This document shows, one piece after another, positions 1 to 34,582 of a stretch of DNA of 34,582 bases (positions are counted from its first letter, which is position 1; every line of letters begins with the position of its first letter). A program made the position numbers and the translations under genes. Location of the stretch: the IMG/VR virus record IMGVR_UViG_3300024352_000065, positions 1 through 34,582 of that record; one strand, given 5' to 3'. The notes beneath the pieces are model-generated. The model made no database searches. It was not told the origin of the DNA and saw nothing but the letters and a program-made list of their open reading frames with translations. This DNA comes from a virus.

Positions 1-145
1 GCTTGGTGCGACAGGCACAAAGTCAACGGTGATATAACCATAACGGGAGTTGTAACCAGTGAGCTTACCAGAGGCCAAAACTGCCCCGGTCGAGCTTACT
101 TGTTTCACTTTTACGCCGATCATACCAACCCAAAAACCGGCCGCA
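1..145. repeat. Left copy of the 145-bp contig-end repeat
   Basis: Bases 1-145 match 34438-34582 except at two positions: 112 (T) against 34549 (C), and 143 (G) against 34580 (T). The first change is synonymous in the coat gene (GTA/GTG, Val); the second lies two bases from the contig end. A repeat inside a coding gene that keeps the frame open across the join is best read as assembly overlap of a circular or circularly permuted genome, with slight strain variation. Confidence 0.93.
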
Positions 146-702
146 AATTCGCCAGGGGCAACAAGGATAGCCTTGTTTGCTACGTTAATACCGTTTGTGA
201 AAGCGATACCGTTGAGTGTACCAGTACCGTTGGTAAAGGACACTCCGCGATAAGTTCCACTATAGTACGAAACATAACCGAGAAGGGACGGAGACTGGCC
301 CCACATGCGGAAGATTTCGAGGAACTTATTGTGCGATTTTAAATTATTTCTCGTGATAAATTTCGTGGCTCTAAAAAACGCTTGTTGATCCCCAAGCGAA
401 CGAGAAATCGTGGCAAATGGCAGAATAGAAGGCAAAATCGACACGTATGGGATGACAAGAGTTTGTTTAACTGCGCCAGCAATAGCCGCGTTAATTTCGA
501 AAGCCTCTTGTCCAGACCCGCCTAGCGTGATCCCGACTTCCGCACCAAGAACCACATCTTCAACGAACTGTGCGCCGACTCGTTGTCCTTCACCCCAACC
601 GATGTCCATTCCAAGGAGTTGATCCTCTGGGACGAGGTCATACATATCGCCATAAACACTTTTGAATAGCTCAATCACCTGATTATTAGAAACAGAAGCC
701 AT
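1..702 (-). CDS. Major capsid protein, N-terminal part (gene split by the contig ends)
   Basis: This is the 5' part of the coat gene; the rest is at the right end of the window. The frame opens at ATG 702-700 after a purine-rich leader and stays open to base 1. Joining base 1 to base 34437 through the repeated contig end gives one uninterrupted 447-residue protein. It begins MASVSNNQVIELFKSVYGDM and carries a Gly/Val-rich segment near residues 45-65. Identification as coat rests mainly on position: it follows scaffold and a small abundant-type protein, has the usual HK97-fold coat length, and is followed by a strong terminator. I do not recognise a specific subfamily. It would form the icosahedral shell around the scaffold core. 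Confidence 0.8.
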   Translation of the reverse strand, partial: MASVSNNQVIELFKSVYGDMYDLVPEDQLLGMDIGWGEGQRVGAQFVEDVVLGAEVGITLGGSGQEAFEINAAIAGAVKQTLVIPYVSILPSILPFATISRSLGDQQAFFRATKFITRNNLKSHNKFLEIFRMWGQSPSLLGYVSYYSGTYRGVSFTNGTGTLNGIAFTNGINVANKAILVAPGEFAAGFWVGMIGVKVKQVSSTGAVLASGKLTGYNSRYGYITVDFVPVAPS

Positions 703-730
703 ATCAGTATCTCCTTAATTAATGTTCAAA

Positions 731-1219
731 TTATTTCGCAACCCAGCAAAAACGGACTTCCAGAAGGCCACTAGTCAAAGCGTCAAGACCTGCCAAAACA
801 AAACGTCCTGCAAGATTTCCTTGGGATCCTAATGCGCCTTCACATGCCAAGGTCGATGCAGTCAGACCTTCGGCGACTTTTCCACACTCTGCTACGGTTG
901 CACCGTTGCTTCCGCTCAACACCCTGGCGGTAACGGAAAGCAAACTTTTCGCTTGGCCACCCATGTCCACAATGACAGCAAAAGCGTTGGTGCCCATAGC
1001 CGTCGCGTCAAATGCAGACACGAGGAATTCGTTGGATGTACCCAAAAAGTTATCAATTACCGCTTGCGATGCAATTGCATCAAAACTAGACAGCTGAGCA
1101 CTATTTGGGACAACAGGAACGACTGTTTTAGCAGCTGTAATTTTCCATTGCAGGATCAAATCATTTGCTACCACTTTTCCCAGCTGATCATTGTAATAAA
1201 ACAAACTAGAGACTGGCAT
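731..1219 (-). CDS. Probable head decoration or capsid accessory protein
   Basis: This is a 162-residue protein encoded between scaffold and coat, two bases after the scaffold stop and 28 bases before the coat start. It is rich in Ala, Val, Ser and Gly, lacks a signal peptide or membrane segment, and has alternating hydrophobic stretches that suggest a beta-rich fold (for example around residues 78-100). In many tailed phages a small capsid-stabilising or decorating protein sits exactly here, which is the main support for the call. I see no catalytic motif. A head-fibre base is an alternative. The function is inferred from position; that the gene is real is clear. Confidence 0.55.
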   Translation of the reverse strand: MPVSSLFYYNDQLGKVVANDLILQWKITAAKTVVPVVPNSAQLSSFDAIASQAVIDNFLGTSNEFLVSAFDATAMGTNAFAVIVDMGGQAKSLLSVTARVLSGSNGATVAECGKVAEGLTASTLACEGALGSQGNLAGRFVLAGLDALTSGLLEVRFCWVAK

Positions 1220-1221
1220 GA

Positions 1222-2094
1222 TTAACCTCTTCTTTTAAATTTGTTTTCCATTTCAGCAAATTTCTTTTCAATCGTCATTGGAGAATCGTCTTTGCGGGGC
1301 GTTGCCTGCGACGGTTTTGACCTTGACGATGTTCTCGTATCTAGTACCCGGTCAACTTTTGCTTTCATAAGACTATCTAAGAGAGATTTCGGCAAAATTG
1401 CCATAGCCTCTTCCGGCGTGAGGTCTGACAAATACGCGCCAATATCTTCAGTGACTGAACGGGTAGCGTATTTTAGCGCCTCTTTAGCGGGGATTCTTTC
1501 ACCCTTGGCTTTAAGATTCGCTTCGATCTGCTCAATGATCCGCAAGGCTAGTCTCGGATTGGCTTTTTTTCCCGCTTCTTTTAAAGCATCGGAAATCTCA
1601 GCGTCCAACTCGGCCACGGCTTGGGCAGCAAGTTGCTCCTGTCGCGTCCTGGTTTCTCTCTCCTCAATGTCTTTCATCTTGCGCTCAAGCTCTTCGCGTC
1701 GTTTCCGCTCGCTAAGTAGCTCTTTGCGCTCTTCTGGAAGCTCGTCGTATTCCATTTGTTCGATAAGATAATTCTCAAACATCTGGCGAGCCCTTTGGGG
1801 GCCTAGCTTGTCTACCAAAAACTTAACGTCGCCCTTTTCGAGCGCTTGGTTAACTGTTTGGGCTTCTTGAGCTAATCGAGCCGCTTCCTGATATCGCCGT
1901 GTACTTTCTTTCCCGTTTTGGTAATCGCGTATGAGTTCGTCATACGACACCTCACGTTCTTGACCGCCAAACTTAACTTTGTGCTTAGCAGTTTTCCACG
2001 GCTCTTGCTGTTCCGCTTTAACGGTCGCCTCTGGCGCTTGGTTTTGCGGATTTGTCGGTTGCGGGGATTGGCCCCCGCTCGTGCTGGTTTCCAT
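1222..2094 (-). CDS. Capsid scaffolding protein
   Basis: The protein has 290 highly charged residues. The N-terminus (1-30) is Pro/Gln/Ser-rich and probably disordered. Residues about 115-180 are dense in Glu, Lys and Arg in heptad-like order (runs such as RKRREELERK), indicating a long coiled coil. The C-terminus ends in a basic stretch (ENKFKRRG), the kind of tail that binds coat protein in P22-type scaffolds. The start ATG is preceded by AAGGGG. It is encoded just ahead of the decoration and coat genes, as scaffolds usually are. It should direct procapsid assembly and leave before or during packaging. No protease motif is visible, so cleavage is not indicated. Confidence 0.85.
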   Translation of the reverse strand: METSTSGGQSPQPTNPQNQAPEATVKAEQQEPWKTAKHKVKFGGQEREVSYDELIRDYQNGKESTRRYQEAARLAQEAQTVNQALEKGDVKFLVDKLGPQRARQMFENYLIEQMEYDELPEERKELLSERKRREELERKMKDIEERETRTRQEQLAAQAVAELDAEISDALKEAGKKANPRLALRIIEQIEANLKAKGERIPAKEALKYATRSVTEDIGAYLSDLTPEEAMAILPKSLLDSLMKAKVDRVLDTRTSSRSKPSQATPRKDDSPMTIEKKFAEMENKFKRRG

Positions 2095-2148
2095 CGTATC
2101 CCCTTGGTAGTCTTTCGACGCCGATTTTATGTCAGAATTATCGCACCG

Positions 2149-2544
2149 TTAAAATAATAAAACAAGATCCACAGGCAAAAGTTCCGCAGAAGATGGAGGA
2201 TTGCCAGCTGAATCAGCAAACCGTAATTGAATCGTCAAACGATTGTTACGGTCATAGTACCATGACGTACAACTCACGCCATAAACTTGTGATTGAACTC
2301 GTGTCACTATTATACCCAACACCGTCTTAGTTGAGACAAGGACTTGAGGTGTCGCGTGTTTCAACGTGACCGTTTTTGCTTCACCTGCAAAATTATCAGC
2401 GAAGGTAAGACCACTCCGAAGATTCCTCACAGTCTGCTCAACAAACTGCGCCATGTAGTCGAAAAACTCAGGTATTTGTTTTCCTGCATCGGTTTTACTA
2501 ATACGAGCCGTATCTAGTAGCCGAGTGATTGTGAATTTTGCCAT
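2149..2544 (-). CDS. Conserved phage virion-type protein of unknown function
   Basis: This 131-residue protein starts at ATG 2544, chosen because it directly follows the stop of the 28-residue gene (TGA-T-ATG); a TTG nine bases upstream is a poorer choice. The first half looks helical (residues 5-45, with ARISKTDAGKQIPEFFDY). The second half looks beta-rich, ending in a run of alternating hydrophobic residues and LPVDLVLLF. From memory this two-part pattern resembles a small protein found in many tailed phages near tail or head genes, but I cannot give it a proven role. It lies between large terminase and scaffold in one transcription unit, so it is probably a minor structural protein. Confidence 0.6.
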   Translation of the reverse strand: MAKFTITRLLDTARISKTDAGKQIPEFFDYMAQFVEQTVRNLRSGLTFADNFAGEAKTVTLKHATPQVLVSTKTVLGIIVTRVQSQVYGVSCTSWYYDRNNRLTIQLRFADSAGNPPSSAELLPVDLVLLF

Positions 2545-2545
2545 A

Positions 2546-2632
2546 TCAGTCAATCGCCTTTAAATAAATCCAGAGCATAATTGTCACATTTATCCAGACA
2601 AGAAACCATATCCAGTCGTTATATGACCACAT
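2546..2632 (-). CDS. 28-residue hydrophobic membrane peptide
   Basis: This small open frame has ATG at 2632 two bases after the large-terminase stop (TAA-CC-ATG), and its own TGA lies one base before the ATG of the next gene. It starts MWSYNDWIWFLVW and continues with about 20 hydrophobic, Trp-rich residues ending YLKAID, so it should be a single membrane-spanning peptide. The exact fit between two genes supports real, coupled translation. It may be a lysis helper or membrane factor, or simply a spacer that couples terminase to the next gene. No family was recognised. Confidence 0.5.
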   Translation of the reverse strand: MWSYNDWIWFLVWINVTIMLWIYLKAID

Positions 2633-2634
2633 GG

Positions 2635-4029
2635 TTAGCCCCCAAACTTTTTAGGCCCATCACCAAACTTTCTAGGAACTACATTTAAATCGTTTTTTGC
2701 AGGAGTATGCCAGTATCTGTCTTTGTTGATAATCTGCGCGGGATGCGGGTTGGTGCGATTAAGGCCCCTGATAGCATACATGAGAGCCGCAATTGCATCA
2801 CAGTGTCCTAGTGTTTGTGTCCTTTCAAAGTCGGTATGATGCTTATTGAAAGTACCTGACTGACAACTCATGATCGTCAATTTGCAATGTGGAAGGATGC
2901 GGATCTTGTCCTGTGTGAATCGATTAGCGAGCCCGTTTATGCTCGCCTCCCAGTCGCTCTTTTGCGGGAGCGCAATTGTCATTCCAAAAGTACGGCCCAA
3001 GTCAACGGCAAGTTGTCCTGGCACGTCGGCATAATAGACGTGCTCGGATTTATTAGGCTGTAACCACTTCCCGCCCCATTTTCGTCTGATATCTCGTACA
3101 ATATTCTCGGTTGGCGTGTTGGCTGGCCACCATAGTTCATCAGCCACGATATCGATTCCTTGCAGGAAGTCATATCCCACAACTGTGGCCACGGTAAGAT
3201 CCCGGACACCTCCCCAATCAATGTAGATTTCCCAATTACAGGTGTCTGGGACTTGCACGTCAGCAACATGCCGGTCGATATCAAAATCAGGTACGACAAC
3301 AATACTTTTATCCCGGATAATCTCATTAAGATATTCTCGCTTGAAATCATCCGTGTGTCTCCCACCTGCTCGACGTATGCAAGCCTCATACTGCGAATGG
3401 CTCAACGCTTTGTTGTCGTCTATTGTAAACGAATAAAAAGCGTTGTTCATTTGCGCCCTACTCATCGTCTCGGTAATAAAAGGATGATCGGGGATTTTTG
3501 GCAAAGTAGTCAAAAATATGATTTTGCCGCCGTCGCTGTGCGTCAAAGCAGGGCCTACGTCCGACCTTAGGGATTCAAGGTACTGATCGGGGTTGGCGTC
3601 AACAATCTCCTCGACGAATACGCCTTGGAGCGTCTTACCTCGCTGCGAGCCCGTGTTAAGGTCGAAGCCTCCCATCACGAGCTCAGAGCTACCGATGTAC
3701 CATTTACCTTCGCTCTTACTCGGCCTAATTAGGCCCTCTGGCGCATCCGCAATAATGTGTCTTAGCCTAGGCGTGACAATCTCGCGTGTTTGCTTGAGCG
3801 TAGGTCCGAGGATTAGAAAGCATTTGTCTTTCCACCGTAGGCATTGCTCGATTGCGATCAAGACGCCTAGATGCGACTTGCCAAACTGGCGAGCGCAAAG
3901 AACAACGGCCTCATCAATTTCTTTAGGTAGGGCATAAATAGCGTCATAGATCGAAACTTGTTGGTCCCATAGCTTATATTTCAAATTTCCCCGAAACCAC
4001 AACTGATCGGTTAGCGTCTTTAAATTCAT
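2635..4029 (-). CDS. terL: Terminase large subunit (packaging ATPase and nuclease)
   Basis: The protein has 464 residues, a normal length for the family. Visible motifs in order: a Walker A-type loop CARQFGKS at 45-52, Walker B with catalytic acid VFVEE at 137-141, coupling motif FLTTLP at 172-177, then the RNase H-like nuclease acids D271 (YIDWGG), D335 (YYADVPG) and D411 (GHCDAIAALMYA). It docks on the portal, pumps DNA into the head by ATP hydrolysis and cuts it. The start ATG 4029 overlaps the preceding small gene by 56 bases. It sits directly upstream of the head genes. Packaging type (headful or site-specific) cannot be read from the motifs. Confidence 0.96.
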   Translation of the reverse strand: MNLKTLTDQLWFRGNLKYKLWDQQVSIYDAIYALPKEIDEAVVLCARQFGKSHLGVLIAIEQCLRWKDKCFLILGPTLKQTREIVTPRLRHIIADAPEGLIRPSKSEGKWYIGSSELVMGGFDLNTGSQRGKTLQGVFVEEIVDANPDQYLESLRSDVGPALTHSDGGKIIFLTTLPKIPDHPFITETMSRAQMNNAFYSFTIDDNKALSHSQYEACIRRAGGRHTDDFKREYLNEIIRDKSIVVVPDFDIDRHVADVQVPDTCNWEIYIDWGGVRDLTVATVVGYDFLQGIDIVADELWWPANTPTENIVRDIRRKWGGKWLQPNKSEHVYYADVPGQLAVDLGRTFGMTIALPQKSDWEASINGLANRFTQDKIRILPHCKLTIMSCQSGTFNKHHTDFERTQTLGHCDAIAALMYAIRGLNRTNPHPAQIINKDRYWHTPAKNDLNVVPRKFGDGPKKFGG

Positions 4030-4198
4030 TTTCGCTCAATATATGCAATTCGCCCCCATGATTCACAATGGCGACGATATCACTATTCCCGTCGATAATT
4101 AGTGATCCATCCTTGTAACCATGCACTAAGTAGAGCCCAAAATCGGACTCTACCTGTGCAAGCTCTTCCCAAAATTTCTCAATTGCCTTCGTGTCCAT
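3974..4198 (-). CDS. Small protein between the terminase genes
   Basis: The 74-residue product is read from ATG 4198 (MDTKAIEKFWEELAQ); a longer frame to 4237 would run further into the preceding gene. The N-terminal third is helical and acidic. The rest looks like short beta strands (GLYLVHGYKDGSLIIDG, then DIVAIVNHGGELHIL). It overlaps its upstream neighbour by 20 bases and large terminase by 56, a compact arrangement typical of translationally coupled phage genes. I do not recognise the family. A packaging accessory role is suggested by position only. Confidence 0.6.
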   Translation of the reverse strand: MDTKAIEKFWEELAQVESDFGLYLVHGYKDGSLIIDGNSDIVAIVNHGGELHILSENEFKDANRSVVVSGKFEI

Positions 4199-4391
4199 GC
4201 TCAATCCATTCAGCAGCTGCAATAAGCCATGCAGCAATAGCGCGACATTCCCGCGCCGTTATTTGCTCTGCCCTAACACTGACAGCAAAAGGCCCATCGG
4301 CCATTCGCGTTGGAGCTATCACAGCGTGGTGCTCATCTGCCAAACTTCCTCGATTTCTTGGCCTATGAACTGAGAGCAAGGGGTTTTTCAT
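4179..4391 (-). CDS. Small protein downstream of small terminase
   Basis: The 70-residue product is read from ATG 4391, eight bases past the small-terminase stop, with a GAGG site five bases ahead of it; upstream in-frame ATGs exist but would overlap the terminase gene. The second half is an Ala/Trp-rich helix (ITARECRAIAAWLIAAAEWI). The middle segment (MADGPFAVSV) suggests a short beta strand. It is encoded between the terminase subunits and overlaps the next gene by 20 bases. The function is unknown; a packaging or early-lysis accessory role would be a guess. Confidence 0.6.
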   Translation of the reverse strand: MKNPLLSVHRPRNRGSLADEHHAVIAPTRMADGPFAVSVRAEQITARECRAIAAWLIAAAEWIEHGHEGN

Positions 4392-4398
4392 CAGTACC

Positions 4399-4809
4399 TC
4401 AGAGCTTGGGTTTTCCATATTTTCGCACAAGCTTCTCGATCTCGTGGTCTGGAATTGCTGAGAGGTCTAATTGCTCCACTTTCTGCTCAATCTTTTCAGA
4501 TTGCCCAAGATACTGTTTGCCTAGCCAAATCATCATCACGCGGTCGCCATTCTGCGCCCTTCTAAACTGTCGACGGCGTAGTGAGCACTTACCGCCAGCG
4601 CTGTACTTTTTATACACTTCCGAAAAACTCTTGTTATAATGCTCGGTTACGCGCCTAACGAGTGTCTCCTCGTCGATCTCAAACCAGCCTGCAATCTCTT
4701 CTTGTGTGCATTGCATTTGGCAACATTTTTCAAAGTCTCGGAAATCGATATCTTTGACTTTCGCGCCTGTTTCGCCTTCGGCTTTTGGTCGTTTCGTGAC
4801 GCCCGCCAT
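4399..4809 (-). CDS. terS: Terminase small subunit (DNA-recognition)
   Basis: The 136-residue protein starts 9 bases after a GGAGG site. Residues 24-55 hold a helix-turn-helix of the small-terminase kind (FRDFEKCCQMQCTQEEIAGW, then the recognition helix around EETLVRRV). A middle segment has the SLRRRQFRRAQNGDR and WLGKQYLGQ pattern that I know from small terminases and terminase-like regulators of many tailed phages. The basic C-terminus (LVRKYGKPKL) may contact the large subunit. It would bind the packaging site and load the large subunit, encoded three genes downstream. It is the first gene of the minus-strand packaging operon, divergent from the plus-strand accessory genes. Confidence 0.82.
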   Translation of the reverse strand: MAGVTKRPKAEGETGAKVKDIDFRDFEKCCQMQCTQEEIAGWFEIDEETLVRRVTEHYNKSFSEVYKKYSAGGKCSLRRRQFRRAQNGDRVMMIWLGKQYLGQSEKIEQKVEQLDLSAIPDHEIEKLVRKYGKPKL

Positions 4810-4838
4810 CTGGGTAGTCCTCCATCTGCTTGTTATGG

Positions 4839-4865
4839 TTGAAATTTACCACGGTTGCATACAAT
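4839..4865 (+). promoter_or_regulatory. Possible promoter of the plus-strand accessory operon
   Basis: In the short divergent gap between small terminase and the 4894 gene, TTGAAA (4839-4844) and TACAAT (4860-4865) resemble -35 and -10 boxes, with a short 15-base spacer. The reading is weak because of the spacer, but this gap must drive genes in both directions. The first plus gene has AAGGGG shortly before its ATG. Confidence 0.3.
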
Positions 4866-4893
4866 AGTTAAACTTTAAACACAAGGGGCAGCC

Positions 4894-5121
4894 ATGGCAT
4901 TTTTTGCGTTTGAGTTTAAGGACGCCGACGAGAAATACGACCAATTTGGAAACCGGCTTGGTATGTATTGGCGTTTTAATCACAAGGCGGAACGGAATGA
5001 TTGGGTAAAGCGTAGCCCTCGCCGAATCTTAGTGCCGAGTTCGGACAAAGAACTTAAAATGCTAAAATTCAGGGCAATCATTGATGCGTTTTGTATAGAT
5101 GATTATTACACGAAGAGGTAA
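4894..5121 (+). CDS. Hypothetical 75-residue protein
   Basis: This is the first gene of the plus-strand accessory operon, with an AAGGGG ribosome site. The protein is aromatic and charged (MAFFAFEFKDADEKYDQFGN at the start, YWRFNHKAERNDWVKRSPRR in the middle) and ends with a helical stretch. There is no membrane segment or metal-binding motif. Its stop lies three bases before the mini-ferritin start, so the two are co-translated. I do not recognise the family. Confidence 0.6.
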   Translation: MAFFAFEFKDADEKYDQFGNRLGMYWRFNHKAERNDWVKRSPRRILVPSSDKELKMLKFRAIIDAFCIDDYYTKR

Positions 5122-5124
5122 ACA

Positions 5125-5532
5125 ATGGAAGATTTGCTTCGATTGGCTAAAGTGTTTCGCGCTGCTCAGATTGTGGCCCACGACGCGCACAACAATATTT
5201 CCGGGCCATCTTTCTTTGCCGACCATGAATTCCTGGGCGAGCTTTATGGGACCTATGAGGACGCCTATGATTCCCTCGTCGAACGGTATATTGGTCTGAC
5301 GGGACGATCCGTCGATGGCGTGTCATTAGCTAAAGATGCGCTTGAGCTTGCCCCGGATTCACAAGTGCAAGCGATCTGGGATATTTTGTCGATGTTTGAG
5401 CGCACCGTTTGCAAAGTTTGCTATGCTTTTTGTGAGAAAGAAGGCGTCTCGGAAGGCACGAAACAGCTGGTAGGGGAGCTTTGCAATCAAGCTGAGATGA
5501 GGCAATACAAGCTTAAGCAGCGCATGAGCTAA
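5125..5532 (+). CDS. Dps-like mini-ferritin (putative)
   Basis: The protein has 135 residues and is largely helical. The segment HNNISGPSFFADHEF with the following helix matches the Dps signature (HWNvkGpnF..lHe...). The spacing of ferroxidase ligands is the family one: H22, H34 twelve residues later, then D49 (+15) and E53 (+19). The acid normally four residues after the second His is Gly here (G38), with E39 next to it, so the site may be altered. Dps proteins form 12-subunit shells that oxidise and store iron and protect DNA. The protein is somewhat short for the family. A GAGG site precedes ATG 5125. It may protect phage DNA from peroxide; that is inference. Confidence 0.7.
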   Translation: MEDLLRLAKVFRAAQIVAHDAHNNISGPSFFADHEFLGELYGTYEDAYDSLVERYIGLTGRSVDGVSLAKDALELAPDSQVQAIWDILSMFERTVCKVCYAFCEKEGVSEGTKQLVGELCNQAEMRQYKLKQRMS

Positions 5533-5658
5533 TGATTTCGGATGTTTGAATCGTTCCACTATTGCTTGACTGAAACGATAGTAAGATGTAAATCTTCCTC
5601 ATCGTCAATCAAGACGCTGTGGGTTTAGACTCCATGTTTAAAACGAATCAAAAGATTT

Positions 5659-5760
5659 TTGCTGGGCAAGACGGATGACCAGTTTTTAGGCTGGTATCAA
5701 TATTGGCAATATGAACAAGGCTATTCTGACGATAGCTCATACATGAGGCACCCAAAATGA
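5659..5760 (+). CDS. 33-residue ORF coupled to the next gene, possibly frameshifted
   Basis: This frame (FLGWYQYWQYEQGYSDDSSY near its middle) ends in TGA overlapping the ATG of the next gene as ATGA, the mark of a real coupled gene. The frame opens only after TAG 5626-5628 and has no ATG; the first usable start would be TTG 5659. An ATG at 5634 reads MFKTNQKIFAG in the frame one base off and stops early. A one-base change in the A/T-rich run around 5650-5660 would join the two into one protein of about 40 residues. It may be a decayed gene, a sequencing error or a coupled leader. Confidence 0.35.
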   Translation: MLGKTDDQFLGWYQYWQYEQGYSDDSSYMRHPK

Positions 5761-6002
5761 ACGCGACAGAAGCGAAGGACCTTGCCGATCAAGTAAATTC
5801 TGCCAATCCAGAAAAGGCCATGCAGGAGGCTATGGCCGTGATCAAATTGGCCGCTGAAAAAGGCTTATATTCTGATTTGGTAGTCTTGCGTGAGGTGGAT
5901 GCCGAGGCTATTTTGCCCATCTTGAGCGTTTTGGGATACAAGACAGATGTGAAGGTAGCGGAATTGCCGGAAATGCGGCAAGTGTGGATTACTTGGGATT
6001 GA
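5757..6002 (+). CDS. Hypothetical 81-residue phage protein
   Basis: This small protein has an acidic helical N-terminus (MNATEAKDLADQVNSANPEK), a second helix, and a beta-like C-terminus built around LGYKTDVKVAELP and ending in VWITWD. The shape (two helices, a short 'LGY' element, a strand ending in a W or SW-type motif) recurs in small proteins of many phages, usually near accessory genes, without a known role. The gene starts on the stop of the preceding short frame. It is soluble, with no signal peptide. Confidence 0.6.
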   Translation: MNATEAKDLADQVNSANPEKAMQEAMAVIKLAAEKGLYSDLVVLREVDAEAILPILSVLGYKTDVKVAELPEMRQVWITWD

Positions 6003-6026
6003 TGTTAGAGAAAGGTGTGTTTTTAG

Positions 6027-6395
6027 ATGCAAAATAAGATTTTTGCTGGCTGCGATAGTGCCGGTCTATTTGATTTGTATGAGCATACAGACAACAAGCA
6101 CGATTTTTTACTTTCTGTCCGCCAGTTTAGGGACATGAAGACAAAAAATCTAAGGATCAAAAAAGCTCAAAAACATGCCGAGCACTTTTTAAAGATTGCT
6201 TTGAAAAAAGAACCCAAAAAAGGTGCGTTTTCAAGGGGTCAAATTGCAAAGGCTCTCATTGAGTCAGCTACTGAATCCGCTTGCAAAAACGGCTTACCCG
6301 CGAAAGATTACCGCGCTTTTATTACATCAAAATGCGGCAAGGACTTTTTGGAAATCGTTTGTACCAAATTGGGCTATCAAGAAGCTCTTGGATAA
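6027..6395 (+). CDS. Hypothetical 122-residue basic protein
   Basis: The protein is lysine-rich, especially residues 38-75 (KTKNLRIKKAQKHAEHFLKI), with a helical pattern throughout and three scattered cysteines. It starts at ATG 6027, with AAAGGTG upstream. The first codons resemble the abandoned start at 5634-5661 (a 14-base identity), so the two may share history. The charge suggests nucleic-acid or protein binding, but no domain is recognised. It lies in the accessory operon after the mini-ferritin gene. Confidence 0.55.
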   Translation: MQNKIFAGCDSAGLFDLYEHTDNKHDFLLSVRQFRDMKTKNLRIKKAQKHAEHFLKIALKKEPKKGAFSRGQIAKALIESATESACKNGLPAKDYRAFITSKCGKDFLEIVCTKLGYQEALG

Positions 6396-6403
6396 GGATT
6401 GTG

Positions 6404-6616
6404 ATGAGACATTTTCACTTTGATAACCCCGACGATTATTGGGCTTTGTTCAATAATTCCAGCGATCGAAACAAGCTTGTGACGGATATTAGCCTTTTTG
6501 CCACGTCCGATTTTGGAAACCGCTCGTCCGAAATGATGGACTATCAGCAGGCCGCCATGCAATGGCTGAAAGATTTTGTTGAAAACGGTTGCACTGAGAA
6601 GCAGGACGTGTTTTAA
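6404..6616 (+). CDS. Hypothetical 70-residue protein
   Basis: The start ATG 6404 was chosen for its AAGGA site six bases upstream and because longer in-frame versions overlap the previous gene heavily. The protein begins MRHFHFDNPDDYWALFNNSS and ends in an amphipathic helix (QQAAMQWLKDFVENG). It is acidic and soluble, and of no known family. It is the last gene of the plus-strand accessory operon; a strong hairpin terminator follows at 6657. Confidence 0.55.
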   Translation: MRHFHFDNPDDYWALFNNSSDRNKLVTDISLFATSDFGNRSSEMMDYQQAAMQWLKDFVENGCTEKQDVF

Positions 6617-6656
6617 GAGATTTGTTCGCCAGTGATAGAGACGACGATGGAAATGG

Positions 6657-6684
6657 AAGGGGCTACATAGCCCCTTTTATTATT
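6657..6684 (+). terminator. Rho-independent terminator of the accessory operon
   Basis: AAGGGGCT, loop ACAT and AGCCCCTT form a perfect 8-bp stem, followed by TTATTATT. It lies 40 bases after the last plus-strand gene. The end of the opposing minus-strand gene overlaps the T-rich part, so the two operons meet here. Confidence 0.88.
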
Positions 6685-6850
6685 CTGTCTTTTGATTTGC
6701 TGCCAATGCCTGCGCTAACACGTTTCCATTTCGGTTAATGATTTCAATACAGCGCTCGATTACTGCCACCGTTTCTTGCAAGCTTTCAGCCAACTCATTT
6801 GCGTCACCGTGTTTCAATGCTGCCTTCCATTTTGTGAAATTAACATTCAT
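6680..6850 (-). CDS. Hypothetical 56-residue helical protein
   Basis: This small gene begins at ATG 6850, 11 bases inside the end of its upstream neighbour. The protein (MNVNFTKWKAALKHGDANEL at the start, then ETVAVIERCIEIINRNGNVL) reads as two amphipathic helices without membrane segments. It is the last gene of the minus-strand replication operon, and its stop lies beside the terminator of the converging operon. Supported by overlap, codon pattern and a sensible protein; no family recognised. Confidence 0.5.
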   Translation of the reverse strand: MNVNFTKWKAALKHGDANELAESLQETVAVIERCIEIINRNGNVLAQALAANQKTE

Positions 6851-7049
6851 GGTTAATGCGCCTTCTTAATAGCTCGTTTTCGTCAAGCATGTTGACTACG
6901 ACGGTTTTGTACATCACTTGTAATCCGTCTTCATAGCCATCGCGTTCGCCTTTTTTATAGGCAAAATGATAAACGCACAAATTTATACCTAGGCAAAACA
7001 CTAGGACAAATTGATTTTGTGGCATTAAAAGCCATTCATGCCAACTCAT
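6840..7049 (-). CDS. Small single-span membrane protein
   Basis: The protein has 69 residues. The N-terminal part is followed by a hydrophobic span (about residues 12-30, FVLVFCLGINLCVYHFAY), then a charged cytoplasmic-type tail rich in Glu, Asp and Arg. The ATG overlaps the stop of the preceding gene as ATGA. It may act at the host membrane (accessory, exclusion or lysis related), but nothing decides this. It is part of the chain of coupled small genes behind the resolvase. Confidence 0.6.
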   Translation of the reverse strand: MSWHEWLLMPQNQFVLVFCLGINLCVYHFAYKKGERDGYEDGLQVMYKTVVVNMLDENELLRRRINHEC

Positions 7050-7336
7050 TCTTTAAAGCCTAATTCTTCTAAAAATTCCGGCAAAGGGCTTAGGTGATCA
7101 GGTGTATATTCGGGTTTTGCTGACCATTTAGCAAAACCTCTGGCCCACGCTTGCAACACTTGAGTCTTTGTCACACAGATGACTTGCTGCTCAACTTCCC
7201 AATCATCGGCAATCAAAGCATCATACATTGTGTTTCTCAAAACCTCTTCCCCTTCATGAGGCTCTGCCCAATCTCCTTTGTTCCAACTTGCTCGCCTAAA
7301 TCTTTTACCGCTCTTTATTGCCTCAATGACGTTCAT
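7046..7336 (-). CDS. Tad2/DUF2829-like protein (possible anti-Thoeris), tentative
   Basis: The 96-residue protein begins MNVIEAIKSGKRFRRASWNK, close to the usual start of the DUF2829/Tad2 fold (an 'EAL..lk.GkkvrR.gW' element), and has DDWEV at 44-48, where that family ends with 'l.a.DWev'. The middle of the domain is shorter than usual, and about 48 residues follow with two Trp-rich helices. Tad2 proteins sequester the signal molecules of Thoeris defence, and many DUF2829 proteins are uncharacterised. The match is by motif only. ATGA overlaps couple it to both neighbours. Confidence 0.45.
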   Translation of the reverse strand: MNVIEAIKSGKRFRRASWNKGDWAEPHEGEEVLRNTMYDALIADDWEVEQQVICVTKTQVLQAWARGFAKWSAKPEYTPDHLSPLPEFLEELGFKE

Positions 7337-7566
7337 CGTTTCCCACCCATACTGCTCATTTCAAGGGCTGCAAGCCTGTCAGTCGATTTTTTGACTGTCT
7401 CCGCTAGGGAATTGTGGGCTTCATTCACCGCTTTCGTGAGCTTTTTCATGTCTTCCACTAATTCTTGCAATTCTTTTCGGATCTTAGCGCGATTCGCAAA
7501 ATCAATGGCAAATAATCCCGCCAATGCTCCGCAAGCCATCAGATTGATACCTAACAACACTTCCAT
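7333..7566 (-). CDS. Membrane-anchored coiled-coil protein
   Basis: The 77-residue product is read from ATG 7566 (MEVLLGINLMACGALAGLFA), which overlaps the preceding stop as TGATG; a TTG three bases upstream is less likely. The first 20-odd residues form a membrane span or signal anchor. Residues 28-68 are a heptad-like coiled coil (KELQELVEDMKKLTKAVNEA). The design, an anchor plus a coiled coil, recalls small phage envelope or i-spanin-like proteins, but no outer-membrane partner is visible. It lies within the replication operon's string of small genes. Confidence 0.6.
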   Translation of the reverse strand: MEVLLGINLMACGALAGLFAIDFANRAKIRKELQELVEDMKKLTKAVNEAHNSLAETVKKSTDRLAALEMSSMGGKR

Positions 7567-7799
7567 CAAAATAACTCCATTCCGTTTTGTGGGAGATAAG
7601 AGACGATTTCATAATCGTAAAATCTCAAAGCTTTTAGCCTTTGGTTTGATTCTGCCAGAATTTCACGACTTGTCGCGGCATGTATCATTATCGCTTCTTG
7701 TCGCCAAGCACTAAATTTATATCTCAAGAATCTAAACGATACGAGTACAGGGACATAATTTGGTTCCCCATCACTGCTGAATATTGGCATTTTCGACAC
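7566..7799 (-). CDS. Hypothetical small protein, start uncertain
   Basis: The longest reading begins with GTG 7799, which has GAGGAG eight bases upstream, giving 77 residues; an internal ATG 7688 would give about 41 (MIHAATSREILAESNQRLKA). The GTG version overlaps the zinc-ribbon gene by 76 bases in a different frame. The C-terminal part is clearly protein-like and its stop couples to the next gene as TGATG. There is no known domain. The GTG start is favoured by the ribosome site, the ATG by the overlap. Confidence 0.45.
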   Translation of the reverse strand: MSKMPIFSSDGEPNYVPVLVSFRFLRYKFSAWRQEAIMIHAATSREILAESNQRLKALRFYDYEIVSYLPQNGMELF

Positions 7800-7900
7800 G
7801 TATACACTCCTCGACCTTCAACCGTCCGAAGGTGTCCGGGACTAAACCAAAACTTGTGGTCACAAGTCAACTGGCGCACCCATCGGACGATGAAGTTCAT
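7724..7900 (-). CDS. Small zinc-ribbon-type protein
   Basis: The product has 58 residues. The ATG overlaps the resolvase stop as ATGA. The protein carries LTCDHKFWF near the start and YTCRKCQY in the middle: a C-x-H pair and a C-x-x-C pair about 22 residues apart, which could bind one zinc ion. Small phage proteins of this build (CxH...W, CxxC) are common next to replication genes and have unknown roles. The last 76 bases overlap the start of the next gene if its GTG start is used. Metal binding and the call rest on the motif; the coupling makes the gene credible. Confidence 0.55.
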   Translation of the reverse strand: MNFIVRWVRQLTCDHKFWFSPGHLRTVEGRGVYTCRKCQYSAVMGNQIMSLYSYRLDS

Positions 7901-8370
7901 AAATGTTTGACTCCGTATAAGGCTATGAGAGCTGCATCGACTACACCTTCATGCAGTCTACCAGCACCGTTTGCTATTTGTGGAGCTACGTCGCTCCAAA
8001 GTCTCCTAAAAGCAGTACTAGAGCGGTATTTTGGAGCGTCACAACTATTTGTGCCCTTGTGCATTTGCATAGTCCAGTGACGAGGTGGCACTAGATGATA
8101 AGCAACACCATAAATTTCCATCGCTGCAATCAATTCACCGAAACCGCACCCATAAGTAAATGCCGAGACTATCCCTTGTTTCGGCATAGTTTGCGCTTTT
8201 TCCAAGAAAACGGCGCGGGGCTTCCACGTCTCAAGAAGCGTATACAATAACCTTCCGCTTGGGCTTAACGTCCAACTCAGCACTTGGCCATCGTGATCTA
8301 GCGCTACTATTGCTCCCGCTTTGCCTGGGTCGATTCCAAAATAGATACGGCTTGGTGGTTGGTTGCTCAT
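7897..8370 (-). CDS. RuvC-like Holliday-junction resolvase
   Basis: The 157-residue protein has the RNase H-type layout of phage RuvC relatives: FGIDPGKAG with D14, FLEKAQTMPKQG with E57, and a C-terminal HEGVVDAALIALYG element with E141 and D145 as the remaining acids. The phrase 'MPKQG' followed by a Gly-rich turn is typical of the family. It should cut four-way junctions made by recombination or branched replication before packaging. The start ATG 8370 has a GAGAG site. It lies downstream of the initiator and loader genes, as resolvases often do, and is coupled to the zinc-ribbon gene. Confidence 0.85.
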   Translation of the reverse strand: MSNQPPSRIYFGIDPGKAGAIVALDHDGQVLSWTLSPSGRLLYTLLETWKPRAVFLEKAQTMPKQGIVSAFTYGCGFGELIAAMEIYGVAYHLVPPRHWTMQMHKGTNSCDAPKYRSSTAFRRLWSDVAPQIANGAGRLHEGVVDAALIALYGVKHL

Positions 8371-8491
8371 TATACTCTCTAATGTAATCGTTTACTTGTT
8401 TAAATGGTAGTAGTAGCAGTGATGCAATTGTTTCCGCTGTCATGTCGTATTGGCGTAAAAATATGATGGCCTGTTTGTCTTCGTAGCGCAT
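8231..8491 (-). CDS. Small DNA-binding-like ORF overlapping the resolvase
   Basis: The 86-residue frame is read from ATG 8491, with GGGAGA upstream. The first 45 residues (MRYEDKQAIIFLRQYDMTAE, then a helix ending FKQVNDYIREY) look like a helix-turn-helix with 'TAETIASLLLLP' as the likely second helix. The last 140 bases overlap the resolvase in another frame, and there the sequence looks less protein-like (RQSGSNSSARSRW), so this part may be carried along. The function may be regulatory. I consider the first half good and the extent doubtful. Confidence 0.4.
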   Translation of the reverse strand: MRYEDKQAIIFLRQYDMTAETIASLLLLPFKQVNDYIREYNEQPTTKPYLFWNRPRQSGSNSSARSRWPSAELDVKPKRKVIVYAS

Positions 8492-8558
8492 ACATGGTCT
8501 CCCTTTTCCATCTATGGTATGATCTAATCTCCTGCCTGGCACCTGTTGTTGATTTCAT
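8400..8558 (-). CDS. Possible 52-residue ORF with a good ribosome site
   Basis: ATG 8558 has GAAGGAG upstream (11-base spacing) and opens a basic frame (MKSTTGARQEIRSYHRWKRE) that overlaps the 8491 frame. Upstream of the ATG the same frame stays open for about 16 codons. The protein is not convincing in its last third (Thr/His-rich). Either this or the 8491 frame is real, or both are, as overlapping phage genes. Confidence 0.25.
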   Translation of the reverse strand: MKSTTGARQEIRSYHRWKRETMYALRRQTGHHIFTPIRHDSGNNCITATTTI

Positions 8559-8589
8559 TGCCCTTTTTGCTCCTTCGTTTCTAATGGCC

Positions 8590-8676
8590 CTAATTTGCCT
8601 TGTATTGCGTTCTTATTCCTGTCCTATGTCTGCCATTACCTAGCCTATTTGCGCTTATCATTGCGTCAATTTGCAT
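8590..8676 (-). CDS. Possible 28-residue ORF after the loader gene
   Basis: ATG 8674-8676 starts one base after the loader stop (TGA-T-ATG) and opens MQIDAMISANRLGNGRHRTG, ending at TAG 8590. The protein is short and basic. Placement suggests coupled translation, but nothing else supports it. Confidence 0.25.
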   Translation of the reverse strand: MQIDAMISANRLGNGRHRTGIRTQYKAN

Positions 8677-8677
8677 A

Positions 8678-9256
8678 TCATTTCGCCCGTACTTCTCTAG
8701 TCTGCACAAGTGACAGCACGTCGAGGACGTTCCTGGGTTCTTCCGGGAGGGCTTGGCGCTCATGAGAGGGGGGCAGGCCGAGGCTATCTCTGCGACGGTC
8801 GATGTCGGCGATATCGAGCAAAGCTTTTGCGCTCTCTCGCCATTGCGCCTTGAGCGTGGAAACGTTGTCGTAACTCGCAATCTCACAAACGACTCTCCAC
8901 CCGCCCATATTCTCCACGACTTTCCAACCAGTCTCGCCGATAGCTGTTCGCACCAAGTCCTGTTTGCTCTTGAGTGAGCCAAAACGCTCGATGCCTCCCC
9001 AAATCTTGTCAGCGATCAAACGAGCCTCGGCGTCATGGTCGGGCTTGGGATCTATCGCGTCCAGGATTTCTTTGATCGCAGGGAAACGAGTAAACTTTTC
9101 GTGCAAAGTACCAAGCACCGCAAAAAGTTGATGCGCGGGATACTTCTCGAAGATGCGATACCACGCGCTGAGTTGGTGTGCGTCAAACTCTGGCGCTTGA
9201 AGCGGAAGAATTGCTTTTACTGCGTCGATGAACTTTTTGAACTCTTGTGGCGTCAT
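8678..9256 (-). CDS. Putative replicative helicase loader (lambda P-like role)
   Basis: The 192-residue protein starts MTPQEFKKFIDAVKAILPLQ and continues with a helical N-terminal domain (residues about 1-70) of the kind seen in phage helicase loaders and inhibitors (short helices, FP and 'KFTRFPAIKEILDAI' near 50-65). The rest is helical, with VVENMGGWRVVCEIASYDN around residue 110. It directly follows the O-like initiator, with an ATGA overlap at 9253-9256, an initiator-loader pairing typical of phages that borrow the host helicase and polymerase. No Walker A motif is visible, so it is not a DnaC-type ATPase. Assignment is by neighbourhood and shape. Confidence 0.55.
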   Translation of the reverse strand: MTPQEFKKFIDAVKAILPLQAPEFDAHQLSAWYRIFEKYPAHQLFAVLGTLHEKFTRFPAIKEILDAIDPKPDHDAEARLIADKIWGGIERFGSLKSKQDLVRTAIGETGWKVVENMGGWRVVCEIASYDNVSTLKAQWRESAKALLDIADIDRRRDSLGLPPSHERQALPEEPRNVLDVLSLVQTREVRAK

Positions 9257-10152
9257 GGTTTTTTTCCTCCAATCCAGTCAAGCATTTCTGCCCAATCGTT
9301 TGCGAGTTGCGGATTCTCTGCCCAATCACTTGCAGTCTGCGCGTCTTTGATCTGCGCTTTGCTTTTTGTTTGAGCAAAAATGTTTTCGACCTTTCGCATC
9401 CCGTTAGAGCCCTTTTTGAGAAGCCCCATGGGAGCACAGCACTTGGGAGCCCAAAAGGTGTCGTGCTTCACGTAAGCCAGAATGGTTTGCATATCGGCGA
9501 GAGTGTATCTGCACACGTTCGCGACTTTGCGAAGCTCGAGCGCAAATTGATCCGGCGTCCATTTGGGGTCGTTTGTCCGGTTCGGGAAATGGGTAACGGC
9601 GTACCTGAGCCATTGGGTACCCAAGTCGAGCTCCTCGTCAGAAAGGTTCATTACCTGGACGGCTTTGGATCGGGAGCGCTTTGCTTTGGCGGGAGGTGGA
9701 GGTGGTAAATTTTGCGACGTTCTCTTTTCTTGCGTTTCGTTCCGTTCCGTTCCGTTCCGTTCCGTTCCGTTAGACACGGATCCGATCGGATTCGTTACGG
9801 CTGTGCACGTATCCGTACCGGATTCGTAACCAATCCGTAACGCGTCCGTATCGTCGTCGTAACGGCAAGATAAAAATCCTCGTGATTCCAAGAACTTGAC
9901 AGATTGGAAAATTTCGGGGAGTGAGCACCCAGAAAAGTGTTGCACGTAATCAGGTGCAATATCGAGTTTGCCTTCCTGATTTTGACGCGCCGCCTCTGCC
10001 AAAAGGAAGATGTACAACCAACGCGTAGCCGTAACGGATCCGTGTAGCATCCGATCGGATCCGATCGTGGCCGGTACGCGTATCCATGGTACTGACTTCA
10101 AATCGGAACGGGTCACATACCGTTTCCAATCTACAATTTGGATTCGCAACAT
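9253..10152 (-). CDS. Replication initiator protein (lambda O-like)
   Basis: The protein has 299 residues. The N-terminal part (1-95) resembles a winged-helix DNA-binding domain of phage replisome organisers (RWLYIFLLAEAARQNQEGKL, then IFQSVKFLESRGFLSCRYDD). A low-complexity linker (SNGTERNGTERNETQEKR) follows, and the C-terminal half is helical and basic, with CRYTLADMQTILAYVKHDTF as its clearest element. The linker-coding DNA holds tandem and inverted repeats, as in lambda O, whose gene contains the origin. It should bind these repeats and hand over to the loader encoded next. It is the first gene of the minus-strand replication operon. Confidence 0.75.
   Translation of the reverse strand: MLRIQIVDWKRYVTRSDLKSVPWIRVPATIGSDRMLHGSVTATRWLYIFLLAEAARQNQEGKLDIAPDYVQHFSGCSLPEIFQSVKFLESRGFLSCRYDDDTDALRIGYESGTDTCTAVTNPIGSVSNGTERNGTERNETQEKRTSQNLPPPPPAKAKRSRSKAVQVMNLSDEELDLGTQWLRYAVTHFPNRTNDPKWTPDQFALELRKVANVCRYTLADMQTILAYVKHDTFWAPKCCAPMGLLKKGSNGMRKVENIFAQTKSKAQIKDAQTASDWAENPQLANDWAEMLDWIGGKKP
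9735..9771. repeat. Tandem 5-base repeat in the initiator gene
   Basis: About six copies of the unit TTCCG lie head to tail, encoding the NGTERNGTER linker of the initiator. Such runs are prone to slippage, and any loss or gain of 15 bases keeps the frame. They form one edge of the repeat-rich block proposed as the origin. Confidence 0.85.
9775..10067. other. Candidate replication origin (iteron-like and palindromic repeats)
   Basis: Inside the initiator gene, CCGATCGGAT occurs at 9782-9791 and at 10051-10060. ATCCGTA-type units recur around 9810, 9832 and 9844, and ACGGATCCG elements occur near 9776 and 10034. The palindrome ATCCGATCGGATCCGATCG spans 10049-10067. In lambda-like phages the initiator binds iterons inside its own gene and the same block is the origin. 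The number and similarity of the repeats are visible; the role is inference. There is no AT-rich block beside them that I would call an unwinding element with certainty. Confidence 0.5.
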
Positions 10153-10244
10153 AAGGATATGATCCTAATTTTAGACAATAGTGTATTAGGCTAAGTAGCT
10201 GACAAGATTACAAATTGGGGATTTGTGTTGATTTCTGGGCTTAT

Positions 10245-10303
10245 GGCAGGATATGAAGCGCGAACGGTGAGCTAAACCGTTCAAGTTATCCCTGCCTTTT
10301 TCT
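10245..10303 (+). terminator. Nested hairpin followed by T-run (terminator or small RNA end)
   Basis: The outer arms GGCAGGATA (10245-10253) and TATCCCTGCC (10287-10296) pair with one bulged C. The inner arms GAACGGT and ACCGTTC (10262-10268, 10276-10282) pair around GAGCTAA. TTTTTCT follows directly. No gene precedes it on this strand, so it may end a short structured RNA starting just upstream, or shield the tRNA segment from read-through. Confidence 0.6.
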
Positions 10304-10354
10304 CCTTTCTTTCTTGTTAATGCGAGTATCCATTAAAAGTTGTGTGTGATTGGT

Positions 10355-10381
10355 GCCCAGACTTTAAAGGCAAGTCTGGGC
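10355..10381 (+). other. Perfect 10-bp hairpin ahead of the tRNA
   Basis: GCCCAGACTT (10355-10364) and AAGTCTGGGC (10372-10381) flank a 7-base loop. A run of six T follows after an 11-base gap, too far for a standard terminator. It lies about 80 bases upstream of the tRNA. It may be a processing signal, a protein-binding site or part of the same structured leader. Confidence 0.55.
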
Positions 10382-10459
10382 TCCGACAACCCTTTTTTGG
10401 AAATAATTATCAACTTGCGCTTGCCGAAGATTGTGAGCAACATAGGCAGACCTTCACTT

Positions 10460-10535
10460 TGCCAAGTAGCTCAGTCGGTAGAGCGTCGCGCTGTTAACGC
10501 GAATGTCGCAGGTTCGAGCCCTGCCTTGGCAGCCA
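10460..10535 (+). tRNA. tRNA-Asn (anticodon GTT) with encoded CCA
   Basis: A complete cloverleaf can be drawn: acceptor TGCCAAG pairs with CTTGGCA, the D arm contains AGCTCAGTCGGTAGAGC, the anticodon stem TCGCG/CGCGA holds loop CTGTTAA with anticodon GTT at 10493-10495, and the T arm GCAGG-TTCGAGC-CCTGC is canonical. The discriminator G and a genomic CCA end the gene. It reads AAC and AAT codons. It is the only tRNA in the window and stands apart from protein genes, between the leader hairpins and the CAP-protein gene. Phage tRNAs usually top up host supply or replace host tRNAs destroyed by defence nucleases. Confidence 0.97.
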
Positions 10536-10597
10536 TCCCCTTTTGCTCAAAACTATGGCACCATAAACTAAACATTTTTGAGTTTGTGGAGGTGCTT

Positions 10598-11077
10598 ATG
10601 GTCCGGCGAATAGTGCTAGGTCTGGCGTTATTCCTACAAAGTACCGTGCTTTTAGCGGATTGCTACAAAACCGACATTGGGACATGTGGCGTGGAAAAGT
10701 CCATGCTCGAGGCCACCAATGCCTTTCGCGCTCAATACGGGCTTCCCGCTCTACAGTACAAAAAAGAGCTAAATTGGGCCGCTCGGAAATGGTCGGAAAG
10801 CATGGCTGCCACGGGTAGGCTGTCCCATGACGGCTTCCCTACCCTGCGCAATCAAACGATTATCCTCGAATTTCCCGCCAGTAATCAAAAAGTACACGGC
10901 GAAAATGTGGCCTATTTCCAAGGCTACAAACCGCCAGATTTTGGCCGATTTTTTGTGGATATGTGGATTAAAAGCGGACCCCATCGCCAGAACATGCTGC
11001 GAAATTTTCGCTTTATCGGTGTGGGATATGGGCGTAATAATGGGCAGCATTACGCGACACAACTTTTTGCTTGGTAA
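10598..11077 (+). CDS. Secreted CAP-domain (SCP/PR1-like) protein, likely intact site
   Basis: The 159-residue product is read from ATG 10598 with GGAGG six bases ahead. The first 20 residues are a signal peptide (MVRRIVLGLALFLQSTVLLA, cut before DCYK). The mature part has the CAP order: N-terminal helix with LEATNAFRAQYGLPAL, then LSHDGF, VHGENVAYF, and WIKSGPHRQNMLRNF followed by IGVGYG. The two His (SHDG, PHRQN) and the Glu of GEN are in the usual places of the CAP cleft. Bacterial CAP proteins are secreted and mostly of unknown function. A second CAP protein is encoded at 29872-30327. It may act in the cell envelope during lysis or entry. Confidence 0.85.
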   Translation: MVRRIVLGLALFLQSTVLLADCYKTDIGTCGVEKSMLEATNAFRAQYGLPALQYKKELNWAARKWSESMAATGRLSHDGFPTLRNQTIILEFPASNQKVHGENVAYFQGYKPPDFGRFFVDMWIKSGPHRQNMLRNFRFIGVGYGRNNGQHYATQLFAW

Positions 11078-11149
11078 AATAGACTTATTTCGGTTGCGCC
11101 GAATCGCTGTGGTTAAATTGTGGGTAAGTCTATTTGTCCTCAACGGGAC
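11078..11149 (+). ncRNA. Structured region after the CAP gene, possible small RNA
   Basis: AATAGACTTA (11078-11087) and TAAGTCTATT (11125-11134) are perfect inverted arms, and a smaller hairpin (TCGG...CCGA) can form inside. Another follows (GTCC...GGAC at 11136-11149), then the terminator hairpin. Nothing in the stretch looks coding. The arrangement (long stem, short stem, terminator) is what a small regulatory RNA or a 3' UTR element would look like. No known family is recognised. Confidence 0.35.
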
Positions 11150-11181
11150 CATTCTCAGATTTTAGCACAAAAATAGAAAAA

Positions 11182-11219
11182 CCCCGCATAAGCGGGGAAA
11201 ACGGCGTCCGTTTTTTTTT
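11182..11219 (+). terminator. Double-hairpin rho-independent terminator
   Basis: CCCCGC-ATAA-GCGGGG (11182-11197) is followed by AAACGG-CGT-CCGTTT and a run of nine T. It ends transcription of the tRNA/CAP segment just before the endolysin gene, which then needs its own promoter or anti-termination. Confidence 0.85.
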
Positions 11220-11242
11220 GTCACAACAAAGGAGGAAAACCT

Positions 11243-11626
11243 ATGTTTTCTAGTAAAAGCAAAAGCAAGTTAATGAGTTGTCATCCTCAATTACAGCGCC
11301 TTTTCGATGAAGTTGTCAAGACTCATGATTGCACCATTTTGGAAGGACACAGGGACAAAAAGAGGCAGGATGATGCGTACAATGCGGGACTGAGTAAGCT
11401 AAAATTTCCTCACTCTAAACACAACCGCTACCCTTCCATGGCTGTTGACGTTATCCCCTACCCAATCGATTTTGCCGACGTTCCCAGAATCTATGAATTC
11501 GGTATTTTTGTGTGCGAAACAGCGAAACGCCTTGGTATCAAGATTCGTTGGGGGGGAGATTGGGATATGGACGGCGATTTTAAGGACCAAAAATTTAATG
11601 ATCTAGTCCACTTTGAAATCGTTTGA
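11243..11626 (+). CDS. L-alanyl-D-glutamate peptidase endolysin (M15 family)
   Basis: The 127-residue protein has the zinc pattern of VanY/M15 peptidases: H60 in SKHNRYPSMAVDV with D69, and H123 in LVHFEIV. RWGGDWDMDGD (102-112) before the last His is the usual lead-in. Phage members (for example T5 endolysin) cut the L-Ala-D-Glu bond of peptidoglycan. There is no signal peptide, so it needs a holin or similar to reach the wall. A strong AAAGGAGG site lies before ATG 11243. No holin lies next to it; candidates are the small membrane proteins at 13236-14019. It shares the plus-strand segment with the CAP protein. Confidence 0.9.
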   Translation: MFSSKSKSKLMSCHPQLQRLFDEVVKTHDCTILEGHRDKKRQDDAYNAGLSKLKFPHSKHNRYPSMAVDVIPYPIDFADVPRIYEFGIFVCETAKRLGIKIRWGGDWDMDGDFKDQKFNDLVHFEIV

Positions 11627-11636
11627 CTATTCAAAC
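11621..11636. promoter_or_regulatory. Inverted repeat at the end of the endolysin gene
   Basis: GTTTGA-CTAT-TCAAAC is a perfect 6-bp palindrome with a 4-base centre, overlapping the endolysin stop and lying 54 bases before the ribbon-helix-helix gene. There is no T-run, so it is not a terminator. It may be an operator for the regulator encoded next, but it is short and could be chance. Confidence 0.25.
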
Positions 11637-11689
11637 CCACCGATGTACCAAGGGAATATGTTTCGTAAAACTATTGAGGAGATATAAGT

Positions 11690-11881
11690 ATGAGGCCACG
11701 GCTAGCTCAAGAAAGTACTTGTGTACGTGTTGGATTTTCTTGTGCGCCAGCTACAAAAATCCGCATTGAACAACTAGCAGTCGAGCAAGGAAAGTCATTT
11801 TCCCAACTTATTAGAGATTTGATCGAAGAGGTTATTGTTAAGTATGAGCACCCTAAGCGAGTTGAGCAGGGCCTTGATTGA
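11690..11881 (+). CDS. Ribbon-helix-helix DNA-binding protein
   Basis: The protein has 63 residues. CVRVGFSCAPATKIRIEQLA gives a beta ribbon then a helix, followed by GKSFSQLIRDLIEEVIVKY as the second helix, the layout of Arc/MetJ-type repressors (ribbon, turn, S-Q-L-I-R-x-L-I). Such proteins bind palindromes as dimers and often control neighbouring genes. GAGGAG precedes ATG 11690. It overlaps the next gene by 38 bases, so it is co-translated with the Gp157-like and RecT genes. Target sites could be the inverted repeats at 11621 or 13685. Confidence 0.75.
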   Translation: MRPRLAQESTCVRVGFSCAPATKIRIEQLAVEQGKSFSQLIRDLIEEVIVKYEHPKRVEQGLD

Positions 11882-12338
11882 GGCCGATGAGATTATGGAA
11901 CCAGATGAGTTTGATCCGGCTTTATTAGTCGGTGAGCTCAAGGACAAAGTTGACTCAGTAAAATGGAAAATAGATCAATGGGAGGCAGAGGCCAAAGCCC
12001 TGCAAGAGAATTGGATCGAGCCGCTTGTTGCACGTCAAAAAGCGCTAAAAACCAAGGCCGAGAAGCTTCGGGAATACTGCGCCTTTGTGCTCAAGCGGGA
12101 TGAACTAGAGATTTTACCGGGGAACGCCTTTGCGCTCAAGCTTCGGAAAAGCGAGAGCGTCGAGGTAGACCTAGAGCCTACTGCCCAAGACGCCCTTCGC
12201 TATGATTTTGTGCGAACCAAGATCAAATACGAATGGGATAAGAAAGCACTTGCCGCTAAGCTCAAGGCAAAAGAGGAATTGCCTTTTTGCCGCATCAAAA
12301 CTAATTTTTCCGCTCAATTTCAAGTTAAGAAAGACTAA
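11844..12338 (+). CDS. Gp157-like phage protein
   Basis: The 164-residue product is read from ATG 11844 (a TTG at 11835 would add three residues). The protein is a long charged coiled coil (residues 30-85, VDSVKWKIDQWEAEAKALQE, then ARQKALKTKAEKLREYCAFV) followed by a compact beta part (EILPGNAFALKLRKSESVEV and LPFCRIKTNFSAQF). This order matches the Siphovirus Gp157 family, which is found next to RecT- or Erf-type recombination genes and may give resistance or recombination functions not yet defined. It lies directly ahead of recT, which supports the call. Confidence 0.75.
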   Translation: MSTLSELSRALIEADEIMEPDEFDPALLVGELKDKVDSVKWKIDQWEAEAKALQENWIEPLVARQKALKTKAEKLREYCAFVLKRDELEILPGNAFALKLRKSESVEVDLEPTAQDALRYDFVRTKIKYEWDKKALAAKLKAKEELPFCRIKTNFSAQFQVKKD

Positions 12339-12344
12339 TTTTCC

Positions 12345-13265
12345 ATGCAAAAACCATCGTCTCAACAACAGCTATCACCTGTCACTAAATTGTCGCATCT
12401 AATGCAGCAATACAAAGGCCAGATTGAGGCCGCTTTACCGCAACACATGACGCCCGATAGGCTTATGCGGATCTGCCTCACGGAATTCCGCAAGAACACG
12501 CGCCTACAACAGTGCGACCACCTAAGCTTTCTTGGTGCTGTCGTAACCGCTGCCAGTCTCGGCCTAGAGCCAGGATCGGCCCTAGGGCAATGCTACCTCG
12601 TGCCTTACAAGAATGAGGTAGAGTTCCAGATTGGCTACCGTGGAATGATTGATATCGCCCGACGGTCTGGGAATATCGTCTCCATCTCCGCTCGTGCTGT
12701 GTATGAAGGCGATCATTTCAAGGTCATTTACGGCACAGAGGACGCCATCGAGCACGAGCCAAAATTCAAATCCAGCGAGCTAACGCACGTTTACGCCGTG
12801 GCAAAACTAGCTGGCGGGGGAGTACAATTCGATGTCATGTCCGTCGCTGAAGTTGATTCGATTAGAACGCGCTATTCTAAAGCTTCCCAAGGCAAAGCAT
12901 GGACAGATTCCTACGATGAAATGGCCAAAAAAACCGTTCTTAGACGTCTTTTCAAAATGCTTCCGGCTTCTGTCGAGCTTGCGAAGGCCCTCACAAGTGA
13001 AGAGGTAAAGGCCCACGAAATCATCGACGCTGATTATAGCGTTCCAGATTTTCAACCGGACGTCGACAAGTACAAAAATGCTCTGGCAGAGGATGGCCAG
13101 GAGCAATCTGGATCGTCCCAGGATTTGACAGCATACCGGAATGAATTTGTCAAACGACTGTCATCGGGGAAAAAAGCCCCGGAATCTTGTGGCGCGGACC
13201 CTATGGCATGGGCTAAAACCGCTACCAGTGCTCAATTAGCTACTGCGCTTTCGCTTATGGCCTGA
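12345..13265 (+). CDS. recT: RecT-family single-strand annealing protein
   Basis: The 306-residue protein has family features in order: a Gln/Ser-rich leader, LPQHMTPDRLMRICLTEF (25-45), the core LGAVVTAASLGLEPGSALGQ with CYLVPYKNEVEFQIGYRGMI (about 65-105), then ISARAVYEGDHF. The C-terminal 70 residues are acidic and disordered before a last helix, usual for RecT. It anneals complementary single strands for recombination-dependent replication. It follows the Gp157-like gene by six bases and a strong terminator comes after it. No companion 5'-3' exonuclease (RecE or YqaJ type) is visible nearby. Its last 30 bases overlap an antisense small gene. Confidence 0.93.
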   Translation: MQKPSSQQQLSPVTKLSHLMQQYKGQIEAALPQHMTPDRLMRICLTEFRKNTRLQQCDHLSFLGAVVTAASLGLEPGSALGQCYLVPYKNEVEFQIGYRGMIDIARRSGNIVSISARAVYEGDHFKVIYGTEDAIEHEPKFKSSELTHVYAVAKLAGGGVQFDVMSVAEVDSIRTRYSKASQGKAWTDSYDEMAKKTVLRRLFKMLPASVELAKALTSEEVKAHEIIDADYSVPDFQPDVDKYKNALAEDGQEQSGSSQDLTAYRNEFVKRLSSGKKAPESCGADPMAWAKTATSAQLATALSLMA

Positions 13266-13400
13266 TTTTTTCTTGTGCTCAGTGCATGGTGGAGGCTTCT
13301 CCTCGGGGGGAGCCTCCTTTTTTGTGTGCTCTTTGATGACTGTGACCAAAGCCGCTACGATGGCGCTTGCGATAGCTTCTACTAATGGTGCAAACCACAT
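13236..13400 (-). CDS. Small single-span membrane protein (lysis candidate), antisense to recT end
   Basis: The product has 54 residues. ATG 13400 shares a base with the stop of the upstream gene (TAATG). Residues 1-22 (MWFAPLVEAIASAIVAALVT) form a membrane span. The rest is a Lys/Pro/Glu-rich tail (KEHTKKEAPPEEKPPP and a basic end). One span plus a charged tail fits a pinholin or spanin-like role, and the phage otherwise lacks an obvious holin for its M15 endolysin; that is inference. The gene covers the recT terminator hairpin and overlaps recT by 30 bases on the other strand. Confidence 0.55.
   Translation of the reverse strand: MWFAPLVEAIASAIVAALVTVIKEHTKKEAPPEEKPPPCTEHKKKSGHKRKRSS
13291..13323 (+). 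terminator. Rho-independent terminator after recT
   Basis: GGAGGCT (13291-13297) pairs with AGCCTCC (13311-13317), followed by TTTTTT. It stands 26 bases past the recT stop. The hairpin lies inside the coding part of the opposing small membrane gene, so its sequence serves both. Confidence 0.87.
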
Positions 13401-13666
13401 TATGCAATCACCGCTTTAGCGAGCTTAAGGCTCGCGCCAAGAGCTTGATTTAGGACAATATTACTCAAAGCAGGGCTTTCGCTGATCTCTTTGAGTTCTG
13501 CTACAATCTTATCAGCACCCAAAATTGCTGTACGCAAAGCACCCAATACCGGCAAAATTTTTGGAGCATCTTTCCAGTCTAATTTGCCGTCTTCTTTTAC
13601 CTCTAGGATTGCGTTGCCTAAAACGTCAAGGAGTTCAATAAATTCTTGGGTTTCCTTGGCTGCCAT
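13400..13666 (-). CDS. Hypothetical helical protein, possibly lysis-cassette
   Basis: The 88-residue product is read from ATG 13666, with a GGGGG stretch upstream; a GTG at 13681 would add five residues. The N-terminal part is acidic and helical (AAKETQEFIELLDVLGNAIL), then a DWKDAPKILPVLGALRTAIL segment and a second pair of helices. It is amphipathic rather than a clear membrane protein. Phages often have small proteins with 'KDAPKILPVL' type segments beside lysis genes, but I cannot name a family. It has its own promoter and is coupled by TAATG to the small membrane gene. Confidence 0.55.
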   Translation of the reverse strand: MAAKETQEFIELLDVLGNAILEVKEDGKLDWKDAPKILPVLGALRTAILGADKIVAELKEISESPALSNIVLNQALGASLKLAKAVIA

Positions 13667-13684
13667 ATCTAATACCCCCACTAA

Positions 13685-13705
13685 ATATACTTACAGAAAG
13701 TATAT
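13685..13705. promoter_or_regulatory. Operator-like inverted repeat overlapping a promoter
   Basis: ATATACTT (13685-13692) and AAGTATAT (13698-13705) are perfect 8-base arms with a 5-base centre. The right arm contains the -10 box of the minus-strand promoter, so a bound dimer would block transcription. The ribbon-helix-helix protein of this phage is one candidate binder. Confidence 0.5.
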
Positions 13706-13727
13706 CAAGAGGTCATACAATAAACAA
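13699..13727 (-). promoter_or_regulatory. Promoter of the 13666 gene
   Basis: On the minus strand TTGTTT (13727-13722) and TATACT (13704-13699) stand 17 bases apart, close to sigma-70 consensus (TATACT differs by one base). It lies 33 bases before the ATG, after the end of the preceding gene. It would drive the 88- and 54-residue genes. Confidence 0.55.
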
Positions 13728-13743
13728 ATTTTGGTGTTTGTTG

Positions 13744-14019
13744 TCACATTTGACATTTAAAAAATTCTTGGATCGAAGGTTTGGCGTGGTCTTTACGATA
13801 TCGGAACCATTGGACAGTCTCAATAATAATCAAAAGTACCCAATTGACTACTAAAGGCCATGCTTGGATGTGATAGGTGTAGCCTAGCTTTACTAGGCAA
13901 CCGACAAGCCCCAATGCGTGGAGAAGGGCTCGGTCTTTGACTAGAAAGCTCGCTACAAATATTACTGTACCTGTCCATCCGACAATTGCCCAATGAAATT
14001 CAGACAAAGCGAATCTCAA
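13744..14019 (-). CDS. Multi-span membrane protein (holin candidate)
   Basis: The protein has up to 91 residues; no ATG exists, so the start is TTG 14019 or TTG 14007. Three hydrophobic stretches are visible: AIVGWTGTVIFVASFLV, ALLHALGLVGCLVKLGYTY and VNWVLLIIIETV, with short charged turns between and a basic tail (RYRKDHAKP). Three short spans with little else would fit a class I holin by shape, and no other such gene is seen. Some phages carry comparable small membrane proteins for other roles. It starts right after a two-way terminator, so its transcription must come from within or from read-through. Confidence 0.5.
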   Translation of the reverse strand: MRFALSEFHWAIVGWTGTVIFVASFLVKDRALLHALGLVGCLVKLGYTYHIQAWPLVVNWVLLIIIETVQWFRYRKDHAKPSIQEFFKCQM

Positions 14020-14024
14020 AAGTT

Positions 14025-14085
14025 AAATAAAAAAGTGACGCTGGCATATTATTATACCGCGTCACAAACTTTTTTTCTTTTTTTA
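14025..14085. terminator. Two-way terminator at the end of the virion operon
   Basis: GTGACGC (14035-14041) pairs with GCGTCAC (14059-14065). On the plus side the stem is followed by T-rich sequence with two seven-base T runs; on the minus side by TTTTTTATTT. It ends the long minus-strand tail and ejection operon just after the 49-residue gene. Confidence 0.78.
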
Positions 14086-14111
14086 CTGCCGTAATTCCAA
14101 TTATGTCTGGA

Positions 14112-14261
14112 TTAAACAGGATTGGAATGTTCAGCGTTTTTATCCAATAAAGATTTTTTTAGTGTCTCAATAGCGTTTTGCACGATTTCGTGTTCTTTCA
14201 AAGTACCTTTGAAAGCGCTAGCAACTTGAACTAAAACATTTAGAGCTTCATTTGTATTCAT
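14112..14261 (-). CDS. Hypothetical 49-residue helical protein
   Basis: ATG 14261 opens MNTNEALNVLVQVASAFKGT, then KEHEIVQNAIETLKKSLL and a short polar tail ending NPV. The protein reads as two amphipathic helices, like the small uncharacterised proteins that often close phage tail operons. It is 54 bases downstream of the appendage gene and just ahead of the two-way terminator. A GGTG upstream is a weak ribosome site. Confidence 0.5.
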   Translation of the reverse strand: MNTNEALNVLVQVASAFKGTLKEHEIVQNAIETLKKSLLDKNAEHSNPV

Positions 14262-14315
14262 TTTGCACCAAAAACTTTCAATAATTGAATTTACCTGCCA
14301 ACTCGGCCCTATATT

Positions 14316-16007
14316 TCAAGAACCAAAACCTTTGATTGTTACGTTGTCTAGAGTAATGCCTGAGCCAGCAGCTGTGACGATTGCACGAGCAAACCGCCAT
14401 AGTTCACCCGTTACTTTTGCCGAAGCAATCCCGACAACACTAGTCACTGCAGCCGATGACGTAAACCAGTTAGCTCCATCATCACTGAATTGCAGGGCGA
14501 CAGTGGCCGCCGTGGTTTGCGCGGTTGCTCTAATAGCAATGTGCCATGTGGACACCATTTCACACGGTATAGATACCGTCGTAGAGTTTAAGGTGTTCAA
14601 CTCAATAGTACGACTGATTAGCTGAATGTTTTGTGATGCGTCATAGTTATTTTGTAAACGGTTAACCGATCTTGTAAACGATGGCGTAGTCCCGCCGACA
14701 GTCTGCACGTATCGCAAACGGTTTCCGAGAATTCTCAAAGAGGAGCTTTGATAAATCCCTGCAGCCGTGATGCGCGGAAAATCATAAACTTTGAACCAGT
14801 TAGTTCCTCCGTCTGAAGATTCTTCGATCGAAACATCAAGTGTTGGGTTAGTCCCAGTCACCGCCGTTACGGGAATAACTACCCGGTAGCCAATTCCAAA
14901 TGTTGGCGTTAATGCCGCCGTGGTCGTCGTAGTGGTTAACGCTGCTGATGCCACATCGGTGATTGACGACTGTAATCCCAAGTTTGCCGATGTAACAGCT
15001 CCAACAGTCGAAACAAACGTAACAGCGTTCAACGTACCTGTTAGAATGTTTCCAACTACAACAGGTAATGGTGTGTTATAAGCTTGCGCCTTGGTATTAA
15101 CTAGGCTTACTGGCTGATAAGAAAACCTTTCAATAGAGCAAGTACCGATTGCCCATGTAGTACTAGATGCAGGAGCAACCGTTCCGTTTGCAATCCTAAA
15201 TTGTAGATAAAGGCTAACGGATTCATCCGGTATATTGATAGACCTCGAGGCCCTCATGGAGGCTTGCACCGTTGTACTAGATGCAACAAGTTGATCAGAC
15301 AAACTAGCGGTGTTCATTTCTCCTTGAACTATGGTCATGTGACCCGTTGCCGTGGTGTTGATAGCCGCCGATGTGAAACCGGAAGCGTAACCACGCCTCT
15401 GGGTATCAAAACCCATGGTTGTAGCGGTAGTACCGTTATAGACCAACTGATAATAATTCCATCCGAACAACGAACATGTACCAGTACCAGAGGCTGGAAA
15501 TCCAGCAACAGTAAAGGTTACGTCGTTACCACTTACCGAAGCTATCGTATAGCGTCCTGGGACACTTCCGATAACTGTCATAGCTCCGATGTACATACTT
15601 TGACCAACATTTGTTGCATCAAAAGGATTGTTCGGAATTGTAACAGTGACAGACGTAGCCGAGTTGATGGTCATAACTAAACCATCACCAATAACGTCTA
15701 CAAGCTCAGCATAAAAGTTGTTGTTGGCGATCCGTTGCGACAATGTACTTTGTTGACGGAAAACAAACGGGCTATTCCACGATACGTTTGATCTAATAAT
15801 AGTCTCGGCGTTTGCAGTAACACCGGAGGTCAAAAGTAAGTTACCGCCAGACTGCGAAATACCATGATCTGGGGATTGAAAAACTGTCGTGAAAAATCTG
15901 GAATCAACTCCAGAAGGAATAGTTGATGCAAATCCGACCTTGAACGATTTTACGATATCGCTTTGGTCTGTACTCGCGTATTTTTTTGGGATCTCAATAT
16001 ATGACAT
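14316..16007 (-). CDS. Tail appendage protein with beta-sandwich repeats
   Basis: The 563-residue protein has no signal peptide. The N-terminal two thirds are Ser/Thr/Val-rich beta sequence. Two similar segments recur in the second half, each with a 'SxDGxxNWF' core (SIEESSDGGTNWFKVYDF, and LQFSDDGANWFTSS near the end), suggesting duplicated sandwich domains. The next gene upstream encodes a 107-residue protein with a related 'LQASNEPANGFVDV' element. It is likely a fibre, spike or adhesin-type virion part. The location after the ejection proteins is unusual for the main receptor-binding protein. There is no enzymatic motif. Confidence 0.6.
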   Translation of the reverse strand: MSYIEIPKKYASTDQSDIVKSFKVGFASTIPSGVDSRFFTTVFQSPDHGISQSGGNLLLTSGVTANAETIIRSNVSWNSPFVFRQQSTLSQRIANNNFYAELVDVIGDGLVMTINSATSVTVTIPNNPFDATNVGQSMYIGAMTVIGSVPGRYTIASVSGNDVTFTVAGFPASGTGTCSLFGWNYYQLVYNGTTATTMGFDTQRRGYASGFTSAAINTTATGHMTIVQGEMNTASLSDQLVASSTTVQASMRASRSINIPDESVSLYLQFRIANGTVAPASSTTWAIGTCSIERFSYQPVSLVNTKAQAYNTPLPVVVGNILTGTLNAVTFVSTVGAVTSANLGLQSSITDVASAALTTTTTTAALTPTFGIGYRVVIPVTAVTGTNPTLDVSIEESSDGGTNWFKVYDFPRITAAGIYQSSSLRILGNRLRYVQTVGGTTPSFTRSVNRLQNNYDASQNIQLISRTIELNTLNSTTVSIPCEMVSTWHIAIRATAQTTAATVALQFSDDGANWFTSSAAVTSVVGIASAKVTGELWRFARAIVTAAGSGITLDNVTIKGFGS

Positions 16008-16023
16008 TTTTACTTTCCTTTAA

Positions 16024-16347
16024 TTAAAAATCTTTTTTTGTAAAAAGAGAAGAATAGATATTACCGCTACCTGTACTGTATGTCCATTTCACTCGGACAT
16101 ACCTAAATCCAATCTCGGTAACATCCCACATATGGTTTTCGCTATATGTAACATTTTTTGAGCTGCCATCTACGTCAACGAATCCATTTGCTGGCTCATT
16201 AGAAGCCTGTAGGACAAGGACTCCCTCTAGATTTGTGCCAGTAAAAAATACTTGTATCGAGAATTTAGTAATATCGACTAAATCATAATACACACTAGTT
16301 GTGCTTGAATTTGCCGGTTTAGAAGGAATTAACTCAACAAAATGCAT
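16024..16347 (-). CDS. Small beta-rich tail or appendage protein
   Basis: The protein has 107 residues. Its ATG shares a base with the stop of the preceding gene (TAATG). The sequence alternates short strands (VYYDLVDITKFSIQVFFTGT and FRYVRVKWTYSTGSG), with LQASNEPANGFVDVDGSS resembling the cores of the neighbouring 563-residue protein. This is the shape of small tail or baseplate sandwich proteins. It probably partners the next gene. The function is inferred. Confidence 0.55.
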   Translation of the reverse strand: MHFVELIPSKPANSSTTSVYYDLVDITKFSIQVFFTGTNLEGVLVLQASNEPANGFVDVDGSSKNVTYSENHMWDVTEIGFRYVRVKWTYSTGSGNIYSSLFTKKDF

Positions 16348-18449
16348 TACTGCCCCTCCTCAAAATATTTACGATATTCAGGGTCATTGTTAATCAGCAA
16401 GTTATGATAAAGTTCTGCCGCAGGATATCCACCACGGTCTATAGCCTGCCCAAATATTTTACCGTATTTCGATTGAAATATCGGATTGTTTCCTGCAAGT
16501 TGAAATATTTTTTGAATAGCATTTTTACCTGCCATCACTCCAGATATTGCCGACCTAGTCATAGGTGGTCCAAATCTGTCAGCCATTGAGCCAAGACCAC
16601 CTCCGACAGCTCCCCCAAATGTATCTCCTAAATACCCACCTACAGCAGTACCCAAAAGAGTTAATCTCGAGCCCCTTGCCGCATCTTTATCAAATGCGTC
16701 ATAAGTATTTCTTGATTTAATCAACTCGTTGAAATCATCCCCACTGTAGTCGCTTAATACTTGCAGATCTTTTCTATCTGTCCATGGTGCTGTTTTTTGG
16801 CCCTGCCTTCTGATTATCGATTGCGTTCTCCTTGGAGTAATGTTTTGTGTTGGACCTAAAACAGATTTGACCATTTGCTCATCGGCCATAGCTTCCTGAA
16901 GGGCTTTATAATCCTCTGGAAATATCTCGCTTGATATATCCTTGTCTTTCATTCTTTGCAGCAACTCGGACTGCGATTTGTATCTATCAAGCAATTCAAT
17001 AAGCTCTTGATTATTTCCAATAGAAGCATTTTTTCTCAGTTGCTCATCAAGCATAACGCCTTTGGCGCCGCCACCCTTTCGCAATGTGTCAAGTGTACCA
17101 ATGCCTCGTGTCTCGTCAGAACCGCCAAAAAGCTTACTGGTTTCCTTCAGGCTTTCTTGCATAGGTGCCATTTGGTCCATAATTTGCGAATAGCGCTCTA
17201 AATACGGGTTTTTTTGCCCAGTTTCTGTTATTTTACCCTTTAAAGAGTCGCTCATTTTTCTTTGGAAATCTTTTCTAATTACATCAGCAGTCTCGTTATA
17301 TGCGCCAGCTGCATAATCGAAATTCGTATCTCTTCTCAAATTTTTGAGAATAACTCTTAACTGTCTGGCTGATAGCCTATCTCCGATATTTTCATCTATA
17401 TCTTGAATAATTGCATTTATATCGTTCAATGCTGACTTTGTTTCTTTCCCTACAGGAATCTCAATAATTGAGTCTCGTGCTTGTCGAATAAGCTTTAAAA
17501 GATCCGCTTTGCTGTATGATACTCCGCTATTCACTAAAGCTTCATCCGCCAGATCGCTAAGCTTACCAATAGTTGCCTTTTGCTGTTCAAGGTTTCCTTT
17601 AGCTTTTCTAACAATTTCTAGTGGGACTTGTTCGCGCTCTAGACTTCTTTTTTTCTCTTGGTAAAGATTCTTTAAATACTCTTGTAATGCTTTACGTTTG
17701 TCTGTGGCCGATGCTATATCGCTTCCTGCTGCTTTTACGGCTTCGTCTATTTGTATGCCAATTTCTTCGGATGGGAGCGTTCTTCCGACTTGATTAACTC
17801 TCGCGGATCTAGCAATTAAATCTTCCGTTGCTTCTTCGGGAATACCAAATAAACCCCTTGCAGCTTTCTTTGTTCCCCATTTTGTAGCATTACTGACACC
17901 TTTTGCAGACGCTCCGGCAATCTTGAATGGCGTTATTCCTTCCGCCGTAACTATAGCGAATGGGTCGGCAACTGCTTCGAAAACTCCACCAAGAAATCCT
18001 GCGGGACTAATTTTGAAAGTCTCGCCTGTGTAAGGATTCAATTTCAAGCCAGTGGTATATTCTCTGTCAGAAACTCCAGCTTTGCGAAAAATATCTTTCC
18101 CGCTGGGGGCATTCGCCGCTGGTTTGCCAAATTGTTCAGTGTATCCTCTGATAAATTGACTACCTAAAGAAGATCGCCCGCCAGTTTGCAAATCCTTGGC
18201 AGGATCATAGTCCATAGCTCTGCCAATACCAGCGCGAATTGGTGCTTGTGCGTATCTATCAGCAAACTCAGCAACACTTCCGACCGCACCTAAAACAGAC
18301 TTGCCAAAATCTCTTATTGGACTAACGTATTTTTCTTGGGCTGCTAACATTGGATGTTGCGCAATAGGAACACTCTCCCAATCATCGTTTGCAACGTCCT
18401 CCCAATCGTTAATCCCACCGTCTTCAAAATCATCGTTTTGGTTGGCCAT
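16347..18449 (-). CDS. Probable internal virion (DNA-ejection) protein, 700 residues
   Basis: The protein starts with an acidic, Asp/Trp-rich tail (MANQNDDFEDGGINDWEDVA) followed by Ala/Gly-rich segments (GKSVLGAVGSVAEFADRYAQ), long charged helices over about 220-500 (KRKALQEYLKNLYQEKKRSL), and a Gly-rich hydrophobic stretch near 620-650 (LLGTAVGGYLGDTFGGAVGG) that could enter membranes. This mix of long helices and a Gly/Ala membrane-active segment is typical of the ejection proteins of short-tailed phages. The start overlaps the upstream gene by 20 bases. No lytic transglycosylase motif is seen. Confidence 0.6.
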   Translation of the reverse strand: MANQNDDFEDGGINDWEDVANDDWESVPIAQHPMLAAQEKYVSPIRDFGKSVLGAVGSVAEFADRYAQAPIRAGIGRAMDYDPAKDLQTGGRSSLGSQFIRGYTEQFGKPAANAPSGKDIFRKAGVSDREYTTGLKLNPYTGETFKISPAGFLGGVFEAVADPFAIVTAEGITPFKIAGASAKGVSNATKWGTKKAARGLFGIPEEATEDLIARSARVNQVGRTLPSEEIGIQIDEAVKAAGSDIASATDKRKALQEYLKNLYQEKKRSLEREQVPLEIVRKAKGNLEQQKATIGKLSDLADEALVNSGVSYSKADLLKLIRQARDSIIEIPVGKETKSALNDINAIIQDIDENIGDRLSARQLRVILKNLRRDTNFDYAAGAYNETADVIRKDFQRKMSDSLKGKITETGQKNPYLERYSQIMDQMAPMQESLKETSKLFGGSDETRGIGTLDTLRKGGGAKGVMLDEQLRKNASIGNNQELIELLDRYKSQSELLQRMKDKDISSEIFPEDYKALQEAMADEQMVKSVLGPTQNITPRRTQSIIRRQGQKTAPWTDRKDLQVLSDYSGDDFNELIKSRNTYDAFDKDAARGSRLTLLGTAVGGYLGDTFGGAVGGGLGSMADRFGPPMTRSAISGVMAGKNAIQKIFQLAGNNPIFQSKYGKIFGQAIDRGGYPAAELYHNLLINNDPEYRKYFEEGQ

Positions 18450-20544
18450 TGTTTCGCCTTCCTTGCAAAGTTTCTTTGGTGCCGTCAGAATAAATAATTA
18501 TTGTTTTGTTTCTGCTTGGGCTATATTTTTCATCGATGATTGTCCGTGAAGACGATTGAGGTGGTAAAGATTTACCCTCGCCAGCTCTTCCTGAGGCATC
18601 AATCAAACCTTGAACAAAACTGCGCCTTGCTTCTTGCTTGTACTTAATCGTTCTTTCGTCATCACCCGCAATTATCCTGTAACCTGCCAAAATTCTTTTA
18701 ATTTCTTCTTTTTGAGCACCGGCACCCGTGACGGAACGAAGGAGCATTTCTACAAGGTTATTTGAGGCTGTATCATAAAGCCTGTCATCATCACTCAGTA
18801 TCTTGTTTCCCATCGGCGAAGCAGTACCACCAAGTCCTCCACCAATAATCGATCTTGTCCCAGGTCTATATGGTTTAATTCCTTGAGCTTGATCGCCATT
18901 TTCCATGGCTTCAACTTGAGCCAAAGCAGGTATCGCAACTGTGGCTTGAAGGCCGGTTTTTCGTTCGGATTCTGTAAGATTTCCGCCACTTGTTCCTATA
19001 CCGGATGCAATCTTGTCTTTTTTGATTCCTTCATTAACTTTATTACTACGTTGTTTTTCCTCCTGAGCCATAATTTTTAGCTCAAGTTCTTTTTGTCTCA
19101 GTTGAGCCATATATTGCTGATAGCGAACTTGCTCACGCATCAACTCGCCGCGACGTTGCTCGCCAGCGACTTTCATGTCCAAGTCAATTTTTCTCAGTAC
19201 ATTGTTCGCTTCCATTTTCGCTTGTTCAAGGCTTCTCAAATTGTCTGGAATAGGTAGCTGTCGCGTTTGTCCAGTTACTGGGTTTCTCTCAATGATTACA
19301 GGATTACCTTTTGCATCCATGAACATCGGCAAAGTAGACCATGGATTATTAGGCTCGTACCCAGGTGGAAGTTGACGAGGCATCAAGTTTCCTGCCTCAT
19401 CGTACATAAGAATCTCGCCCGATTGGTCTTTCGTAGGTGGTTTATAATAAGGCAAAATTTTGGGAGGTTTTGGGCCTGTACCTTTTAATAGCTTACTCGA
19501 CAAGGAAGCGCCTTTAAGTAAGCTATCTTCGCGTTCAGCTTCAAGAGCCATCTGATCTCTGATCTGGCCCATATCTCGATCATAAAGGGATTTAATCAAA
19601 GGCTGAAAATCTGCTACTTCAGAGCGCTTACCTTGCAAGGTGCCCATCTTTGATGCACTACCTGCTAACAAAGCGCCAAGTTGATTTACAGCGTTTAAAT
19701 CTCTTGCGTTGCCCATGCGATCAAGTCGATCCGCATCCAAAGCCTGACTATTTAATTTTCGTTTCAAGTATTCATACAGTTTTGACCTGAAATCTTCGCC
19801 ATCGCCTTGGGTTGCATTCAAGGTTGAGTTACTTGTGTTAGACCTATTAGGTAAGTATTCAAACACATTTGCAGAACTTGTGCTCACACCCGGTTTAAAT
19901 TTTTCCACAGGAAGGTCATATGCGCCAAGAATTGGCGACATGTTGTTTGTGAACTCTGGCACTTGCAAACCTAAATTGTAAGGTTCACGTTCACCCATCA
20001 ACCCAAACGATGATTCTCTAGGAGCATCCACGGCAGAAACAACCGGCGCACTGGAAAAGTTACCTTCGTCTTTAATTTTTGAAGACTTTGGCACTTTTGG
20101 CAAAGTAGTAGCAGGTTTTTTTGATGTTTCTGCCTCCATCAATTTCTTTTCTTCATTCGGCGTGAATTTTTTTGGCAAATTAGGATTTATTCCAGCATTT
20201 TCGACGCCACCCTTTTTTGTTTTTAATCTATCTTGTAAACGCTTTCGTTTTTCCTCAAAAACTACGTCCACAAAATTCGGATTTCCAATATCACCACCAG
20301 GGTCATAACCCGGAGCGTATGGTGTAGCAGGGTATGTGCTCTTGTATGCTCCTTGACCTTGCAAAGGTATTTCTTGAGGCGAACCCGGTCTTTGACCTTG
20401 TATTGGCAAATTTATTTCTTCAGGAAAAGGCCCATTTGACGGCTTACCTGGAAGATTTATGTGTGAATTTCTCAATTTTTCGAGAAAATCTGCCGGTTTT
20501 TCTTCGTAATTTCCATCTAATGGTAATTGCTTTAAAGGCATCAT
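18430..20544 (-). CDS. Probable internal virion (DNA-ejection) protein, 704 residues
   Basis: The first 130 residues are Pro/Gly/Gln-rich and disordered (INLPIQGQRPGSPQEIPLQG). The centre (about 280-370 and 440-540) is helical and strongly charged (MREQVRYQQYMAQLRQKELE). A Gly-rich turn (GIKPYRPGTRSIIGGGLGGT) comes before the C-terminal helices. No enzyme motif is seen. Encoded in the row of four large proteins between portal and appendage genes, with ATGA coupling upstream, it most likely forms part of the internal core or injection tube. Two start ATGs lie side by side; the first was used. Confidence 0.55.
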   Translation of the reverse strand: MMPLKQLPLDGNYEEKPADFLEKLRNSHINLPGKPSNGPFPEEINLPIQGQRPGSPQEIPLQGQGAYKSTYPATPYAPGYDPGGDIGNPNFVDVVFEEKRKRLQDRLKTKKGGVENAGINPNLPKKFTPNEEKKLMEAETSKKPATTLPKVPKSSKIKDEGNFSSAPVVSAVDAPRESSFGLMGEREPYNLGLQVPEFTNNMSPILGAYDLPVEKFKPGVSTSSANVFEYLPNRSNTSNSTLNATQGDGEDFRSKLYEYLKRKLNSQALDADRLDRMGNARDLNAVNQLGALLAGSASKMGTLQGKRSEVADFQPLIKSLYDRDMGQIRDQMALEAEREDSLLKGASLSSKLLKGTGPKPPKILPYYKPPTKDQSGEILMYDEAGNLMPRQLPPGYEPNNPWSTLPMFMDAKGNPVIIERNPVTGQTRQLPIPDNLRSLEQAKMEANNVLRKIDLDMKVAGEQRRGELMREQVRYQQYMAQLRQKELELKIMAQEEKQRSNKVNEGIKKDKIASGIGTSGGNLTESERKTGLQATVAIPALAQVEAMENGDQAQGIKPYRPGTRSIIGGGLGGTASPMGNKILSDDDRLYDTASNNLVEMLLRSVTGAGAQKEEIKRILAGYRIIAGDDERTIKYKQEARRSFVQGLIDASGRAGEGKSLPPQSSSRTIIDEKYSPSRNKTIIIYSDGTKETLQGRRNNGQPKR

Positions 20545-21827
20545 CGGCCCTTTCTTCGCAAATATTCGTCAAAAGTAAAATCGGCCTCATAAGGTGCATA
20601 ACCAGTGGTTTCATAGGATTGATTTGCACCTAGTCCACTCGGGACATTCAGACTATAAGGAGCCTGACCGGGGACGGTTGGTGTCCCATAGCTTGGCATG
20701 ACCGACGATTGCTGTGCGCCTTTGTAACTAGGAGCACCATACATGAATCCGCCCATCAATCCTTCACCAATACCCTGTACAGCTTGATTACGATCACGAG
20801 TCGCTTGATTCATGTAATCAATCATATTTTGCTGAACACCTGCACGAGCGCCAGTGTGTTGCATTTGATTAGCGTAATTTTGCTGCATCAACTGTTCTTT
20901 ACGCGCCTGAATAGCTAACTTGTCGGCACGCGCCTTGTTTTCCATGTTGTATCTCTGCGCCATCAAATCATTGTAGCGGTTGAGATTATCGACAGTAAAC
21001 TTGTTGCGCTGCGCGACGTTTGCATCGGCTATGCGTTGCTCTCGATCAAGGTTATACACTTGCGCCTGATTTGCCATGTTGGCTCGCTGATTTAGGTAGT
21101 TTTGATAATTAGCGCTAGTGCGTTGGTTAAAATCATTGATGATTCCCGTATTGCGAGCCGCTTCGCCCATTTCGCTTGATCTAATGTCACCTCCCAGCGC
21201 TGCACTTCGATCAAGAGCCATCAACTGATTTCGGTAAGCCTCCGCCGCCGCCGCTTGGCTTGCCAGCGCTCCGCGAGTCATTGCATCGGACTGCCCTTGC
21301 AGCTGTGCAGCAAGTTGAACACCGCTATCTAAAGCGCCGCGCCGTTGTGCGTCCTGCAAAATGGATGCGTTCCTACCTTGAGCCTCAATCCTCGCCCGGT
21401 CACTGGCTTCCTGCATCTTTTGTTGGAAGAGCGGATCTGTTCGGCCAGCTGCAACGTCCCTATAACGACGTAGGGCCTCTAGTTGCGCACCTCGGCCCTC
21501 TTGAGCTGCCGCCGAAGCTTCTACTACCTGGGGGGCTACCTCTTTCACAAACGAAGCCACCTCGGGCACAAACTGCCCTACCGAGGCGAAAGATTCAGGA
21601 GTAATCCGCGAATAGTCGAAAGCAGCTGGAGGAATCGTCTTGACTAGCTCTGGGTCATCATAAATCGAAATATCATATTGTGGGGGCACAATCTCATTGA
21701 ACATCCGTTCAATGTCTTGGAGGCGTTTTTTTGAGGCCCCACGCTCCCTTTCTGAGTTGTACAGCTGAATTAAACCAGAGGCCGCCCCAATAGCTGCCAT
21801 ACCTATGCCAATAGCTAATGGCCCCAT
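20541..21827 (-). CDS. Probable internal virion (DNA-ejection) protein, 428 residues
   Basis: The N-terminus is a hydrophobic Gly/Ala helix (MGPLAIGIGMAAIGAASGLI), a membrane-active element common at the start of ejection proteins. The rest is a long Ala/Gln/Asn-rich helical region (RNQLMALDRSAALGG, NYQNYLNQRANMANQAQ) ending in a Gly/Tyr/Pro-rich tail. This composition matches internal virion proteins of podoviruses (gp7/gp20-type by role, not by proven homology). The ATG follows the stop of the previous gene directly (TAAATG), and the end overlaps the next gene as ATGA. Confidence 0.7.
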   Translation of the reverse strand: MGPLAIGIGMAAIGAASGLIQLYNSERERGASKKRLQDIERMFNEIVPPQYDISIYDDPELVKTIPPAAFDYSRITPESFASVGQFVPEVASFVKEVAPQVVEASAAAQEGRGAQLEALRRYRDVAAGRTDPLFQQKMQEASDRARIEAQGRNASILQDAQRRGALDSGVQLAAQLQGQSDAMTRGALASQAAAAEAYRNQLMALDRSAALGGDIRSSEMGEAARNTGIINDFNQRTSANYQNYLNQRANMANQAQVYNLDREQRIADANVAQRNKFTVDNLNRYNDLMAQRYNMENKARADKLAIQARKEQLMQQNYANQMQHTGARAGVQQNMIDYMNQATRDRNQAVQGIGEGLMGGFMYGAPSYKGAQQSSVMPSYGTPTVPGQAPYSLNVPSGLGANQSYETTGYAPYEADFTFDEYLRRKGR

Positions 21828-23486
21828 TTAACGGCCTCCTTTTTTATAGTTTGCTTTAACCATACCGCCACAATTGTACTGATCTTGGACTTTGCCCCCA
21901 CAAGCGTACTTGTTTTTGAGTAATTCGCGGGTTTTTGAGAAGGGCATGTTGTCGATGAATTTCTTGGCGCTTTCCTTATCCATAGCCGAACTTCGCGGAA
22001 TCACGATCTCGCCAGGACTGAGTTTCGCACTTACAACGTCATTTGCTGGGTTATCGCCATCCTCTGGGGCGTAACCCGGCACCACACCGCCATCGCTAAG
22101 CCCGATAGCTAATTGCCCAGGCATCAAAGCAGGACTCCAATTGGAATCAACATATTGCTCGTTTGGATTTGCTTGTGGCAAGGCAGCATATGGCTGCTCT
22201 CCAAGGTCAATAGCCAGTTGCCCCGGTTGAGCGATAACTTGTTTTTGTTGTGGCAAAGGACGAGGTGGGGGCGGGAGTTTTGCACCTCCTGCGTCGTATG
22301 CTCCTGTATTGGCAAAAGGAGATTTACGAGCCCGCTCGTTCTCGGCTATCGCACGATTCGTCAAATCATTGCGGAACGCTAAACGATCAAAACCCAAAGC
22401 CTCTCGTCCAGGACCTTGTTTTCCTGCCAGTCTACCAGCTGTAGCAATATTTCCCCCACGGCCCAGGGCTGCCATAATCCGGTTAAAGTTACCGGCTTGT
22501 TCTTTACTAATGAAATCCTCGGCCCGTGTACTCTCCGCCGTCGCAGGTTTGAAATATTGCGCGAACTCGGACTCTCGCCCAGTGGGATTGAAAAAGTAGC
22601 CCCGCAAGTCTTGGGGAGCGTTTGTTGATAGATCGCGCATCTCCTCGGCTATGACTTGATTACGCAACGGGTCCAAGTTGCCAAATCCCACGTCGTATGC
22701 CGATTCTGCCTGTTTTGCCGCATCCTGAATCGCTTGAGCTTCGGTGTCCAGCGTTCCAGTGATGCCAGTTTTGTACTTATTGAAAGCTTCTAACTGGGCT
22801 TTTCTTGCTTCCGATCCAGCATTTGCCTCAATATCGCCTTTGGTCTTGAGGAGGTCGGCGTAATCTTTGAGAGTCGCTTCCCTATTGATGTTGAATTGCG
22901 GATCGGCGTTGAGAATGGAAAAATCAACCGCCTGCTCTCCGCTTCGCGCCTCGGGATCATTCGGGTCTCTCAAATATGACCGTATACCTGCATCCGTCTG
23001 CATTGCCCTCACAGGAGCAAACTCGGTTTGGGCTTGGCTTGCAAAAGCATTTAGCTGTTGAGGTGTGCCTTGTTGAAAAGTCTTCATCCAATCCGGTTGA
23101 TCGGTCTTATCTGTCCCTCTGGCCCAATTTTGAACGGCTTGCGTTTGTTGCGCTCCGTACTGGTAGGGGGCCACTGCATTTTGCATGTATTGGTCTTTTT
23201 CAGACTGTACCCTCTGTTTGCTCCCCTGCAACGCTTGTCTGGTTTGCTGGAATTGAAACGGATTGCCAGACTTGCCGAGATTGCGTTCTAGGACTTGGGA
23301 ACGGCCAACATTGGCGGCCCTGGCTGCATCTCGAGGACGTTCACTAGATCCGCTTGCCGTCGCTTGGACTGGTTCAGCGCCAATATCGCCCGTCGTATTG
23401 CTTAAGACTGTCGTATCTTGCTTGTCTTCATCCGGTTTTTGTGCCTGATACGAGCTTTGCTTTTGATCTTCATACGCGTAAGCCAT
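21828..23486 (-). CDS. Virion protein with C-terminal Cys-Gly repeat
   Basis: The 552-residue protein is Gln/Ala-rich and helical for most of its length (FASQAQTEFAPVRAMQTDAG, KAQLEAFNKYKTGIT). The C-terminal part has SDGGVVPGYAPEDGDNPAND followed by VVSAKLSPGEIVIPRSS, a motif I know from uncharacterised phage virion and injection proteins. It ends in three short units: YACGGKV, YNCGGMV and YKKGGR. The Cys pair may bind metal or form disulphides. It is encoded directly after the portal. It probably belongs to the ejection set; the role is unproven. Confidence 0.6.
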   Translation of the reverse strand: MAYAYEDQKQSSYQAQKPDEDKQDTTVLSNTTGDIGAEPVQATASGSSERPRDAARAANVGRSQVLERNLGKSGNPFQFQQTRQALQGSKQRVQSEKDQYMQNAVAPYQYGAQQTQAVQNWARGTDKTDQPDWMKTFQQGTPQQLNAFASQAQTEFAPVRAMQTDAGIRSYLRDPNDPEARSGEQAVDFSILNADPQFNINREATLKDYADLLKTKGDIEANAGSEARKAQLEAFNKYKTGITGTLDTEAQAIQDAAKQAESAYDVGFGNLDPLRNQVIAEEMRDLSTNAPQDLRGYFFNPTGRESEFAQYFKPATAESTRAEDFISKEQAGNFNRIMAALGRGGNIATAGRLAGKQGPGREALGFDRLAFRNDLTNRAIAENERARKSPFANTGAYDAGGAKLPPPPRPLPQQKQVIAQPGQLAIDLGEQPYAALPQANPNEQYVDSNWSPALMPGQLAIGLSDGGVVPGYAPEDGDNPANDVVSAKLSPGEIVIPRSSAMDKESAKKFIDNMPFSKTRELLKNKYACGGKVQDQYNCGGMVKANYKKGGR

Positions 23487-23488
23487 TC

Positions 23489-25507
23489 CTAGCGCCTCCC
23501 TAGCATATCTTCAGCGGGTTTTGCATTTTCTGGACTTGGCATAGATACCGGATTATTTTCGCCAGTTCCTCCCTCTGGCGTTGGCCCATTATCGCCAGAA
23601 GGTGGTGCGCCCTCTATGCCAGGAGGTGGCGCACCTTCCATACCGGGAGGAGGTGGCATATTACCGCCAGGAGGGGGCAACGGAGGCATTTGGCCAGTCT
23701 GCACCATGGCCATAAGTACCGGATCGGTATTTTTGGCCAGCTCCAAATGCTGCAAGATGTGATCAAGAATCAGCTGGACACGAGCCCCATCGGCCCGGAC
23801 TATCGGGTCATTGAGCAACGTGCTGTGCATCATGATATGCCGAGGATGATTGTCGGTACTAAGGACAATCGTCTCCTTGCCGTCCATCATTGCATCATTC
23901 TCAGACTGTACAAGATCCGACTGGCTAGCCTGTGGCTGGAATAGCTTGGTCAAAGGCTCGCCGTCCAAAATGGACACGTACTCTTGAATATTGGTCACTA
24001 ACCCACGGTCGATCGCTTTATCAGCGATTTCGACACGTCCAGCCATGGTCTGCATCAGGGGATTGATATTCTGAATCTTGACGCCGACGATTGGATCGAG
24101 GTCCTGAGCGTTAAACTTGCGACTGAATGACTGATAATTTTTACCAGTCATTCTAACAAGTCGCTCGGTAGTCGCAAACACTCGATATGCGGTAATAGCA
24201 TGATACATCGTTCGCTCAAGGCAGTTAATCATGCTTTTGCTGTAACTCGTCAAAAACTCCAAGGCGTTGGTTGTCAAAGTCGCAATAGCCACGCCTGAGC
24301 TACTTTGAGGGACTTCGCCCCTAACCGCTGCGTTGATGTTTGAGATTTGTTGCATGTTGCTTAGCAGAGCTTCGGCAAACTTCAAACTATTGGGGCTATC
24401 TTGTAGGAGATTGAGAGGCTCAGGCTTGCCACCACCAGGGATATCCTGTGGAGTGTAAAAGATGTAGTTCATCCCGCCCAAGGCTTCGACGTTGATATCT
24501 GCGCCCCTCGCAGCTGTCACATTTTGCACACCTAGAGCGCTATGATTTGTGGCAACCGAAGAAAACTCATGATCGTACATCTCTTGCGCTGGCAAAAGGT
24601 TTGAGAGCATGGGATAGCCAAAATTCAGACCTTTGATGGGTTCAGGCTTGTACTGTTCAATCGGTATGCAGCCATATTTGTTCACGTCATCATAAAGGAC
24701 ACAATTCTTGTCCCCATAAATCATCATCCGGCCACGGGGCAGGCTTGGCGTCGGTTTATGATACATTTCATAAATGTACACCGTATCGGTATCGTCGAAA
24801 CCCATATAAGAACGAGACCTAAGCTCAGTCGCAACCGAAGGAAGCTTAATGATCTGTTCTTTTAACTCTGGATGCTGTGCAATAAGTGTCCATCGATTCC
24901 GTCGAACTCTGACTTGCACCCAATCTAAATCCTCCCAGCGAGGAATCTGAAAGTTGTAAAGCATATCCATCATTTGAGGGACGCTGATTTCAATGTCACC
25001 CTCATAGATCACTCGCTCATTCTCGTCCACGGCCACCGCTTGACCCATATCGGTTCGCCATGTCGTTTTGATAAAGCCTGTACCTGTGACTAGTCCGTCT
25101 TCGACAAGGCTATCGGTCAAAAGATCCAATTTCGTCTTTTCAACCGTTTCCTCACAGATTGCATTGCAAAGCCGGACGTTTTCTGTAACCTCCGCGCCAT
25201 CCGTTTTAGCAATCCCGTGGAAAGCTAATTTTTGCTTCGTCACAAGCGTCACTAGCTGGCGTATCAGTGACCTAGCTTGAGGCACGCTCATCTTGACTAG
25301 TTCGCCCTGGTCCCCGACGAATTGGAGAGCCGTAAACCAAGATTGAGCGTCGAGAATAGTCGAATAGTATGCATACGTGTTGCGCTGCCACATTTGCCAG
25401 ATCGGATTGAATGACGCGCCGTAAAAACGCTGATTCATCCCGATAAGTTTTGCAGCCAATTCCTCGGCTTCCCAAGTCATGAAATATTCGCGGGAATTCA
25501 AACTCAT
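23489..25507 (-). CDS. Portal protein
   Basis: The protein has 672 residues, a normal length for large podovirus portals. Portal-like features: an N-terminal helical part with FNPIWQMWQRNTYAYYSTIL, the wing region with WRTDMGQAVAVDENERVIYE and VRVRRNRW, YKPEPIKGLNFGYPMLSNLL before the stem helices, and the crown with MTGKNYQSFSRKF. The last 60 residues are Pro/Gly-rich (repeated PPPG and GAPP units) and probably disordered. It forms the 12-subunit ring at one vertex through which DNA passes. It is encoded downstream of the tail genes rather than beside large terminase. ATGA coupling at 25504-25507. Confidence 0.88.
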   Translation of the reverse strand: MSLNSREYFMTWEAEELAAKLIGMNQRFYGASFNPIWQMWQRNTYAYYSTILDAQSWFTALQFVGDQGELVKMSVPQARSLIRQLVTLVTKQKLAFHGIAKTDGAEVTENVRLCNAICEETVEKTKLDLLTDSLVEDGLVTGTGFIKTTWRTDMGQAVAVDENERVIYEGDIEISVPQMMDMLYNFQIPRWEDLDWVQVRVRRNRWTLIAQHPELKEQIIKLPSVATELRSRSYMGFDDTDTVYIYEMYHKPTPSLPRGRMMIYGDKNCVLYDDVNKYGCIPIEQYKPEPIKGLNFGYPMLSNLLPAQEMYDHEFSSVATNHSALGVQNVTAARGADINVEALGGMNYIFYTPQDIPGGGKPEPLNLLQDSPNSLKFAEALLSNMQQISNINAAVRGEVPQSSSGVAIATLTTNALEFLTSYSKSMINCLERTMYHAITAYRVFATTERLVRMTGKNYQSFSRKFNAQDLDPIVGVKIQNINPLMQTMAGRVEIADKAIDRGLVTNIQEYVSILDGEPLTKLFQPQASQSDLVQSENDAMMDGKETIVLSTDNHPRHIMMHSTLLNDPIVRADGARVQLILDHILQHLELAKNTDPVLMAMVQTGQMPPLPPPGGNMPPPPGMEGAPPPGIEGAPPSGDNGPTPEGGTGENNPVSMPSPENAKPAEDMLGRR

Positions 25508-28500
25508 TTCGATACTCTCTCTCTGTAGGCTCGGATCGCCCAGCTAATCGTTTGAATGTCTAACGATTCAGCCGCTTCTTGGTGATTCATTACCGCTTGG
25601 ATGAATGTATTTCTCTGCTGAAATAATGGCACGTAAATACGAACAACTGGCGCTGGTTCCGTGACTACTTTTGCATCCAAAAGATCGGCTTGACCCCAAC
25701 CGATCAGACCCCATGGAGCAAAACCCCAACCAGCTGTAGGCCCAGTCACTTTAGTTTCTGTCCATTCCGCTTCTTGTGATCCGCCCAATGACTGGCCCTG
25801 GAATGTCAGTTTGATTCGGCTAATGTTGTTGCTTCGAGTATGTAATTGGATCTGAGCAAATTGTTTGCCCAGACCCACAGTACCACCATGAAACGGAGCC
25901 ATCACGACCGTGCTTGGAATATTAACATACAATTGGGTTGCCAGAAGAGGCGACAAATTTGGTACTTTTGCAAACGTGACTAAAAACTGATCATTACCGA
26001 TATTTTCAACCGATCTTATGCGATTAATCACGTCACTATAAACAATCACATCGCCAATTTCTGGATTATGTCCAGCAATCTGTATCAAGGCTTGTTTTGA
26101 GTCATAATTAACAGTCAAAATTACACACAGATAATTCTGCCCAGTGAACTCTAGACGATTACCGTATTTTCGTTCCTTCAAAACTTTATTGTTGGATACA
26201 AGAAAGAGCTTATTGCTAGGCCCAACAACGCCAGCTGTAAATAGGTAGTCGCTCGACGTCCAAGTGTCGTTCAAACTATTGTAAATATACGTTATTGATT
26301 TCGTACTTGAGTTGTAACCAAGCGTGGAAATTCGATAGGTCCGGTCGGATTCATACGATACGGCAGAAGTCTGCGAATCTAAGTTCGCTTGGCCAAGGAT
26401 AGGCTCAATAAAGTTCTCAATCCTACGGCTAAGAATCTCGACGCTAGAATCAGTCGCCGAACAAATACCCTGAGTACCAAGGAAATAGACCTTGTTATTG
26501 AGGAGAGCACCGCTATTTTCGGCCAACACAATGACGGTTGTATCAAGAGGCGTGACACTAAAATTAGCAATATTGTTGCCAGTAATTTTGAATATTCCAT
26601 CTTCTTTCAGCAAAATCACGCTATCACGTAGCGCAAAAATCCTTTTGATCGCCTTATTTTTAGACCCGACTAGCAAATAGTTTACCACCGGGACCGCTTC
26701 TGGCTCACTGACTTTGCTAATAAATACGGCGTTTTTTTGGATGTTGTTTTTGCTGAATACCTGATTACCGCTCGCAAATGACGTAGGCAAAACTAGGCTG
26801 AAAGCATTGCATATACCCGTCGAGCTTCCTCGCAAGTATATGGTGCCGGTGAAATCTTCCGCGCTTATGCGAATTTTTCCAGGAGTATCATCGATTGCTG
26901 ATACATAATTGCCGTATACTAGAGAAGGCAAATCCCTATTTATGGCTTTAATTAACCCTTGGGCGGTACGTCTTAACTGCGCCCCAACGCTAGAGCTTGT
27001 CTTATCGTACTGGAAAATAGGATAGGTGCCATTCGTTACACCCTGAAAGTAAACGTAAACCTCACCATTATAAGGAATACCAGCGCCAAATTGTGAAAGC
27101 TCAAAGCTATCAGCCAAGCTATTTGTGACTGTGTAGGTATCAACGGCAAGCGTTCCACCGCTTATGAAATTAATAAAAACCGTGTCACCGTTGAGGAAAC
27201 CATGACCCGTGTAGTTTATGCGCAAGTAACCGCTAGCATTGGTGACAGTTTGAGACTGGACACTCTGATTTCCGACACCGCCTCTAGCAACATATCGCCG
27301 AGTCGTCGCATCTACCTTTATCTCGATGTAGTCATTGTCGGAGATTCCACCGGTATCAATTACGTCTATGTTCAAAACATGGCGAGCAACGCAATTAGCG
27401 TAGAACACGTAGTTTTGAAACAATGTGACGTCAGTACAATAAGGAGGGCGCAAATTCGCTTGAAGCTCGCCCTCTCTAGAGTTGGGATTAGTATAGAGTT
27501 CCGTCGAGTTGGTGAGGAGAACACTATCGGTTGTGTCTTGATAGGAGAAAACGCTTTTGGAGATACTCAAATTATCAAGCGTGATTTGTTCAATTAATTT
27601 GAAATCAGCACTAGGACTAGCTGTTTCGCTATTACTTGCAGTTGTACGGTAAATTTGAATGAAATAATTTTGCGATACTGAAGTGATATCGTCCGGTATT
27701 GACGCCTCAATTAATGCCGTTCGAGATGTTTTCCAAGTCAACGTGCTGCTATCTGAATTTCCGTTGCTGGCGATATTAAATGTATTTGCGGTTACTCCAC
27801 TAACAATATACGACCCAGCAGCTACTGGCTGATTTCCAGCTGAACTAACAACGGTAATTTGCATACCATTGACTAAGTTATGACCTGCACTAGTGACAGT
27901 CACAACGTTGCTAGTTCTCGACCAAGTAATTAGGCTTCCGTTGCTCTGCCTAGTCTGAATGGCATTAGTCAGAGGCACAATGTCAGATGGGGCTCCTAGA
28001 ATTAAATTCCCGTTCACATCCTCGCGCCCAAAACAGACACGATATGCAATCTGACTGTCTCCAGGGATAGGGCCATTGAGAGGAAGAAAAGAACCACGGC
28101 AATCTAGGCCGCCAGCTGTACCGGCTTGAAAGACTGTACCGTTATAGGAATCTGTCTTTAATATGCCAGTGTCGCTTGTGAAGTACAAATTCCCGTTCTG
28201 CTCAATTGAACGAGACACAAGGGGAGATGTAATGCTAACAGGATGCCCTGATAACGGTGTAGCCGTTCCGATGGTATTAGGCTCACTACCAATATCAGAA
28301 AAATAGACAATCTTGTCATTGAAGACGCCCATTAAGCGCGATTGGTAGGTAAATAGGCTATTTAACGTGCTGGCACCGCTCGGATAGTATGAATAAAATC
28401 CGCGAATCTTCTGCAAAATGTTGTCATCATTGATTACAACATTTGTGGCTTGCTCCATCGCTCCATCTGGGAGTGAAAAAGTATTAGGCTGCGCAAATAA

Positions 28501-28539
28501 GCCGCGAAACGCTTTGATTTCAGGGTATGAGTAGGTCAA
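25504..28539 (-). CDS. Large tail protein (nozzle or tail-hub type)
   Basis: The 1011-residue protein opens with FSLPDGAMEQATNVVINDDN and LQKIRGFYSYY, a beginning typical of stopper, tail-tubular-B and P22 gp10-like proteins, where a propeller-like N-terminal part follows. The rest is beta-rich throughout, with many 'GxYxV' and 'ITVVSSAGN' type strands. It lies directly between adaptor and portal genes and is coupled by ATGA on both sides. It would form the tail tube or nozzle below the portal and adaptor rings. No enzymatic motif is seen. The length is on the large side for this role. Confidence 0.7.
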   Translation of the reverse strand: MTYSYPEIKAFRGLFAQPNTFSLPDGAMEQATNVVINDDNILQKIRGFYSYYPSGASTLNSLFTYQSRLMGVFNDKIVYFSDIGSEPNTIGTATPLSGHPVSITSPLVSRSIEQNGNLYFTSDTGILKTDSYNGTVFQAGTAGGLDCRGSFLPLNGPIPGDSQIAYRVCFGREDVNGNLILGAPSDIVPLTNAIQTRQSNGSLITWSRTSNVVTVTSAGHNLVNGMQITVVSSAGNQPVAAGSYIVSGVTANTFNIASNGNSDSSTLTWKTSRTALIEASIPDDITSVSQNYFIQIYRTTASNSETASPSADFKLIEQITLDNLSISKSVFSYQDTTDSVLLTNSTELYTNPNSREGELQANLRPPYCTDVTLFQNYVFYANCVARHVLNIDVIDTGGISDNDYIEIKVDATTRRYVARGGVGNQSVQSQTVTNASGYLRINYTGHGFLNGDTVFINFISGGTLAVDTYTVTNSLADSFELSQFGAGIPYNGEVYVYFQGVTNGTYPIFQYDKTSSSVGAQLRRTAQGLIKAINRDLPSLVYGNYVSAIDDTPGKIRISAEDFTGTIYLRGSSTGICNAFSLVLPTSFASGNQVFSKNNIQKNAVFISKVSEPEAVPVVNYLLVGSKNKAIKRIFALRDSVILLKEDGIFKITGNNIANFSVTPLDTTVIVLAENSGALLNNKVYFLGTQGICSATDSSVEILSRRIENFIEPILGQANLDSQTSAVSYESDRTYRISTLGYNSSTKSITYIYNSLNDTWTSSDYLFTAGVVGPSNKLFLVSNNKVLKERKYGNRLEFTGQNYLCVILTVNYDSKQALIQIAGHNPEIGDVIVYSDVINRIRSVENIGNDQFLVTFAKVPNLSPLLATQLYVNIPSTVVMAPFHGGTVGLGKQFAQIQLHTRSNNISRIKLTFQGQSLGGSQEAEWTETKVTGPTAGWGFAPWGLIGWGQADLLDAKVVTEPAPVVRIYVPLFQQRNTFIQAVMNHQEAAESLDIQTISWAIRAYRERVSK

Positions 28540-29474
28540 AAGTAATACCCTCCGCGAACGCGCCAGTAATTATACCCTCGCCCTCGCAGTAATCCGTTGC
28601 GGTTGATAATTTTAGTCTGCTCGCCCTCGATTCTTGGCTGAATGATCTTGAGCAAGTTTTTTTCTTGCGCTACGGCGTCTTTTTGCAGCGCTTGCGAGCC
28701 TTCATAGTCGCCAATAGCGTAAAGCACTCTGTCTGCAACACACGTCTCTAAAAGTTGCTGGGCCTCGTCCGGTAGCTGCATGACCGGCGATTCTTGCGCT
28801 AGAGCGATATAATCACCCACGCTCAAATCGGTGGGAACTGATCCGCTTGCAAATAGTAATTGGGTAGCCCCTGCGCTGCCTATGGCAACGTCATACGCCA
28901 AGGTGCTGCATCCTGCTTTGCCCTGGATGAAATCGACCAAAACACCCGCCTGAAAGGTGGTTGGACGAACGTCAATATTTACGATATCTCCACTGATACT
29001 TGTAACCTTTGCCGCTTTGTCCATGGTGACCATTTTATTTGGCTGCAAATTGAAAAACTGTCGCAGCAAATAAGTGTCAGCGTTTGGCTCAGGGCAAACC
29101 ATGATCGAGTCGCCAGAAAAATAAAACCCAGTAGGCAAGGTTTGTTGAACGAACAAATGCTCGTCTTCTAAGGCGATCAATCGCATATCAATAGTGCGAA
29201 TGTTGTCAAGACTTGCTTTAAGTTTGAGGTCCCTTAAAGCTCTGCCAATAGCTCTATAATGAATCGGGTACTTTCGTTGACCCTGATACATAGGAATATC
29301 GACGTAGGTCACAAAATAGTTCTGATTCGTCGATAAAAATAGAGGGACCATTTTGTCTCTGATCACGTCTGTGGCCAGATCGAGAAAATTTTGATCCGTC
29401 ATAAGGGGCTGATTTGCCGGAATAGTAATCCGACGTTTTAGCCCCTCTAAAAACCTGTCGGATGTTACCGTCAT
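28536..29474 (-). CDS. Head-tail adaptor / tail accessory protein
   Basis: The 312-residue protein starts helical (FLDLATDVIRDKMVPLFLST), then strands around YVDIPMYQGQRKYPIHYRAI and FYFSGDSIMVCPEPNADTYL, and closes with helices (LLETCVADRVLYAIGDYEGS, KDAVAQEKNLLKIIQPRIEG). This helix-strand-helix plan and the position one gene from the 1011-residue tail protein and two from the portal fit the adaptor ring beneath the portal (gp4- or gp11-type by role). The C-terminus is Arg/Tyr/Gly-rich (YNYWRVRGGYYF). Homology is not certain. Confidence 0.7.
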   Translation of the reverse strand: MTVTSDRFLEGLKRRITIPANQPLMTDQNFLDLATDVIRDKMVPLFLSTNQNYFVTYVDIPMYQGQRKYPIHYRAIGRALRDLKLKASLDNIRTIDMRLIALEDEHLFVQQTLPTGFYFSGDSIMVCPEPNADTYLLRQFFNLQPNKMVTMDKAAKVTSISGDIVNIDVRPTTFQAGVLVDFIQGKAGCSTLAYDVAIGSAGATQLLFASGSVPTDLSVGDYIALAQESPVMQLPDEAQQLLETCVADRVLYAIGDYEGSQALQKDAVAQEKNLLKIIQPRIEGEQTKIINRNGLLRGRGYNYWRVRGGYYF

Positions 29475-29854
29475 TTCATTTTACCTTGCAGTTTGGAAGA
29501 TTTCATGGGCATTTCTACGTTGCTTTTACCCGGTTGTCTTTTTTCAACCGCTGCGATAAATACGCCAGTACCATTTCGCGAGGCCGCTGGTTTTGGTTTG
29601 AAATAATCCCTCTTCATCTTCTGCAAATCACTCAATTCTTCCCCGCCTTCATCTTCTGCCAATTCATCTAATGGGCTTTTTTTCTCCAACGCCACGGCTT
29701 CCGAATCTTCGCCCGATACAGCGTCTTTGATTTCATCCATAATTTCGGCTTCGGACGTGCCCTCTGCCAACATGTCATAAATCAAATCCTTTAGCTCAGC
29801 GATCTTGGCAAGCTTTGCATCCATATCACCGCCCATTTCCATGTCCATTGGCAT
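29471..29854 (-). CDS. Met-rich acidic small virion-operon protein
   Basis: The protein has 127 residues. The N-terminus is unusually rich in Met, Asp and Gly (MPMDMEMGGDMDAKLAKIAE). A helical acidic region follows (IYDMLAEGTSEAEIMDEIKD), and then a basic Lys/Pro/Gln tail ending KLQGKMK. It is encoded between the CAP protein and the adaptor and is coupled to the latter by ATGA. It may be an assembly chaperone or minor core protein. No family recognised. Confidence 0.55.
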   Translation of the reverse strand: MPMDMEMGGDMDAKLAKIAELKDLIYDMLAEGTSEAEIMDEIKDAVSGEDSEAVALEKKSPLDELAEDEGGEELSDLQKMKRDYFKPKPAASRNGTGVFIAAVEKRQPGKSNVEMPMKSSKLQGKMK

Positions 29855-29871
29855 AATTCACCCCTATTCTA

Positions 29872-30327
29872 TCACTTTGGTTGAATACGAAAAACCACTA
29901 CCCATTTATCGCCTACGTGCGCCGTACCTATAGCCAGATTATCAGGATTTAGAAGGATTTTCTTGCCCCTAAAATCTCGCATCCATCGGAAAATAGCCGT
30001 CTCAGGAAGCTCGAAACCGCATCCAACTAGCTCCGCCTGGGCCTCGGTGCCACAATCTTTGGCTCTCTCTTCAAAAGTCGATCCATCAGATCCAGTATGA
30101 CCGCATGAACGAGAAATCATCAAATCTTTAGCATGACGATTAGCTGCACAAGTAAGCTCCGTCGTGGAAAGCAACAAAGGCAAGTCGTTTTGCGACCTGA
30201 CTTCATTAATCTCCACTTGCAAATCATCTAATCCAGGATACGGAGTCGGAATTGAATCAGATGGAGGTACTGGCATCAAAATTTGAGCATTGGCAATTGA
30301 TGCTAGAAAAAGTTTTGCCAACATCAT
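29872..30327 (-). CDS. Secreted CAP-domain (SCP/PR1-like) protein with altered site
   Basis: The 151-residue product is read from ATG 30327 (GGAG eight bases ahead). The first 15 residues (MMLAKLFLASIANAQ) are a short signal peptide. CAP elements follow in order: INEVRSQNDLPLLL, ANRHAKDLM, CGHTGSDGSTFEE, AQAELVGCG, and FRWMRDFRGKKILLNPDNLA with IGTAHVG. The first His is present, but where active CAP proteins have 'GHR.NIL' this one has GKKIL, so the second His is lost, and 'GEN' has become AEL. Cysteines at CGHTG, KDCG and VGCG may form disulphides. It sits among tail genes, so it may be virion-linked; this is inference. Confidence 0.8.
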   Translation of the reverse strand: MMLAKLFLASIANAQILMPVPPSDSIPTPYPGLDDLQVEINEVRSQNDLPLLLSTTELTCAANRHAKDLMISRSCGHTGSDGSTFEERAKDCGTEAQAELVGCGFELPETAIFRWMRDFRGKKILLNPDNLAIGTAHVGDKWVVVFRIQPK

Positions 30328-30361
30328 TTTCAAATCTCCGTCAAGTCTTTAAAACAGTTTT

Positions 30362-33300
30362 TTACAAGGTACTGCTGAGTAGCGTACTACCAAACAAAGC
30401 AGGTGCAAGCTCTGCAGAGGCTGTACTTGCTACAAAATGCCACCTAGCTTGTGACGATTGTTGTGTTGGTGCAAAATAAATTCGGTTTTGAGTAGGTGCA
30501 TAACTACCGCCTTGATAACCAGCAGTCAATGCCGTTACTCCATGAGCATACGCTACAACGCTACCAGTTGCGCAATCAATGTAGTGCCAGTTGGTTTGAC
30601 TCGCTTGCTCATAGGGTACGAAATAGATACGGTTTTGAGTCGGAGAATACACCCCGCCATGATATGCCTCATATACCGCCGTTACTCCATGAGCATAAGC
30701 TACAACACTACCAGTTGAGCAATCGACGTAGTGCCAGTTTGCCACGTTCCCTTGTGTAGCTGGAACAAAATAAATGCGGTTTTGAGTCGGGGAATACACT
30801 GCTCCTTGGTACGCAAATGATGCCGCTGTTACTCCGTGAGCATATGCTACAACGCTACCCGTTGAGCAATCGATGTAATGCCAGTTCGTCTGGGTAGCTT
30901 GTCCCAATGGAGATAAGTAGATCCGATTTTGAGTCGGCGAATATCCGCCTGTTACATACGCAAACGCTACTGCTGATATTCCATGAGCATAGGCTACAAC
31001 GCTACCCGTTGCGCAATTTATGTAGTGCCAGTTCGTTTGGTTTGATTGTCCATAAGGTACTAGATAAATCCTATTTTGGGTCGGGGAATAAACTCCGCCA
31101 GCATAACCATTGGCTACTGCTGTTATTCCGTGAGCATAAGCCACAACACTACCAGTTGAGCAATCGATGTAATGCCAGTTCGTTTGGTTTGATTGTGCAT
31201 TAGGCACCAAATAGATACGGTTTTGTGTTGGGGAATAAACTCCCCCCCAATATGCGTCTGCTACTGCTGTTACTCCGTGAGCATAAGCCACAACGCTACC
31301 CGTTGCGCAATCAATGTAATGCCAGTTCGTCTGGTTAGCTTGTTGCGAAGGAATCAAATAGATTCGGTTTTGGCTTGGGGAATAGACTGCACCGTTGTAT
31401 GCATTGAGGACCGTCGTGACACCATTAATATACGTAGCAATTCTTTGCCTGGCGTTAACATTCTTGACGTGCAGATTTACGATCTGATCTAAATACTGGT
31501 TAATGTTTTGTGTACCAGTATCGCTTGGAAGTACGTTAACGCTTCCAATCCCTCCAAACAAAGCCCACGTATTATTTGCTCGACCTTCGAATGTTTTCAA
31601 ATCAGTGTTGTAACGCATCATCCCGTCAACTGGAGACACTGGCCTATCAGCTGTGGCCCCAGATGCGATTTTAATAAATCCCGTACCGTTCTGCGTCGAA
31701 TTACCTGAAATGGTCAAAGTATCAGCTGTAGAATCACCAAGTATCGTGTTTCCAGTAACATTCAATGTCACTGCATTGACAGTCGTACCGCCTACAGTTG
31801 GGGATGAAATCGAAGTTGCTGTGATTGTCCCCACAACATCTAGAGCTTGTGTCGGTGTTACCGTACCGATACCAACACGGTTATTAACAGCATCAATCAC
31901 CAAAGTATTTGCATCAAAATTGAGATTATTGGGAATCAAAATGGAATTGGCCTGAATCGTCACCGTATCCGTCGACGCATCACCTAACGTAGTATTGCCA
32001 TCGATTCTCACATTCCCATTAACATGCAATAGCTCAGATGGAGTCGTGCCAATACCAACACGACCACTACTATCAATACGCATACTCTCAAGAGGTGGTC
32101 CACCCGCAAAGTTGGTTATCGTATTAAATACGACTCGACCACCAATGAACGCATTGGCACCGTCTATGTAATCAACAGCAGCTATGATTTGAGCCGCTCT
32201 ACCAAATCCAACTCCATCGGCAAAACTTCCGGCAAATTCTAATGTCCCAAGATTAGTGTTGACAGTGACTAATCCGCCAGTGCCAATTGTATTACTATTG
32301 CTTTTCGTAAACAAAACCTTGCTCGAGGAAATTGCTGTCGTGCTCCAAGAGCTTAAGGACATAGGGAAGTTTCCATGAATCTGAAATTCCGCTTGCCCAC
32401 CTATCCCTACCCAATCAGTTGATATGGATCTGTTTTTGAGAATCCTACCATTTGTATCAATGACAAATGGGGATGTATCTGGGCTTGCAGAATCCTCGAC
32501 AACAAAACAATCGGAAGCTCCCGTGTTTGTTATCGTCATGTTGCCGAATACGTGCATCGTGCTAGTTGGGGAAGCAATCCCAACACCTACTCTATTATTT
32601 GCTGCGTCTACTACTAAGGTATTGCTATCAAAATTCAAACCATTGGGAATCGTAATTGCTGTTCCCTGAATCGTCATTACATCAGTCGATGCATCGCCAA
32701 ACTGCGTGTTGCCGTTCACCGTTAAGTCAGTGGACACTTTGGCAGCGCCTACAACGTCCAAAGCGACCGTTGGAGAAGCAATACCTACGCCGACCCTATT
32801 GTTAGCTGCGTCGATTACAAGTGTGTTGGAATCAAAATTAAGGCCATTTGGTAGTGTAACAGCTGTGCCATTGATAGTCAGAACGTCGCTTGCGCCATCT
32901 CCAAGCGCCGTGTTGCCGCTAGAGTTCAGCGATACGGCATTAACCGTTGTAGCCGCGACAGTTGTGGCAGTCACGGTGCCAGATACATCTAGAGCGGTTG
33001 TCGGAGAAGTATTACCAATCCCAACGCGATTCGTCGAAGCGTTGATGAAAAGCGTATTACTGTCAATATTCAAATTATTGGGTATGGATACTGCAAGGGA
33101 GTTAATTGTAAGCGCATCACTTGACTGATCTCCCAAAGTTACGCCGCCGTTTAGCGCCGTTGCTCCATTAATTGTCAAAGCACCGCTAGTGTTAATTGCT
33201 GTCGATCCGCCAATTGTGCCACTAGTAATAGCGTCTCCGCTTACCTTTCCAGGTGTCGAGATGACTCCTGAAATGTCTGCATCGACTACTTGGCCAGGAG

Positions 33301-33733
33301 GTATCATGTAATTAATTATTTTCCAGTCAGTACCACCGCCAAAGTATTGCAGCCAAACAACTTGCCGATCTTTATTCATCACAAGTTGCTCTGCACCCGC
33401 GATTGTATCCGTGCCCAGAGGATAAATTGTAATGTTGTCGATTGATGCATTACCCTTGCCGTCTACAATCGCAAAAATACGTCCGGGTAATCCCGCTGGA
33501 AGGTTAACCGTCACGGGAGTAAAGGCATCTAAATTTGTCACGATGGCAAAGTCAGCCATATCAGATATGACGACCGGGCTCACAGTCGCCACGCGAATGG
33601 CCTGCTTCATCTCATCAGCGATTGCCGCTTTCTGGCCAAGAGCGACGAGGAAATTTGTCAAACTCGGCCAATTAATTTCCCCGGCTTGTGGGATTGAATA
33701 TGTTGTGCCATCCCATGTGACGCTGATAGCCAT
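30362..33733 (-). CDS. Long tail fibre with seven-repeat propeller-like tip
   Basis: The 1123-residue product is read from ATG 33733 (GAGGAAAAAA just ahead). The N-terminal 150 residues (SVTWDGTTYSIPQAGEINWP) resemble the virion-binding parts of tail fibres. The middle repeats a module with 'LDVxGxxxATxxxA', 'GNTxLGDxSxDxLTI', 'IPNxLNFDSNTLVID' and 'NNRVGVGIxSPT' several times, a trimeric shaft pattern. From about residue 770 to 1100 there are seven 49-residue repeats with YSPTQNRIY and NWHYIDC cores. No S74 peptidase or glycan hydrolase is visible. It would bind the host receptor. Transcribed downstream of the coat gene past its terminator. Confidence 0.87.
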   Translation of the reverse strand: MAISVTWDGTTYSIPQAGEINWPSLTNFLVALGQKAAIADEMKQAIRVATVSPVVISDMADFAIVTNLDAFTPVTVNLPAGLPGRIFAIVDGKGNASIDNITIYPLGTDTIAGAEQLVMNKDRQVVWLQYFGGGTDWKIINYMIPPGQVVDADISGVISTPGKVSGDAITSGTIGGSTAINTSGALTINGATALNGGVTLGDQSSDALTINSLAVSIPNNLNIDSNTLFINASTNRVGIGNTSPTTALDVSGTVTATTVAATTVNAVSLNSSGNTALGDGASDVLTINGTAVTLPNGLNFDSNTLVIDAANNRVGVGIASPTVALDVVGAAKVSTDLTVNGNTQFGDASTDVMTIQGTAITIPNGLNFDSNTLVVDAANNRVGVGIASPTSTMHVFGNMTITNTGASDCFVVEDSASPDTSPFVIDTNGRILKNRSISTDWVGIGGQAEFQIHGNFPMSLSSWSTTAISSSKVLFTKSNSNTIGTGGLVTVNTNLGTLEFAGSFADGVGFGRAAQIIAAVDYIDGANAFIGGRVVFNTITNFAGGPPLESMRIDSSGRVGIGTTPSELLHVNGNVRIDGNTTLGDASTDTVTIQANSILIPNNLNFDANTLVIDAVNNRVGIGTVTPTQALDVVGTITATSISSPTVGGTTVNAVTLNVTGNTILGDSTADTLTISGNSTQNGTGFIKIASGATADRPVSPVDGMMRYNTDLKTFEGRANNTWALFGGIGSVNVLPSDTGTQNINQYLDQIVNLHVKNVNARQRIATYINGVTTVLNAYNGAVYSPSQNRIYLIPSQQANQTNWHYIDCATGSVVAYAHGVTAVADAYWGGVYSPTQNRIYLVPNAQSNQTNWHYIDCSTGSVVAYAHGITAVANGYAGGVYSPTQNRIYLVPYGQSNQTNWHYINCATGSVVAYAHGISAVAFAYVTGGYSPTQNRIYLSPLGQATQTNWHYIDCSTGSVVAYAHGVTAASFAYQGAVYSPTQNRIYFVPATQGNVANWHYVDCSTGSVVAYAHGVTAVYEAYHGGVYSPTQNRIYFVPYEQASQTNWHYIDCATGSVVAYAHGVTALTAGYQGGSYAPTQNRIYFAPTQQSSQARWHFVASTASAELAPALFGSTLLSSTL
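30440..31415 (-). repeat. Seven 147-bp repeats encoding a propeller-like fibre end
   Basis: The anchor point (the CAT start of 'catgagcata' or its variants) recurs at 30541, 30688, 30835, 30982, 31129 and 31276, exactly 147 bases apart, with a degenerate copy near 31423. Each unit encodes 49 residues: 'AY.GG.YSPTQNRIY..P..Q..QTNWHYIDC.TGSVVAYAHG.TA'-like. The copies differ at many silent positions, so they are not fresh duplicates. Residues after 'AY' and in the 'P..Q' loop vary most between copies. Confidence 0.9.
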
Positions 33734-33745
33734 TTTTTTCCTCAA

Positions 33746-33781
33746 TTAAAAAGAGGCAAGCCCCCGCGTTGGAGGCTTGCC
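33746..33781 (-). terminator. Rho-independent terminator after the coat gene
   Basis: On the minus strand GGCAAGCC pairs with GGCTTGCC around an 11-base loop and is followed by TCTTTTT. It lies 15 bases past the coat stop and before the fibre gene, and probably lets coat mRNA outnumber tail mRNA. Confidence 0.88.
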
Positions 33782-33795
33782 AGATTCAGAAGAAC

Positions 33796-34582
33796 TCAGG
33801 TAGCAGATTCGTCGTTAATGCCAGTGATTAGCAAGTTTTGGTTGGGCTCAGGAGTGAAAATGTACTCATCAGCGTAAGATTTGAACTGATAACCCGCTTG
33901 GTTTTCCAAGGGACGGATCAAATCGCCGTTGTCATCCATTCCAGGAACTTTGAACCCCACTTGAGCGGAACCCGATCTTTTCCAGGTCTCAGTTCTCAAA
34001 GCGAAGGCATATCCTTCCTTCATACATCTATGCGCCTTGATAGTGAGCTTACCGGTCTGTGTGTAGTACTCGATATCCCGGAAACCGTTTTGAGCTTGGG
34101 AAGGAGAGTAAGATTTGTCATACACACGAAGGCCCGCTTCGGTATTGGACAAGGTAGACCAAGAACGTGGGTTTACATACACGTTTACGTCGCCTTCCAA
34201 ACCACCGCCGTTTACTGCATCGGCAAGAGCGTCTTGCAGTCTGGCAAGAGTAAGCTTCACGCCAGTTGCAGCGCCGTTGCTGATATCAGCGACGTTACCC
34301 TTAAAGAGAGGGTATTGAGCGCTGTTGATGCCAAACAACGTGCCAGTATTTGCCAGGATTGCATGAATACCGACCATTTCCCCGTAACCTTCTTGACCGT
34401 CGAAGCACAAACGGACAGACCCAGATCCAGAGACTGCGCTTGGTGCGACAGGCACAAAGTCAACGGTGATATAACCATAACGGGAGTTGTAACCAGTGAG
34501 CTTACCAGAGGCCAAAACTGCCCCGGTCGAGCTTACTTGTTTCACTTTCACGCCGATCATACCAACCCAAAAACCGGCCTCA
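33796..34582 (-). CDS. Major capsid protein, C-terminal part (5' end cut by the contig end)
   Basis: The open frame enters from the right end and ends at 33796. It is the same gene as the fragment at 1-702; bases 34438-34582 repeat bases 1-145. From the join on it adds 213 residues, with FGINSAQYPLFKGNVADISN, DVNVYVNPRSWSTLSNTEAG and the closing FKSYADEYIFTPEPNQNLLI. The last parts (around RDIEYYTQTGKLTIKAHR) resemble coat C-terminal domains where strands of the P and A domains alternate with short helices. A terminator follows. Confidence 0.82.
   Translation of the reverse strand, partial: EAGFWVGMIGVKVKQVSSTGAVLASGKLTGYNSRYGYITVDFVPVAPSAVSGSGSVRLCFDGQEGYGEMVGIHAILANTGTLFGINSAQYPLFKGNVADISNGAATGVKLTLARLQDALADAVNGGGLEGDVNVYVNPRSWSTLSNTEAGLRVYDKSYSPSQAQNGFRDIEYYTQTGKLTIKAHRCMKEGYAFALRTETWKRSGSAQVGFKVPGMDDNGDLIRPLENQAGYQFKSYADEYIFTPEPNQNLLITGINDESAT
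34438..34582. repeat. Right copy of the 145-bp contig-end repeat
   Basis: It matches bases 1-145 with two differences (34549 C for T; 34580 T for G). The frame of the coat gene continues through it without a break, which fixes the join and the circular unit at about 34,437 bp. Confidence 0.93.

Follow-up and report, generated by a model that had tools for sequence, protein, structure and literature searches.

Gene content of the locus

The DNA analysed is a viral stretch of 34,582 nucleotides (IMG/VR record IMGVR_UViG_3300024352_000065, positions 1 to 34,582), referred to below as the window; a second contig of the same virus (L001) was 99.97% identical over 12,166 bases. The window encodes a small and a large terminase, a phrog_156 portal, an internal-virion-like protein and RecT, with a match to an SU10-type major capsid protein at its right edge, and this gene set would fit a short-tailed phage. 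The packaging and head genes are on one strand, and a Dps-like gene, the second gene of a plus-strand group, is on the other. The features of the locus are listed here, with residues numbered in the product of the Dps-like gene (the window protein).

4399-4809, minus strand: small terminase, on one flank of the cassette
4894-6681, plus strand: gene cassette (genes 4894-6616), flanked by minus-strand genes
4894-5121, plus strand: 75-aa ORF ahead of the Dps-like gene, ending 3 bases before it; same place in L002
5114-5118, plus strand: AGAGG, Shine-Dalgarno-like sequence, 6 bases ahead of the ATG (from the sequence)
5125-5532, plus strand: Dps-like mini-ferritin coding sequence, ATG start, 135 aa (ORF list, model and profile search)
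5188-5190, plus strand: codon of H22, at the position of Listeria Dps H31; N23 follows, where cellular Dps has Trp
5224-5226, plus strand: codon of H34, at the position of Listeria H43
5236-5238, plus strand: codon of G38, at the position of Listeria D47; Gly in 48/48 clade members
5257-5259, plus strand: codon of E45, a position with Glu in 45/48 clade members; on the helix B face common to H34, G38 and D49
5269-5283, plus strand: codons of D49 (5269-5271) and E53 (5281-5283), at the positions of Listeria D58 and E62
6652-6681: terminator-like hairpin closing the cassette; such sites are barely commoner here than in shuffles
6840-7049, minus strand: gene on the other flank of the cassette

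The window gene and its copy in L002 share 75% identity in DNA and 85% in protein, with a pS of 0.82 (synonymous sites being saturated) and a pN of 0.086. Positions 5125-5532 therefore represent a real gene, which is under strong purifying selection. A chance pattern or a decayed gene was ruled out by this selection, together with the invariant ligands and the match of the clade profile to Dps described below. The neighbouring ORFs in the window gave weak matches alone, to families of unknown or doubtful relevance. Two small ORFs directly after the Dps-like gene (5757-6002 and 6027-6395) are absent from L002, and the segment concerned (5527-6403) represents a recent insertion or loss.

Sequence and predicted fold of the window protein

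The initial annotation described a Dps-like mini-ferritin with an altered ferroxidase ligand, and this description was borne out by the structural model, the fold search, the profile search and the tree. Residues H22, H34, D49 and E53 (H-x11-H-x14-D-x3-E) were confirmed at the spacing of the Dps ferroxidase centre, the intervals of 12, 15 and 4 being those of H31, H43, D58 and E62 in Listeria Dps, and the residue four past the second His is Gly (G38), as had been noted.

When the single sequence was searched against the PDB with phmmer, Dps chains were matched (best 1n1q, E = 4e-5), and against PHROG it matched phrog_3636 (E = 1.5e-9) and phrog_858 (E = 1.1e-5). Its scores against the Pfam families Ferritin PF00210 (13.7 bits, gathering cut-off 24.5) and DUF5856 (19.9 bits, cut-off 34.6) were below threshold. 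A profile made from 34 clade members, with no canonical Dps included, matched Dps2 of D. radiodurans and MrgA at E = 3e-10 to 6e-10 over nearly the full length, in support of the proposed relationship; a wider profile including one canonical Dps reached E = 2.5e-18.

The AlphaFold2 single-chain model (pLDDT 95.9, pTM 0.90) is predicted with confidence as a four-helix ferritin bundle with Dps topology, comprising helices 2-24 (A), 30-59 (B), 65-75 (BC), 81-103 (C) and 110-134 (D), the short helix in the BC loop among them. All Foldseek matches in the PDB at E <= 0.001 were Dps-family chains. Neither of the two outcomes named in the initial annotation as refuting it, a confident model other than a four-helix bundle or the lack of a profile match to Dps, was thus obtained. 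The best solved match by VIA-align was MrgA (Z 18.5, rmsd 1.8, 134 residues). Bacterioferritins, including the mini-bacterioferritin 9qq5, share the four-helix bundle and also scored Z 17-18, so the assignment to Dps rests on fold, ligand pattern and sequence profile rather than on Z alone. Bacterioferritins have an intrasubunit site of the ExxH type, whereas a search of the window protein sequence for E-x-x-H found none, and an intrasubunit site of the bacterioferritin or classical ferritin kind was ruled out on this ground despite the fold match. The predicted subunit fold is securely that of Dps; a twelve-subunit cage, its catalysis and its role are what we infer for the protein.

Helix A begins at residue 2, and the Lys/Arg-rich N-terminal tail of the DNA-coating Dps subtype is absent. 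The pI of the protein is 4.9. Both properties argue against DNA coating, so that DNA compaction, one of the roles put forward initially, appears doubtful.

Conservation and alteration of the metal site

Relatives were gathered by searches of viral contigs, and the clade that includes the window protein comprises ∼50 distinct proteins, all of them from phages. In an alignment of 48 distinct members (median pairwise identity 42%), R12, Q15, H19, H22, D33, H34, G38, Y41, D49 and E53 were invariant. As Gly38 is found in 48/48 members, it is a signature of the clade and not a sign of decay. Position 23, usually Trp in Dps, is N in 44/48 members, H in three and L in one; position 45, to which the initial annotation made no reference, is Glu in 45/48; and position 39 (E39 in the window), directly after G38, holds a semi-conserved acid (E/D in 41/48). 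The helix C residue E92 is kept in 46/48 members; the corresponding residue of MrgA is Tyr. Fourteen Dps proteins from plasmids, a MAG and other phages were used for comparison: all 14 have Trp at position 23, at position 38 they carry D, E, Q or M and never G, and position 45 is unconserved. Across 54 phage and cellular sequences the only invariant columns were those of H22, H34, D49 and E53.

The reported metal holders in Listeria Dps are H31, D58 and E62 (PMC8389677), equivalent to H22, D49 and E53 of the window protein, and these ligands are retained. The acid at position 38 is also missing from D. radiodurans Dps2 (Q) and from a Sphingobium Dps (M), and is thus neither essential to the Dps family nor defining for it. 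By this comparison the direct ligands stay and the variation touches an outer acid and the neighbouring Trp. On the helix B wheel E45 is within 20 degrees of H34 and G38, which places it among the residues turned towards the partner subunit in Dps. Judged by helical-wheel angles alone, E45 may replace the lost acid of position 38.

The Trp beside the first ligand in Dps is a radical trap, and its loss along with the position-38 acid may mean that the chemistry differs from that of usual Dps. Lacking both residues, the cage could sequester iron or another metal (Zn, Mn), or act as a regulator or scaffold, with no ferroxidase activity. The presence of G38 and the loss of Trp23 throughout the clade, set against the 14 comparison proteins, are in keeping with such a redox-silent binder of metal, DNA or protein, as are the PHROG labels of the wider family, 'DNA binding protein' and 'starvation-inducible transcriptional regulator', both given by homology. 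However, the strict retention of H22, H34, D49 and E53 at such sequence divergence argues for a working metal site, and the tail that would bind DNA is lacking; we regard this explanation as unlikely.

Phylogeny and related families

In a tree rooted by midpoint only, the clade formed one side of a branch (89/95), with canonical phage Dps and cellular Dps beside it (98/87), and a split at 100/100 set the DUF5856/rI.-1 group apart from both. The window protein fell with Dps. A host-acquired copy of a cellular Dps is not favoured, given the separation of the clade from cellular Dps. One genome-contig scan with two short peptide patterns, by which cellular members could be missed, returned a single canonical Dps (L038). 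When the phylum of L038 was surveyed for PF00210, most of the proteins returned were bacterioferritins and a single locus had the Dps motif; plasmid Dps genes were therefore taken as the cellular comparison.

Cellular Dps proteins (MrgA of B. subtilis, 2chp; Listeria Dps, 1qgh; D. radiodurans Dps2, 2c2j) resemble the window protein in the BC-helix fold, the H/H/D/E spacing and the length of the core. The window protein differs from them in having G38 instead of D/E (Q in Dps2), N23 instead of Trp and conserved E45 and E92, in lacking an N-terminal tail, and in overall sequence (∼20% identity). The family phrog_3636 ('DNA binding protein', a label given by homology) was matched by 50/54 relatives scanned, the window protein included, and pools cellular-type Dps with this clade. 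Members of DUF5856, phrog_858 and T4-type rI.-1 share the H/H/D/E columns, and in most of them position 38 is G; however, they form a separate clade, give a lower-confidence model without the BC helix, and are portal-linked or found in T4-like genomes. By sequence kinship T4-type rI.-1, which is found beside the lysis-inhibition gene rI (NC_054931.1, phage T2), is a Dps-like DUF5856 protein; no study of rI.-1 function was found in the literature. Among the Dps of Lactobacillus phages and 'Gratiaviridae' gut phages, the one in the fold library, from phage Semele, matches the window model only weakly.

The initial annotation considered such shells rare in small short-tailed phages, which does not hold: Kuravirus podophages and 7-11-type Salmonella phages (SE131/7-11) generally carry Dps, and the portal-linked DUF5856 family adds to these. 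A Salmonella phage Dps used as query matched 217 phage records, among which Kuravirus-type podophages were numerous, and an rI.-1/DUF5856 relative is present in 1,442 of the 50,697 phage records searched. Phage Dps has been described in Lactobacillus phages and in gut phages (PMC6669764, PMC8008677). Literature searches on Asp47, on auxiliary genes and on phage-encoded Dps as a theme gave nothing. Phage-borne Dps is thus known and common, and the new part is the clade with its fixed changes.

The Dps of Kuravirus and 7-11-type phages sits with thymidylate synthase and other nucleotide-metabolism genes. This arrangement, which belongs to other Dps branches, is compatible with a cage that supplies phage or host enzymes from a store of host iron rather than protecting DNA, and the anatomy expected of such a protein would be the same as that of a soluble protective cage. 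However, no iron-using enzyme gene was recognised beside the Dps-like gene in the window, and a supply of iron is considered very improbable as its purpose.

Position of the gene in other phages

The place of the gene varies among phages, as expected of an auxiliary (moron) gene. In L063 and L016 it lies between the portal and large terminase genes on the opposite strand, in L010 and L055 just ahead of an exonuclease/Sak4/DNA polymerase block, and in L014 and L015 inside head modules. The phrog_156 portal type of the window is shared by two of 20 other carriers, and no conserved operon partner was found across the whole clade.

The head-module positions bear on the main rival to a soluble cage, namely that the protein is housed in the head or attached to the portal, where it would hold iron, organise DNA or be injected to shield the entering genome. 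Support for a particle-borne use comes from relatives. In L015 the gene (7908-8726) has head-module ORFs on one side and the major head protein on the other, and RLREL-type peptides at the ends of its product recur in neighbouring ORFs (four matches against 0.06 expected in shuffles). Peptides of this type also occur inside the Dps-like protein and in two neighbouring head-module ORFs (2221-5850 and 6112-7908); they may be head-targeting or protease-site signals. In L014 the gene is part of a head/tail-sheath module and its product has a repeated N-terminal extension. A threefold ETIEKVAS repeat was seen in this ORF, and several ORFs between 3100 and 10135 of the same tail-sheath phage begin with a common MNKYAxxY..KLA-like peptide. 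The head-module place or the terminal extensions suggest a particle role in these two phages.

DUF5856 relatives, in turn, directly follow the portal gene in ∼15 podophage contigs (L008, at 19884-20306; L018-L022; L024-L027; L029-L031; L035; L037). Here the Dps-like gene starts ∼30 bases downstream of the portal and precedes the next head genes, with invariant H/H/D/E columns. An Ackermannviridae relative is annotated as 'unknown structural protein', and a ferritin-like protein, gp217, was detected by mass spectrometry in preparations of phage Sajous1, for which the authors warned of contamination (PMC10892097). Proteins named 'prohead protease' also match the Dps-like model; in three from uncultured phages (BFVD A0A6J7XDU5, A0A6J7WPK9 and A0A6J7WIS1) the match covers one stretch.

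Nothing in the window points to such a use: the window protein has no extension, and its gene is outside the head module, on the opposite strand, in a cassette closed by a terminator-like hairpin of its own. A virion protein is accordingly judged improbable here. The earlier suggestion that iron is held for the particle thus finds no backing for the window gene, and is a live option for some relatives.

Proposed function

The reading that we somewhat favour is that the gene encodes a Dps-type mini-ferritin of a phage clade, a moron-like auxiliary gene whose product would act as a soluble iron-oxidising cage and lower iron and peroxide damage during infection. The shell would be hollow and made of twelve subunits, with Fe(II) bound at every two-fold contact between H22 (with H34) on one side and D49/E53 from the adjoining subunit on the other. 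Peroxide or oxygen would oxidise this iron, the interior of the shell would store it, and less hydroxyl radical would form in the infected cell. The lost acid of position 38 would be either non-essential or replaced in the site by E45 from the facing helix. DNA would be protected through the removal of iron and peroxide, and not by coating. Protection from peroxide, as first suggested for this protein, is plausible. The phage-borne Dps of Lactobacillus phages and of 'Gratiaviridae' gut phages, likened here by description, has similarly been proposed to protect the host against oxidative damage (PMC6669764, PMC8008677).

A further idea, possible but doubtful, is that the site was rebuilt as a unit in a phage-only Dps clade, with Gly taking the place of the acid at position 38, the Trp beside the first ligand dropped, and a new acid, E45, becoming fixed on the facing helix a single turn ahead of D49. 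The resulting cage would differ in its metal chemistry and be adapted to infection or, in certain lineages (L014, L015), to being packed into the virion head.

Some phages, of different build, keep a mini-ferritin lineage of their own in which the iron site is altered yet strictly conserved. Through this clade one can test, on natural variation, which of the ligands are required for Dps chemistry, and can approach the question whether phages cope with iron and peroxide stress in the host or carry cages in the particle.

Other genes of the window

Two secreted-type proteins with a CAP domain (PF00188) are encoded at 10340-11077 (plus strand, E = 1.8e-14) and 29872-30333 (minus strand, E = 4.5e-6). 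A fibre-like ORF of 1127 aa (30362-33745, minus strand) contains ∼7 tandem repeats of the form YSPTQNRIYLVP..QxNQTNWHYIDCSTGSVVAYAHGVTAV.

Follow-up and report, generated by a model that had tools for sequence, protein, structure and literature searches.

A predicted secreted CAP protein with a degenerate cleft encoded behind a phage tail fibre gene, a tentative candidate for superinfection exclusion

Proteins with a CAP domain occur across all life, and their basic biochemical role is disputed. Among phages, Slash (PMC3861416) and Stills (PMC4541274), both phages of Bacillus, encode secreted LysM-CAP proteins, to which their descriptions attach no known role. In phage T5, llp adjoins the receptor-binding gene on its downstream side, and its product is described as acting from the periplasm and as containing an intramolecular disulfide (PMC9586334). 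A CAP domain is also part of PrgA, the conjugation surface-exclusion protein of plasmid pCF10, which is presented as a long stalked cell-wall protein that also has a protease domain (PMC10588982). Exported genes behind a receptor-binding gene, as in the case of T5 Llp, and secreted phage CAPs, as in Slash and Stills, are therefore both of kinds already known, and the open-licence PMC literature yielded no report of a phage tail operon that encodes a CAP protein.

The DNA compared with these systems, called the window here, comprises all 34,582 bases of a virus record in IMG/VR. It encodes a terminase, a portal, an SU10-type capsid protein, a fibre, RecT and a Gp157-like protein, as well as a Holliday-junction resolvase and an M15-type endolysin. 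Its ends (1-145 and 34438-34582) repeat each other at 99% and cut through the capsid gene; given this terminal repeat of 145 bases, the window is probably near a whole genome, which is probably circular or circularly permuted. A gene of the early region (5125-5532) resembles those of DNA-binding starvation-type (Dps-like) proteins (phrog_3636, phrog_858).

The window carries two CAP genes, CAP1 and CAP2, which are listed in Table 1 with their parts and neighbours. CAP2 starts 34 nt after the fibre stop codon and is followed, after 17 nt, by the gene of a 127-aa protein and then by that of a 312-aa protein. Two further IMG/VR records, G001 and G002, hold orthologues, 79 and 52% identical to CAP2, respectively. 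In these three phages the gap to the fibre or fibre-accessory gene upstream is 34, 7 and 9 nt, and the gap to the next gene downstream is 17, 17 and 27 nt. CAP2 thus lies directly downstream of the putative receptor-binding gene in all three, as do the genes of the Llp/Cor type. Promoter-like and terminator-like sites around CAP2 are not commoner than in shuffled sequences, which, together with the short gaps, indicates that the gene belongs to the late operon. It had originally been placed between a fibre and an adaptor gene: the first neighbour is as described, but the 127-aa gene intervenes on the other side, and since the 312-aa protein found no named family in sequence library searches, the name "adaptor" reflects its position. 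The C-terminal part of the fibre (30436-31470) contains overlapping 147-nt (49-aa) direct repeats that are 65-74% alike; judged from their sequence, they resemble β-propeller blades and may form the receptor-binding part.

Table 1. Coordinates of CAP2, its parts, its neighbours and the other CAP genes discussed (window positions, except where an L number is given)
Feature	Position	Strand	Basis or remark
CAP2 gene, 151 aa	29872..30327	(-)	ORF, Pfam CAP match, AlphaFold2 model
Predicted signal peptide of CAP2, residues 1-14, MMLAKLFLASIANA, cleavage before Q15	30286..30327	(-)	read from sequence, hydrophobicity
CAP domain of CAP2, residues 33-149	29881..30231	(-)	pLDDT >85 from about residue 31; VIA-align ranges
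Gly121 codon of CAP2, at the position of the second cleft His of other CAPs	29965..29967	(-)	23-row alignment
Tail fibre gene, upstream of CAP2; 49-aa repeats in C-terminal part	30362..33745	(-)	phrog_9942 tail fiber 4e-19
127-aa acidic protein, directly 3' of CAP2	29471..29854	(-)	ORF
312-aa protein, "adaptor" of the original prediction	28536..29474	(-)	function from position only
CAP1, predicted exported CAP, full H..E..H cleft, early region	10598..11077	(+)	Pfam CAP 55 bits
Endolysin (M15-type), directly 3' of CAP1	11243..11626	(+)	phrog_465 endolysin 4.4e-30
G010 tandem CAP pair	L028:5598-6044 + 6001-6501		genes overlap 44 nt
G014 tandem CAP pair	L029:5522-5995 + 6001-6435		5 nt apart

CAP2 consists of a signal-peptide-like start, a PPxDxxPTPYPG linker and a CAP domain with a degenerate cleft. 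Its start codon is ATG, and a TTG two codons further 5' likewise lies in the open frame. CAP2 matched the Pfam CAP family (PF00188) at 27.9 bits, above the curated cut-off of 21.1, as expected of a member of the superfamily; searches of phage records yielded only three weak matches (26-28% identity). An AlphaFold2 model from a 3-row alignment of CAP2 had a pLDDT of 52 and was set aside. With a 23-row alignment of CAP sequences from the window and viral contigs (omitting L044, L045 and L048, whose CAPs repeat L042 or L041), pLDDT rose to 87.9, with a pTM of 0.75. As all 23 rows are CAP sequences by design, this model is not blind to the CAP idea; the assignment has independent support, since CAP2 alone was matched in Pfam. 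The model has the α-β-α arrangement of CAP proteins, and a fold unlike CAP, which the original prediction had named as counting against it, is thus not what was obtained. Accordingly, CAP2 is regarded as a genuine gene whose product has a confidently modelled CAP fold.

Among solved structures, bacterial CAP domains match the model best, with 4ifa at Z 19.7 (1.3 Å over 117 residues), BB0689 (4d53) at 17.2 and SAV1118 (4h0a) at 15.9; GAPR-1 (Z 13.6) and plant PR-1 both match at about 13.6. These bacterial CAP/SCP domains of the YkwD type resemble CAP2 in fold, in export, which is predicted for CAP2, and in the first His and the Glu of the cleft, except that SAV1118, whose cleft is incomplete too, lacks the first His and the Glu in the alignment. 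CAP2 differs from them as a lone 151-aa phage protein with four Cys and without the second His, at 20-28% identity. The CAP domain of PrgA (6z9k, 6z9l), an exclusion protein of a mobile element, also matches the model (Z 10.4-11.2, the higher value for 6z9l); in contrast to PrgA, CAP2 comprises a single domain, whose cleft is degenerate. The Slash and Stills proteins share with CAP2 that they are phage-encoded and, by prediction for CAP2, secreted; they have LysM and come from possibly temperate phages of Gram-positive hosts, whereas CAP2 has no LysM and is encoded behind a fibre gene.

In the alignment column of the second cleft His, CAP2 has Gly121, and its orthologues in G001 and G002 have Gly and Ser, so that the loss of the second His, originally read from the motif GKKIL, holds for all three. 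The first cleft His (H77) and the Glu (E99) are retained by all three orthologues and are near-invariant across the 23 rows. The 14 other viral CAPs in these rows were picked with a motif that contains the second His, and therefore have it by selection. None of the three therefore has the full cleft of two His and a Glu, and CAP2 is also devoid of the GHRxN motif. Because the second His is gone, metal binding or catalysis as proposed for full-cleft CAPs appears unlikely for CAP2.

A signal-like N-terminus ending in AxA or AxG before Gln can be read in all three orthologues: the predicted cleavage site of CAP2 (MMLAKLFLASIANA followed by Q) has counterparts with other letters but the same layout, AFA before Q and AFG before Q. 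With ANA, AFA and AFG at this site, none of the three has the lipobox Cys that marks lipoproteins of the Llp/Cor type. Four Cys (C60, C75, C92 and C103) are invariant in the three orthologues. Cys makes up 4 of the 136 residues of mature CAP2 (2.9%) and 29 of 6,557 residues (0.44%) in the other structural-side proteins, and the probability of four or more Cys arising by chance in mature CAP2 is 0.003. The signal-like N-terminus and the kept, enriched Cys make it likely that CAP2 is exported from the cytoplasm and forms disulfides, in line with the role outside the cytoplasm that the original prediction had proposed.

How the place behind the fibre is used in other phages bears on what kind of gene CAP2 is. 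Portal searches added 15 related viral records and a Silvanigrella-associated phage to the window, giving 17 records in all; this phage is the sole named relative (37% portal identity), and portal and CAP2 profiles found no relative in genome_contigs. The slot, bounded by the fibre cluster on one side and the small gene on the other, was inspected by eye and could be judged in 15 of the 17, G007 being rearranged and G011 ending before the slot. It holds CAP2 in three records (the window, G001 and G002), a lipoprotein family unrelated to CAP2 in three (G004, G005 and G009) and putative small membrane proteins in two (G006 and G008), and it is empty in the other seven (G003, G010, G012, G013, G014, G015 and the Silvanigrella phage). 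The three phages with CAP2 group together on a single branch of a portal tree, in which the records with a slot lipoprotein are spread over three separate branches. The occurrence of CAP2, lipoproteins and membrane proteins in the slot suggests that it is used for envelope-targeted cargo; it is a site where unrelated envelope-directed genes come and go.

The slot lipoproteins (L008:4491-5468, L009:3-839 and L018:4741-5658) are about 305-325 aa long, and four Cys are conserved in all three. Two comparisons gave identities of 33 and 37%. The G005 protein starts outside its record, where its lipobox is out of view, and this record has a second copy of the gene. Scans of two of these lipoproteins gave no convincing Pfam or PHROG match, and a search with one gave no match in phage records. 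None of the 17 records has both a slot lipoprotein and a CAP; however, such a pattern has a probability of 0.32 by chance, so that no weight is placed on a mutual exclusion of the two.

If CAP2 blocked a receptor matched to the fibre of its own phage, it would be expected to diverge along with the fibre tip. The fibre tips of G001 and G002 are identical (100% over 456 aa), as are their 353-aa fibre accessory proteins (100%), and their CAP2 proteins are 53% identical; conversely, the tips of the window phage and G001 are 39% identical over 203 aa, and their CAP2 proteins 79%. The identity of CAP2 instead parallels that of the downstream small, 312-aa and 1011-aa proteins. That CAP2 divergence does not track the tip argues against a receptor-matched blocker and weakens this form of exclusion, but it does not weigh against a later block at a shared step. 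The accessory protein (L001:6326-7387 and L006:3428-4489) and the fibre tip encoded before it are identical in G001 and G002, although differences of 5-48% are seen in CAP2 and several other genes, which points to a recent exchange of the whole tip.

CAP1, the intact CAP reported from elsewhere in the window, is indeed present, and it is also found in G002. The protein has just two Cys, neither corresponding to any of the four in CAP2, and a search of phage records gave no match to it. In both CAP1 phages a complete tRNA-Asn (GTT) lies just 5' of the gene (window 10460-10535; L031:4822-4897). The original prediction had proposed a comparison of the two CAPs for a common origin. They are about 19% identical in the 23-row alignment, and in a tree of the 23 CAPs, some of whose end branches are long, a branch with support of 98/94 parts the CAP2 proteins and the members of the pairs in G010 and G014 from CAP1 and 14 viral CAPs. 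Both results rule out that CAP2 is a recent duplicate of CAP1.

The nearest kin of CAP2 are four-Cys CAPs from adjacent early-region gene pairs in two related phages (G010 and G014), which have neither CAP1 nor a CAP2 in the slot. In each pair one member is anchored in the membrane at its N-terminus and the other is secreted. The secreted member has a full cleft; that of the anchored member is incomplete, with the first His and the Glu replaced in G010 and the second His missing in G014. The secreted members keep the four Cys of CAP2, and that of G010 also has a PVPP linker. These two and the three CAP2 proteins share C60, C75, C92, C103, H77, E99 and a common branch, and make up the four-Cys phage CAPs, a group defined in this analysis. 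The anchored members, which keep four and three of the group Cys in the alignment, fit it more poorly.

Five of the 17 related records carry CAPs. Four of them have two each, one full-cleft and one incomplete, and the fifth (G001) is a partial record of 24.5 kb. The sequences are consistent with a pairing of CAP2 with an intact CAP. The full CAP motif was also found in 17 other viral contigs, each with one Pfam CAP. As this motif includes the second His, full clefts in these contigs arise by selection, and several of the contigs are short fragments in which an incomplete CAP could be missed, so that the contrast with the pairs is weak. In some of them, secreted full-cleft CAPs adjoin capsid genes, by a major-head-protein match in L043 and L041 and by layout only in L037, L038 and L040; in L036 and L046 they adjoin RecT or RecE genes. 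The window phage is thus not the only one to have a structural operon with a signal-bearing CAP.

It follows from the programs used that CAP2 is a gene with a predicted CAP fold, under selection, with a lost cleft and conserved Cys, located behind the fibre in a slot that holds non-homologous exported genes in other phages; from these, we infer export, disulfides, co-transcription and non-catalytic binding. CAP2 probably acts on the host envelope rather than as a part of the virus particle. The reading that we favour, with a probability of roughly 0.4, is that it is a late, Sec-exported, disulfide-stabilised, non-catalytic envelope binder, most likely for superinfection exclusion. CAP2 would be co-transcribed with the tail genes and expressed late; the host Sec pathway would export it, its first 14 residues would be cleaved off, and its folding in the periplasm would involve up to two disulfides. 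It would probably work by binding some target of the infected cell's envelope, most likely thereby occupying a component that a second incoming phage needs, as T5 Llp does. The likeness to Llp/Cor is that of a small, presumably exported protein encoded directly 3' of a receptor-binding gene; CAP2 departs from them in its CAP fold and in having neither a lipobox nor co-variation with the fibre tip. PrgA, which provides surface exclusion and whose CAP domain matches the model, is a second precedent. Superinfection exclusion, rather than another role in the envelope, is of low certainty. To our knowledge, no CAP protein has been found to block phage entry, which counts against it.

The main rival is a role in lysis together with CAP1, in which exported CAP1 as the active protein and CAP2 as a binding or regulatory one would act late on peptidoglycan or the envelope. 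Although unlikely, it draws on several observations. In the window and in G002, the two records with CAP1, the M15-type endolysin gene lies directly 3' of it, and full-cleft and incomplete CAPs co-occur in most CAP-carrying records, as noted above. On the other hand, a long distance separates CAP2 from the endolysin gene, the two lie on opposite strands and in different operons, and endolysins of the same family occur in G004 and G008 without any CAP. We also know of no CAP protein that is a proven peptidoglycan hydrolase. Finally, the CAP proteins of Slash and Stills are encoded with LysM, which binds peptidoglycan (PMC3861416, PMC4541274), in keeping with a function at the cell wall.

Rather less probable is that CAP2 is moron-like secreted cargo that serves extracellular or general envelope physiology, apart from entry or lysis. 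Secreted CAPs do recur among viruses, as the 17 contigs with the full motif illustrate, and in its genome report the Slash CAP is termed a potential lysogenic conversion gene (PMC3861416). In Rhodobacter sphaeroides, insertions with a raised lipid content include one in a gene for a secreted YkwD-type CAP (PMC5442454). However, a tyrosine integrase, the type that the search covered, is absent from all 16 IMG/VR records, which argues against a lysogeny gene, and CAP2 is tightly packed in the late operon, with no sign beyond chance of a promoter or terminator of its own.

Doubtful to a similar extent is a two-part system, in which a full-cleft and a cleft-defective CAP would be co-exported and form a heterodimer in the envelope, the defective partner targeting or regulating the active one. 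The arrangement is found at two places in the phage tree: in G010 and G014 the two early genes adjoin each other, and in the window and G002 one gene is early and the other belongs to the tail operon.

That CAP2 is a virion protein, a tail part that aids envelope crossing, is improbable, and the original suggestion of a virion-linked part goes unsupported. CAP2 does sit between fibre and tail genes in its three closest phages, and its divergence tracks that of the tail genes downstream. However, a signal-like N-terminus and conserved Cys speak against a virion role, and 12 of the 17 related records have no CAP at all, with tail genes otherwise alike in layout. Since other exported genes occupy the same slot in related phages, gene position is a weak ground for such a role. 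A decaying, functionless former CAP gene, to which the lost second His and the absence of CAP2 from most relatives might point, is ruled out for practical purposes by a dN/dS of 0.08-0.10 between the window and G001 (two methods), which at about 0.1 against the nearest relative speaks against decay, by the invariance of the four Cys, H77 and E99 at 52-79% identity, and by a frame that is open in all three phages.

The comparison points to a cargo slot behind the fibre gene of this phage group, in which exported proteins of unrelated families take each other's place. This slot is a practical hunting ground for undescribed superinfection-exclusion proteins, and small phage CAPs that have lost the cleft, together with their full-cleft partners, form a compact system that could allow binding to be separated from catalysis.
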